The translations under genes and the position numbers were made by a program. The notes below the pieces were generated by a model. That model was given only the letters and a program-made list of their open reading frames with translations, made no database searches and was not told the origin of the DNA. Shown one piece after another: positions 1 to 64,000 of a stretch of DNA of 64,000 nt (positions within the stretch are counted from its first letter, which is position 1; every line of letters begins with the position of its first letter). This DNA is from Sipunculus nudus (taxonomy: Eukaryota; Annelida; Sipuncula; Golfingiida; Sipunculidae), in the NCBI GenBank assembly GCA_026874595.1, contig CM049320.1, positions 20,655,714 through 20,719,713 on the forward strand. Reading direction: 5' to 3'.

Positions 1-11
1 GGTACCGGGAG

Positions 12-14
<3 letters not shown>

Positions 15-56
<42 letters not shown>
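15..56. repeat. (TA)n microsatellite
   Basis: Uninterrupted alternating A and T for about 42 bases. It is one of several long TA arrays in the window. Confidence 0.95.
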
Positions 57-58
<2 letters not shown>

Positions 59-261
59 CTGTGCATCAAAAGCGTCCTGTATATCTATGGTCTGAAGATA
101 TGATGACATTTCTTTAATTTTGTATACCCAAGTCTTCAAAATAGTAATATATTTACATCACATTATTGCATAATTGAATGTTTCATATAATAATATGTGT
201 CCATACGGCTTAATTCCGGTTCTTGCATTTTGTCGTCATATGATATGTTAAAGTTTCACTG

Positions 262-470
262 TCTGGGGGGGGGTGGATGTAGGCGGGTGATCCCTTGGAA
301 AATTTCGTTCATAATGTCAGCAATTTTGAAGCAATGTTGGTAAAAATAACAGGGAAATTAAAAAAATCAAATAAAAGTTTTTAAGAAAAAATTCTTAGGG
401 GGGGCAAACGTCCCTCAGAACCCTCCACCTCTCAGTCCTACCCCTTAGATCCACAACTAGTTGTTGTGAG
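262..470. mobile_element. possible degraded MITE with G-rich and C-rich ends
   Basis: A G-run followed by a 'gtggatgtagg' stretch at the left is mirrored about 190 bp later by 'cctaccccttagatccac', and an inner G-run precedes 'caaacgtccctcagaaccctcc'. This complementary layout resembles short hAT-type MITEs with ends like 'ggatctagg'. The ends are too decayed to fix boundaries or a target duplication. Confidence 0.25.
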
Positions 471-3004
471 TTCTTAAAATCTGTAGGAATTATTTAATAT
501 GTGCTTTAATACCTGGGTATCATAATATCATGAGAATGAAAAAATCATGACACATTCCTAATCATCGTTTTAAATTTAGTTACTTCTGAAAGGATACACT
601 TAATTTTTATTTGCGGAACGTTTACACATTTTTGTAAATGATTCATATTAACAGATTGAAATCAGAGCCTATATTTATTGCAAAATAACATTCTTTTATA
701 CGACAATATGGGAATTGGGGTCTTTTTCAGGTCTCTTAAGTTGGAAAATGAAAATGACTTTTTGACATAATGTCGGCAAAATATATAAGATTAGGAAAAC
801 AAAGCTTACGACAGATCAGCTTTCACTGGTCTTATCTTCGCTCTTAATGCGGCAATCGAACGTGCAGAATTTATAGTCTGTATTTAAGGTCATTTGACGA
901 GTACGTTAATCAACTAATATATTAATAAAGATATAAGCTACGGCCCCTGCGGCTTGAAAACAGAATGCAGGTTAGTGGAAGGAAATATAAGTTACTATGT
1001 CAAACCAGAAATAAGAAGTTGCAATAGTCACTAACAATAAAATCACTATTACATCGGTTTATATAGATCTTCTAATCACCATAATTCTCAATATGCAAAC
1101 TGAGTTGTTAATCAGGTCATCAATTTTTAAAGTTTTTTAGTGGACCAACACACAAACTATTAGGCCCATCTGATTCTTCAAACTGGGAAGAACTGATCCA
1201 ATCTCTAGTTTAATATCAGAGATATAATTCCACCGGATGTTCATCATTAACGTTTCACCTTTGATGGGACATTTTGGCTTTTGAACGAACACTTTCTGAA
1301 AGTACCCACTTCTCACCCAATTGCATAGAGATATATTCGACATATAAATGAACACTTTACTTAACAATGATATGTACTATACTTATACATTATATCAATA
1401 ATTAAGGGTTTTATTCATCTATTATCATAGGAAATGTAATATAAATGTCTGTACAATAACTGCTGTAAATATAATTTAGTGATAACCAATAACACAAACA
1501 TACACACATAAATATGCATATATAACTAATAAACCAATATAAAAAAAAGATCATGTCATTTGTAAGGGATGCCAAATTTCATTCCTAACATAACTGGAGC
1601 GGGCATGAAAATGTCTATGTGAACACACGATGATATTTTTGTCATTGTGCGTTCTTGTAACTGTTTATAATGCCCTCACTTTAATACATTCACCTTAATT
1701 AAATATATATAAATAAACAATAATTTTATGTGACCTGAATGCGAATTATCAGTTGGGGCTGGGAGGAATTTAATTTGACCACAGCAACCGAGAAAATAAA
1801 TAGATAGATGGTATGCTTTTGTAAATATCATTGATCGGTGAAGGGTGATTTTCCCTCCTCTCATTGAGGGTATCCCCGTGTCTGCTTGCAGAAAATTAGC
1901 TGCCTTGATTGCCACTCAAATAAAAGTCTGACCAGTGATTCAATTATCTCTATCAATCCTTGAATTTATTGACATAAAAAATGTCTCCAAACAAGCTGCA
2001 CGCTTACGACTGGGTGATCTTTAACCCTGCATCATCTTGCTTAAAGGAAACTATATATAAATGAAAATATATCAGTTTAAAAAATATCAAAACGGAATGT
2101 CAGGTTTCTGTAATATTTGTGTTCCCCCTCAGAATCCATTTTCATTTATTTTCGTTCTAGCATATGTAAGAGCTTCAATGTTTATATGGTCAGAAAAGCT
2201 ACTCATTTTACAACGCTTTATTGGAGACTGTAAATTTTCCACAGAGGTATGATATAATTTCGGCCCTATTGATATCGAAAAAGGGTAAGAGTAGACCTAA
2301 TTTCACTGAAATATAGTGCCTCCTAATCAATCTATGAATCTATCGAGTGAAAGTTATGTATTTAATATTATATTTAAGTATAGGATGTTTCAGTGTGGTA
2401 TTCTTAGTAGTTGCAGAGCTGTAAGTATTGTGTCCATTAACTGCAGACCTCGTTGGTGAGTAAAATCAATGATCATCCGTAAAATTTCTTTAATTTTTCC
2501 TCACCAGTTAGAGGCTATAAAAACATCCATATTAACCTCCCAGTTTATTTTAAAAAATAGAGTGAGATTTTAACCCAAAACATAATTGCAATATACATTG
2601 GCTGGCTCACCTTTTGTTGAGTACGTAATGTGTAGTTCCATAAACACAAGCAAAATGTCTAGAAGGTACATAGTGACGCGGATGTTTCTAAAACTCCCTT
2701 TGAGATTGGCTGTACTTGACTGGTGTCTAATTCGATTCAACCTTATATGAACACTTTTCACATCCCAACTGGATAGACCATGGTAAATGAACTATATAAC
2801 GGGTTTTGTTTTAACGAACGGGATATGTTTTAGGAGTGTGATGTCATCATGTTAAATTATGAATTAGTTTAACATTGTGGAATCTGTGGTTCCTTTTACC
2901 AGGGTAGTGTGAAATCAAACTTTTCTGGGCATGTCACGGCAGAAAAATACCCGCATGTGTTCACAAATTATTAAGAGGAATTATCTTTTATTTATAGATA
3001 GGAC
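471..3004. other. noncoding AT-rich DNA, no gene seen
   Basis: Only short chance reading frames (under 80 codons, several starting with TTG) occur. I see no splice-flanked coding block, RNA gene or clear repeat in this stretch. Confidence 0.6.
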
Positions 3005-6000
3005 CTTTGGGGTGTAGGCTGAAGAACTTTTGAGACTGGAATAAAGTTATTTGAATGTTATGGGAGGGCAAGATAATACATTTGAAAAGGGAAATGTACA
3101 TGCCTATCACCAATTTCACTTACTATTAGACATAAGCGGAAGAGGTTTCAGGATTTGATAAGTTTAAGGCAAAAGTGAGTGAGCTTTACGCCACCGGTCA
3201 GTCGGTGTTCAATTGTCGCTCTATCGTACACGATTGGTAATAGCTTTCTTATGTTTGTGTGTCGCTCTATTTGCTCAATTGGCTATTGGTTTATGACAGG
3301 TTTCCCTGGGTCATAAGAAGTTTGTTGAATCTGAAGCGCACTGAGGTTGATAAATATATCATAAAGGGAGAACAAAATTGATTTACAAGAAAATGCTTAA
3401 AAAATTCTATTTTTGCAACCGATTTCCAAAATATTTGAAAGGTAATTGATCGTAATGCTGACTTGAAGCAGCATTGATTTAACACTATCATTTTTACTCT
3501 AAAAGAACATCATCAACTAACGGTGATTTTGTAACGGATCTTAAAATATAAATACGGACCTGGATATTTTTCTCCTTAAAATGACGCAACTATGTTGTTT
3601 TCATGAGAATGGAAGAAATATATAGCAATAACCTCACCTTGATAACATCATATTATTTGATGATTAAAAGAAAAACGATCTGCGGACAGAGTTACTGAGT
3701 TTAGAAAAAAACGGAACAGGTAATCTGGCTGCGTGGGAAAGACAAGGAGGTCTACTGGACACAGGAGATCAAAAGGCGGCAAGCAAACTGCTATAATGTA
3801 TATTTTGGCAATTGTTTTGAGAGTCCATTGGTTCTCCGGCTTTTTCTAAATAAAGGCTAAGTTGATATAATAATCTATCATTAACACCGACAAAATATCA
3901 CTTTCCGGTTGAGGAAAGTACACAAGGAACAATACTAATGCTCATAGATCTATGCAAAAGATTTATTCTGACTTAATTAAACAATAAATTGCATAACCAA
4001 ACAAGTAAATATGTCTCTTGTTTCTTTTCTTTAAGAAACATTATCAAATATTTACAATGAAAAAATTCTAACTTCAATTGATATACTGAAAACATATTAC
4101 CTGACTGCATTAACTGTTTTGACTAGTTTGCGAGTGAAAAGCAAGGCGATATATTATAGAGACAAGCCATACAAGGGAACATTAAAATGATTTCCACTGG
4201 CTACCTCCACAACTTTTCACAAAGTATTGACAATGGGGCAGCCTAGCATTCTGATCTTAACGTATTCCAGTTTCCAAGCTTTGCCCAATCAATGAATCGG
4301 GAACGGCATGGCTGGCTTCTGTTGCAATAATGAACACACTATCTGTATTACATAGATAATATAAAACATTCTCCAACTAAAACTCCAACCAAAAAAAGGA
4401 TTTTGAGGGCTTTAAAGATATAATAAACCATCAGGAAACGTCACATTAACGTCATGTGATGATAATAGTACTAGCAACTAGCAAAGTAATATCATTGAAA
4501 AGTATAGGTTTAGTGACCATTGTGAACTGTCCGAGAAGCTACATTTTTTTTCTGTGAGTCCTGTATTTAAGAGAGTGGACTTTAGGACTGTTGGTTCTAA
4601 TATTTTACTGGTCAGTTTTCTATTGCACTTTGAAGTTCTATTAGAGGCGGTGCCTATAACACATTAACACCTAGAAACACACTTATTAATGTAATATGTC
4701 AAATTAAATGCCGTAAATTACCATGGATAATACGAAGCTGTAACTGCCGTCACAAAAGCATCTTGTTTTCATGCTCCATCCGATATTTGTAGATATAGCA
4801 TTTTTGCAGAATAAATTTACATGTAACCAAGCAAAGAAAGCTTGTTGTTATGTCTTGTTTTGACAAATTAAGCCCGGTTTTTCCAAATCTAAATATTTAT
4901 TTTGTATGTTTGCTGTTAATGTTAAGTTAGTGCTGTTTGTTACTCCAGTAATGTTTGAACACTACATCAGGGTAGATCGGGATCGATAGTCTCCTCTCAT
5001 CGAGACATATCAATATGGACAATAATACAAAATAAATTATGTATTATACATAAAAAAAATAAGTTAGTTTTTATTAGTGGGTGATCTTTCAAAAAGGCAT
5101 TTAAAGGCTTTCCATTGATATTTTCTTCAATATACATAATGTATATTGAAGAAAATATCAGTGGAAAGCCTTTAAATGCCTTTTTGAAAGATCACCCACT
5201 AATAAAAACTAACTTATTTTTCTCCTTAAAAAATTCCATCAATCTTTTTTATAGAATATTCTTTTACAGTGTTTTTATTGATATTGTTGTTATTATCACT
5301 ATTATTATTATTATTATTATTAATGCCTGCAACATCCTTACTAAAGGATGCCATATGTATGAATTATTTTGCTACATCTTACACAGACACCAAAATTATT
5401 GATTATGAACTTGTTCTGTGTTGTACAAATGATGTTCATTTTACCACAGTGCCGTAAAATCAATTAAGCGTTTTTAGGTGAGACACGGCATGACATTCCT
5501 GCATAGGCTGAAATGATTGACAGAAAAACCTATAATCTATGATGGCATAAGCGCCGGCCGACAAAAAAACTTCCTGTAGTAGTAGTCAGGTAGGAAATGC
5601 ATGTAATGAGATGTAATTTACAAAATGAGATGTAATTTACAAAAGAGAACGACCAAATTTTGTCCAAAACCGGTTCCTGATGAACATCAACATTTACTTT
5701 CTAGGAAAAAGGCGACCGAAGAAAATCAGTTACACACTAACACAAATGAAGATCTGAATATCATACATGTGATAATTAGAATAACAAAATATCTTTTACA
5801 AGCATTACATGATAGACACGATAGAATGATTTATCCTAAACCAACGTTGAAAAGAAAAACAACCAGAAAATCTAAATTGCTGTTTATTTCCTGTCTTCGA
5901 AGATGGTATATGAATTTCCTTTTACGTGATCAAAGTGTCTAGACAGCTAAAAAGCCCATTCTTCTTTTAGATGAAATAAATAAATTTCATCTAGAGAACA

Positions 6001-9000
6001 GAAAGTAACCCCGGTCAGACTCATCTGTCTGAGGACGATTTATAATTTTCGATTGTCACATAAACTTCGTGATAGACCATTCATATTGTCCTTTCGGCAT
6101 TATAATCTTACTTAATTTAAACATATCAGGTCTACTAGTTTTCAATGTTAAATAGAAACATGAAATGAAAACAGGTTTGCCAAGTAATTTTAACTAAAGC
6201 AATTTTAATGTAAATTTTAATAATAAATAAATTATTGCAATCTATAAATATGCTCAGATTGACTATTCTGTCGCGAAACGTTATATCCATTGTCGTAGTA
6301 TTATTACTACTGGTATATGCAAATATTGATCAACGTGATAATTATAGATGTTTCTGACAAAAACCGTCATAAATGATATTTTTTCCATTGGTTAAATGGT
6401 GTTTACATATATATTTGCACCTGTTGAGGTAGTCAACAAAGGTCATAAAGGTGACCTCGTTTCGGTCTATCATAACCTTTCAACAGTTATAAAGTTACGC
6501 AACCTGGCGAATGCTAAGACCTATGTTGTATAACGTTTTAAATAAAATTATGCATCGATAGTTAACCATACCTAATTGAAATAGGTTCAGCTTGCTTATG
6601 GATAAGTTCAGTACTTCTATCAGAACAGATATAATTTCTGAAAATGCATAACGTAAAATGTAATGGATGAATTTTGCTTTCATTCAAGCATAATTGAGAT
6701 TTGATAATGTATTGTATTTAAATAAATGTGTTTGTTTTAAATATTGGTTAAGTTAAATCAACCCTTCTAAATATGAGTAGCACTTGCATTCAGCTGTCAT
6801 TTATTGAAAGTTTACCTGTGCAGATGATTTGCTGCATAAATACTCATATTAAGATCTGCCATGTCAAAAAATTTTACTTATGATAGTAATCATCTGATCA
6901 ATGCTAATGCAAAACTAATTCTCTTTTGTATATTTGGAAATAATATGACAATAATAATGTTATTTCTGAACTGAATCGTTTAATGCATTTAGTTCAGATT
7001 TTTTTGGAGTCGACCCTGAGGATTCGATATAAAATGAAGTGTCGTGTTTAGTATCTTTATACAATAGCACTACAAACTTGATAAATTAATCATTGTCGTT
7101 AAAAATCACGAAACGCCCTTTTGGTGTAAAAACCAGTGTATAATTGATTCATTTCAATATTAAGTCAATACCTGACATTTGTCAAAAACTGATTATATAC
7201 AAAATCAATAATTGAGGTTATATAAAAAACAGAAATTGTGTTTATTGGTGCGGTTTAATATTACATACCACTTATACATAATTGAACCATCGAAAAGAAA
7301 TGTTCCGCATATAGTTTTGAGTGGTGAAATATTCCTTTAAAGAAAATGGCCCTCACAGTTTATTAACAAAAGCTAAGCCAATTAGCAGAATTTCCGCATA
7401 AAAGTTATTTCTATAATTTCAACACAATGGTTAAAAATACAATATTAACATATTGGCAGAGGAAAATTGCCCCTTCAGGAACCGATGAAATGTATTGAAA
7501 CCGAATCTTAAAATAGCGCATTATAAACTCCCACTAAAATTATAATATCGTAACACAGCCAACAAAAACACTTTCCAGGACATTTCCTAAGATGGTATCT
7601 AAGAAGCCATTTATTGAATTTCATAATTTCATATCTGAGATCAAGTCCATTTATAAAGGTTCGGTTTGAAATAAATAATAATATTAAAATTTGCTGTAAG
7701 AAATGCTATTTTCCAGTTCTTGCTAAGGTTTTTTAGTTGGATAATATGAATGATTAATTCCCTAATATCAATATCAGAAGTGAACATGTTTTACTCATAG
7801 GTTAAAAACTGAACACCTGGGTCGGAGGATAATTCCTTAATTGTTCTACATTGAAATACTTAAAAGATTTTCATAGATTCTAGGCATTCCCTCCACATCA
7901 TCTTTTCCGTGCAGCTGCCGATAATCCATAGCTTACACTAATTTCAGGGTCCTGCTTTATCCCTTAACGAACACTTTGTGCGTCCTGAATGCATGGGGCA
8001 GTCGTTTAGTTGCAGCATAGATGTGCAAGCAGTGGATTGATATAACAAAGAGAAAGTTATACTCTGTTCCATCATTCAACTCATACTCTGGTGTTACATG
8101 CCTTTTGTTAGCAGCTCAAACGGAAATCTTTTGCGTCAGAAGAACTCAGATATAAATCTGTCAAACTGGTTGTGAAAATTTAATCAGTACGTGACGCTTG
8201 TGAAAGTTTCTTTGGAAGTGAACATCAATTATTTTGAATATTAATGAACAGAAACAATATATATGGTGTTAGCTAAGATTGCAAAAAAATCAAAGTCTAT
8301 TGCGTATTAAAATAAATAATTTCTGGAGCTTTCAATAAAAGTAAGTCGGAGTGTGCACATCCCAAGGTGAACAGGTTGTTTGATTTGTTTATATTAATGT
8401 GAATCAGTCGAAAAAGATATTTGCGAATGATAAGAAGGCCATTTACTTCACGTGTTCGCACCTAAAATGAATAGCGACCTCTGAAGTCCGCACATGCGCA
8501 GTCAACAGATCTGATCACATGGTTCTGTCAACTTGTCAAAGTGAACACGGGTACCGTTTAGCTTGTAGATTACAAAGCTTGTACGTCTTTCACAGGGGCT
8601 TGAAAAACGTTTCGTCACCACGTATTTTATGCATTTCCTAGATTTTATCTAAAGTAAGCGAGGGTTCCATAAATGTTATAAATAAGACATTTAATATTTT
8701 CTGTATCTGACGTTACATTTTTTTTATATTTTCAAGTTTTCTGAGGTTTAATAATTATAAATAGTTTGATGATGGATTAAATTTGCTAGTGTGTTTCAAA
8801 TGGAATCACTGATACAGTGTTGCTAAATTTTATCACATAAAAACAGCACACCTGATCAATAATATATCTCTAAACGGACAGGACATATTAAACAATTTGT
8901 AAAAAAAAATAATATAACGCATTACGTTTTAGTTGGGTTGTACCATTTTAAAAGCATTCATCCGTTATATGTTCCGTTTGTACGTGATATGTATGATATA

Positions 9001-9970
9001 AGTATTTACCTGCTGGGTATTTTCGAACAACCTGTGAAAGAACTCAAGTGGTGTAACCACCAAGTTCAGAAAACATTTATTAAACAGACTAAAAATCAAC
9101 ATCAATATTCAACAAATGTTTTGAAACTTATAATCGTTATGCTTATAAAATAAAATTGTTAGAATTAGTTATTCTCTTTGTGAACATATTATAATATATC
9201 GTTTATCTCTATATTGAGATATTGGAAATCGTAACAAAATGATACAAGGGTTACAAAAATAATAAAAATAATGAAAATATCTTAATCTACAACCCAGAAC
9301 TTTACGGTGTTGTTTATACAAAGGAACCGACAATCCATGTAATTATTGCACTTGTGACGCCATTCCTACCTGGTCTATTCCTGTAGCAACACAGATCGAT
9401 ATATTCGAGCTAGATTTTTTTGTGATGGGCTTTCAGCCTGTATGAAATGAAGCAGTAGGATTTTAGTAGGATAGTACACCTAGTTTTCCCAGAGATAAAC
9501 ATTTGCATATTTTCTTCTAAGAGTAGCTGCAATGTACAAGGTACATTTTTTCAAATGGCGTTTGTATTCTACACTCATTCAAAGTGAAATAATGATTTTG
9601 CCTCATCATTTCGTCATTCGTCAACTTAAACGTCCAACCAACAGTAAACCGCGTTTCGTGCAAAGCTTGATTTGTGTAGATATAATATAAAGCTATATAT
9701 ATCAACGAATCTGTGGCGGATGTCCTTTGCAGATATTTACCAAGATGATGATATTACACTAAAACAAAAAATATGTTAAAGAAAATATTGGAAAACATTT
9801 CGATAGACATATATTCCTTCAACACAAACACACACACACATATAACCAATTTGGATATGAAATTGTTCCGAAAAACGGCCATAGTATAATCTTCACAGTA
9901 TGTCAATATCATCCATTCTATAAAGAAGTCTTGAATTGATATATCGATACGTATTGATACACATTGGACT
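3005..9970. repeat. segmental duplication, copy 1
   Basis: Blocks here recur in the same order and orientation at 12,045-16,780, heavily diverged. Examples: 'agaagtttgtt' followed by 'gcgcac' near 3,318 and 12,284; 'ttcacaggggc' near 8,589 and 14,386; 'gatggtatct' near 7,590 and 13,730; 'tttcaaatggaatc' near 8,795 and 'ctcaaatggaatcc' near 14,606; 'actcaagtg.tgt.accacca' near 9,040 and 15,788. Homology is clearest for 7.1-9.97 kb and patchy for 3.0-7.1 kb, where copy 2 is much shorter. No gene is supported inside. Confidence 0.65.
5055..5221. repeat. near-perfect 83-bp inverted repeat (hairpin)
   Basis: Two 83-bp arms, 5,055-5,137 and 5,139-5,221, are reverse complements with one mismatch (T at 5,114 against the matching C near 5,162) and are separated by a single A at 5,138. 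The structure would extrude as a cruciform, or fold as a long RNA hairpin if transcribed. It could be a foldback element, a very recent inverted duplication or a hairpin RNA source. The open frame running through it is a by-product of the symmetry. Confidence 0.95.
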
Positions 9971-12044
9971 GCAAATAAAAATTGTTACAAGCACAATCCG
10001 AACATACTATAAGGCTTAAGGCTTAAGTCCATTAAACTGCCTTCCGAAAAAGAATTCATGTGATTTCTGGCATCACATCTGTAAATATAAATGATCCAAG
10101 GGTAATTTGCATATATATAAATATATAGTATAGTAGTATTACTTATATTTTTAATTTTTGAGGATAAAATGTTGTATAAAAAAGATGAAGCATTGGATTT
10201 CTTTGGGCTTATGCATCAAAAGTCCTGAAATATGACATTACAGTGTACTGGTAAAATACATATAAAGTATATATAGTATATAAAGTATGATCGCCGACAT
10301 AAATCACACATTCTTTGAAAAACGTATATTTGATGCCAATGAACACCGTTTCAACTCTAAAGCGGTAGACAAAATATTCAGTCTCTATTCTACACTTCTT
10401 CCAATCCTCTCGATTTGCCAGACAGAATGTCATATCCATAGCCTGTAATTTTGCTCCTGCGTTTAACTGATAAACATTAAAAAGATATAAATAGTCATTG
10501 TCCAGTCTGCAATATTGACATCTTGGCTTAGATTTGTAGTGAAAGAGTTGTAGGTCCAGACAAGATCAGGCTATTAAAACGCTAAAAAAATACAAATCTC
10601 AATTTATTCATATTAATGGATCCGTATAATTTCTTAACAGTATCACTTACAACAAAGAGGGGATTATTAACAAACGATATGCCAGTATACTGAATAACTG
10701 ACAATCATTATTTTACAATATTGCCCTGGGGGCTCTGTAGTCTAGAGCCTTAGCAATAGTAGTCTTAGTAGTTTTATACCTGAGTACCTCATTTGTGATA
10801 CCACCTACCGGATGGCTCTATTAATAAACATGTAGAATATATCGATTATTTTATGATATACATAAAACTGCCAACCATGACCATTATCATTAAAACCAAT
10901 TTGTTTTGTCGGAACAAAACCAGGGAGATAAAAATGCAAACAGTGAAAATATAATCGCCAATGAAACTAAATGTAATAACATAATAAATGAAACACACCA
11001 AAAATATGAACATATCGTATAATTTCACCATAAAGTAAATTGATTTGAGGAATTTAGCGTAAATAGATTCGATTTAATGTACAGTACATTTATTAAAATC
11101 GTGCGTAAATATTTAAAAAAAATGATGTAACATACAGAAAATAGTGTTTACAGTATTATCATCTGTTGGAAAAATAACCGGAAACATATGTTGGCCGACG
11201 GAAGATCAACGATGAATGCGCATTCATTAAACAGTACAGTTTAAAATATTGATGAAAATATCAAAAGAAGAAAAGAATCATAGAAAAGAAAGACCCATAG
11301 TTGACATTTAGAAGATGATATATAACACATAAGCGGATATATTGCAAGATTAAAAGAGGGAACACGTTAGGTTCACGGACCTTAATTAAACGTGAACTCT
11401 GCCATATCGTTTCGGAAGAATCAACAAAACAGTTTATTAAGTAGATTGGCAGCTTCCGACTTGCTTGAATCGCATTAATTATATCGCTAATTGTTAATCA
11501 CGTGGGAGTATATTGTTACTGATAGTAGATGGTATTAAGACCTTTGCGATAACTAGATAACTGTCGGTCGTGTGTGACCCAGCTGGTACTATTGCTTTCA
11601 CTTTGCACGGTTGCATTATTAACCTGTCGTTTTATTAATTTTTTTGTGCTCTATACAGAGGTTGCATTGATCCAAGGTACGTTTCATTGTGCTGAAGGGT
11701 TACATAATTCATAAGGTAGTTGAATATTTTATGTTCTTTCTCTTTAGTGTCCAAATATGCTTAAAAATCCTTTTTCATTTCTCGTAACATTCACAAAAGC
11801 GACATGTCAATAATCCTATTTAACAGGCGTGATAAATTAGTTACCTAATACCGACACCCACCAAGACGTTCAAAGAGAAAGTTACAGTACCATCTAGACT
11901 CCCGAGTGTCAGTCATCTGATGATCGCCCGGATATTGATTTTTCATCGGCCCGGAACTTCCGAGTTATAACAAGATTCTCTCACGTGCTTGCCATTTACA
12001 CACACACACACACACATATATATGTGTGTGTGTGTCTCAGCTCA
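9971..12044. other. noncoding spacer between duplication copies
   Basis: AT-rich DNA without a supported gene. The only clear structure is the CA/TA/TG tract at 11,999-12,035. Short frames on the minus strand here are hydrophobic, AT-driven and lack support. Confidence 0.55.
11999..12035. repeat. palindromic (CA)n-(TA)n-(TG)n microsatellite
   Basis: An alternating CA run passes through a short TA centre into a TG run, so the whole tract is self-complementary. Confidence 0.95.
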
Positions 12045-14655
12045 GGTGGTTGTAGGCCAAAGGACATCTTAGACTGAAATGAAAGGATTACGATTTTTTC
12101 ATGAGCGGGTTCAAAATGTAAAAGTATGTGTATGTCAATCAAACAAAGTTTTCAACATTTACGGGAGTGGTGTCAGGGCTTGAAATCTTCAGGCAAAAGT
12201 AAAGGGACGCTTTCTGGCACCTACCACTTGATGTTTATGTCCTTCGCAACTAGTTATTGGCTTCAGATGAGGTTTGCATGATCATTAGAAGTTTGTTCAA
12301 TCTGTAGCGCACAGTGGAATAAAAAACAAAATATTTGGTGCACTAAACGCATGTACTAGAAAACTGAATTTATTCTTTAGCTGTCGTAAACTAAAATGTC
12401 TTATGCATACCATGTACTCCTGAACATCAAAAGGTCTATCGCGGGTTTCAGAATTAGGCGATTTCAGGCTTCAATAAGTGAGATTAGGTAAATCCCCACA
12501 GAGCAGTTCCCTCTACCGCCTGTCATATAAAATGGTCACAGTTGTGGCATGAATGCATACCTTCCAGCTCTTACACTGCCAGATTTCTAAGACAGGCCAT
12601 CACGCCCTAAATGTTACATGTACATATTTACAAACATCTATTAAACGGAAAAGAACACCGGCAATCATTTCATGCAAGAAATAGGCTTGAAATTTTCAGT
12701 TGAAGAAGCTTAATAATAACAGTAGAGCGTTGTGTATCTCAAGACCGTTTGTCCGAAATAAAAAAGAGAAGCGAAATGTTGACTATTTTTCCAAAATCTT
12801 ACCTCTGACCAAATTCCAGAATAAAATGGTACAAAAGACAGCATGTATGGAAAACAGGTCTGTGTTGTCCTTTGCTTGCTTTAGTCAAAATGACGAGACC
12901 GGGGTAATTAACCTATACAAACAAATGTTACAACAGACCATAACTGAGCAGCCGACCGAAGGTAGGTGTGATAGTCTTCGGCTCAGCTTAAATCAGGGTA
13001 GCATATCTCTTATTTTCGTTCCGGTCCAGGCCTCATGAGTAAATTTTATGTGCGCCTCCATTATTTACTCACAAATTTTATTGGCCTGATAATTTCTGCT
13101 CGAAATTTGGATATTTTAAAGGCTAGGATGGCAACTTATGAGAGCGGTTTGGGGAGTCAGTATATCGTACTAAACTCGGCGCTAATCATGATGATTTCCA
13201 GTCGTTTTGTGCAAAATCGTTCATACGAACGATCGTTTATCTAAACATAAAACTTGTCCCCCGAAGCTCAAAGCTAAGCGACGCACTACTGTAAAAAAAA
13301 TTATAAAAGAGAAAGCACCACAAACACATTTGTTTCTATTTGCTTTGTTCCAACGATAATATTGATACATTTAAAGCACATCTGTGTAAAATACCAGTGG
13401 TTATTGTAACAAATCAAGTCTCGTTTTTGATGTCTCGCACAATGTTAAACTGACAAAAGACATTGTGTTTATCAATTGTTTTTTTTATGTTTACCTACTA
13501 CCTAGATTTTAACCATTGAAAAATATGTAATTGTTAACCATTGCACTTTAAAAAATAGTATGGCTTTCACAGTTCATCCAGAAAAAAAAGCTATACTTAT
13601 CGACAGAAAACTGCAAATGCAGGTACCGATGAAACACATTCAAGTGGATTCATGATTAAGCTGAATTTTAGCTACCCCTAACGGCTAGTACACTGTAACA
13701 CCACTGACAAAAAAAGGTATTTCCCAGGATGGTATCTTTGAAGCCAGAAAATAATTTTATTGCCCTGGTTTATCCCGAATGGAATATTCTTTGTGTTCTA
13801 AATAACATGGTACAGCCTTTTATTTGACAGATGAGCAGGAATTGAATCGATAAAACAATTTATACACTGGTGTTACCATACTTTTAAGCAGATCAAACGA
13901 AAAGCTTATACATCAGGAGAACTTGGACATAAGTCACTCAAATAGGTTTTCGAAAACTAAGCCAGTATGCAGAGTTTGTCAATGTTTCTGGCAAAGTTAA
14001 CATCAGTTATTTTAAATATTAATAAAGAAATACTTAATTATTTAGCTAAAACTGTGGAAAGCCAAAGCTAATTGTTGTATAATATATACCATCCTCTTTT
14101 TCAGTTACAGTATGTATTTTCCGATCTTACAATTGCTGTCATATGAATTGTGGTTTGTTTCCTTAATTCGGAAAATTGTAAACCATCAAACGAACAACAT
14201 TTGTTAATCAGTCGAACCAGAATTGTATACGTTATAGACATTGCATCTACATCACATGCTCTAACCAACAATAACTATTCACGTCTCAACGTTGCACATT
14301 CGCAGTCCACTATCTTCGGACACATGATTCTGTCAGCTTGTCAAAATGAGCACGAGCAACGTTTAGCTTGTTAATAACAAAGTTTTTCACAGGGGCCTTA
14401 AATAAACTTTTGAAACCACGCATTGCATGCAGTTCATGAAAATGTATACAAAGTAAGCCCAGATTCCATACATGAAATAAATAATGCAAGCGGGTGGCTG
14501 ATATTAATACTTCCTGTATAGTAAAATTTTTTTCTGATATCCTCGGTTATTCTGAGAATTAATCTTTTAAATATTTTGAAGACAGAAAACATTTAATAAT
14601 GTACCTCAAATGGAATCCTTGATACAGTTTCCCCGTATTTTAATAGACGAAATCA

Positions 14656-14812
14656 TCACACATAAATAATATATCTGAGCGGAATGGATATATTAACAAT
14701 ATGTAAAAAAATGATGCCTTAATTTTTGGGGTTTCACACGTAAATAATATATCTAAGCGGAATGTATATATTAACAATATGTAAAAAGAATATGCCTACG
14801 TTTTGAGGTTTC
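14656..14812. repeat. two tandem 78-bp units
   Basis: The block 'taaataatatatct.agcgg' with its following 'tattaacaatatgtaaaaa' occurs at about 14,663 and again 78 bp later. Copy 1 has a single equivalent near 8,860, so this is a local tandem gain in copy 2. Confidence 0.85.
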
Positions 14813-15287
14813 TTTCTAGTTTCCGCCGTCGGAAGAACTACCAATGAGGTTATAAAGTACACCCAAGGTCCTTAGGTGCAGTATTCACCAGGCCTGGTTA
14901 ACACTTAGATATGTAATGAGAGGAAGCGTGTGCTACTGTTCTGCCATTTTGCCCGAAACAGAAAAACAGTTCTGCAGATAGATATACCTAGTTAAGCTAG
15001 CATTAAAATATATTCAAAAGGACGGGTGTTTATGCAGGTAAATATTCAACTTTACGAAAAAAGGCATCTAGTGCATTGGTAGACGGTGGCATTTAAATGT
15101 ATATATTTAATAGTTTAAAGGGTGTCTATTCTGTATGTTGCTCAAACGTTGTGTTTTTTTCTGTTTTGTACTCCTCCTGTTGTTGAATCTTCATAACCTA
15201 CTGCAGTTATACAGCACACCAAAACAATCTACAGAATATCTCGGTTACCCACTGTAGTGGATGATCACCGGTACGAAGTTAACAGTC

Positions 15288-15343
15288 TATATAAACCTCA
15301 AACTGGATAGAGTCAAGTGGTACTTCATGGACGCAGAACTGGT
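15288..15343 (+). promoter_or_regulatory. possible TATA promoter with a short first exon
   Basis: TATATAAA at 15,288-15,295 is followed 32 bases later by an ATG (15,327), five codons (MDAEL) and a strong splice donor, CTG|GTGAGT, at 15,342. The spacing fits a core promoter with a tiny first coding exon. It lies in the part of copy 2 that copy 1 lacks. No matching downstream exon was found, so this may be chance. Confidence 0.2.
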
Positions 15344-16607
15344 GAGTCAATTGAACTAAATGCCAAAGTATATAATACCCCAACCCAAGGAAATAATTCC
15401 CGAGGATTTATCAAATGTCAGGACACTCCAGCAGATGTAATTCCACATTTATAACATAAAAATATTTATACAAGCCTTCCTCTAGTTTACCCTGTCACTA
15501 AAAAAATAGAGATTTCTTTTTGAAATAACTGTTCATTGTTTGCTAGGGAGATTGTAATATTTGTGATTTTGCCAATTGCTAATTTTTATTTATATTAAAG
15601 TTAATCAGTTTGTCCCGCTGCAACAACCTTCATTGAAAAAGTATACATATAGGTGTACAAACACAAAGATTAACTGCTGTTCAATTTTTAAAAAATAAAA
15701 TATATATCCGTTATTTCTACATATATATGTAATATGTATGTAAGAAGTATTTATCTGCTCTGTACTTCCACCAGCCACTAAAGAGACTCAAGTGATGTTA
15801 CCACCAAAATTGCCAAACCTTTATTAGACAAACTTAAAATTTAGGTTCAATATAAAAAAAACTCTTTGAAACATAAAATCGTTATGTTTATAGAATAATA
15901 TTTATTTTTGAATCAATTAATCTCTTTAAACACGAATTGTAATATACTTTGTGCCACTGTTTAATATGTTTGGAAAAGTTGACATTTGTTACATAAGATT
16001 GAAAAATAATTAAAATAATGAAATTATACAAACAGTTAAGCGGTTGTTTCACTTTAAATACATTGCATATTTACACAAAGTAACTGACAATCAATGAATT
16101 ATTTTCAGTTGTGACACCAGTCATGTAAAATCAATTTTTGTAGCCCTACAGCTGTAGCATGTCAGCTTGCTGAAGCCGAGCTGGTAGGTTTTGCAATGGG
16201 CTGTGAGTCTTGATGGAATGAAGCTGGGCGCTTTTACGATGTCAAAGCAGTACATCTTTTTTTTTCCAGAAGGAAAGCGTTGCACTGTTTCTCTCAAAGA
16301 GAAGGTATATACTACAAAGAACATTTATATTACGAAATTGTATTATACCCTCGTTCAAAGTAAAATATTTTTTTTTCTCACAGACTCATCCATTAAGTTG
16401 TCCGTGCAACCAAGAATAGACGGAGTTTTGTGCATAGCCCACAAATTTATAAAATATTTATTGTGTGTAGATATATAAGGACAACAAGCTATATTCAATT
16501 AAAAACGACCTGTCTGTGGCATGTGTCCATTGCAGATATCTTCTAAGATACTATAAATTCACAAGAAAAAAATGAACAAACATTCGGAAAATATTTCTTC
16601 CTTCGAA

Positions 16608-16611
16608 ATAT

Positions 16612-16642
<31 letters not shown>
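16608..16642. repeat. (TA)n microsatellite
   Basis: Alternating TA with one interrupting A. The equivalent place in duplication copy 1 (near 9,830) carries a CA/TA tract instead. Confidence 0.9.
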
Positions 16643-16780
16643 AACAATTTTAATATTAAATCGTGCGGAAATAGAGTTCATGGTTGTAGTGAAATCATAA
16701 CATTTTCTTTTTGTCAACTGTCCTATAAAGGAGTGCTGAATCGATATGCAAATATATCAATATGTGTCGATACGCTCCGT

Positions 16781-17170
16781 CAATGAAGACGTGTGACTCG
16801 AATGAACAGATGGTGTTACACGAATGAACACAAGGTATGGACATTATGAACAAGAGGTGTGGCTTCAATGAAAATTAGTTGTGACACGAATGAACACAAC
16901 GTTTGAACCTAATGTACACAACGTGTGACCCGAAAGAAACACGAGGTGTGGCCCTAATAAACACAAAGTGTGACTGGAATGAAGACAAGGTGTGACTCGA
17001 ATGAACACAACGTTAAACCCGAATGAACACAAGGTGTGACCCGAATGAGCACAACGTACGTTAGACCCGAATGAACACGAGGTGTGACCCGAATAAACAA
17101 CTTGTGACCCTTATGTACACACGATGTAGCCCTAATGAAATAAAGGTGTAAGCCGAATGAATTCAAGAAT
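16781..17170. repeat. 22-24 bp minisatellite (GTGTGACCCGAATGAACACAA type)
   Basis: About 16 imperfect units of the form 'gtgtgacccgaatgaacaca', with unit length varying around 22-24 bp. The minus-strand reading frame across it is only the translated repeat. A second array at 29,995-30,248 has the same core unit. Confidence 0.9.
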
Positions 17171-17450
17171 ACCAGTTGTGAACACAAGAAACGTGAAACA
17201 GTCCCTTTAAGAACAGCTGTTCATCTCATTCATGTTTGTATCCAGTAGGCCAATTTGCTAATGTGAACCTTACGCTAGTTGCTTAAGGCAAACAAACAGG
17301 CAAACAAGCAGACAATGCACCTCCGGCAAATATATAACCCCCGCCAATGGCGGAGTTAATATTGAAGAGAGAAACTACTCGCAAGAGTTTAAAAAGATTT
17401 ATGTGCAATATACCCTGCTTTCCATCATTTTAACGAGAGTGTGGTGTGCG

Positions 17451-17587
17451 GATAAAAGCCAGATTGACATGTTTTATGATCTCAGAATAATTCACTAACA
17501 AAGAGCACGTAATTGAATCAGCACAGCATGCAGACATCAATATGCCACTCTTTGTTCATGCCCCTCTACAGCTACGTAACAAACGGT
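17451..17587 (+). promoter_or_regulatory. possible promoter and first exon
   Basis: GATAAAAG at 17,451 is followed by an ATG at 17,528, nineteen open codons (MQTSICHSLFMPLYSYVTN) and a near-consensus donor, ACG|GTGAGT, at 17,586. A first exon of this size would suit a small secreted mollusc protein. No acceptor-linked second exon could be identified, and the unknown gene at 23.9 kb already has its own start. Confidence 0.2.
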
Positions 17588-19689
17588 GAGTAAAAACAAA
17601 TATTTGTTTAAAATTCCAAATACGCCAGCAACTCTGCTTCATTCCTTGGGCACATTATAAGGTACAACAGATGTGTTAACGGTAAATATTGTTACTACTG
17701 CCTGACACAGTCGCCATTTACTGATACTGGCTATTCTATCATATTTGTGGAAGATTTTGTAATTCAAAGATTTTGTAACTCATGTTTCCCAAAGGCCACA
17801 TCCACATTTAGTTGAACCTTTCTTAGTGGAAGCCCAAAAGTAGCCATTTTTATGAAGTACTCTTTTTTTATATTAAGCTAACGTTGCCACCAATATGTTA
17901 TGTAAAATGGGCACTTTTTCTCAAATAATCTGGGCACTTCCGGATTTCTCAGATAAAGAATCTTTCTAATGAAATAATTGGAGTCTTATTCATTTCGTAC
18001 TTTTATATATTTTAGCAATAAGAATATATTTTATTTAATATCCAATTTTCGAAATAATAATAGTAATCAAATAAATGGACCGAATTCAGAGATTAGTTAT
18101 TGAATGCATAATCTAGGCTAAACCACGCATGTATACACGTTGGACTATATTCATATGCCTGCATATGCTCAGATTGGATACTGTAATGAAAATTAATACC
18201 ATGAGTGGAAGTCTTTCTACTAAGACTCATCCAAATAGTCAATACTCTGCGATACAGGGTAATGTCCAACTGGCTTGATTTTGCATCAAGTGAATACATC
18301 AGTGCATGATTTTAAGCATTTAAGGTCAGAACGAATGATGTTAAAAATCATATGTTGCTAAGCCATTTAGGGCTTATCATAATATGGACATGATTCAAAT
18401 GAATTAGACGTATATATAACATCTTTACATCCATATAAGGAGACGGAATTTTCGAAAAATGTAAGGGTGCTTAAACTTCTCTACAGTTTCGGGTAAGTTC
18501 TCTTCGATACCTTTTAAATGAAAGAAACGTTTGACTACAATTACTGAATATTATTTTGTTTCGAATACCACCCACCGTTCTGCGCATACTGGCCTAGAGA
18601 TGGTATCCAGAATGAGGCACAGTATTTGTTCTTTTTCGGTTATATGACGCAGAGTACAACGCTTATTCTCCAGTTTTGCGTTACACATCCGGGACAGCTC
18701 CGCTTGACCTACCAGCAGCTTAAGGGGAGTTGTTAATCATATATTCTTCGATCAAGAACTGTACGTGTCTCCGGTCTGAATAAACCTTCTTAAGTTTATG
18801 GCGACTTTAGAGGCTGTTGTGTAAGTCACGGTGAATGTAACGGTGGACTATATCTAATATTATCTTCACACTTCATATATCAAACGGCATACAGGTTTGT
18901 CTATGTTCTTTTATGCTGGTATCAACATCATCTTTTCTTATAGAATATATTCCCCAAATCAAGTGTCAATTAAATTAAGTTAGAAAATGATGGTTGCCAG
19001 AGAGGATACAGAACAATAAAATTTAAAATTGCTATCGTAGTCTCTTCAGTTTACACATAAATTTTCGATTTTTTTTTATTTACACAGCAAATACAACCTA
19101 TGCATTCCTTGGAGTATTTTTAATTGTAATGGTAATGGAATTGTATCCCAGTTTAAAAAGAATAAATAAAGGTTTAGATTATACATTATCCAATTGTTTT
19201 TATAAATTTTACAGTTCCACTGGGTAACCTTAGGATTAAAAGTTTCGGCTAACCAGGTGTAGGTATTCTATGTGGTATCTTGTACACAAATATAGTGCGG
19301 ATGGCGGTAGACGATTGCCGTGGTTTATGTACCCAACCTGCGTATTAAAGTTCTAAACAACATGGTTAAAGGCAATTATATCGCTCAAGGTGGGGACCTA
19401 CTTAGCAGAGCCGTAGCTGTTCAAATCCATATTAAAAAGGTGTGAGTGTTTCCTGCTATTATTTATCATTATTTACTTTATTAATTTTTTGGGGGCTTTT
19501 TGTTCACAGATCCGAAACGCATTTAAATTTTTTATACGTTGATAGGTTTAATAAAATGGCCTGAAGCAATCGGAATTAACAGGATCCCTGACTTCCTCAA
19601 CTACGGCCTCTGGGCGCCATCTTTTCCTCCTTTAGATTAGGCTGATCCTATGCTTAATACTGAATTAACCCTAAACCCACTAGCAATGT

Positions 19690-19855
19690 TGAGTTATTGA
19701 TATGACTAAATTTACACAATACTTAAAGTATTTGTTAATGTTACAGTTCATATGACTATATTGAACCATTACTTAACCTACTGGTTAACTTTGCAGTTCA
19801 TAGGACTATATTGACTCTATAACTAACGTACTGGTTCACGTTACAGTCCATGATG
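19690..19855. repeat. three degenerate units of about 57 bp
   Basis: The phrase 'ttaatgttacagttcatatgactatattga' recurs as 'ttaactttgcagttcataggactatattga' and 'ttcacgttacagtccatgatgg'. Confidence 0.7.
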
Positions 19856-20003
19856 GCCCGTGTGATCCTGCGTTAACCTTTGGGACATACGGGAATTTAA
19901 AACATGAATAACTTGATGACACCAATAACTGTTTACTAAAAACCCGGCTGTGAAGAAGTAGTGGATGTTACAAAACATTTGAGTATAATTTGGTGGTCAC
20001 GGG

Positions 20004-20009
20004 ATATAT

Positions 20010-20071
<62 letters not shown>

Positions 20072-20082
20072 ATGTGTGTGTG
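20004..20082. repeat. compound (TA)n(TG)n microsatellite
   Basis: About 50 bases of TA with one break, running directly into TG repeats. Confidence 0.95.
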
Positions 20083-21303
20083 CGTATATTGTTCTTTAAG
20101 TCCGTCAGGATGAGTGATTCAATATACGATAAAAACGATCTGTCTTTAAACATTGTTTATCACTTGAACAACTGTATTTGTACACATTGGTATAACATAC
20201 GTGTTGTATTGTGCTTATATCCTGTATGTTGCATTCAAGACACAAAGTTTGGGTTTGCATCTGTCTGTAGCACAAATGAATGGCGTGACATACAGGTGAA
20301 ATGTTTAAATCCAAGTTTAAAATTAAAATATGCACATTTGTGACGAATATACTGAATAAAATTAAAATATAAAAAAATGTTTCCGTTTTTCTCGCCTTGG
20401 TTTGATACTTATCGAAATGAGGTCTATGAGTGAAATACGATACATTTAACGAATTGGCAAGAGTCTTTACATGAATTTGAATTCCAAGTATTTCACTGGT
20501 GTTAAAAGTGCGATCAGTAGTGATTGATATGAACATTACAATCCTCTATAGTCATATTTAATCACGGACAAGGAATAACGTGTGCTAAACATGAGCATAA
20601 TTAGTTGTATAATAAGCCATGAAAATTATTTAATTATTAACGTATGGTTGAATTATTTCTTTTACTTAAATACAGTAAACGTATCTAGAAAGAAAAGAGC
20701 ACATCAGTATACAGTAGAATTCGTTTATCTTAAAAGCTCAGGAATGACCCTTTTTCAAATAAACAATCGTCCGGATAAACAAAATTACAATTTGCAACCA
20801 TACAAATGTTTTAACTATTCCCTGCTGCATTTATTTATTTTATACCTTATGTTATCTAATACACGCAAACAATGCTAAAGTGATTTGGAAGATAATGTTG
20901 CATACATACTGACATTTTTATTCAGTGAAGAGTACCACTCAATTAAAGTGGAAGATTTTGCAGAAGCGTTTAGAAATTTAACATATTGATCACATACGTT
21001 GCTATCACCCCTGACGCAAAAACGTAAAACTTTCATTAAAAATAAATACCCAGTGGCGGGTTAACACTTCCCTAATTTCATTTCTTTTACTGTTCCATAC
21101 ATTATTATGACCAACGCTTTCCCCTGTCATATGAACCAAATAGTTGACAAATCTTTATTGATATGATAAACAGCAGATAAGATATTAAATTTGCGCTTTG
21201 TACTAATATCATGTCACGGTGGGGCGAGGACATGCATTTCTGAAAGGGATTATGCATATTTTATAATTAACTGCTGCTGTTCAGATGGTGAATTCCAGTT
21301 GAA

Positions 21304-21306
<3 letters not shown>

Positions 21307-21344
<38 letters not shown>
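21307..21344. repeat. (TA)n microsatellite
   Basis: Uninterrupted TA run of about 38 bases. Confidence 0.95.
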
Positions 21345-21346
<2 letters not shown>

Positions 21347-23886
21347 AACAAAAGTTATTTTGAAATATACATGGAATATAATATGATATACAATGACAGG
21401 GTTAAGGCTCGACGGAATGCCTACCTTTTTGGCCTAAAGGAGTTTATCATAAACATTCTTCCATTCAAGTGATTGAATTGCCGAATTTCGTGCAAGCCAG
21501 TGGTTGATGGATGTTTACAATTATACAAACATAGAGGTTTTATTTGTCAACAATAACTTTTTGTTAACCAATCACAAGATTTGAGAGGACAAAGCTCTTA
21601 AAACGTGCTATAGTTTTTACTTTTATTACGAACCACTTTATGGCCGCCAGGTACAAAGTACTAGCAGGTTAATATTTAACAGACGGCGTTCCTATGGGAA
21701 CAGAAGTCGCAGAACAGCTTAATTTGGTTACCAAGTACTTTTCGAAAGGGCAAGAAGATAATGACAACTAACATACATTTCCTGACATTGCTGGAATACC
21801 CGCTCCAGGTGAGGCTTGTAGTTAGTAAAATATAGTGCAGGTGGGTCTTTTGATATAATCACATACCATTGAAATCGTGCATAAAGTGTGTGAAAGATTC
21901 CTACGGGTCGAATGCACCAGATGTCTTAATGAATTGGCTTTGGAGAACAGTGAGGCGACCTGAAAGGTGGTATAAGGGTGGCAAACGATAAAGAAGATAT
22001 AAGGTACACGTAGACTATGGATCCTTCCGATTATATATTTAAATTTTAATATCCTATTTACGGACCAAAAATTGGAGTTTAAAGGGCATATTCCTTTTGT
22101 GATACCTAAAAATCTTCTCCGTACATTTCCTTCTACAATAAGCAGAAGACGTCAGACTGTAGTTAACTTCCTGTGCCTCGCAATAAGAAACGATATAGCC
22201 ATGGACTGATAAATACCATTATGATTTGGTAGTTCTTATAGCAAATAATGTCAAACATTCCTTCATGGTCATGTAACAGTTATTAAGGAAAGAGAGATAA
22301 GATTTTTATTTTAGAGAATGATTTACACGCTCTATAAATGGCCATATTATTCTCATTGCATTAGTGGAGGCAACATATTTATGGCTAAAAGCACACTAAC
22401 TGAAAGTTTATGTCACTAATAAAAAAAGGCACTTGTGTAAATGCGCCTTTCCAAATCAGACGACAGACACATGAAAAGAAGCTTTGCTAATACATTTGTC
22501 TTTATGAAAAGTATCAATGGTAGAGTCAAAAAGAATACATGAAAGGCAGGTATTATGTAAAACTGTTGAGATTAGACAATTTGTTTGTGCTTGTGCACAT
22601 ATTGATCCACGCTACATATGTGTTGCACTGCCTCATTATAGCTGAGTGCCACAACAACAACAAGAACCATTATTACCAAACTGTCCATAACAATAATATA
22701 AGTATTCTTTGAAGTCCTCACTTATTACAAAAATGGGCTTAAAATGCTGCTGCCAGGGTAGTCATACAAATGTTTAGTGTATCTGCGAGGGGATTGGTTG
22801 AAATGTTACCTTAGCAATCGCAGAACGATATCCCCTTCCCCACATATTCCATTTTACAGAAGAAATTCTGGTTTTTACGAGGCTGTCTGTAAGGTATGTT
22901 CGGTCACGGTCATTAATTCAGCTAACATTACTGGAAACAACCTCTTTCTTTGGGAACAAATATCAAGAATTCATGATACAACAGACTGAACACGTTCTTC
23001 AATTCATAATAATAATCAGATCGGTCACTTACAGTAAATATAAACTTTATTTATTTTACATGGATTGTACAACTAGTTATAATAAATAATACAAGGCACT
23101 CATCATGGCTCGGATGTTGGCGCTCGTTAGTTGGTAAGTTGGTCACTTACTGTACGCTATCCTTCCTGGATTGAGAATCAAGATGACTGGCTCTGTTGTT
23201 GATTTCTTCATTGTTTATTGTAAACTAAACCAAATGTAAAAGACAATTCGATATTAGTAATCTACGATGAAAACACAGGTTAAAAATTGACCCAATAGGG
23301 GCTTCTCACTGCTTGCCGATTTGAAAGTATTAAAATATTTTGTTAGTATTGCGCAAGTAAATACGTTGAAGCTAACAGTATCACATATTATTTGTGTGCT
23401 ATCAAAAGGCTGGATGATTTTCTGGATGGTATAGAAATCAATTAGGATTGCTTACACATCTCTCCTATTCGAAAACAGCAACAATTCCATGCGAGAAAAA
23501 TATTCTGATCTCAAAATAAAAACTTTGTCGCTGTGGGGCGAGTTTCTGTGGTTGGCTCTAAATTCACGAGGTTAAAATTTCGCGTTTTCTTTTTATAGTG
23601 TTTTTTCAAGCGTTCAAAAAACTACACAAAGTAGAGTATGGCCATATGTCGTTATTATATCAAATATTATGCGTTATTATATCAAATATTACTAATATGA
23701 CGTGAACCAAGGGAACAATGATAGAGTTGAATTGATATTCCCTTTTTTCAGATAATTTCAAAGATGACATGATTTATGATAGCAATCTTTGAACAAAACA
23801 AGATATGTTTTTTTAAGATAATTTCCCTCTAGCGGATATCGCGCATTTGAAACCGTAACGAACAAAAAGGTGACCTGAGTTTGTTG

Positions 23887-24151
23887 ATGAACATTTCAAG
23901 GCTTCTTGTTTATTATAAAATATTGATTTCGTTTTTGTTTTTTATTTCATTGATCGATCATGGGGAAGTTTTCAAGCTGTCTGAAACCAAGATATATATG
24001 AGTAACCATCATTTACATCTCAAAGACATTCAGGTACACGGATTATCTATTGACCGACAGACTTCGGGAGCAGTTTATATGAGCAGCATGGGAAAACTTC
24101 TGGGTCTGATGATGTCTCTACTCCAGTTGTACCAGTCAAGTCAGGGGAGCG
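23887..24151 (+). CDS. secreted glycoprotein exon 1
   Basis: The exon starts at the ATG after 'gagtttgttg'. The first 25 codons encode the hydrophobic leader (ISFLFFISLI), and a second weakly hydrophobic stretch (LLGLMMSLLQLY) lies near its end. The donor is GCG|GTAAGG, phase 1. Confidence 0.65.
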
Positions 24152-27100
24152 GTAAGGGCCTAACATAAACAATTGAAAAAAATGCATATATGCTGTAAAC
24201 ATTTTGAATAATTCAAGTATTTTCATTTCATTAACAAACTTTTATAGTATCTTCCTTTTTTTTATTAGCTATAGTCCATTTCATTCCGACCTGTCCTCAT
24301 ATTTTTGCTTAGAATTTTTATTAGTAAATTTTTGAAGAAAATTAGTTTTCAGAAAGGGAAATAAATACCAATGCACCGAATTTATGAAACAGAATTATTT
24401 TAAAATACGATATATCAATCTACATTTAAAACATATCAGACCAACATAAGGCGTTCAAGGTCATTGGTCATATACAAAAGCGGCCTCAGTTGACAACTGC
24501 TGATTTGATAATGTCATGTAAACGCTCAAAAAGTATAACCAGTCAAAACAAAGAAGGCTGCGCAAACTGGGATACATCTGACCTGTCACTGGAAAGAATA
24601 AAAAAAGCTGTAAAACATAAACTGGAGATCAATTTTAAAACCGGCTTGCCATATTAGGTTTGTCATTTCCATATGCAGCTTTCTAAAAAAATAATTAAAA
24701 AATATAAGCTTTCACGAAAATAATCTCCAAAAAAGGTGGACCCAGGTTGTTGGAACGCACTATATACATTTATTGCACAGAAACGTACCAATATCTCACT
24801 TAGGTACATTTGAATTAAAATATATGACAGACTATATAGCATTAATTCTGAACCAGTCGATGAGCTTTCTTGCCTTAACCAAATCAATTTTAGAAAAGGT
24901 TTGCAGTGGGCCTTCACACTTACAAGTATTAATTATGCCAGTATCGAGTAAAGGTCGAAATTTGTTTTTTAATGTTATGATACGATCACTGTGATTTGAT
25001 AAATCTTTCTGACATTTTGCCCGTGTGCATTTATATTTATCTTTCAGTACTACAGTATACTGCAGGAACCGTTGCAATTGACTTACCATACACCCAAGAA
25101 TGGATGTTACATATTTATCCATCTATCAGAATGAACCTATCAGGACAGGTTTTTGCCTTTGAATTCTTTGCAAACAACACCGGTAAGGTGTTTTTCAGCG
25201 TATGGGATGTCGTCAATGCGACAACTTTCCGACTGCACCGAAAAACAAATATCTTAGTCCATGAGTTGGGAAAAGAGGTTTGTGCATTTTCAAGTATTTA
25301 ACAGTAATATTACCGTATATTGCCTGGGGATTCGAGCATTATATCAAAGTTTTAAAAATAAATGTTTATTTACGGTCCTGGCTGCCATGAACTGGACAAA
25401 TTACAGGAACTTTAAGTATTTGACAGAAGATTTACCGTATATTGCCTTGGAATTCGAGCCTTAGTTTAAATTGCATGAACATTGAGTAAAAGGTGTCAGG
25501 GTATAATAACACCAAAGTGTTTCTTCCGTTCTAGGAAGGATTAAGTTTAACTAGTTTTTATAATTTATCCTTAGTGGTGTATTATTTCTTCTCGCTCAAT
25601 TTGGCACTGCTGTAGGTGTTTTATACAAACACGCATACACATTTATAATATATATTATGAATATTAAAATTTGAATATCTTATATGCTGAGATTGCTTTT
25701 TTTATATTCAAGAACCGTTGTAATTATTTACAAATCGTAGACTTCACGAAATTTACTTAATAAAGCAGCCTATTCCGATTTCTAACGACTGTTAACTAAA
25801 TTGAACCTTTCATGATAATAGGCAAGAAATCGCCGATCAAACCAGGAATTACAATAAATTTAAAAAATGTACGTGAATTATCTGGCTTTAGAAATTATTG
25901 AATGACCTATACTTTCAGAGAAATCCATCAGTATGTGATTCATATCAAAAACAAAAAAAAATGAATATTAATATACTTATTTCTCGACAGATCAACTATC
26001 TGCGCCCCAAAAAGAAATTCATGGTTTCTGCCGATCAAGTATTGGGTGTTCACCATGAGGTCAATGCAGGGCACATTATACCAATGGCTATAGATGATTG
26101 CTGTAACCTGCAGACAGAACCAGCCTTTAGTTATAATCTTCGGGACTCAGAGCTGCCAGTGGGTTACATTGCACGAGGTGGCAACGAGAGCAGAAAAACC
26201 ATGGCTGTAGTCGTGCATTTAAGGAAGAGTTGAGTGAAAAGTTTGATCATATTTATCTTCGTAATATTCAAAGATTTGTTCTAGGGGTCATTGAGTAACT
26301 TGACTTATTTGCTTTCAATTTGACAATATTTAATTCTTATTTCATTATAAATATATAGAGAAAGCACCGGTTTATAGTTTTAGCTCAACTGACTGCAAGT
26401 CATCTGAGTCTGAACGATACCGGTAGGGCACTAATCGTAAAAGTTAGGCCTAGAATAATCTAATTTATAATTTAGGAGGGTTTCAGAGAGGTTCTAAGAA
26501 ACTTGAAGCAATATCAATGTGACCTATATTTAGCGAGCTATAGGACAAAAGAGAATCATTTGAGAATCGTATATACCAGATTCGCACAACATGCTACAGT
26601 TGGATATGGAAACTTCTAATTTAACTGATATAAAGGAAGATTCCTGTTAAAATAACATTGTAAACCTGAAAAACTATACTTTTAAAATCAGATGAAGAAA
26701 TGTTAAAGTCAGATATATACAAGTCACACTGTTTGGATATTTATCTTAGTGTGAAATCTATTTTGTAGCTCCCATCACTACGATCACAGGTCCGGGATCC
26801 TTCGATATCTTCGAAAATACAGATTTCTTGGCTTGTTTTTTCGTTCCTCGGAACCACCCAGGAATGGTGGGCTATCACTTTTCCTACAGTGAGCCAATCC
26901 CCAATTTGCTTATTCGGGTGGATCTGAAAGGGGGTCCGTGTCAATCAGTTTTCGTTTTCTGGACACTGAAGGTAAATGGACAAGAGAAACTTAACCGCTT
27001 GTGCACTCTGAATTTATCGGAAGAAACCGACTTCACCTTTTGCAGGTTTGCCTGTTTATTTGACCAAGAACCGGGCAACAACATGATTTCTGCTTTCAAC

Positions 27101-27166
27101 CTGCGTATCTACCACCAAAGCTGGTTCGAAATACAACTCTGCTGGGTTGATATTGATGAAGTTTAA
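23887..27166 (+). CDS. predicted secreted glycoprotein of unknown function (four exons)
   Basis: The four exons are 23,887-24,151, 25,048-25,277, 25,991-26,228 and 26,769-27,166. They sum to 1,131 nt, exactly 377 codons including the TAA, and phases match at each junction (1, 0, 1). Residues 1 to about 25 form a hydrophobic signal peptide. Five N-X-S/T sequons (NLSG, NNTG, NATT, NESR, NLSE) suggest passage through the secretory pathway. The middle part (about residues 90-245) alternates hydrophobic strands, as in a beta-sandwich, and contains a DDCC motif. The last exon has a separate Cys-containing segment with a CRFAC motif near the C-terminus. No transmembrane anchor is visible after the signal peptide. 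I do not recognise the family. The third donor, AGA|GTTGAG, is weak. Alternatives are GAG|GTGGCA at 26,178 or termination at TGA 26,231. Confidence 0.65.
25048..25277 (+). CDS. secreted glycoprotein exon 2
   Basis: It follows a pyrimidine-rich acceptor (ttatctttcag) and ends at GAG|GTTTGT, phase 0. It encodes a strand-rich segment with three sequons and the phrases FAFEFFANNTG and VFFSVWDV. Confidence 0.7.
25278..25990. other. intron 2 with a local tandem duplication
   Basis: The block 'aagtattt.acag...ttaccgtatattgcct.g..attcgag' occurs at about 25,292 and again about 120 bp later (to 25,463). The rest is featureless AT-rich intron. Confidence 0.7.
25991..26228 (+). CDS. secreted glycoprotein exon 3
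   Basis: It begins after tttctcgacag, in phase 0 with the preceding exon. It encodes the DDCC motif and ends in a beta-strand-like run (MAVVVHLRK). The 3' boundary is the least certain of the gene, because the best phase-compatible donor is non-consensus. Confidence 0.6.
26378..26420 (+). repeat. fragment of family A 5' hairpin
   Basis: The sequence 'ttttagctcaactgactg' followed by 'caagtcatctgagt' matches the terminal hairpin of the elements at 36,651 and 55,327. It lies in intron 3 and the match ends after about 40 bp. Confidence 0.6.
26769..27166 (+). CDS. secreted glycoprotein exon 4 (last)
   Basis: The exon follows acceptor tctattttgtag and runs 132 codons to TAA. It opens with a Thr/Gly-rich turn (TTITGPGSFDIFENTDF) and ends with a Cys-rich segment (CRFACLF ... 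LCWVDIDEV). Its Cys pattern suggests a second small domain, which I could not name. Confidence 0.65.
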
Positions 27167-29261
27167 GGGTTTAATGCCGTCAATCTGTAACCCTGGGACC
27201 AAAATCCCAGGCGTGCGATTTCCTTCAAAAGTGAGTCTGTTGGGTGGGGGGGGGGGGGGGCACACACAGTCCATGCAATGGGGATTATTATATATTCTAA
27301 CCCCCAACCTATATTTTCCTAATTAGATAATATCCTGAGTAAAGGACCCAATTCTCATTTTTTTTTCAATTGTTATTCTAATTTTAATTAATTTTGAAGC
27401 GATTCGGGCTTAAATGACGGAATACTCTCCATTTAGGAACCAACGATTGCAAATCATTGTCTTAATTACTCTAGAAGGGGTTAACCCTCCCACTCTCAGC
27501 CTAACATCATAACCTTTTATGTCGGTATTTAAGTCATTAACGATATCCAACATATAATTTATAGTAAAGGAATTTCGGAACACTGTGACACAGGCTGTTT
27601 TAATCGCAACATGATTTTCTTTTATTTAGCAAAATTTCTGGTTTGTATATAACATACTATGTTTACCCTGGTTGAAAAAGGATGGGGTGTGACTTGTCCC
27701 CACAAAATGGGCCTGTATTGATGTGTATATTCGGAACGCCCATGCGCTTTCTCTCTTCAGGTCGATAATTTTTACCTTAGCACGCGTGTTGCACTTGATG
27801 CTCCACCTTCCGTGTTCAGATCAAGTTAGTCGTCTGGGTAGGTTTGTCAAGCCACATCAGATTCAATCCTGGAGCTTTAGAGGGCTTCATGAAGTTTAAG
27901 ACTAGGCAGTTTTATCTTTATACAATCAAATGTGACTAATTCCTAATTGTTAATGGACCACGCAAGAACAGTCAGCGTGCTGCTGTCGCCGACAGACGTG
28001 GCTAGTGTGGTGGGATAGTGCGTTTCACGAATTGTGGATTTTGACAACTTGATAAATTATTATCCATTATGTTACATGGGTAATCGGAAATGTAAGCTTT
28101 AGACATAACCAACGTCTACTTATTAAGGTATCTTAATTCAACAAGACGCTTTAGGGTTGTAAACCTAGTCAATATACCTGAAGATTACTCCGTTATTTAC
28201 TTATACTTAGATTCAGGTAAACATACCCTTGCATGTTTTATTGTTTTAGACATATTGTCATATAATATGACATGATATTATGTTAAGTACAGTTTGTGAA
28301 ATGACTACCGGATTATTAGCGTTTGTATCTAAATGTAGCTATCATTTATCAGGCTCAACTAATTGCTTTGTAGCTTTCTTTTACAGTTCGTCTTACCTGA
28401 TGTAGGCACCTGGTATTAAAGCACTTGTACATAACCTGTAAATATGATAGATATGCTGTGTTATACATATTCGATGAATGCTTTTCTCAGTTCTCAAATT
28501 TTAACATATCCTTATATAATGTTTTGCACTATTCTTACAATACATATTACTAAGATAATTGTTCTCTTACTGGGCTTTATGTAACGTATCCATGATATAT
28601 ATGATATGCACAACATACTAAAATTTGATATACATTTTGAAAGTACTTTTGCCAGAACACGAGCGCTATTTCCATAATTTAAAGAAATAAAAAGAGTGAA
28701 TCCTGAATAATATGGATATCTTTGGTCGGAAGCTAAACGACCCCCTTTATATTCGGCTCACTTTATAGAGGTGTCCACTATATGGAGGTCATGACTGTAA
28801 CATTAATAATAAGGGGGGGGGGAGGCTGTCAAGGGTGCCCACTGGTCTGCTTAATGAGGTGCCCAATTCTACGTGATGTTTACGTTTAAACCAAAATATT
28901 GCAATATTTAGATACCCGAGTGTCTCTGTCATAGAAAGTCTGCATGCCTTGCAAGGGAAGCATGAATCAAACATGCATTCTTTACAGGTGTGATAACTCT
29001 ATGTGCAAAATTAAAGGTTTGACAAACATAAAATAGACCATAAATTAACTGTTTTGCATATATTGTTGTAATGATGTTAATGTAAAATCATTTGATAAAA
29101 GCGAATGGTTCCCTTGCATTATATATTTACATATCAGCACTAGTGTTGTCCGCTTCACTAATATGTAATGACACACGGCATCATAATGTTCTCTCTAAAA
29201 AAATAAAAACGTTAATGAAAATTATCTAAATAATAATAATTTTATGTCGCTTTTTGGTTTG
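27167..29261. other. noncoding DNA, no gene seen
   Basis: This includes the 3' flank of the secreted-protein gene, a G-run at 27,246-27,260 and another near 28,813. No coding, RNA or mobile feature could be supported. Confidence 0.55.
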
Positions 29262-29925
29262 CATTAAATATTCCTCTCTGTTTATTCATAAAGATTGGAA
29301 ATCTGGCTTTGTATTAAATTTGTCTCTGTTTTCTGTGTTATATATGTAGTTAGAAATTAAATATTAAATTGAATACGCCTGTTTACTCGCATGAGGTTAA
29401 AACTATTTTGTATAACATACGGTTCTGTTCATTCGCTTATAGTTTGAAATTTAGTTTTGCGTTGAATACGTCTCAATTTACCGACTTATAGTTGGGAAAC
29501 CATGCAGTTTTGAATTAAAAAGTTTCAATTTACAAGTTTTGTCTTAAACACGTCTCTTTTTCCTTGCTACAGGTAAGGAAACTAGTTTCGCGTAGTCGCT
29601 CATAGTTGCACAACTAGTTTTGTGTGAAATATATCTTCATTTACTGGCAGACTAAGTATGCAGACTATTTGCTGTTTTCTAGTTTGAAAATTAGCCTTGC
29701 ATTACATACATGTCTATGTTTACTCGCTACCATTTGGAAAACTATAGATTTGTATTTAATATGTCTAAACTTACTAGTTTATAGTTTGAAACTAATTTTG
29801 TATTATATAACTCACTGTTTACTCGCCATAGGTAAAAAAAGTAGCATTGTATTGAAAATGTCTGTTTCCTCGCTTATAGATGGCATACTGGTTATGTATT
29901 GAATAACAGTCTGTTGTGAATAAAA
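29262..29925. repeat. degenerate tandem array, units of about 55-70 bp
   Basis: The phrase 'tttgtattgaatacgtctc', then 'tttactcgcttatagtttg' and 'gaaactag', recurs roughly ten times with strong drift, for example at 29,260, 29,310, 29,455, 29,610, 29,690, 29,745, 29,800 and 29,850. The 92-codon frame inside it is translated repeat. Confidence 0.75.
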
Positions 29926-29994
29926 TTGTTTCATAACCACCCTGTGTCTATTTGTCCGTTACCGTGTGACGCGTTGGTTATGACGCCCACCTGA

Positions 29995-30248
29995 TCGACA
30001 CAGGTGCGACCCTAGTGGACACAAAGGGTGATCCTAATTGACACAAAAGGTGATCCTAATTGACACAAAGGTGATCCTAATTGACACAAAGGGTGATCCT
30101 TGTGGACCCAAAGTGTGATCCTAATTGACACAAAAGGTGATCCTAATTGACACAAAGGGTGATCCTAGTGGACCCAAAGTGTGATCCTAATGGACACAAA
30201 GGGTGACCGAAATGTACACCCTGATGATGGCAAACTGTGACCCTGATG
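29995..30248. repeat. 22-23 bp minisatellite (GGTGATCCTAATTGACACAAA type)
   Basis: About ten tandem units such as 'ggtgatcctaattgacacaa', with end units closer to 'gtgaccctgatgcaa'. The core closely resembles the unit of the array at 16,781-17,170. Confidence 0.9.
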
Positions 30249-30336
30249 CAATTTTTTTGCGCCTCTGATCGCCCCATGTGCAGTTTTATTTCCATTTGTG
30301 TACAGGAGTACATAAACGGATTGATAAAAATACCAT

Positions 30337-30340
<4 letters not shown>

Positions 30341-30392
<52 letters not shown>
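30341..30392. repeat. (TA)n microsatellite
   Basis: Uninterrupted TA run of about 52 bases. Confidence 0.95.
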
Positions 30393-30395
<3 letters not shown>

Positions 30396-30977
30396 TATGG
30401 GCTGGTGTTAAACAAGTATTTCCTGAAAACATAATACCTTATTTTTCAAATACATTTACTTTGCTGTTATATATTTAAAATGGGTCACACGAACAAAAGT
30501 CATCCCCTACATGAAGATAAATTGATGCACTTGTAGCTTCTAATCAGGAGCAAACCGGAAGACCTTAGAGGCCTGGCAAGATTAAAGTTTTACAAGGGCA
30601 CATACAATACTTGAAATCACATATGTCTTTGTGTTGACTTGAAAATATCTTGCGAAAAATTGCGCGCAGAATCCTATGGATCTGATATGTGATTATTTAA
30701 AATGATTAATATAAATCTCTGTTTTACGGACAACAAAGAATGTACGCAACTGATTATAATATCAGTCTTTACCTTTATGGATAACTTACAATGAGGGAAC
30801 GAGGCTGAAGTTTAAAGAACTGTTTATTTATTTTATTCCAAAATATTTATACAGGGTAACCATTTCAATTATTAAAACTATTCTTAAACAGGGGTCTGTC
30901 ACCTGTGTAGATAGGGCATATTCGGCGAACAGGGGCGTCAATATAGTGGGTGATGAGATGTATATATAACCCCCCCC

Positions 30978-31010
<33 letters not shown>

Positions 31011-31279
31011 TTTTTCGCAAGGGGGATGGTCAATGTTATCATCCCCCCTCTATTTGGAGAATAATAGTTATATATTGCAAATGAAATATATTAATAAATA
31101 GAAATTATAGACTTTGGTTCCATTTAGGAGTTTACTATGAAATATATCTTAACCTGGTTTAGAATTACTAAAATTTTACTGGAAACATAATACCTTAGTT
31201 TCTAAAATCTTATACTTAATTGTAATATATGTGAAATGTGATTAAATATAGATATATATTTGTCATGCAGACGCTAAAT

Positions 31280-31322
<43 letters not shown>

Positions 31323-32027
31323 TGTGTGTCCCTGTTAGCCCCTCCCCCCCCCCACCCTAAAAGATAAATTGGCGCCACTGTCGGCGAATATCGCGAATTT
31401 GAAACCAAAAAGGCATCCTTAGTAACTGCTTTTCTGAATTTCATTTACTTTTATCATTCCTTTCGTCCTGGATTAATTTTTTTCTGTCGCTACTGAAAAA
31501 AAACAACAGATATTCAATAGAAGATTATATGAAAACCTCAGACTTCTTTGCATCATTTTACATGTTTCCTGCTTAAAGGTTAATCATGAAATTTAACTGT
31601 TGCCTTTTAATATGAAAATTAGTCTACCACCTGTGTAAAGACCATGGCAATTATAAACAATGAGATTAAAGTACCGGTACAAGAAACTATTTCAACAACC
31701 GAACAATAGTAAAATTGGATTAACTTTACAGCTTCTAGACACATTTATGTCATGATCGTTTCGTGCAAACCCCTTGATGTTTCTTTGCTATGTACCATTA
31801 ACGAAGAGATTATATATGCGTGAGTATGTATGGAGCTTTGAATGTTTTTATTGTTTGATTATTTGAGGAATGATTACATAAAACTGACAATATTAAATTT
31901 AATGTGGAAGGTCATAAAAACTCACATTGAAATATCCATTAAACATCAATACACCAGGCAAGATGTAGCGGCACGTTGAATGCACGGCTCGAATAAAGTT
32001 CGTGGGTTTGACTATACAGAGGGTGAC
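30393..32027. other. noncoding DNA with microsatellites
   Basis: It contains C-run plus (CA)n at 30,969-31,010 and (CA)(TA)n at about 31,270-31,314 followed by a C-run. G/C-run-bearing stretches such as 'aacaggggcgtcaat' could be remnants of DNA transposon ends, but no paired termini were found. No gene is supported. Confidence 0.5.
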
Positions 32028-32504
32028 AGACAGAAGCCCACCAAGACAAAAGTCCACCAAGACAAAAGCCCACCAAGACAAAAGCCCACCAGACAAAAGC
32101 CCACCCCTAGAAGTGAAGAATAGGACAAGAGCCCATCCTTGACTAAATTATAAGATTAATAATTTTATGATTTTTTTTTTTTTTTTAAATAATTCTGTAT
32201 CCACTTCCAAATGTATATATAACATTCCTTCACACTAATAGCATGTATTATATATGTTTATGTGTTCATGTGCACGTATCTTCATATATTTGTTGTATAT
32301 CCGTCTGCAGCTTGATATATCAGAATTAAATTAAGGGCCGTTTCCATGTGCGCGTATATATATGCGTATATATGTATATGCGTAAAAATCACCACAGGAG
32401 ACATCTACACACATAAGGTCTGCGTGAACACAGGAATTCAGGGTAAAATTACGTCACTTCGATCACCAAGTTTTTGTGAAAGGCCTGCTCGATCCACTAG
32501 CTGT

Positions 32505-32573
<69 letters not shown>

Positions 32574-32901
32574 TCTACGTTTGCCAGTTCACGCATTTAG
32601 TCATATACGTGCACATGGAATTAAACACACCTATTTTTTTCACGCATACATACGCACATACGCGCACATGGAAACACACCTTGAGATATATATAAATGTA
32701 TATAGCCTAGTAGCCTAGCTATATGTTATATTAATATTTTTGTTATATACATTTGAATGTGGATACAGTAATTAAAAAAAACTGGTAGAAAAACATAATA
32801 AAAATCATTTAATTTTATATTTTTATCCAGGGTGGGCTTTTGTCCAAGGCTGCACTTTTAGGGGTGGGCTCTTGTCCGGTGGGCTTTTGTCTGCTAGTGG
32901 C
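32028..32901. mobile_element. foldback element centred on a TA array
   Basis: The left arm carries tandem 16-bp units (CCACCAAGACAAAAGC) and then 'ccacccctagaagtg'. The right arm carries the reverse complement ('cttttaggggtgggctcttgtcc', 'ggtgggcttttgtctg'). Complementarity continues inward through 'ctgtatccac' near 32,198 against its complement near 32,760, and 'tttccatgtgcgcgtat' at 32,341 against its complement at 32,659, to a central (TA)n at 32,509-32,571. Arms of several hundred bp are imperfect. No transposase is present. Outer target duplications were not identified. Confidence 0.75.
32509..32571. repeat. (TA)n microsatellite at the centre of the foldback element
   Basis: Alternating AT for about 63 bases, the longest TA run in the window. 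It sits at the symmetry axis of the surrounding inverted arms. Confidence 0.95.
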
Positions 32902-34024
32902 CAGGGCCCTTGTCCTACAACCGACAATAGACTACTTACGTCGTTATATATAAATATATATATGCCGCTTACTTGATTTGGTTTCGCTGCATTATACGGG
33001 GCTGAACGGGGGGGGAGGGGGGGGGGGCAGTTACTGAACCCAATTTTTTTTTTCTTAAAATTAGACCCTGGGTCTATCTAATAATATGTGTTAAGTGCCT
33101 TTTAGGTTTTCTTTTTTTGGTCATGAGCTATAAAAATAATTTATTGTCGATCAAGACTGATAGACAAGTCACCTCATTAAAAGTTCAACCTCAGGATCCC
33201 TTATAACAAATCCCAATCGTTCTCGGCTGCTGTGCTAATTTCTTCCGACCCTCCAGGAATATTCCAAGGTCAATATTGCCGGTAGCATATAATATCCCTC
33301 TACACCGGCCTTGACCCTTCATGCGTGAAAACGAAGCCACAACGACGCGTTGATACTGTTTAGAGAAAAGTTTGATCGAAAAGGTAAGACCTGACGAAAG
33401 GGGTTTATATAATCGACTGTTTGCTATCTCCATAAAAACCTATCACCAAACAACTTGATTCATTGATCATTTCCAAATCTTTTGTGAGAGAGCACATTCC
33501 CGGTGAGCGATAATACACGTACATTCAGAAACAAATCAAGATCGGGGAAGCCCATAAGAATTGTAGTAGTAGTACGATATGGCTCTAGGCTAGAAGCCTT
33601 TGACCCTCTGGGTATTTTGTATTACATATTTCTGAGTGACTTAGATCTTGTTTCCAGGGATCCTTAAGGCTATAGGTTTAAGTGTCTTTTCTATACCTCG
33701 CAGGGGCAGAACTATAGAAACCGGGCTTCAGCCTGCCTCCGGTACAACGGGTGTCGCATAATAAATTGTTTCCTGGAAAAGGCCGATACATATCATTTTT
33801 CTCAGAATTCCCGTATTTAATTTTGCTCATAGCTGGAGTTTATTATATTAGAGGAGGAGGGGTCCAGGTCACCTGGGCTCCCCGTCTGAACGGGGGTGTG
33901 GGGGCGGAGCCCCCACTTAAAGCTTAATTTTCCTGTTAAAATAGTAAATGGTTTCCCATTTTCGCGACAGATGCCTCTTCAATCGCAGATATAAATGAAC
34001 AAAACTTGCTTCTGCTGGTATCTC
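32902..34024. other. noncoding DNA, no gene seen
   Basis: G-runs at about 33,009-33,028 and a short self-complementary GC-rich stretch near 33,885-33,915 ('tgggggcggagccccca') are the only notable items. Confidence 0.5.
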
Positions 34025-34260
34025 GTCTTCACGGCTCACTTAGTAGCGTGTAGGGCTCCTAGTCTAGAGATCGTAGGTTCGATTCCCGGTTCAGGCGACT
34101 TCTCATGCTTAGTAGTTGTTTATGATAGAAGAGTTAAGTGTAGGGACATCTACAGGGAAAAGTAGGAGTTAAAATAGGGAATGAGAGGAGACAATTTTAT
34201 TTATATGTTCCTCAAAAGAAGGGAAGCCCGCGTTCTATAGTGGCTCCTAATTCTACAGTT
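34025..34260 (+). mobile_element. tRNA-derived SINE
   Basis: A tRNA-like head with an A-box-like region (ggctcacttagtagcgtgta) is followed at 34,076 by a perfect B-box, GGTTCGATTCC, with spacing like a tRNA gene. The T-stem and acceptor pairing are decayed, so it is not a functional tRNA gene. An unrelated AT-rich tail of about 150 bp follows, as in SINEs. The 3' boundary is approximate. Confidence 0.6.
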
Positions 34261-34310
34261 CTATCAATGTATATATGTATAATATACATAATATACATCC
34301 TACTATCACA

Positions 34311-34689
34311 GGATACTATCACAAATGGATGGAAACATCACAAACATGTTACCTCCCCCTGTCTGACCCCTCTGTCATGAAATGCCATCACAAATGGATG
34401 TAAACATCACAAACTTGTTAGCTCCCCCTGTATGACCCCTCTGTCGTGAGATGCCATCACATATGGATGGAAACATCACAAACTTGTTAGCCTCCCTTGT
34501 TTCACCCCTCTATCCTGAGATGCCATCACAAATGGATATAAACATCACAAACTTGTTAGTTCCCCCTGTCTGACTCCTCTGTCCTGAGATGCTATCACAA
34601 ATAGATGGAAACATCACAAACTTGTTAAATCCCCTGTCTGACCCCTCTATCTTGAGATGCCATCACAAAAAGATGTAAACATCACAAAT
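34311..34689. repeat. 69-bp tandem array, about 5.5 copies
   Basis: The unit begins 'atgccatcacaaatggatg', continues 'aaacatcacaaacttgttag' and ends 'ccccctgtctgacccctctg' plus 'tc.tgag'. The copies are about 85-95% alike and their period is regular. Confidence 0.95.
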
Positions 34690-36650
34690 AACAAAATATT
34701 TTATGTGGATAATGTGTTTGAAAGTTGGGTGCAAACATTACCGATGGCTAACAAAATCAAGTCTGTGCTCATCACCAATGGCCCCATGTGTATGTGTGTG
34801 TGTTTGAGCTGTAACACCTATTACCTTGTGGTTACCCATGTTCTATTGTTGTTCAGATATGATGTAGTCATGTACCCTCTCATTTGGGTTTCCTGGGCTC
34901 ACTAATTAGCCTTTAAGTTGCCTAACATATTCAGTTGCTGGCCTCTTGTTCTAATACTCTGTCTGTGAAGCAAGGGCTTGATTACCTTTGATCTTATAAT
35001 AATAAACTGTGTTTGGCTACATCTTGCTCTGTAGGGAACTCATTGACCTAGAACTACACAAAGCCTAAGGTGGGCTCCTTGTTTAATTGTAGTCCATGTG
35101 CTGTCTAATTGTTACTGACATTGACCACTGGCTGGTCAAATCCCTGTTTGGACACTGCATGATTTGGTGATGACTACTATAAGGTGTGTTAAATTATTAT
35201 GTATCTAGATTAAATCCATTTAAGCAATCAAACATGTCTTTTAAAATAGTTTATGAATTATGGTTTGAATGATTGCTAAAACCTATTAAAATTAATTTTA
35301 TCATTCCAAAACATTTCATATATATAAATGATAAGCATGGCAAATATTTGTGCTGTAAAATAATCTTTATATGTAAACTTTTTGGATCCTTACACTTTTT
35401 TTATCATTTTTGCCCATTTGACTGCAGGCCAGAAGCTTGAAACATGTGGGGTGGGTGCGGGCTGAAAGAATCATAGAAACTGCAGGGCGGGGTTGGAAGT
35501 TTTTTCTTTGAATGTGGGTCAGCTGCGGGCTGACAGGACATGTTGCAGGGCCGGTGCTGCTTCAATTTTTTGGCCCGCGCAGGACCCTAATGAGTACATC
35601 ATACTCTACAGTAACTGTGAACCAACAACTGGTTGATTGGAAATAAATTATTTCCTCTTGATACTGATAGGTTATGATGCTCTTATTAATTTATTAATCC
35701 TTATAATTTTAGTTCCAGTTACTCACAGGAATGAACATAATTTTTTTTTATTCTTATTTTAGGTTAAGATTTTCAATACTTTAAATTTGTGTAAATACAT
35801 AAATGTTGAAGATATGGTTTTTTAACGATTTAGAAAGAGAGATAGATCAGTCAAATTATCAAAAAATAAATGTATACATTAAAGAAATTTTACAATTTGA
35901 TATAAATTGAAATATATAGAGACAGAAAGAGAGACGGGGTGGGCTTCTGAGTGGCAGTGTTATCTCCTTTGATGCACTTCTCCAGGTAACTGGTTTGTCT
36001 ACATCAATAGTTGCGTAATATTGAGAACTAACTTGTTAGTTTATAAAAGGGGCCAATATTATGCTGTATTCTGCGATTTGTGTGGTACACTGTGACTCTG
36101 CCAAAATTAAACCAAATATGGCAGCTGTTTTCTATCAAAGTCTAGTATAGCTTTGTAGAAAAATTACCAACATTTCTAAAAGATATAAGACAAAATATTA
36201 GATTTTATATAACTTGATTATATATAACTTGATTCGACAGAAAGATGTCGTGTTCATGTAAGTTAATATACTTTGACAGTTATAAACAGTTGATGAGATC
36301 GTTGATCGTGAAGTTATATGATTTAGATTGGGAACGGTGTAAACGCAAATGTCAAATAAAGATAGATAGAAGCCTGAAATTATGAGAGTAAATATTATGT
36401 TGTTTTATTTTTTCTATGGTAATTTTATTTAACTTTACACACAACTTGTTACAAGACGTGCCACCACAAATTTCATGAAGAACTGGCCAGTGCTGAGAGT
36501 TCTACCCTGTACAAGTGTACAGCTTAGCACTCCAGCCTCTTATCAGCTCTTGTTGACAGCATGTCATTTATTATCCTTGGCTTGACTACTAGCTGATTCA
36601 TGGAACACGTTTAACACCGAAACGTAATAATTACTGTTGTAATAATTAAT
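34690..36650. other. noncoding DNA, no gene seen
   Basis: Unique-looking AT-rich sequence. A GC-richer patch at about 35,430-35,590 has several 'gcgggctga' phrases, but no recognisable gene or element. Confidence 0.5.
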
Positions 36651-39600
36651 TTTTAGCTCAGCTGACTATAAGTCATCTGAGCTATAGTCGTGGTCCATTG
36701 TCCGTCGTCCGTCTGTCAGTCCGTCCGTCCGTCTGGATGTCCGTCCCTAAGACTGGCACGTTTCGACACCATTGGACCTACGGATCTGAAATTCGGCATA
36801 CAGTTAGATGTCCCCAAAATCTCGTACCATGCCAAAAATTGGGTCAATATGACTTCGTTCCTTTGAGATATTAAGGAAAAAACTCAATTTTTTATTAGAA
36901 ATCTATTTTCACTCTTCAGAACTGCCTAATATCAAAACCACTCATCTGGTTTTCTTCATTTTTACCATAAATATTCCTCTATACAGTACCTATGTACATG
37001 CCAGAAATTAAGTCAGTATTATTTAATTTAAAAAAGTTATGGGCCCAAACATAATGGACTGTAAAAAAATGAGGAAAGATATTTTGTCACTTAAGATCAA
37101 AAGTGTTAAAGGTAGGAATTTTTTTTCAGTACTACTTTAAATAATCAAAATTTAATTGTATACCAAAAATTAGATCAAAATCTGTTAAATTTTTTTAAAT
37201 ATTGGCAAAAATATAAAAAATGGGTACCTTAAATTTTGCCCAAATTTGACCATGGCACGTTTTTTTCCTGTAACTGCTGTGGATTTAATTTTCAAAGCAT
37301 GTTTTTGTTTCCATTTCAACTGTTAAAACAAAAAATTTGAAACCAGTTGATCAAAAACTGTAGATTTTATTCAAGTTTTCAAGCACCATGTCACATATTG
37401 TTTACATCAAGCTAGTGTTATGCAGTTTACTAGAGCTCAGCTCCCCAGCTTCAGCTCTAAGTTCCTTAAATTTTGCATACAGTTAGATGTCCCCCAAATC
37501 CTCTACCATACTTAAAGTTTGGTCACTAGGACTGCATTCCCTCGAGATATTAAGAAAAAACTTCATTTTTTCATTAAAACCCCATTGTTACACTTTAAGA
37601 TTGCCTAATATCAAAACCACTGATCTGACTTTGATCATATATAATATACCTATTTTTCTATACATTCACTATGCATATGCCAGAAATGATGTCAGTATTG
37701 TGTAATTGTTTTAAGTTCTAGGCCCAAACATAATGCACTTTGTAAAAAATCAAAAAATATATTTACTCTCTTAACATGAAAATTGCTGAAGGTAGACATT
37801 TTTTGCCAGGGATATAACATTATTTAATCAAGATTCAATTGTATTCCCAAAATTAGTTCTGAATTTTTAAAATTTTATAAGTTATTAGCATAAATATAAA
37901 ATCAGTACCTTAAATTTTGCCCAACTTTGGCCATGGCATGTTTTTTTCCTGTAAGCACTGTTGATTTAATTTTCATATCTTACACACGTAAGGATTTTAG
38001 CTTCTAAATTCTGAAGTTATAAAAGGAATTGGTCAAAAACTAGCTTTTATGAAAGTTTTTATGAGACCATATCACACCTTGGCTGTACTGAAGCCCCTCT
38101 TTTATGTCCCCACATTGACCTTTCAGGCCAATTATGCATGCTTGAAGCGAGGCACTCTGCAGCCAGCCTGCTCTTGGGTGGCTTCAACTGGATCTAACTG
38201 TCCAACCCCCTCCACTAGTATTTGTTTAGGCCATAAACATAACAATAAACTTTTTTTTAATTATTGGTTTATGATAAGAACTTTAAAAAAATAAATGGAA
38301 AAGGAATTTATAGTTAATGAGTTACAGGGGAGTACCTTGCAATTACTGATCATTTATGGATCTTCCATGGATGGCCAAAATTGTATTTCAAATGACACCA
38401 TGCAGTCACCATTGGGTATTTTTTGTTTCAACCATAAAAATGAAAAATAAATAATTAAAATAAATTGTTGTTTACTATTAGGGATTATATGAAGCAAGAT
38501 AATGATAGACAAGGATGCAGTTGATTATATTAAATTAATCTAAATTTCCAGGTCTTTTCCAGGTGTTTAACTTGTTGGTTTATATTTATTACAAAATTAA
38601 AATAATAAATAAATGTGTCAAAAATTTAAAATATTACTCAGACAAGTGCTCATTAAAGATTTTAATTTGTTTGACTTATAACTCATGGTTGTATCAGTTG
38701 TTACATGATACTAGCTAAATAATCAAAATTTATATTGCTGGTCCTTTATTTCAGTTCATAAAATTAAACATTCCCAACTCCAGATTGCTCCTGGTATGAT
38801 ATATTGGGTGTTTTGATCCTTGGATTAATTTTAACACATGTATCAGTTTTATAGCTGAGAATACTTTTCTTTTTTTCCTGATACCATTTAAAAAAAATAT
38901 AAATGTTCAAATTTTTCCTGTTAGTGCTGTGGATTTAATTTTCATAGCATGTACACATTAACATTTCATCTGTTAAAATCTGAAATTTGAAACCAATTGA
39001 TCAAAAACTGCAGATTTTATTCAAGTTTCCAGGTCCTTGTCTTCATTGTTTACATCAGATCAGTATAAATGCAGTGTACTGGGCAGTTACATAACACCTT
39101 TAGGTCTGACCTACTGCCACTGTGAGTGTCTGGGTCAGGATGGGTCAGGCAGTAAATACCAGAGAGCCTCTCTTTCTCTCTCTCTCTCTCTGGCAGTCTA
39201 GGTCTCTCTTTCTCTCTCTCTCTCTCCTCTGCTTTTTCTCTTTCTTTCTCCATCTTTCTTTCTCTCTTTCTCTCTCTCTCTCTCTCTCCCCCTAATTGCC
39301 TCCCTTTCTCCCTCCATCCCATTCTGTTGACAGGTACTATAAACTAGATACATTAGCTATAAATGTTGATGCAATTTAGAAATGTGAATCAACTGAAATA
39401 TTCACAATCTTATGTATGTTATACTGTAAATTTATAGTAACATTCGGAAACTTGGATTAAAATTATGTAATGAAAAAAAGGAATAAATGCAAATATTGTT
39501 AATTTTTTTCTAGGCTCAGTAGAATGGGGAAAAAAAATTATTTGCTTTGTTTCTCCATCTTTATGTCTGTTTTAAATATTTAATGTTCATGAATAAACTT

Positions 39601-40670
39601 TTTTTTTATAAGCACTGTTGAATTAAATTTCATATCTTGTATGTATATGCAAGGGTGTTGTAACTCTCACCATCCCCTTCTTCATCCCACTGAGGCTTTA
39701 TAATAGTTCTATGGCTATAGCATAAAATTTAATAATTAAAGAAAATATCTACAGAGAGACAGAGGCATTGTAACTCTGATCATATAACACAACACACCCC
39801 CCCCCCCCCCACCCCACCCCCATCAAGTCATTGCACCTGTGGAATGGGGACGTTATGGCAACTGTATACATATCATAAAATTGATAAAAAAAGGTTTACC
39901 AAATAAATTGGATCTCATCAGACAAATGTGTAAACTGTTGAACTGTCAACAGCTTATCAAAAAGGTAACCAATGGAAAGGCATGGTCAGGTCTCAAATAT
40001 TATTTGCAACATTTTCTTCAATCATATAAACCAACCATGGCCCAGATTACCTCTTCCTCTCAAACATTATCTACATTTCATCATATTTTTTAGGTTTTTA
40101 ACCTCCAGGTGGTTCAGTACTGTTGACCATTTGTCCATAGGTACCTATGTACATGCCAGAAATTATGTCAATATTGTGTAATATGTAGACGTGAGGGGCA
40201 TCAAAATAATGCACCTTGTCAAGACTGATCTTGTCAAGATATTATGTTATACAGTCACAAATTCATAAATCCCCTCATCAGCATAGTTAATCATAACCTT
40301 GTATCTATCAAATTGAACTCTTGCAGGTTTCCATACACTATAGATCCTTCAACAAATAGCCTTATCATCATTATACCACTGCTTAGCATACTGTCATTGC
40401 ATTCATATTTGCTCAAATAAATTGCTTTTTTCGACCCCTCCCAAATAAATAAAAAATAAACCACTATATTTTACTCCATATTAATCCATCTGTCAGGTTA
40501 TTTCATATATCATTTACTCACATATTACATTATATTCCTTTATAAAAGCCCAACATGACCATGATATTCTAAGCTTTATGATTTACCTACTCAATATAGT
40601 ATCACAATGGTGATACATTTATAGTCCAATATTGATCAGCTGAGCGCTGTGACCCATGGGTCCCTTGTTT
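36651..40670 (+). mobile_element. family A element, copy 1 (possible Helitron-like, non-autonomous)
   Basis: The 5' end is TTTTAGCTCAGCTGACT, continuing into a 13-bp-arm hairpin (36,655-36,683, one mismatch), then a GTCCGTCCGTC-rich tract. The body contains diverged tandem units about 680 bp apart (compare 36,795 with 37,476; further pieces at 38,900, 39,600 and 40,140). The last 410 bp match 59,440-59,854 at high identity and end in the palindrome ACCCATGGGT followed by CCCTTGTTT. No coding capacity is visible. The boundaries come from comparison with copy 2. The Helitron-like assignment is inference from hairpin ends and lack of a clear target duplication. Confidence 0.75.
39170..39291. repeat. 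CT-rich microsatellite tract
   Basis: Imperfect (CT)n and TCTTT runs in the body of family A copy 1. The minus-strand ERERER reading frame over it is the translated repeat. Confidence 0.9.
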
Positions 40671-41531
40671 AAATGTTACCTGTAAATTCAGAGGGTCAGA
40701 ATTGGAAAACTAAATTAGAATGAGCAGTTCTGAATACACTTAACAGTAGGGCCTAACTTGAATATCTCATTCTTGTCACAATGTAACATGTCAGTTGTCA
40801 CATTAAAAGATTATAAATGAACTGTGTTTTCCTTCTTTATTTTTAATAAGAATAATGAATGATCAGACTATACAATAATTGTTCCTGTTACAGTCTCAGC
40901 TAAGGTACTGGTAATAAAATCTGCATTTGGCTTGAACTGAATTTTTAGCAATGAATGAAATTTTACATACACACAGTTTTTCCCATTCCATTAGATCTGT
41001 ACACAGTAGTGTAAAAATGTACATTCTTTTTATATGATTTAAAAACAGTGAAATAAACTATCTTGTCAGCAAAAATAATGGATCTGGCTCCAAGGAATAC
41101 GAAACGGAATTGAAACGGAATTTGGTGATAAATGAAACGGAAAAGCCTTGTTTTTGAAACGGAAAATAATTGGCTAAAGTTTTTTTCAACAAAAATACAA
41201 TCTGTAACTTGTATTTATTTTTGTGGTATGGTAGCCCTTATATATTTCTGTAAATGTTAAATTGGAAAATAATATAAATTCTAATCCCATTTCAAACATG
41301 CACAAATAGCCATCAAAAGGAACGAAAAATTGAAACAAAAAAACTACACCCCAGTTTTACTGTATCCCCTTTAAATGATAGCCCTCTTTAGTATGTAGGC
41401 TGTCCGAGGTGCAGACCAGATTCTATATACACTCTGAGGTGCAGACCAGATTCTATGTACGCTCCCATATGATTTTGGAAAATCTTATCCAGTCTAATTT
41501 TTAAAAGCATTTAATGATTCAGCATTTAAGG
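40671..41531. other. noncoding DNA with a small tandem duplication
   Basis: A 30-bp unit, 'gaggtgcagaccagattcta', occurs twice at 41,406-41,461. No gene is visible. Confidence 0.5.
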
Positions 41532-41903
41532 TTATTTTGTAATTATTTTGTAAACCTCAATCAGATCTCCTCTCAATCTACTGTACTCTAAACTAGGAAG
41601 CTTATGATACATCAGATGTTCTTGATATTTCATGTTTTTTGTGCCAATAATCTTTTTTGTGAATCTTCTCTGCACTCCTATATTATCTATATATTTCCTT
41701 AGGTTAGGGCTCCAAACAGGGTTTCCATATTCAATTATGGGCCTCTCTAGGGTTTTGTAAAGGGGTACCATGATATCTTTACATTTATTTGTTAAAAGAT
41801 GTAACAAAATTTGTGGACTAATAATGATTGTTGACACAGCCCCTCTTATGAAACATGTCACAAGATCACTGGAAACTTTAAAAGTGGCAGTGCTACTGTG
41901 CAT
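41532..41903 (-). pseudogene. LINE reverse-transcriptase C-terminal fragment (CR1/Jockey-like)
   Basis: The minus-strand frame encodes the region just after the reverse transcriptase of CR1/Jockey-clade retrotransposons. Recognisable phrases are LYKTLERPIIEYGNPVWSP, then IGVQRRFTKKI and LPSLEYSRLRGDLIEVYKI. These match the well-known 'RPxLEYGNxVWSP...VQRRxTK...LPSLexRRxRgDLIexYKI' block. Only this tail remains, with no catalytic YADD region, so it is a 5'-truncated dead copy. The first 30 residues of the frame do not belong to it. Confidence 0.8.
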
Positions 41904-42817
41904 GCTTGTTCCAACTTCTGGAACAACTGACAGGCTCAGGGAAGCTAAACTTTTGAAATGTGTACTGTTTGGTATTAAAGCATGAATTTTAGCAAAATTT
42001 CTTGGTCAGTGAAATACATTGGCTCTTTCTGATGCCAAATGGGTAAGTCTCCTTGTCATACACACAATATTTGATTTTATAAGAATTTTTGTCCAGTACA
42101 GGATTTGCATTCTCAAGTTTATTGAAGCTTCATATATATGCAATGGGGTTTCGATGGAATGGATACATAATTATGCCACATTATAACATGCTGTTAATAA
42201 AGTCCATGTCAGTGGTAAATCCCAAGAAATGCCACTTTTTACTGGCAAATATTGGCATTTGTTGGTAAATACTGACAAATTGAATTTTATCACACCATGT
42301 CATATTAAAATTTCTTTCTCTGTATTATACTTTAATTTCCATTACTAGATTCTTCTTTTAAGGTTGAATTTCTAGCACTGTTGAAGTAAATATTAGATGA
42401 AAAAAAAATTGTGGGGGGGGGGTGTGTTTTTTCCCAAGGTAGTTTCCTTTAGGGCATTTTTGTCAGGTCAGTTTATTTCCTACTAATTCATAGACTGCCA
42501 TGAATGCACCTATTGTTAGGGCAAACCTGGACCAGCTGTTGTTTATGTAAGTGGTGACCAGTGGTCCTTATTACAGAAGAGTACTTCACTGGACAGTACT
42601 GGTTTCAGCCAGGAGATTGCCCACTAAACTACCTAGACCTATCTGGTCTTTAATGATGGTCATAGATCAGCAGAAGCACAGAAGTTCTCTCCTAAGCATT
42701 AATCTCCTGCTGTTAAAGATACAGCATGCAATGATCAGACCCAATATAATCAGGATAATTGCCTTGTTTGTTTGCAATGACTATTAAAAAAGCAATAGTG
42801 TTACAGTACTGTTACTA
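41904..42817. other. noncoding DNA
   Basis: G/T-run at about 42,412-42,432 and otherwise no recognisable feature. The 78-codon frame at 42,551 has no support. Confidence 0.45.
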
Positions 42818-43140
42818 AATGGTGACAAGAATTGGGAGTGGCAAACCCTACCACCAACTGGAGAAGAGACTAATGATTAGTCTTCTTATCAAAATTATAA
42901 ATGGTCTGGCAGCAATATCTGAGGAAAAATCTATATTCTTTAATTCAAATACCAACTTAGACTATGTCAAAGGCAATAATTAAAGTACATAAAACCAATA
43001 CTGAAACAGATTATGATAAACATTCTGCTATTCCATAAACTAGTATACACTGAAACCAACTACAAGAAAAAAATGTCATCACTGAGACATGAACAGTTTG
43101 ATGCACCACTAATAACCTATCATGACTGAGTCAAAATAAT
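42818..43140 (+). pseudogene. second LINE C-terminal fragment, frame-broken
   Basis: In shifting plus-strand frames the sequence encodes LLIKIINGLAAIS, then a segment like YKHSAIP.TSIHWNQLQE. These correspond to the 'LxxLYKIIxGLVaI' and 'YKYSFFPRTIxxWNqLP' blocks near the end of CR1/Jockey-type ORF2. Stops and a frameshift separate the pieces. It lies 0.9 kb from the minus-strand LINE fragment, in the opposite orientation. Confidence 0.55.
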
Positions 43141-44072
43141 TACTCATGCACACTGCCTCCCCGTTATTTCTAAGCTGTGAGGAACCTTCCAGGATCAATA
43201 GATACAGATAAAACTACCAGTATATTATTTCAGGTACAGTAATATATTCATTCAAATTAACATGAGCCCCTTGGAAATATATTGTTCCTCAATTTGATTT
43301 TTTGTTTACCTTTATTCAAAACTTTTAACACACAACGATATAGTATTACTATAATTTTGCAATGTACTGTTGTAGTCTTCTAAGTCTGCTGTTGCATATA
43401 AATCCGATTTTAACTGTATTGAGCAATGCTTATCATTTATTGGTCTTTGTAGTTTGTAAATCATTGTGATAGTAATAAAGCAAAGAGAATTTATTTTATA
43501 TTTGCCAGAGGGAATATTGTCAATGTTGGCATTTACCGTAAATTGCCAGTGGCATTTACTGGTCTGTCATTTACCGGCCAGCCCTGCATCTATGTCCATT
43601 GAAGATTTGACTGGACCAAGTTGTGGGTGCCTGTCATAGTGAGCCAGTGTGATTGTCTCAGGCTGCATTGGCATGTGTTACATCATCACTGCTGTGAATG
43701 TCCTTGTAACCAGACCACTTGTTACTCATGGGGTTGTCACCCACTTGATTGTTTCAGCCCCGGGGTTATTACACACTGGATTGTTTCAGCCCTGAGGTGC
43801 ATGCATTTCATTTCAGCTGCATGGCCCAGGAAGTTAGCAGTGATGATGTAACGCATGCACACTGCTGGCTGAAACAATCACACCAGCTCAGGAGGACAGG
43901 CACACAACACTCAGGATCAGATGTACTCAAAACAAGTACATCATCTATCAAATGCAGATGTGTTCAAATCTGTAAAAATCTAAATTTTGATACCATTGCA
44001 CACAAAAGGCCAAACACAATCAGTCATAAGTCTGCATCCCTTATCCAGCTTCGGTATGTCTGTGCATTACAG
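43141..44072. other. region upstream of the first CDK11 coding exon
   Basis: A tandem phrase of about 31 bp ('ttgattgtttcagccccggggttat', 'tggattgtttcagccctgagg') lies at about 43,745-43,800. The open frame from 43,749 runs through the acceptor into the CDK11 exon and is not itself a supported gene start. A noncoding 5' exon must lie further left but could not be placed. Confidence 0.5.
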
Positions 44073-44248
44073 GTCATGTCTACTGACAGCAGTCCAGAAC
44101 AAGGTGAACTTGAAGCAAGTCCTGATCATGAATACGCCAGACATCATCATGGTAAATCCCATCACCATGGAGACAGTATGGAGTCAGAACATGAGGAAGA
44201 AGAGGAGGACGAGAGGCCACACTCGAGCACAAAAAGTCCACAGGATCG
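44073..44248 (+). CDS. CDK11: CDK11 first coding exon
   Basis: The acceptor is tgtctgtgcattacag. The ATG at 44,076 comes three bases into the exon, so the 5' UTR is almost all in an upstream exon. It encodes MSTDSSPEQGELEASPDHE, a His/Gly-rich stretch and EEEEEDERPHSS. The donor is TCG|GTAAGA, leaving two bases of an Arg codon. Confidence 0.75.
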
Positions 44249-46024
44249 GTAAGATTCACATTTAGTAATTCTTTTCAGTATTTTAAAGGTTGGTGGTTAG
44301 TGCAGTTGTTGTGTTTTCCCATGAACAATTGTTAAGATCTGTGGTGGAGATAGTAATTATCCCCATGGCATGCTATTATGATGAGTATTTCTCATAAATA
44401 ATCTTCAGATCCTCAAATTGATGTTTTAGTCAAGTCTGTAGAAAAAGAAAAAAATGTATGAAATTGATCCAACCAGTATTAAGTGTCTCTTTGCCCAGTG
44501 CTTTAGTACAAGTGAGATCCATTTTATTGGACTGGTCAGTTCTTTTTACCAGTCTTACTAATGAATTGAACAAAGAAATATCTGGGAGCATTATTTTGTT
44601 AGTTGCAATGTACAATATTTCACTGGTCTATTGTGAGAACCTGGTTTCATGCAACTTTTTTTTTCTATCATTTTACCTTTTAGGGATGATGATGATGCCC
44701 TTGATATAAAACCACCACAAGCCAACAGTAAAAAACACAAACATAAGCACAAAGGAAGGGACAGACGGAAGGAGAAAGACAGAGAACGACCAAGAGAGAG
44801 AGAAAGGGAGAGAGAAAGAGAAAGAGGTAAGGACAGTGGAGAAATATTCAGTAAACAGGATTGGCCTGTGTGCCTCCTCTTTACTCACATTTTTGTCATA
44901 TATATCATTCTTCCCTTCCCAATACCTGAATGTGTTTACGGTGTTATGAAAGTGTATGGGACTGCCCATTTAAGTTTTCAAAGTTTTATATTTAGCTATT
45001 TATGTGAAAGCTCAAATTTCTTACATTCCAGATATCTCGACAAAACAGTTCTAGTTTAAGCTCATCCCAGAAGTCTTAAGTATTAGTGACAATTCTGATA
45101 AAGTGCAGCTCAGTTCACCTGGCATCTGTTAAAATTTGTCCTTGGCTTGTCCTGTCACGTCAGATTAGCTTGACCTTTGCCCTATAATGTAAGATAACAT
45201 ACAGTTTCATATGATTAACCCTTGGAATCTGTCCAGTTTGGTGTAGGGGGAGAGATATTTAAGAGGTGTTTTTCTTTATTCTAATTTTTTTTTCTGTAAA
45301 TGAGCTTTTTCATGAAATGATGGTCTGGTAACAGTTGATAGTCTTTGATTTGGTTTGTTCTGACTCTATCATATCCAAAAAGAGCTTATTTAGATTTTTC
45401 AGTTGCCAGTACAGGCTGTTTAGCAACAACCAATATGGGTTGGATGGGAATATGTCAGATGTTTTTATTTGAAACTAAATGATTCTGATGGTTTTATTAC
45501 GTAAACATAATTGTGAGCTGTTTCTGTATTAATGAGAATTTTCTCTGTTAAAGTTTATTCGCCCGAGTAAGCCAACCTAAAATTTTCCCGTATTGTGCCC
45601 ATTATCGCCCATCCCACCTCGTTCCTGTGTATCTAGGTCACACTTTTGTTTCCTGTAATCACATTTTTCTTCTGGCGTCAGCCATGATGGACGTGTGATC
45701 ACGCTCTGCGCGATTCGTCCACTGTTTTGGTTTGTACAGTCGGGTTTGCCAATGGAACTGTAAGTTGTGTTTCTTTTTCCCTTCCCGCCATGGAGAACCC
45801 CACTTATTGTGTTTCTTGTGGTTCCTTAATCCCTGCTTGGGATTCTCACCCCACTTGTTTCACCTGTCGTTTGAACAATGACTCCTGCCGGGGTCCGGTG
45901 GATCTCTCTTTCTACTGTCAGACATGGTCTTCTGACAAGTGGGCATTGTTTCAAGATTGGTCCCATTCCCCGGTAGTTGGGGGTTCCCCTTCCACGCTTC
46001 CTTTATCTGGTCCCGTGGTTGCCT

Positions 46025-46057
<33 letters not shown>

Positions 46058-49000
46058 GCCTACCCTGGATGAAGCGGAAGTCTTCCCTGGTTCATGCGGC
46101 TCCCCTTGCCGAAGGCCCGTCTGCTTTTTCCATCTTGCATAAATTATCTAGGTTTTGCTCGTCTCTGATGTCAGATCTAGACGATTCATCTAGACCCGAG
46201 TCCGTTCGTCCGGCAGCCTCGCCTGTTTCCCCGGAGCTTTCCCCAAGGCCGTTATCTTCATCCCCGGCCCCTCGCCGGCTTCCTTCCTTCTCCCCTGTGC
46301 CAACCTGGGCCGTCCCGCATTTTCGCCCGGGCCTTCCTGGTGTGCAGGTAAGTGATTCTGGCCCTCCTGCATCCCTTTCCTTTCAGCAGCCCTCACTTCC
46401 GGTGACTCCGGCTGCACCGGTGGTCCGTTCTGCGTTCTCCGGCCGGCCGGCTCTTTCTTTCAGTCCCCCTCTGCTGTGCCAACTGCGGCTCCGGTTCCTG
46501 TGTCTTCCTGGGTGGTTCCTGCTGCTGACCGGCCCTCGGCTTCTTTTTTTTCAGCCTACGGTCGTTCCGGCTCCACAAGTTTCCCCGGATCCCCCTTCCC
46601 GGGGTTCTCCAGCGTCCCTGTCCTCTCACACTGCCGATCCCACCCTGGCACAAGATCAGTGGTCAGAGATTGCCCTGCAATGCCAGGCTTGGCGTACGCG
46701 CAAATCTGCGCTAGTGGACCTCGTTGCTACCTCCACTCAACCTGATCTCTCGTTTACAGCCTCGGACTTCCACGGCGTCGGCGGCCGGTTCTTATTTGAA
46801 TCTGGCCGCCCTTCAATCGCCTTCCTCCACACCCGCCATGTGTATGGAGTTCACTGATCACACAGTTGATCTGTTACTACGCACTATGCTGTGGTTTCGG
46901 GGTCACGATCTACCAATACTGGGGACCCGTTACCCCCGGGTTCTGATAAACCCTGGTCCCCCGGTACCCTGTGGAATTCCTGCGGGTACCGCGCTACCTG
47001 CTTTGATCGTCTGATCCCCTTTCCCAATCATCTGGATATTCCATAGGCGCCGATGCGTCTTGAGTCCGGCCTTGAACAGCCGTTCGCGGACGGTAAATCC
47101 TTGTTTCCTTCCTCAGCCCCGTTCTCTGATCATCAACTGTCGGATTTGGAGGGGCTCGGGCGGCTGGGATGGTAAACGACTTGCAGGCCATTACTAGCCT
47201 GCTCGCCATCTCTCCTGACTGGCCCACGCTTAATGACATATGGCAGCTTCTGCCCATACCTGTGCTGAGCTGCAACAGGTTGTCTGGCAGCTTGTTGAAA
47301 ATTGTATTTTGTTGCGCCGCTTGGCTTGCCTTCAATCTTTAAAACACTTGAAACCGGAACTTACACAAGTGGAGTTGACTGAGCTTTACTCTCAACCTTT
47401 CACCAGCTCCTTTCTGTTTTGCGGCCATCTGGGGCCTCTTTTTGACTGCGCCTTGGAGCGCTCAGATCGTCAGGCCCACCTCCGCTCGGGCTCTCATGCG
47501 CCAAGGCCGTCCTTCCGCGTCCCGCGGTCTCGCCCTTCTAGTGCGGCTCACTCTTCGGCTTGTTGCGCTCCTGCTCAGTCTTCCCGTCCTTCCGGCCGTA
47601 CCAGCCGTTCCCAGCCATTTTGTGGTCGTTCCGCCAAGCGGGGTTCAACCAAGAAATGACTCGTTCGATCCGCTCGGCGCTCGTCTCAGCCAGACATGGG
47701 GCCTATTACTGATTTCAATAATAGGGCCTATTACTATTACTTTGGGTGTTTGCCTATTACTATTAACTATTACTGGTTTAATAAAAATAAGTAAAAACAT
47801 TTAATCTTGAAGAATCCTATGCTGATCGCTCGTTATGCCACACTAAAATATGTTACCAACCACTAAATAAACAAGAAATGGTGCATGAATAGTTCATAAC
47901 TAAATGAAGTGTCCATTGCACCTGATCAGTGAACATAAGCTGTTGAATCCCCCAGGTGGGAACAGTGTGGTACAGACAAGAGCCCCCCCCCCCCCTTCCC
48001 AAATTTTGCAAGCTTTATTTTAAATTTTATATTATTTTTTTAAATGTATGGCTACATTTAATTTTCTTTAAAGTGAAACCTGTTACAGTGCAAGAGTAAC
48101 TGTGCAGTGGTAAGAATATTGTATATATAGATAATTAAAGAGTCACTTTTGTCAATTGATTATCAACAATATAAACATCAACAATATATACATCTTTATT
48201 ATCATGAATGATTATTCATCAAATACTGATTATTTGCATTTTCATTTGACTGATTATTTTTTTTTTCATAACCTTACTAGTGTAAGGTATACACTGATAT
48301 TGTTTTTGTATATTTAACCAAAAATATAAAATATATAGTAAATTTTAATTTTGAGTTATTTTTAATTGAGTAATCCAAAAGCGGGGGGGGGGGGGGGGAA
48401 TGTCCTACACCCAGCAACGATCTGGTCTGAAGATTATTCCTGCAGTCCTAAAGATGCATTCGACAGGGGCTGAAGTGGTCAAGAGAGGCAAGATAAGGGC
48501 TTGAGGGTTCTTTCAGGTGGTTTCTCTTTTGCCTTCTCATAGATACCTAGTTTATTAAGATGCTGCAATAATCAGTGAGCCTTGGCGATGTGCAAACTTT
48601 GTCCTCATCATAAGAGTATGGTTGCCTTCATTGTATCAGGGTGGGTATCTGAAAATGTTACTATTATTATTTACCTGTTTCACATAACTGAAATCCTTTG
48701 TAATTTAACAAAATTCAAATTGCAACTGAATGCAGTTGCATAGTTTACTTTGAAAGAAACACTAACTCAGATTACATGTACATTTCATTTTCTGCCTGAA
48801 ATCAAATGTACTTCCACACTATTGTCATCCAGTTTCATCTGGGAGGTGAGTCATGTTTATAACATAAGGCAAACAAGGTTTTCATGGAGTGTTCCTTTCT
48901 GACTGGTGACAATATGATTTGCAAGAAATATGTCGCACACAGGAAATAAAAGTCACAATTCTGGGTAGGAAATAAAGTCACAGAAGAAAGCCACAAGATT

Positions 49001-52000
49001 GGAAAGGAAATAGTCACAGATTTGTGTTTAAAAAGGTACAGTTTTAGTCACATTTTTAGTTGGGAAACATTCACCTGGTATGACTTAACCTTTGGTAATC
49101 TGCCTGACATGGTTCTGCCCCAGTTATCAGTTGCTTATACACAAACATCAAAGGGCATGGTTGTACTGTGCTTTGATTGTAAAGAGCTTTTCATGCTATT
49201 CAGTATTCATGGAAACGCCTACATTGATGTACCAACAATGCAGTCATCCTGTGCTATTGTTGTTAGTGAGAAGTCATGGCCTAGGATAAGCCTGTGTCAC
49301 CTGTTAATGAGCATGAAAGCATGCAGGTTCACCTCAGCTGGGGCCCTCATCAGTGTTCCTGCTGACTTGCACTCAGACCCACAAACTCTTTATTACCCCC
49401 AGACTGGTAATAGTTAAAGTAATAGCTATTGATCTATTACTCATCTGCCTATTACTATTACTATTACTATTATTCAACATTTTTGGACTGCCTATTATCT
49501 ATTATTACCTATTACTGATGAAAAGTAATTGAATTACAGCCTATTACTATTATCTATTACTATTACCCCATGTCTGGTCTCAGCGCCCATTTTCCCGCTT
49601 GGGCGGGCATCACGTCACATCGGCTAGTTCTCAGCACCATAAATTCGGTTTCTGTCTTACGTTTTTGCACGCTCCTCCCGTCACCCTGCACCCGTTCTAC
49701 ATTCCGCCTCCGTCCGATCCTGTCAAACGCCTCGCTTTGGAGGAGGCTATTCAATCTATGCTCGACAAGAGGGCGATTTTCGAGGTTTCCCCGTCCACCA
49801 TTGGGTTTTCCTCTCGCCTCTTTCTTGTTCCCAAGCCGCACGGGCGGTGGCGCCCCATCATCGATCTAAAGCGCCTAAATTCGTTCATCGCCCCACCGCC
49901 AGTTCGGATGTTCAATATTCATGCGGTTCTCCGCATAGCCCGTCGGATGGATTGGGCGTTCAAAATAGACCTTAGGGATGCCTATTTTCACGTTCCAATC
50001 CATCCTTCATCTCAACGGTTTCTTTGGTTCGCATATCAGAACTGCGTTTTTCAAATCCGGGCCCTCCCGTTCGGGATCAATGTGGCCCCCTGGATTTTTA
50101 CCATGCTCGTTCACACGGTCACGCGTTACCTCCGCTCACAGGGCATTTCTGTGCTCCCTTATCTGGATGATTGGCTTGTCCATGCGGCCGATCGCTCTCT
50201 ATTACTGACTCATCGCTCCCTGGTTCTCAATTTACTTCAGAACCTTGGCTTTCTTGTCAATGCGGAGAAATCCCTTCTCACTCCCACCCAGTCCCTGCAG
50301 TTTCTGGGTATCACACTCGATTTTGCGTCCAGCACTGCGTCTCTCCCGCGCGATTTTGCTATCAAACTCCGCAGGCAGATTCGTTCCTTTCTCTCGTTGC
50401 GCCATGTCGATTCTGGGACCACAGCTTCTCTGCACGGCACTCTCAACTGGGCTGCCACTTTTATCCTGTTCGGTCTGCTATACCTCCGTCCGGTTCAGTC
50501 TCTCCTACACCATCACAGCCTTCGACGTTTAACCTCAGTTCGTCCTACGGTCCTCCCGTTTCAGCTCACATGGAGGTCCCTTCGTCCCTGGCTGGACCTT
50601 CCCTTTCTCCAGCAGGGAGTTCCTTTTTCTCAGGAGATCGATGGTACCATGTATACCGACGCGTCTCTCCTCGGTTGGGGTGCCCATATGGCCGATCTTC
50701 GTCATATGGGGGTCTGGTCCCCGTCGGAACGTCTCTTGCATATCAATGTCCTAGAACTTTGTGCAGTCCGTCGCACGATCTCCCGCTGTTCTCCCCGGTT
50801 GCTCGGCCGTCACATTCTCGTCCAGACCGACAACACGGTCGTGGCTTATATCAGCAGGCAGGGCGGTACTCGGTCTCCCTCTCTGATGCAGGAGACCTAC
50901 CTCTTGTTGGATCTGTGCATTTCTCTCTGGGCCTCGATTTGTGCGTCTCATCTTCCGGGCGTGTCGAACATTCTTTCCGACACCCTTTCCCGTCGCCCTG
51001 CGTCTCTTCCTCCGCCGGTGCTCTTTCCGCTCCTGGTAGTGCGGAGTTTTTTCACTTGTCTGGGGCGTCTGGAATTCGATCTATTCGATTTTCCTTCCCC
51101 CCCAGTTCTCGAACCTACCGCGACGTGTCTACGTCACCCTCGCGACCGTCTCCCCGGTTTCCCCCTGGTTTCCTCTGTGGCGCTCGCTTCTCTCCCGCCG
51201 TACGCTTCATCTACTGCTCCGGATCGATCTCCAATTGTTCCCACGAGCAAGTGCCCATTTAGGTCGTGCCCTCTGTGCCCATGCGTTCTTTCATCAGACA
51301 CCTCAAGGATCAGGGCATTTCAAGTCCTGCTGCTCTCCTTGCCTCGGCTCCCCGTCGCTGTTCTTTGGACTGCATCTATGACTCCCGGTGGCGTCTCTTC
51401 ACCGGTTGGGCGTCTACCAGTGGAATCTCTCCTTTAGCTCCGTCGCTTGCGGCGGTTTTGGATTTTTTTGTGTTTTTACTGCAGGATAAACATTTATCCT
51501 ATCCGTCTCTGCGTGGCTATCGTGCCACCCTGCTGTCCGTGCTCCATCCGCTAGGTAACGATCGTGCCCTTCATCATCCGTTGGTGACAGATTTTCTCAA
51601 GGGGGTTCATGCCCGTGTGTCTCATCCTCACTATGTTGCGCCTTCCTGGCGCCTGGACATTGTCTTACGTCACCTCCGAGAACCCCCTTATGAGCCCCTG
51701 GGTTCGGCACATCTTCTGCATTTGTCTCGGAAAACGGTTTTCTTCCTAGCTCTTGCGTCTGCCGGTCGCCGCTCTGAGCTTCATGCCCCAGTGGCTGATT
51801 CGAAATTCACGCAAATTGCGGCCAACAGTTCGTCGGCCACCCTACATTTTCCTCCGGATTATTTGGCGAACCTGTGAGCTTATGCTATGGTGTGCTGGCG
51901 TCTGGCGTCCGGCGTCCGGCGTCTGTACTTTAACCCATACTATCTTGCAAACGGCAAGAATTAGCATCACAAAATTTTATGCATAAAATTAGTCATCTAA

Positions 52001-55000
52001 AAAACTCTATCGGATTTTGCAAATTTTTTGGCTAACTGCATTTTCTTAGATTTTATAGGGAAAAAGCTAAAAAAGCTTAAAAAATCTTCTCCGAATCTGT
52101 TCAGCAAAATTGTCCAATATTTTACAGAAATGATTCCTGAAACAATCTCTCTCAAGTTTGTTCAAATGGTTTAAGTTTGGTGATTTCTGGTCAAGTTACA
52201 GGAAGTTGAACTTAGTCATCTGTCCTAAAAAGCATACTAAAATTACAATCTCAGAAATGGCTTGAGCTATCATCACCAAACTTTATGCCAATGTTGGTCA
52301 CATGAGTCATATCTGAAAATGAGGTATTGGTGGCGCCACCTGCATCGGCCTTTTTTGTACGGGGGTCATCAGTGCCTGTATCATACTGACAGCTACAAAT
52401 AACTTCTTCTCAAAAACCACTGGGCCAAATTATTAAATCTCACACATTAATTATCCTTAGGTGTTGATAATTAAAGTTTGTTCAAATGGTCTCAGTTCAG
52501 TGACTTTTGGCTGAGTTATGGGAAGCTGAATTTAGTCATATGCCATAACAGCCCATGTTAGCTAAGTGGCTACCAAAATCTTCTTCTCAAAAACCACTGG
52601 GCCAAATTCTTAAATCTCACACATTAATTATCTTTGGATGTTGATAATTAAAGTTTGTTCAAATGGTTTTGGTTCTATGATTTTTGGCTGAGTTATGGGA
52701 AGCTGAACTTTCCCATTTTGCTGTATTTTCCCATATGAGTTATAAACCTACAAAACGTTTTTCGACTGATGATACTGAGGCCAGTTTGTTTAATATTTTG
52801 CAAGAATAATTCCCTGAATCATTCTTATAACAATTGTCTTTTACGGTTCCAGAAAATGAATTTTGGCTGAATTATAAAGATTGATTTGAGTCATTTACCA
52901 TATATGTAAGCTGTGTGAAGCAGATACATGTATCTAGCCTAGCACCAGTTTATCAGCATCCATTACATCATGCCACTAGACATTTAGATTTCAGGTTATC
53001 TATGGAAATATTGACAAGAATGTTTTTTAAAAGTTTTTAAAAAATGTAGATTTATGATATTACATATCATCTGTACACTAACTCATAATTTCTCAGGAAT
53101 AGCAGGAGCTACCATCCCCAAATTTTATGCAATTATCTGTCACATATCAAATGTTGATGGATTCAGCTTATTTTTGCTATCTGCATTTACTTAGAATTTA
53201 CAAGGAAAAAGCTGAAAAAAACGTTAAAAGTCTTCTTCTTGTAAACAGTTCAGCCAGATTGTTCAATATTTTACAGAAATGATCCCAGAGGCGAGCCCTC
53301 TCAAATTTGTTCAAATGGTTTGTGTTGGATAAATTTTAGCAGAGTTACATAACAGGCCAAGATTGTGTATGTTTCTTGAATAGGTTGAGAAACTGCCAAC
53401 TGTTTCAGATTTGGCAACAGATCAAGAGTTCATTCAGTGCAGCCAAATATAGGTCAACAGTTCAATCAGTGCAGCCAAGCACAAGGCATGTGATCACCTC
53501 TTGGGCAGCATGTGATCATCTAATGGGTAGCATGTGAACACCTCATGAGTATCATGTGATCACCTCATGGGTGTCATGCCCCTGAGGGCTGCATATGGAG
53601 CCAATCTGTGAGCTTATGTAATTGTGTGGCTACTATTTCAGATTTGGCAATAGGCAAAAGGTCAGCCTGGATTTATTTATAGCTTTGGCAGACTGCCAAC
53701 TGTGTCAGATTATGCAACAGGTCAAGAGTTCACTCAGTGCAGCCAGGTACAGGTCAAAAGTTGACTCAGTCTAGCCAGGTGTAGGTCAAGAGTTCACTCA
53801 GTGCAGTAGCCTGAGCCAGTAATTTGTCACAGTACACTCTGGGCAACAGCCTTTCTCACCTAAGCCTGGTCAGCCTCGTCCATCAGACTCAAGGTAAGTT
53901 TGATGTATTGTCCTGATATTCTGACCTGTCTATGTGTCTTTAATGGCTTTCTCATTCACAAGACAGGTGTCGCCATCTACAATGACTTTTGCAAAGTGTA
54001 TGTGCCTGCTTATTTCTACAGAAGAATTTGATATATCAGCCTGAAATTGGACATATTTGTACATGTCAAATAGCTTTGTCATATACAAGACTGGTGGTGC
54101 CACCTGCAATAATTTTTGTGCTGTGTGCACCCATGCGAGAATTTCAGCAGTGATATTTGTGTATTGTTTCTTGTTCAAAATGTTTAGTACTTGCATTGTT
54201 CATATATATGAAAAGTAGTGGTTCAGCATTGAAGCATTATACCTGGTGTATGTCCATATGCACAGGTTCGCATTAGGCCTGTAGGCCTTGTTATAGAAAG
54301 AACCAAAATTTCGATGATCCTCCGTCAGCTTGGCACGTTCCGGCCCTCCCTAACGGTCAGTGCCGTTACGGGGCTACAAATTGCCCAGTTCGTGCTTTAC
54401 GTTACTATCTTAAAGCTACTCATTCTTTACGGGGGGGGGGGGGGGGGGGGGGCAAGAAGTTTTTTATTTCAACGAAAGTCACCACTTCAAACAAAGAAAT
54501 TAGCCCTATCACCATTAGTGCGTGGCTAAAAGCTACTTTTGTCGCCGCCTATGAGTCGGCTTCTCCATCAACCTTAGAGCAGCTTCACATCAAGGGTCAT
54601 GACATTCAAGCTCTTTCTACATCGTTGGGCCATATCTTGGGGATTTCCCCAAATCAGCTGGTCAAGAAAGGCTATTGGAAGTCACCTACTACCTTCACCC
54701 TCTTTTATCTCAAGGATGTTCAGTTACAAGCTTCGGGCCTTTATTCCTTGGGCCCGGTGATTGCGGCGAGGTCCTACAGTTTTCCAGGCTGTCATTGCCT
54801 TCTACGTCTGTTCCGGCAGCGACATCTTCGTCTGCTCCATCCCAGCACTGATGTTCTCATCTTTCCGTCGTTTCAGGTAGGTGTCCCCTCCCCAAGGTTT
54901 ATCTGTTATATTTTCATTAATACAGAAACAGCTCACAATTATGTTTACGTAATAAAACCCCCCCATTCCCTCCCTGTGAATGGTGGTTTTGTTAGTCAAC

Positions 55001-58000
55001 TGTTGTGAGCTTTTCTGCATTACAAACAACGCTCCCTCCCAGTCCACTTCCTTCTGCCTTCGAAAAATGTAATTACAGGAAACAGAAGTGTGACCTAGAT
55101 ACACAGGAACGAGGCAGGATGGGCGATAATAGGCCCAATAAGGGAAAATTTTAGGTTGGCTTACTCTGGCGTATAAACTTTAACAGAGAAAATTCTCATT
55201 AATACAGGAAAGCTCACAACAGTTTACTAACAAAACCACCATTCACAGGGAGGGAATGGGGGGGTTTTAATTGTCAGGAAATGTATGGATTAGTTCCATT
55301 AATATGCAAGAAAATCAAATGTTTTATTTTTAGCTCAGCTGACTATAAGTCATCTGAGCTATATTCGTGGTCCATTGTCCGTCTGTCTGTTTGTCTACCC
55401 GTCCTGGCGTCCGTCCTTAAAACAGGCACATTTGGACACCGTTGGACCTACAAATCTGAAATTTGGCATGCTGTTAGATGTCCCCAAAATCTCCTATCAA
55501 ACCAAAAACTGGGTCCCTGTGACTTTGTTCCTTTGAAAAATTAAGGAAAAACTTCATATTTCCATTAAAAACCTATTATTACACTTCAGGACTGCCTAAT
55601 ATCAAAACCACTTATCTGTTTTTTTTTTAATATTTATCAGAAGTATTCTTCTATATATTTCCTATACACATGCCAAAAATTAAGTCTGTAAAGAGTAATT
55701 TATTGGCCCAAACATAATGGACTTTGTAAAAAATCAGGAAAAATATTTACTCAAGTAACATGAAAGTTATTGAAGCTAGAGAATTCTTTTCAAGTATATA
55801 AATTTGTTTTATTAAGATTCAATTGTATACCCAAAATTAGATCTGTATTTTGTAAAACTTATAAGTTATTAGCATAAACATAAAATCAGTACCTTAAATT
55901 TTACCCCACTTTGACCATGGCACATTTTTTTCATGTGTGTACTGTTGATTTAATTTTCACAGCATGTAAACATAATTACAGTGGAACCCCACAATTACAA
56001 CCACCCCTGGGACTGAGCAAAGTGGTCGTAATTTGGGGGTGGTCATATTTGTGAAACTCTTACCTCAGTTTCACATAACCCGCCGAAGTTTAATGTGTAT
56101 CAGTGTGTTTCAATTGGATATCTTTAATGTGAATTATAACAAAATGTTTTACTGTGCAGTGACCCTTGTTATGAATGTTTTTTGTGTGTAGTTAAAAAGA
56201 AAACTTTTTTTAAATATTTACTCTTGATAAAAATAAATATACATGTACACATACATAATGCCTGACAATTAATTCAAAATTACACTAAAGGCAATAAGAA
56301 AACCTACTGAATACATATTGAACATGATACATGGTAGTATGTGCACGAAAGCCGTGGGACTTGAAATTTTGAAAGCACTGTGAATATCAATGGATGTTAA
56401 ATCTTCACGAATGAGTCTAAAGTAGTTTGTTGTGAGGTCACGCATGTAGAGGCACAGCCAATTGTTGCCGGTGTTGCCGCCTTGATTTAAGTCACTATCT
56501 GGTGTTGGCTTCTTGATAAACCCCACTTTCTCCCTCAAGTAGAGCTCTTTCCGAGGCATTGTCGCACAACAGCAAGCAATTTAAACGCAGACTGAAGCAG
56601 TATAGAAATAAACTGACAGCAATCTATCCAATAAGGTGAGACAATCTGTGGAATTTGCTCCTATGAAAGCTTTATTTATACATTTTCTCACTTCACAATA
56701 CTCAGTATAAGCTACATGGGCACATTTAGGATTAACTAGGTTAAATTTGGACCATTGAGGATTGAACAATATGTGATGAGTAGAAATACTAAGCTCTCAC
56801 CCTGCAGTTCGGGTAGCTGTAATACAGGTGATCACTGAGGGGCAACTAGCATCGCTAGCCCCAGACCTCAGGGCAGTTAGCCAGGCTCATTAAATAATCA
56901 GTTACCCTCTTTGATGTATCACGTACGCCTCAACAAGTCTTGGCGCGGACATTGATTCAGGAAGATATGCAGGACCAGATTAACACTCGGGTTGGGAAAC
57001 CTTGTTACCCTCTTTGATCTATCGTTAAGGCGCATGTGACAATTATTAAGGCACAGTCATTGCCTCGTGACAAATGTTGTTTCAGTATTTCTAGGCGGTG
57101 GTCGCATTAGGGGAGTCGCATAATTGCTGGGGCCAGGAAATCTGGTCGTAATTCTGAATTTAGAGGTGGTCTTAATTTTGAGTAATTAATAAATATAAAT
57201 AAACAAAAAAATATTTGGGACCAAGCAAAGTGGTCGTAATTGTGGGGTGGTCGCAATTGTGGGGTGGTCGCAATTGTGGGGTGGCCGCAAGGCGGGGTAT
57301 TGTATTGCAAGGCACTGTATTTAATTTGTTTAAATCTGAAATTTGAAAATAAAAGGTGGAAAATTAGGCTAGTTATTGAATTTTTTCTTGAGGCTCTATT
57401 GTAGTCACTTGCTTTGTTCCAGATGCAGGTAGGCCATTCCAGGTCACTGGAAGTCAGCTATGCCAGGGTTCCTGATTTGTTACAGTCACTGGGGGAGATC
57501 CCCTGCTGTGACAGGTGTACAATTGTTCTCATATAACACCCCCCCACCCCCCCACCCCCATAAATATACAAATATACATTTTCAAAAAATATTTCACAGA
57601 TCTTAACCTTACTTGGTATATGAATAGATATGGGTGAGAGGACGACACCTATTTAAAATGAGGTCCTGACCTTTACTAGGAGAGTGTCCTTGACCTTAAA
57701 TATGTCAAATTTTGGGAAAATCACACAAATTCTTAAATATCTTAAGAAATCTTGCATGGATTGATCCCAAAATCAGGTTGATCGAAGATCATGGGTCAGG
57801 TTGTCATGTTCCAGAAACTGGTGGCACCATTTATAATTCTTTACTTGTTTATGTGCCTTTTAATACCCCCAAAATTGCCACTTGACAGTACTGTGAGCAT
57901 TATAAGTCAAAAACTAATAAACAGATTTCTTTTATATTTTGCATATACATAGATATGGGTTATGGAATGATGTTTATTTAAATTGGGGTCATGACCTTTC

Positions 58001-61000
58001 CTATGAGAGTGGCCTTGACCTTGAATATTCCTTTATTTGGTGAAATTCACACAAAATCTTTAATAACTCAAAAAATATCTCACGGATCTTTACCAAACTT
58101 GCTATATGTATAGATAAGGGTGAGAGGATGACGCCTATTTGAAAGAAGTCATGACCTTTACTAGGAGAGTATCCTTGACCTTGAATATGTCCAATTTTGG
58201 GGAAAATCACACAAATTCTTAAATATCTCAAGAAATCTTGCATGGATTGATCCCAAAATCAGGATGGTCAAAGATCATGGATTGGGTTGTCATGTTCCAG
58301 AAACTGGTGGCGCAACCTATAATTCTTGTTTATATGCCTTTTAATACCCCTGAAATTGCCACTTGACAGTACTGTGAGCATTATAAGTCAAAAACTAATA
58401 AACAGATTTCTTTTATATTTAGCATATACATAGATATGGGTTATGGGATGATGTTTATTTAAATTGGGGTCATGACCTTTCCTATGAGAGTGGCCTTGAC
58501 CTTGAATATTCCCATATTTGGTGAAATTCACACAAATTCTTTTATATCTCAGTAAGGGATACATGGAATGATCCAAAAATCAAATTGACCGAAGATCTTG
58601 GATAGCTTTGTCTTTTGGCGAAGACAGGTGGTGCCACCTTGTGTCGTTTTCTTGTTAAAATGATGTTAACGCAATCACTTTGTAAGAATTTGAGGTACAT
58701 TCACCAAACCCACAGGTTTGATGCATCATATCAACAGCAGGTCAAGTTCGAACATGGATGACCTTGATGCATTTTTTCAAGGTCACAGCAGTGATTATGC
58801 TAAAATGATATTAGGGCAATAACTCAAAAAGAATTTGTGGTACAGTCTCCAAACCTACGGTTTAGATGCATCTTATCAAGGGCTAGGCCAAGTTCGAATA
58901 TGGATGACCTTGATGCATTTTTCAAGGTCACAGAGGCGATAACGATGGAATAATGTCAACTTTAATATCTCACTGAGGGATGCAGGGATTGATCCAAAAA
59001 TCAAATTGACGTTAGATCGTTGATAGCATTGTTTTCTGCAGAAGACAGGTGGTGCCACCTTGTGTTGTTTTCTTGCTAAAATGATGTTTAAACGGAATAA
59101 CTTAGTAAGAATTTGAGGTACAGTCACCAAACCCACAAATTTGATGCATCTTATCAACAGCAGGCTAGGTCAGATTAGAACATGGATGACCTTGATGCAT
59201 TTTTTTCAAGGTCACAGCAGCGATTATGCTAAAATGATATTGGGCAATAACTCAAAAAAAGAATTTGTGGTGCAGTCACCAAACCTACAGTTTAGATGCA
59301 TCTTATCAAGGGCTAGGCCAAGTTCGATTGTGGATGACCTTGATGCATTTTTCAAGGTTACAGAGGCTATAACGCTGAAATGATGATTACTTTAATATCT
59401 CACTGAAGGATGCATGGATTGGTCCATCAAAGAGATATGTCATACAGTCACAATTCATAAATCCCCTCTTCAGCATAGATAATCATAACATTATATCTGT
59501 CAAATTGAAATCTTGCGGACTTCCATACTCTTTAGATCCTTCAACAAATAGCCTTATCATCATTCTACCACTGCTTAGTGTACTGTCATTGCATTCATAT
59601 ATGCTCAAATATATTGCTATTTTCAACAGCTCCCAAATAAATAAAAAATAAACCACTATATTTACTGCATATTAATCCATCAGTCAGGTGATTTCATACA
59701 TCATTTACTCACATATTACATTATATTCCTTTATAATAGCCCAACATGTCCATGATATTTATAAGGTTTGTCAACTAAATATAGTATCACAATGGTGATA
59801 CATTTATAGTTTAATCACGATCAGCAGAGCACCATTTCCCATGGGTCCCTTGTTTTTTTTTTTTTTTTTGCTTTTGAAACACTTAAAATAAATTTGTCTT
59901 GTTCACTTTGAATTTTCAGGTTTTAGTCCTTTTCATGGATATTGACATAGTTTTAAAAATGTTTTTATATTTTACTTTACTTGAAGCTAATAAATCAAAC
60001 AGAGAAAAAGAATATGAAAGGCGAGAGGCTCGGCCAGCCCCTAAAGAACGGGAACGAACCAGGGAGGATCGCAATATACAGCGAGAACGGGAAAGGGAGA
60101 AGAAACAGAGAGAGGTAGAACTGGAAGCCAGACGGAGGGAGAAGTCTCGCCTGGAAAGGTACCATTTCTGCCTCAAACTGGCGTGTTTTTCTGAGCTTAT
60201 GGAAAGTTCTGTTCATTAAGTACAGTGGAACTCCACAATTAAAACCACCTTGGGGACTGACCAAAGTGGTGCAATTTTGGGGTGGTTATATTTGTGAAAT
60301 TCTAAGCTCTGTGATCATATATACAGGAACATAGGTGGTCATAATTGTGGAGCTGGTTGCAAGGTGGGGTTCCACTCTACAGCGGAGTCTGTCTAAAAGA
60401 CCACCTTTCTGTGAAGGCCACCTGTCTATTAAGACCACCCTTGAGTGAACTGAAAACACACTGGATATATTTGACCTGTCTGATTTGACCACCTGTGAAT
60501 TAAGACCACTTCTGACCAGTCCCATGGTCAGTCTTATTACACAGGTTGTACTGTATCTGAAAATGTATTCCTACTCCACAAAATAAACATCTCCATGGCC
60601 CCAGCAAAATTTCATTGAGTAACTAGAAATCTGTTTTCACCTATTTGGCCCATATTCCCAGGTTGATTCAAGCATAAGTGACTGTAGATTTGTGAATATT
60701 CATTGATGACATTCCTGAAAATGGATCATGTTCCTAATCTATTCCTAAATCTTATCAATTCCTCTTTGGTTAATATTTAAAAATGCCCTTTTCAGACATG
60801 AGCTTCTGTTCATAATTGTGTGAGGTATGTTGTGAACAAACACACAAACACAGGGGGATGAATACATATCCTCCTGATGGAGGCAAAGACATTAGAACGG
60901 TAACCAAGTATATGACAACATAAGGAGCATCCAGTTTTTTTTTTTTTTTGGTGGGGGGTTTGTTAAATTAAGCATCAAAAGGTCTCAAAGAGAAAAATAA

Positions 61001-64000
61001 AATTAAGTGGGGCCCTGCTAGTGTGCTGAACCATAATTGAAGTATTTACATTATGCAGGGAGAGGCTGGAGCGGTTGGAGATGAAGAGGCGCCACCTGGA
61101 GAGAGAACATCAGCAACGTGAGCGAGAACAGAGAGATCGAGTCATGAGAGAAAGAGAACTTGAACGGAGGAGAGACAGAAACCGTCTGCCCAAGGATGAT
61201 GCTCGCAGGAAAATCGAAGCTCGTCGGGAAGGTCAGAGTCACAGAAATATCTCTAAAAATAGTCAGTGATTGTGTTGCATACTGTGGTCAGATAAACACA
61301 AGTTTCAGTATAACAAGGTTTGACACAATCGGTAAATTGTACAGTTTGACAATAGTTAAGGTTACATCTCTATCACAAAAAGGTTTACAAGTTAGTTGAA
61401 ATCATGAGATAGTATTTTATTTGAAATCCCTGGCATTTTTGTCAAGAAACTCTATGAAATTTAGTGGAATGAAAAGTATTAACAAATAACATATTGTTTG
61501 ATCCTCTCCTAGCTTAAAATCATGTGGCTCATAAATTTTCTGAATATACAAGTAGTAGAACAATTTTTTCTTGATGGATAAAATTTCAAAGGTCTTTTTT
61601 TGACATTAGCTTACTTCCATATATGTTTTGAATTAGGTCATTTTCATTTGATGATTTTCATTTCCTTCCTGTAAAACTTGGTAATTTAAATTATTTAATT
61701 AAAAAATGTGCTAAAATATATATAAAATCAGTTCATTTTCATGAGGGTTATTTTGTTATATTTTATAAATCTTTGGTGTAATAAAAAAAAGTTAGGATCT
61801 GACTGAACAAATGTGTAAACTGCATATGATAAAGCCAACCAATGATCATGGTAATAGTATAGATCTTATATGCTCACAAACTGCTCACATGCTTCATTTT
61901 TAGCTCAGCTGACTGTAAGTCATATGAGCTATAGCGATCACCCTTTGTCCGCCGTCCAACTGTCTGTCCGTCCGTTAACCTGGGACAAATCGTAATCGCT
62001 GGACCTAGAAACTTGTAACTTGACATTCTGAGAGGTTCATGAAAAATCTCCTTTGAAACCAGAAATGAGGTCTCTGTTACTCATATCCTTCAAGCTATGG
62101 GGCCCCAAAATACCCCCAAGAATAGTAAAAAATTTCATACAAAAACTTCAATATCTCATTAACTACACCACCGATGTTCATGATTTTTTGCATACGTATT
62201 GATCATGAGATGTTCCATCAGTTCCTGTAGACTGGTGGCACCACCTCTTTTTTAGCTCTGCTGACTTTCAGTCATGCTGGGCTATAGCGATGGGTCTTTG
62301 TCCGGCGTCCTTCCGTCTGTCCGTCCGGCCGGCCGGCCGTTAGCAGGGCACAAATCGTAACCGTAGGGGCTAGGGCCATGAACCCTATGCAGTCTTAGAG
62401 GTTATAAAAAGATCTCCTTGCAAACCTGAAATTAGGTCACTGCAACCTATATTCTCAAAGTTATGGGGTGTGTTTGCACCCCCTAGAAATAACTCTTTGA
62501 GACAAAATTTTCATCCCAAACCTTCCATCTTTCACATACAACTCACCTACTAAGTTGGAGAAGAATCCTATAGATTTTGAGGTCAAAAGGTCAAAGGTCA
62601 AGGTCACAGGATCCACTTCTTGGAAAAGGTAGTGGACACATTTCAAGCTAGACTTTTCATTCCAAACCTTCCAGCACTGATATCGCTTCTCTGCCAACAG
62701 GGGAAAAGACCTGTTGATTTTGAGGTCAAAGGTCAAGTTCACAGCACCCACTTCTTGCGTGGAGTCATTTTCAGGCAAACTTATCAATCTGTACCTTCCA
62801 TCTGTCATATATGGCTTACCTACCAATAAGGGAAGAAGCCTATTGATGTTGAGGTCAAAAAGTCAAAGGTCAAGGTCACAATATTTAATTGTTCTAAATG
62901 CTTGTGAGCATATTTCAAGTGTAACTGTTCAACCCAAACCTTCAGTCTTTCACATATGCCACATCTATGCTTCACTCAGTTTGACTCAAACTTCATATTT
63001 ATGGGTCTTTTTGCTTGAATAAATAACTTATTGATTTTGGGGTCAGCTGGTCAGCAGGTTAAAGGTTGCAGGTCAAAGTTATTCACCCATTGGTTGCCAA
63101 GTAATTACACCAGATTTAAGTGGTCAGTAGTTACCCATCATTTAGAAAGAATCCAGTAGATAAATGTGCAAAAGGCCAAGGTCATAGGTCAGGGATGTTC
63201 ACAATTACTTATTTTATAGACCATCTCTATTTTTCTTGTATATATAACCATCCCACTCCAGCTGGTACATCTCCCTGTGTGGCTGTAATTATGAGTGACA
63301 CTGGTGACATATGACTCCCTTTTGTATCAGCCTATTAAGTGATAAGGCTCAGTGATAAGTACCTGTTACTTCATAACAAAAACACTGTTGTCAGAATGCT
63401 TCAGCCAGGCATTAAGACTATGAGAGTATAGTATTACGGTTTATCTACTGATTTATAAGATGATGGGAACATTTTGCAGTTTATTTTATGGAATCCTAGC
63501 AATAAACTTAGTTTCCTAGATATCTGAATATTTTAATATATATCACCACATATAAAAGCAAGTGTTTGTTCTCATAATATGTGGAAGTGTACCTTGATTT
63601 AGGATGGCTTTTTGTTTTATTTCAAGACTCTTAGTCATGCTTTCTGCATTTCTTTTCTTTCAGGTTTGGCAGTTTACCTACCCTGCTGACCCCATTGAAA
63701 AGCAGAGTGATAATAAAAAATATTGGACTTACACTTTTTACAATTGCATATCTATAAATCTGATATGAGGGCCTGGACATGCCTATGAATTATTTTGGGC
63801 ATTTATTACTGGATAATTTGCCCCAAGTTTGGTCTCTTATTGGAGAATGTGGGATATCAAATGTCATACTTGTCAGAAATCCATTATGTCTGCCAGTTAG
63901 CCACCTTAGAAATTCTTTCTTCAGGGCAGTTTCAGTAATTTTTCTTTAATGTTTGGTCCGATTTAGAGAATGTTTGTTGTCTGATTTCAGACTTGTCAGA
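44073..64000 (+). CDS. CDK11: cyclin-dependent kinase 11 (PITSLRE kinase), N-terminal exons, partial
   Basis: CDK11 is a nuclear serine/threonine kinase that partners with cyclin L and acts in transcription and pre-mRNA splicing. The four exons are 44,073-44,248, 44,684-44,826, 59,987-60,158 and 61,059-61,231. Splice phases agree at every join (2, 1, 2, then 1 outgoing). The encoded order is an acidic start with EQGELEASPD, a His-rich stretch, an acidic patch, the signature DDALDIKPPQANSKKHKHKHK and then long Arg/Glu-rich charged helices. The IKPPQ block and the following RERERE region match the CDK11 N-terminus of animals. The kinase domain with its PITSLRE motif is not in the window, so the gene continues to the right. 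Another RE-rich splicing protein is the main alternative, but the IKPPQ block makes CDK11 much more likely. Confidence 0.75.
44249..44683. other. CDK11 intron 1 (between coding exons)
   Basis: A short AT-rich intron bounded by GTAAGA and a T-rich acceptor (ttttaccttttag). No element is seen inside. Confidence 0.65.
44684..44826 (+). CDS. CDK11: CDK11 second coding exon (IKPPQ exon)
   Basis: The first base completes an Arg codon from the previous exon. It encodes DDDDALDIKPPQANSKKHKH, a Lys/Arg-rich run and RERERERERER. The donor is AGAG|GTAAGG, leaving one G. The IKPPQ motif is the strongest evidence for CDK11. Confidence 0.8.
44827..45490. other. 5' part of CDK11 intron 2
   Basis: Ordinary AT-rich intron sequence up to the left end of the DIRS element. 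No separate feature. Confidence 0.65.
45491..45673 (+). repeat. DIRS left inverted terminal repeat
   Basis: From GTTTTATTACGTAAAC to the 'cctgtaatcacatttttc' block. It is complementary to 55,061-55,264 except for the outer 35-60 bp, which differ between the two ends as is typical of DIRS. Shared blocks include 'aatgagaattttctctgtt' and 'gcctcgttcctgtgtatct' (with small changes). Confidence 0.9.
45790..47659 (+). pseudogene. DIRS gag-like region, frame-broken
   Basis: The likely start is the ATG at 45,790 (MENPTYCVSCG). The N-terminus has a CxxC...HxxCxxC pattern like a small zinc finger (CVSC ... HPTCFTC), followed by Pro/Ser-rich low complexity. A 30-base G-run at 46,027-46,056 encodes poly-Gly in frame. 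The first frame stops at 46,857. Conserved-looking pieces continue in other frames (46,724-47,014 and 47,240-47,659), so at least two frameshifts or stops are needed. The last frame ends with TGA at 47,657 and is in the same frame as the polymerase once the hAT insertion is discounted. Confidence 0.7.
46027..46056. repeat. 30-base G-run inside the gag region
   Basis: Uninterrupted G run. Its length divides by three, so the reading frame is kept. It is expected to form a G-quadruplex and to vary in length. Confidence 0.95.
47691..49576. mobile_element. non-autonomous hAT element inserted in DIRS
   Basis: The element starts CAGACATGGGG and ends with the exact reverse complement CCCCATGTCTG, an 11-bp terminal inverted repeat with the CAG start usual for hAT. 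It is flanked by a perfect 8-bp target duplication, GTCTCAGC, at 47,683-47,690 and 49,577-49,584. Subterminal regions at both ends carry many GCCTATTACTATTA-type repeats, the sort of sites hAT transposases bind. No transposase is recognisable. A 131-codon frame at 49,022-49,417 is of unknown nature. The inside also contains a G-run at about 48,384-48,399. Confidence 0.9.
49022..49417 (+). CDS. hypothetical frame inside the hAT element
   Basis: A 131-codon open frame starting MCLKRYSFSHIF. I recognise no domain, and it lacks the DDE or dimerisation motifs of hAT transposases. It may be captured host sequence or chance. Confidence 0.15.
   Translation: MCLKRYSFSHIFSWETFTWYDLTFGNLPDMVLPQLSVAYTQTSKGMVVLCFDCKELFMLFSIHGNAYIDVPTMQSSCAIVVSEKSWPRISLCHLLMSMKACRFTSAGALISVPADLHSDPQTLYYPQTGNS
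49599..51437 (+). CDS. DIRS reverse transcriptase-RNase H
   Basis: The 612-codon open frame begins at a TTG; the frame is open upstream into the hAT target site, so the native start is elsewhere. Reverse transcriptase (about residues 70-300): VPKPHGRWRPIIDLKRLN, then FKIDLRDAYFHVPIHPSSQR, ALPFGINVAPWIF and the catalytic LPYLDDWL at 187-194. RNase H (about 350-465): MYTDAS, INVLEL, QTDNTV and SDTLSRR supply the four acidic residues. The YLDDWL variant and the domain order are typical of DIRS/Ngaro. No stops interrupt it, unlike gag. The last 172 nt overlap the recombinase frame. Confidence 0.92.
   Translation: MGGHHVTSASSQHHKFGFCLTFLHAPPVTLHPFYIPPPSDPVKRLALEEAIQSMLDKRAIFEVSPSTIGFSSRLFLVPKPHGRWRPIIDLKRLNSFIAPPPVRMFNIHAVLRIARRMDWAFKIDLRDAYFHVPIHPSSQRFLWFAYQNCVFQIRALPFGINVAPWIFTMLVHTVTRYLRSQGISVLPYLDDWLVHAADRSLLLTHRSLVLNLLQNLGFLVNAEKSLLTPTQSLQFLGITLDFASSTASLPRDFAIKLRRQIRSFLSLRHVDSGTTASLHGTLNWAATFILFGLLYLRPVQSLLHHHSLRRLTSVRPTVLPFQLTWRSLRPWLDLPFLQQGVPFSQEIDGTMYTDASLLGWGAHMADLRHMGVWSPSERLLHINVLELCAVRRTISRCSPRLLGRHILVQTDNTVVAYISRQGGTRSPSLMQETYLLLDLCISLWASICASHLPGVSNILSDTLSRRPASLPPPVLFPLLVVRSFFTCLGRLEFDLFDFPSPPVLEPTATCLRHPRDRLPGFPLVSSVALASLPPYASSTAPDRSPIVPTSKCPFRSCPLCPCVLSSDTSRIRAFQVLLLSLPRLPVAVLWTASMTPGGVSSPVGRLPVESLL
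51266..51870 (+). pseudogene. DIRS tyrosine recombinase, N-terminal part
   Basis: About 200 residues starting MPSVPMRSFIRHLKDQGIS. It contains an alpha-helical core-binding domain (RWRLFTGWAS, LRGYRATLLSVLHPLG) and the first catalytic Arg in the block LASAGRRSELHA (about residues 164-174). The frame stays in phase up to PPDYLA and is then cut by the family C insertion, a few residues before the catalytic core continues at 54,297. It overlaps the end of the RNase H frame, as is common in DIRS elements. Confidence 0.85.
51871..54296 (+). mobile_element. family C element inserted in the recombinase gene
   Basis: It starts 'cctgtgagcttatgctatgg' and then a GGCGTCTGGCGTCCGGCGTC tract. It contains 177-bp tandem units (52,411 and 52,588: 'caaaaaccactgggccaaat'), a 24-bp array 'gggtagcatgtgatcacct' at about 53,482-53,580 and 33-bp units at about 53,690-53,810. 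It ends with the palindrome AGGCCTGTAGGCCT followed by TTGTTAT. No coding capacity is recognised. The right edge is uncertain by a few bases. The host reading frame resumes at about 54,297-54,301. Confidence 0.8.
54297..55008 (+). pseudogene. DIRS tyrosine recombinase, C-terminal part
   Basis: An open frame from 54,301 continues the recombinase: CPVRALRYYLKATHSLR, a poly-Gly run from 22 G at 54,431-54,452, ISPITISAWLKATFVAAYES, then IKGHDIQALSTSLGHI and YWKSPTTFTLFYLKDV. The nucleophile Tyr in FYLKD is kept. The usual HxxR motif reads HDIQ: the second catalytic Arg codon has become CAA, as expected from CpG decay of CGA. With the family C insertion as well, the enzyme is dead. The frame runs past the domain into the internal complementary region. 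Confidence 0.85.
54909..55022 (-). repeat. DIRS internal complementary region
   Basis: The first half is the reverse complement of the outermost 50 bp of the left end ('cagctcacaattatgttt', 'acgtaataaaac'). The second half is the reverse complement of the outermost 60 bp of the right end ('attccctccctgtgaatgg', 'tggttttgttagt'). In DIRS this region templates completion of the ends of the circular intermediate. Confidence 0.9.
55061..55266 (-). repeat. DIRS right inverted terminal repeat
   Basis: Reverse complement of the left repeat over about 150 bp ('aggaacgaggcaggatgggc' against 'gcccatcccacctcgttcct'). It has its own outer 60 bp ending GGGAATGGGGGGG before TTTTAATTG of the host. Confidence 0.9.
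55979..57317. mobile_element. pogo/Tigger-like DNA element, 1.34 kb, internally deleted
   Basis: It starts CAGTGGAACCCCACAATTAC and ends in ...GGCACTG, both flanked by TA, the target site of Tc1/mariner/pogo elements. The right end repeats 'gtggtcgtaattgtgggg' and 'tggtcgcaattgtggggt'. The insertion splits family A sequence that is continuous in copy 1. A minus-strand frame at 56,269-56,559 starts MPRKELYLREKVGFIKKP, which recalls the start of Tigger transposases, but no DDE domain remains. Confidence 0.6.
57589..58560. repeat. two tandem units of about 487 bp in family A copy 2
   Basis: Blocks such as 'gatagatatgggtgagaggac', 'tgacctttactaggagagt' and 'gccttttaatacccc' recur about 485 bp apart. 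Each unit contains one or two TGACCTTGACCTT-type motifs. Confidence 0.85.
58545..59420. repeat. two tandem units of about 425 bp in family A copy 2
   Basis: 'gacaggtggtgccaccttgt', 'gatgaccttgatgcatttt' and 'tcaaggtcacagcag' recur at period about 421-428 bp, starting near 58,545, 58,967 and 59,395. Within each unit the 'gatgaccttgatgcattttt' phrase is itself repeated. Confidence 0.85.
59987..60158 (+). CDS. CDK11: CDK11 third exon (Arg/Glu-rich)
   Basis: It follows acceptor ttactttacttgaag. The G left over from exon 2 joins CT to give Ala, confirming the phase across a 15-kb intron. It encodes NKSNREKEYERREARPAPKE followed by a charged coiled-coil-like stretch ending RREKSRLE. The donor is AAAG|GTACCA, two bases left over. 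Confidence 0.75.
60223..60377. mobile_element. 155-bp MITE related to the pogo-like element
   Basis: It starts CAGTGGAACTCCACAATTAA and ends 'gtggggttccactc', near-complementary ends with TA on both sides (60,221-60,222 and 60,378-60,379). Internally 'accaaagtggtgcaattttg' matches the 1.34-kb element at 55,979. It lies in CDK11 intron 3. Confidence 0.75.
60380..60553. mobile_element. 174-bp MITE, adjacent second family
   Basis: It starts CAGCGGAGTCTGTCTAAAAG and ends 'ttacacaggttgtactg', with imperfectly complementary ends. It shares its left TA (60,378-60,379) with the previous MITE and has TA at 60,554. The 'aagaccacc' phrases repeat inside. Pogo/Tigger type by its ends and TA target. Confidence 0.7.
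61059..61231 (+). CDS. CDK11: CDK11 fourth exon (Arg/Glu-rich)
   Basis: It follows acceptor acattatgcag, with the first G completing an Arg codon. It encodes RERLERLEMKRRHLEREHQQ, then a charged stretch ending RKIEARREG. The donor GAAG|GTCAGA is acceptable but not strong. The next exon is not visible before the window ends. Confidence 0.7.
61232..61896. other. CDK11 intron 4, 5' part
   Basis: Ordinary AT-rich intron sequence, no element recognised. Confidence 0.55.
61897..62249 (+). mobile_element. 5' end of a family A relative, copy 3
   Basis: TTTTAGCTCAGCTGACT, 'gtaagtcatatgagctatag' and a GTCCGTCCG tract match the family A 5' end. The body then differs ('gggacaaatcgtaatcgctgg'). Confidence 0.7.
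62250..62570 (+). mobile_element. 5' end of a family A relative, copy 4
   Basis: 'tttagctctgctgactttcagt', 'gggctatagcgatggg' and a GTCCGTCCGGCCGGCC tract. It shares 'ggcacaaatcgtaa' with copy 3, so the two belong to one subfamily. It leads into the AGGTCA-rich array. Confidence 0.65.
62571..62890. repeat. tandem units of about 130-143 bp rich in AGGTCA half-sites
   Basis: Three units each contain 'gaggtcaaaggtcaaggtca' variants. At 62,580-62,606 there are four AGGTCA half-sites with 2, 1 and 0 spacer bases. 62,723-62,735 is a perfect DR1, AGGTCAAAGGTCA. 62,867-62,878 is AGGTCAAGGTCA. It is part of the family A relative at 62,250. Confidence 0.8.
62891..64000. other. CDK11 intron 4 continuing to the window edge
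   Basis: The tail of the repeat (further 'ggtcaaagttattc' and 'ccaaggtcataggtcag' motifs to about 63,195) is followed by AT-rich intron. A good acceptor at 63,663 (ctttcttttctttcag) is not followed by RE-rich coding sequence, so I do not call an exon. The last 250 bp contain a loosely repeated 'gtttggtc..at.ggagaatgt' motif. Confidence 0.45.

Follow-up and report, generated by a model that had tools for sequence, protein, structure and literature searches.

The inverted terminal repeats (ITRs) of DIRS1-like retrotransposons consist of two parts, one conserved and one divergent, and in most elements there is also a right extension that matches only the right one of two complementary regions. 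These two regions overlap at a circular junction of 3 bp, and insertion leaves no target duplication (PMC3266345). The ends are mostly NTT (23 of 28 elements; PMC3266345). Molluscs account for five of the 28 elements in Table 3 of this 2011 survey, with termini given and sizes between 4,680 and 5,808 bp, which speaks against the opinion, put forward in a sequence-only reading of the DNA analysed here, that well-defined termini are uncommon in mollusc DIRS elements (PMC3266345). DIRS and Ngaro elements are described mainly from bivalves and from two gastropods, at low copy number (PMC10294476); the repeat table of Mercenaria mercenaria gives 1,136 and 1,082 DIRS copies in its two columns (PMC8905726), and Dirs1-like elements were also found in mollusc outgroups (PMC4157794).

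The window, i.e. the whole 64-kb stretch of DNA that was analysed, contains an insertion which we regard, with a probability of about 95%, as a DIRS1-like retrotransposon of the tyrosine-recombinase class, now dead, whose integration took place at a GGTTTTA site and probably in an intron. Its features are, in window coordinates:

45490..55269, plus strand: whole DIRS1-like insertion, defined by the inverted repeats, the internal complementary region and length arithmetic
45490..45669, plus strand: left ITR, starting with GGTTTTA (45486-45669 against 55241-55062, 90.2% over 184 columns)
45790..46857, plus strand: first piece of a gag-like open reading frame, with C-x2-C-x11-H-x2-C-x2-C near its start
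47240..47659, plus strand: second piece of the gag-like frame, in another reading frame (open reading frame, three-frame reading)
47691..49576, no strand assigned: insert A, 1,886 bp, hAT-like DNA transposon, flanked by an 8-bp target-site duplication and ending in 11-bp terminal inverted repeats CAGACATGGGG
49599..51437, plus strand: reverse transcriptase (RT) and RNase H, open frame of 612 codons (Pfam, homologues)
51040..51378, plus strand: weak trace of a Dam-like methyltransferase, out of frame and shortened (tblastn)
51281..51865, plus strand: N-terminal piece of the tyrosine recombinase, in which the first catalytic arginine is present (AGRRSE), 44% identical to relative P0003 over 186 columns
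51866..54294, plus strand: insert B, 2,429 bp, HINE/Helentron-like, splitting the recombinase gene (alignment to relative P0031, end signatures)
54295..54882, plus strand: tyrosine recombinase, C-terminal piece, aligned to relatives P0104, P0121 and P0031
54910..55022, minus strand: internal complementary region, in which right end plus left end appear in reverse complement
55062..55237, minus strand: right ITR (inverted-repeat alignments)
55238..55269, plus strand: right extension, 32 nt, ending in GGTTTTA, with a match in the internal region and none in the left ITR (read from the alignments)

The span is 9,780 bp long. Of this, 4.3 kb belong to the two nested inserts, and a DIRS part of about 5,457 bp remains once both inserts and one 8-bp duplication are subtracted. 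The sequence-only reading, which had described 45491..55266 as a nearly complete DIRS retrotransposon, was right about a bounded DIRS element but mentioned neither the inserts nor the broken gag and recombinase; the 9.8 kb consist of some 5.46 kb of DIRS plus two inserts. The G+C content of the DIRS parts is 46-56%, compared with 36.5% for the window.

Alignment of the left end, the internal region and the right end as inverted repeats, as proposed in that reading, recovered all three pairs. The conserved ITR parts (45521-45669 and 55062-55210) match over 149 nt with 93% identity. The other two pairs involve the internal region, which matches the left end over 50 nt with 98% (45490-45539 and 54910-54959) and the right end over 70 nt with 96% (54953-55022 and 55200-55269). 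When the element interior was permuted 200 times in 2-base blocks, the best inverted matches were 31/50 and 37/70, against the observed 49/50 and 67/70. The divergent ITR parts comprise 31 and 27 nt. The two halves of the internal region (54910-54959 and 54953-55022) overlap on TAAAACC, which is GGTTTTA on the other strand, and the minus strand of 54910-55022 reads ...GGGAATGGGGGGGTTTTATTACGTAAAC..., in which the left end comes after the right end. This confirms the proposal that the internal region records a circle junction between right end and left end; only its start had to be moved from 54,909 to 54910.

The same 7-mer is found at both chromosomal junctions, GATTCTGAT/GGTTTTA/TTACG on the left and GGGGG/GGTTTTA/ATTGTC on the right. 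The sharing had been recognised before as GGTTTT, yet the common string is GGTTTTA, with 7 nt instead of 6. Its designation as the crossover sequence of the recombinase holds only in a bounded form, namely that the crossover lies somewhere within GGTTTTA, of which the published model needs 3 bp (PMC3266345). Likewise, the element ends do follow from the internal region, to within the 7 nt: one copy resolves them to 45490-45496 and 55263-55269 and no finer, and depending on the cut point inside GGTTTTA the terminal trinucleotide is GTT, TTT or TTA. Each junction carries one GGTTTTA and no target duplication is seen, the state of the target being deduced from the flanks alone. As deduced in this way, the pre-insertion site would read GATTCTGAT-GGTTTTA-ATTGTCAGG.

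Inverted terminal repeats, a right extension, an internal complementary region, an RT/RNase H of DIRS type and a tyrosine recombinase after pol were all found at this locus. The DIRS1-like reading is the best explanation because ITRs, right extension and internal complementary region occur in the published order (PMC3266345), because a single 7-mer is common to the left junction, the right junction and the internal region without a visible target duplication, and because RT/RNase H is followed by a recombinase in an element whose net size falls into the mollusc range of the survey (PMC3266345). The grouping of the RT in the tree and the Dam-like stretch and recombinase of its relatives also favour this reading; the faint methyltransferase, the missing Pfam matches of gag and recombinase and the long query branch in a quick tree count against it. 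The inverted repeats together with the internal complementary region represent the published DIRS1-like architecture, and the DIRS identity assigned by the sequence-only reading is hence upheld (PMC3266345). By their published description, LgDIRS1-3 of Lottia gigantea and AcaDIRS1-2 of Aplysia californica have the same two-part ITRs, right extension and overlapping complementary regions, have no left extension either, and are of similar net size (PMC3266345). LgDIRS2 comes closest in its repeats, with an ITR of 34+141, an extension of 46 and internal complementary regions of 46-67, compared with about 31+149, 32 and 50-70 here (PMC3266345). The termini differ: GTT, TTT or TTA within GGTTTTA here, ATT in four and AAT in one of the five mollusc elements (PMC3266345). 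Unlike in LgDIRS1-3 and AcaDIRS1-2, the methyltransferase is decayed or lost in our copy, two elements are nested in it, and the recombinase is split (PMC3266345). GTT and TTT ends are reported for DIRS1-like elements of fish and Xenopus, with which the copy shares the architecture and the class of terminal trinucleotide (PMC3266345, PMC9210276). The locus thus adds one more well-bounded copy, with an RT distant from its relatives in the tree, to an architecture that was already known.

The repeats, the encoded junction, the shared GGTTTTA, the domains and the inserts are observed; from them we infer circle formation, crossover and the order of events as follows. According to the published model, here applied to the anatomy of the copy, RT/RNase H would have copied the RNA. 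By pairing with both ends, the internal complementary region would have given a complete circle in which the right end was joined to the left end, and the recombinase would have crossed the short circle joint with an identical short chromosomal sequence, resulting in insertion without target duplication. After insertion, the hAT-like and the HINE-like element would have entered, and the genes other than RT/RNase H would have decayed.

The target shared 7 nt with the circle joint. Among the sites in the host parts of the window (both strands) that contain a core trinucleotide, only 2.0-4.0% share at least 7 contiguous bases with the joint, i.e. 42/1973 for GTT, 96/4832 and 122/4832 for TTT in its two registers, and 129/3206 for TTA. 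The long match is suggestive of a recombinase that, in this lineage, would recognise or favour a joint sequence longer than the published 3 bp, an idea which for a single insertion we hold to be improbable. The ends and the junction provide a clean query for other family members and for testing the target homology required by the recombinase.

The two gag-like pieces are separated by stops, and the first of them contains a run of 30 G (46027-46056). A Pfam search of both pieces gave no match; the label "gag" is based on position and on the cysteine-histidine motif, and the fish relative P0094 has a similar motif. The RT/RNase H frame is open from 49599 to 51437, so that in this point the sequence-only reading, which had called the reverse transcriptase uninterrupted, was correct. 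In Pfam the frame matches RVT_1 with an E-value of 1.1e-22, while RT_RNaseH (E 9.8e-5, 22.9 bits) stays just under the cut-off of 24.8. The motifs YLDD, TDAS, LEL, QTDN and LSDTLSR are present.

A methyltransferase was not found in the element by Pfam. That it is wholly absent is countered by the weak out-of-frame tblastn trace, which was obtained with P0101 (E 2e-4) and P0052 (E 0.002) when the C-terminal parts of 86 relatives were used as queries against a target of 1 kb, the scale on which these E-values have to be read. Of the six RT relatives tested, five showed a Dam-like stretch, with 14.0-24.7 bits and in all cases under the Pfam cut-off of 28.1 (P0001 20.1, P0003 20.3, P0008 14.0 and P0031 19.9 bits); P0104 gave no match. 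The loss may concern this copy alone or the whole family. Repeated losses of the methyltransferase have been inferred for such elements, and a copy that lacks it could therefore still be DIRS1-like (PMC4157794).

The assignment of the recombinase is based on its likeness to the corresponding frames of relatives, as neither piece matched in a Pfam search (the N-terminal one submitted as 51266-51877). The alignments shown have 35-44% identity, with 27% for P0117, and in a large protein database 54301-54882 found a single match, P0121, with an E-value of 2.4e-15. The C-terminal piece contains a run of 22 G (54431-54452). Its catalytic tyrosine is present, and HDIQ stands instead of HxxR where P0031, P0104 and P0121 have HEVR. 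Only 13 of 28 DIRS1-like elements keep the HSTR motif, and HDIQ alone is therefore no proof of inactivity; the split gene is (PMC3266345).

The split is due to insert B, which has 38% G+C. With the recombinase pieces cut at the presumed break before alignment, the adjacent residues 775 and 776 of P0031 fall on the two sides of the insert, 775 on the last codon before it (51863-51865) and 776 on the first one behind it (54295-54297). The codon before KNQ, R by P0031 and A by P0104, may come from either side, so that both breaks may move jointly, one base leftwards or as many as three rightwards; P0104 is equally compatible with a break three bases further right. A 5-bp duplication GAACC round the insert was also considered; the recombinase would then be one residue shorter than in P0031 (..FMRKNQ..) and P0104 (..FIAKNQ..). 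From these alignments a break without the GAACC duplication is preferred, and a duplication of 1-2 bp (A or AA) may be present. The structural features of insert B are a subterminal inverted repeat of 11 bp, GCGAACCTGTG (51866-51876 and 54261-54271), a stem-loop near its right end (54275-54288) and internal repeats; it is preceded by ATTT or ATTTG. It thus combines subterminal inverted repeats, a 3' palindrome, internal repeats and a T-rich target with no evident duplication. In the repeats, the right-end stem-loop, the position next to Ts and the missing target duplication it resembles the HINE/Helentron elements described for oyster and arthropods (PMC7492417, PMC4067079). The 64-kb window contains no second copy of it.

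Insert A (35% G+C) sits between gag and RT and is flanked by the 8-bp target-site duplication GTCTCAGC at 47683-47690 and 49577-49584. Typical of hAT transposons are target duplications of 8 bp and short terminal inverted repeats that start with CAG, both of which insert A has. A search for a hAT transposase yielded no Pfam match for the sole wholly internal open reading frame of at least 100 aa (131 aa), and insert A is apparently hAT-like and non-autonomous.

In the described elements the conserved ITR parts are strictly complementary (PMC3266345). Here they differ at 10/149 positions (6.7%), while 4/120 positions differ between the ends and the internal region. Assuming neutral substitution at 1-4 x 10^-9 per site per year, the 14/269 differences would very roughly correspond to an age of 6 to 26 million years. 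The copy could still have been active recently if both inserts are very young: the 612-codon RT/RNase H frame is open and has kept its active-site motifs, and the ends are 96-98% like the internal region. Yet the 10 ITR and 4 end-to-internal differences, the broken gag, a methyltransferase of which a mere trace is left, the two nested inserts, and HDIQ in place of the HEVR of P0031, P0104 and P0121 make such recent activity unlikely. The suggestion of fairly recent activity in the sequence-only reading can hence not be sustained. Among gag, RT/RNase H, methyltransferase and recombinase only RT/RNase H is open, and this frame alone is weak evidence; ITR divergence, inserts and broken genes argue against it. 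Apparently we are dealing with an ordinary, old and defective DIRS1-like element with textbook termini.

The RT matched 444 proteins among 7,992 scored candidates, 120 of which were listed. The 20 best of the 444 show 43-48% identity across 67-82% of the query, and three others reach 51-53% over one third to one half of it. A quick tree of 116 rows was calculated from the query, 114 of the 120 listed relatives and Ty3 as the outgroup, without named DIRS, PAT or Ngaro references; six listed relatives, P0031 included, were left out for coverage or length. In this tree the query groups with 35 relatives in a single set (SH-aLRT 100), the closest relative being 48% identical at best over 394 columns. 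The query branch is long (0.91), and the tree program advises caution with quick trees that contain long rows. In P0003, P0011 and P0012, which belong to this set, and in P0031 the sequence continues into a recombinase like that of the element. The fish and amphibian proteins P0094, P0106 and P0110, to which the RT is 39-41% identical by local alignment and 35-37% in the multiple alignment, lie outside the set of 36 rows. The methyltransferase motif label on the tree, which marked 30 of the 120 relatives and missed the Pfam-matched P0032, is too narrow, and no inference was drawn from it. Two scans for RT relatives in viral contigs gave 2 and 30 pattern matches, of which 0 were confirmed.

A PAT-like or Ngaro-like element with repeats inverted in appearance only would account for the hardly detectable methyltransferase, as Ngaro elements are described without one (PMC3266345). 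However, those groups have split direct repeats, whereas here the three terminal pairs have inverted orientation, and the ends are not connected by any of the 8 direct-repeat families (at least 20 nt). The inverted orientation of the repeats thus argues against PAT and Ngaro. Near relatives moreover carry the Dam-like stretch (P0001, P0003 and P0008 belong to the query's tree set, P0031 was left out of the tree), and the repeated methyltransferase loss inferred for such elements (PMC4157794) takes further weight from this alternative, which we regard as very improbable. That an assembly or rearrangement artefact placed the inverted copies by chance, for which only the long G runs in the span could be invoked as a disturbance of assembly, can practically be dismissed, because order and overlap of the repeats are as expected of DIRS1-like elements and each insert carries its own end signatures.

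On the plus strand, exon-like frames rich in R and E are found at about 44.1-44.9 and 60.0-61.3 kb. They appear similar to the N-terminal part of CDK11. If these flanking frames belong to CDK11, the element probably lies in an intron, in sense orientation.

Two younger elements are nested within the DIRS, an apparently old, defective DIRS1-like retrotransposon:

47691-49576, insert A, hAT-like, nested in the DIRS, with an 8-bp duplication (GTCTCAGC) and 11-bp TIRs
51866-54294, insert B, HINE/Helentron-like, nested in the DIRS recombinase gene, with internal repeats

Repeats of CCTATTACTATTA occupy a subterminal position in insert A. Within insert B, the repeat search picked up repeats about 142 bp long as well as a 22-bp period.

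On the plus strand, R/E-rich exon-like frames were found at 44130-44860 and 59970-61260; presumably they resemble the N-terminal part of CDK11. On that reading, the DIRS would be intronic within this gene.

G or C runs of at least 9 nt number 12 in the whole window. The gag-like frame of the DIRS contains a 30-nt G run (46027-46056) and the recombinase frame one of 22 nt (54431-54452), which does not interrupt it; in the alignment, three relatives are four residues shorter at this position.

Directly right of the DIRS end lies one (55303-55533) of two noted copies of a repeat, the other being at 36650-36871; frames of both read LAQLTISHLSY..RGPLS. A minus-strand frame at 41535-42005, reading ..YKTLERPIIEYGNPVWSPNLRKYIDNIGVQRRFTKKI.., resembles a LINE remnant.
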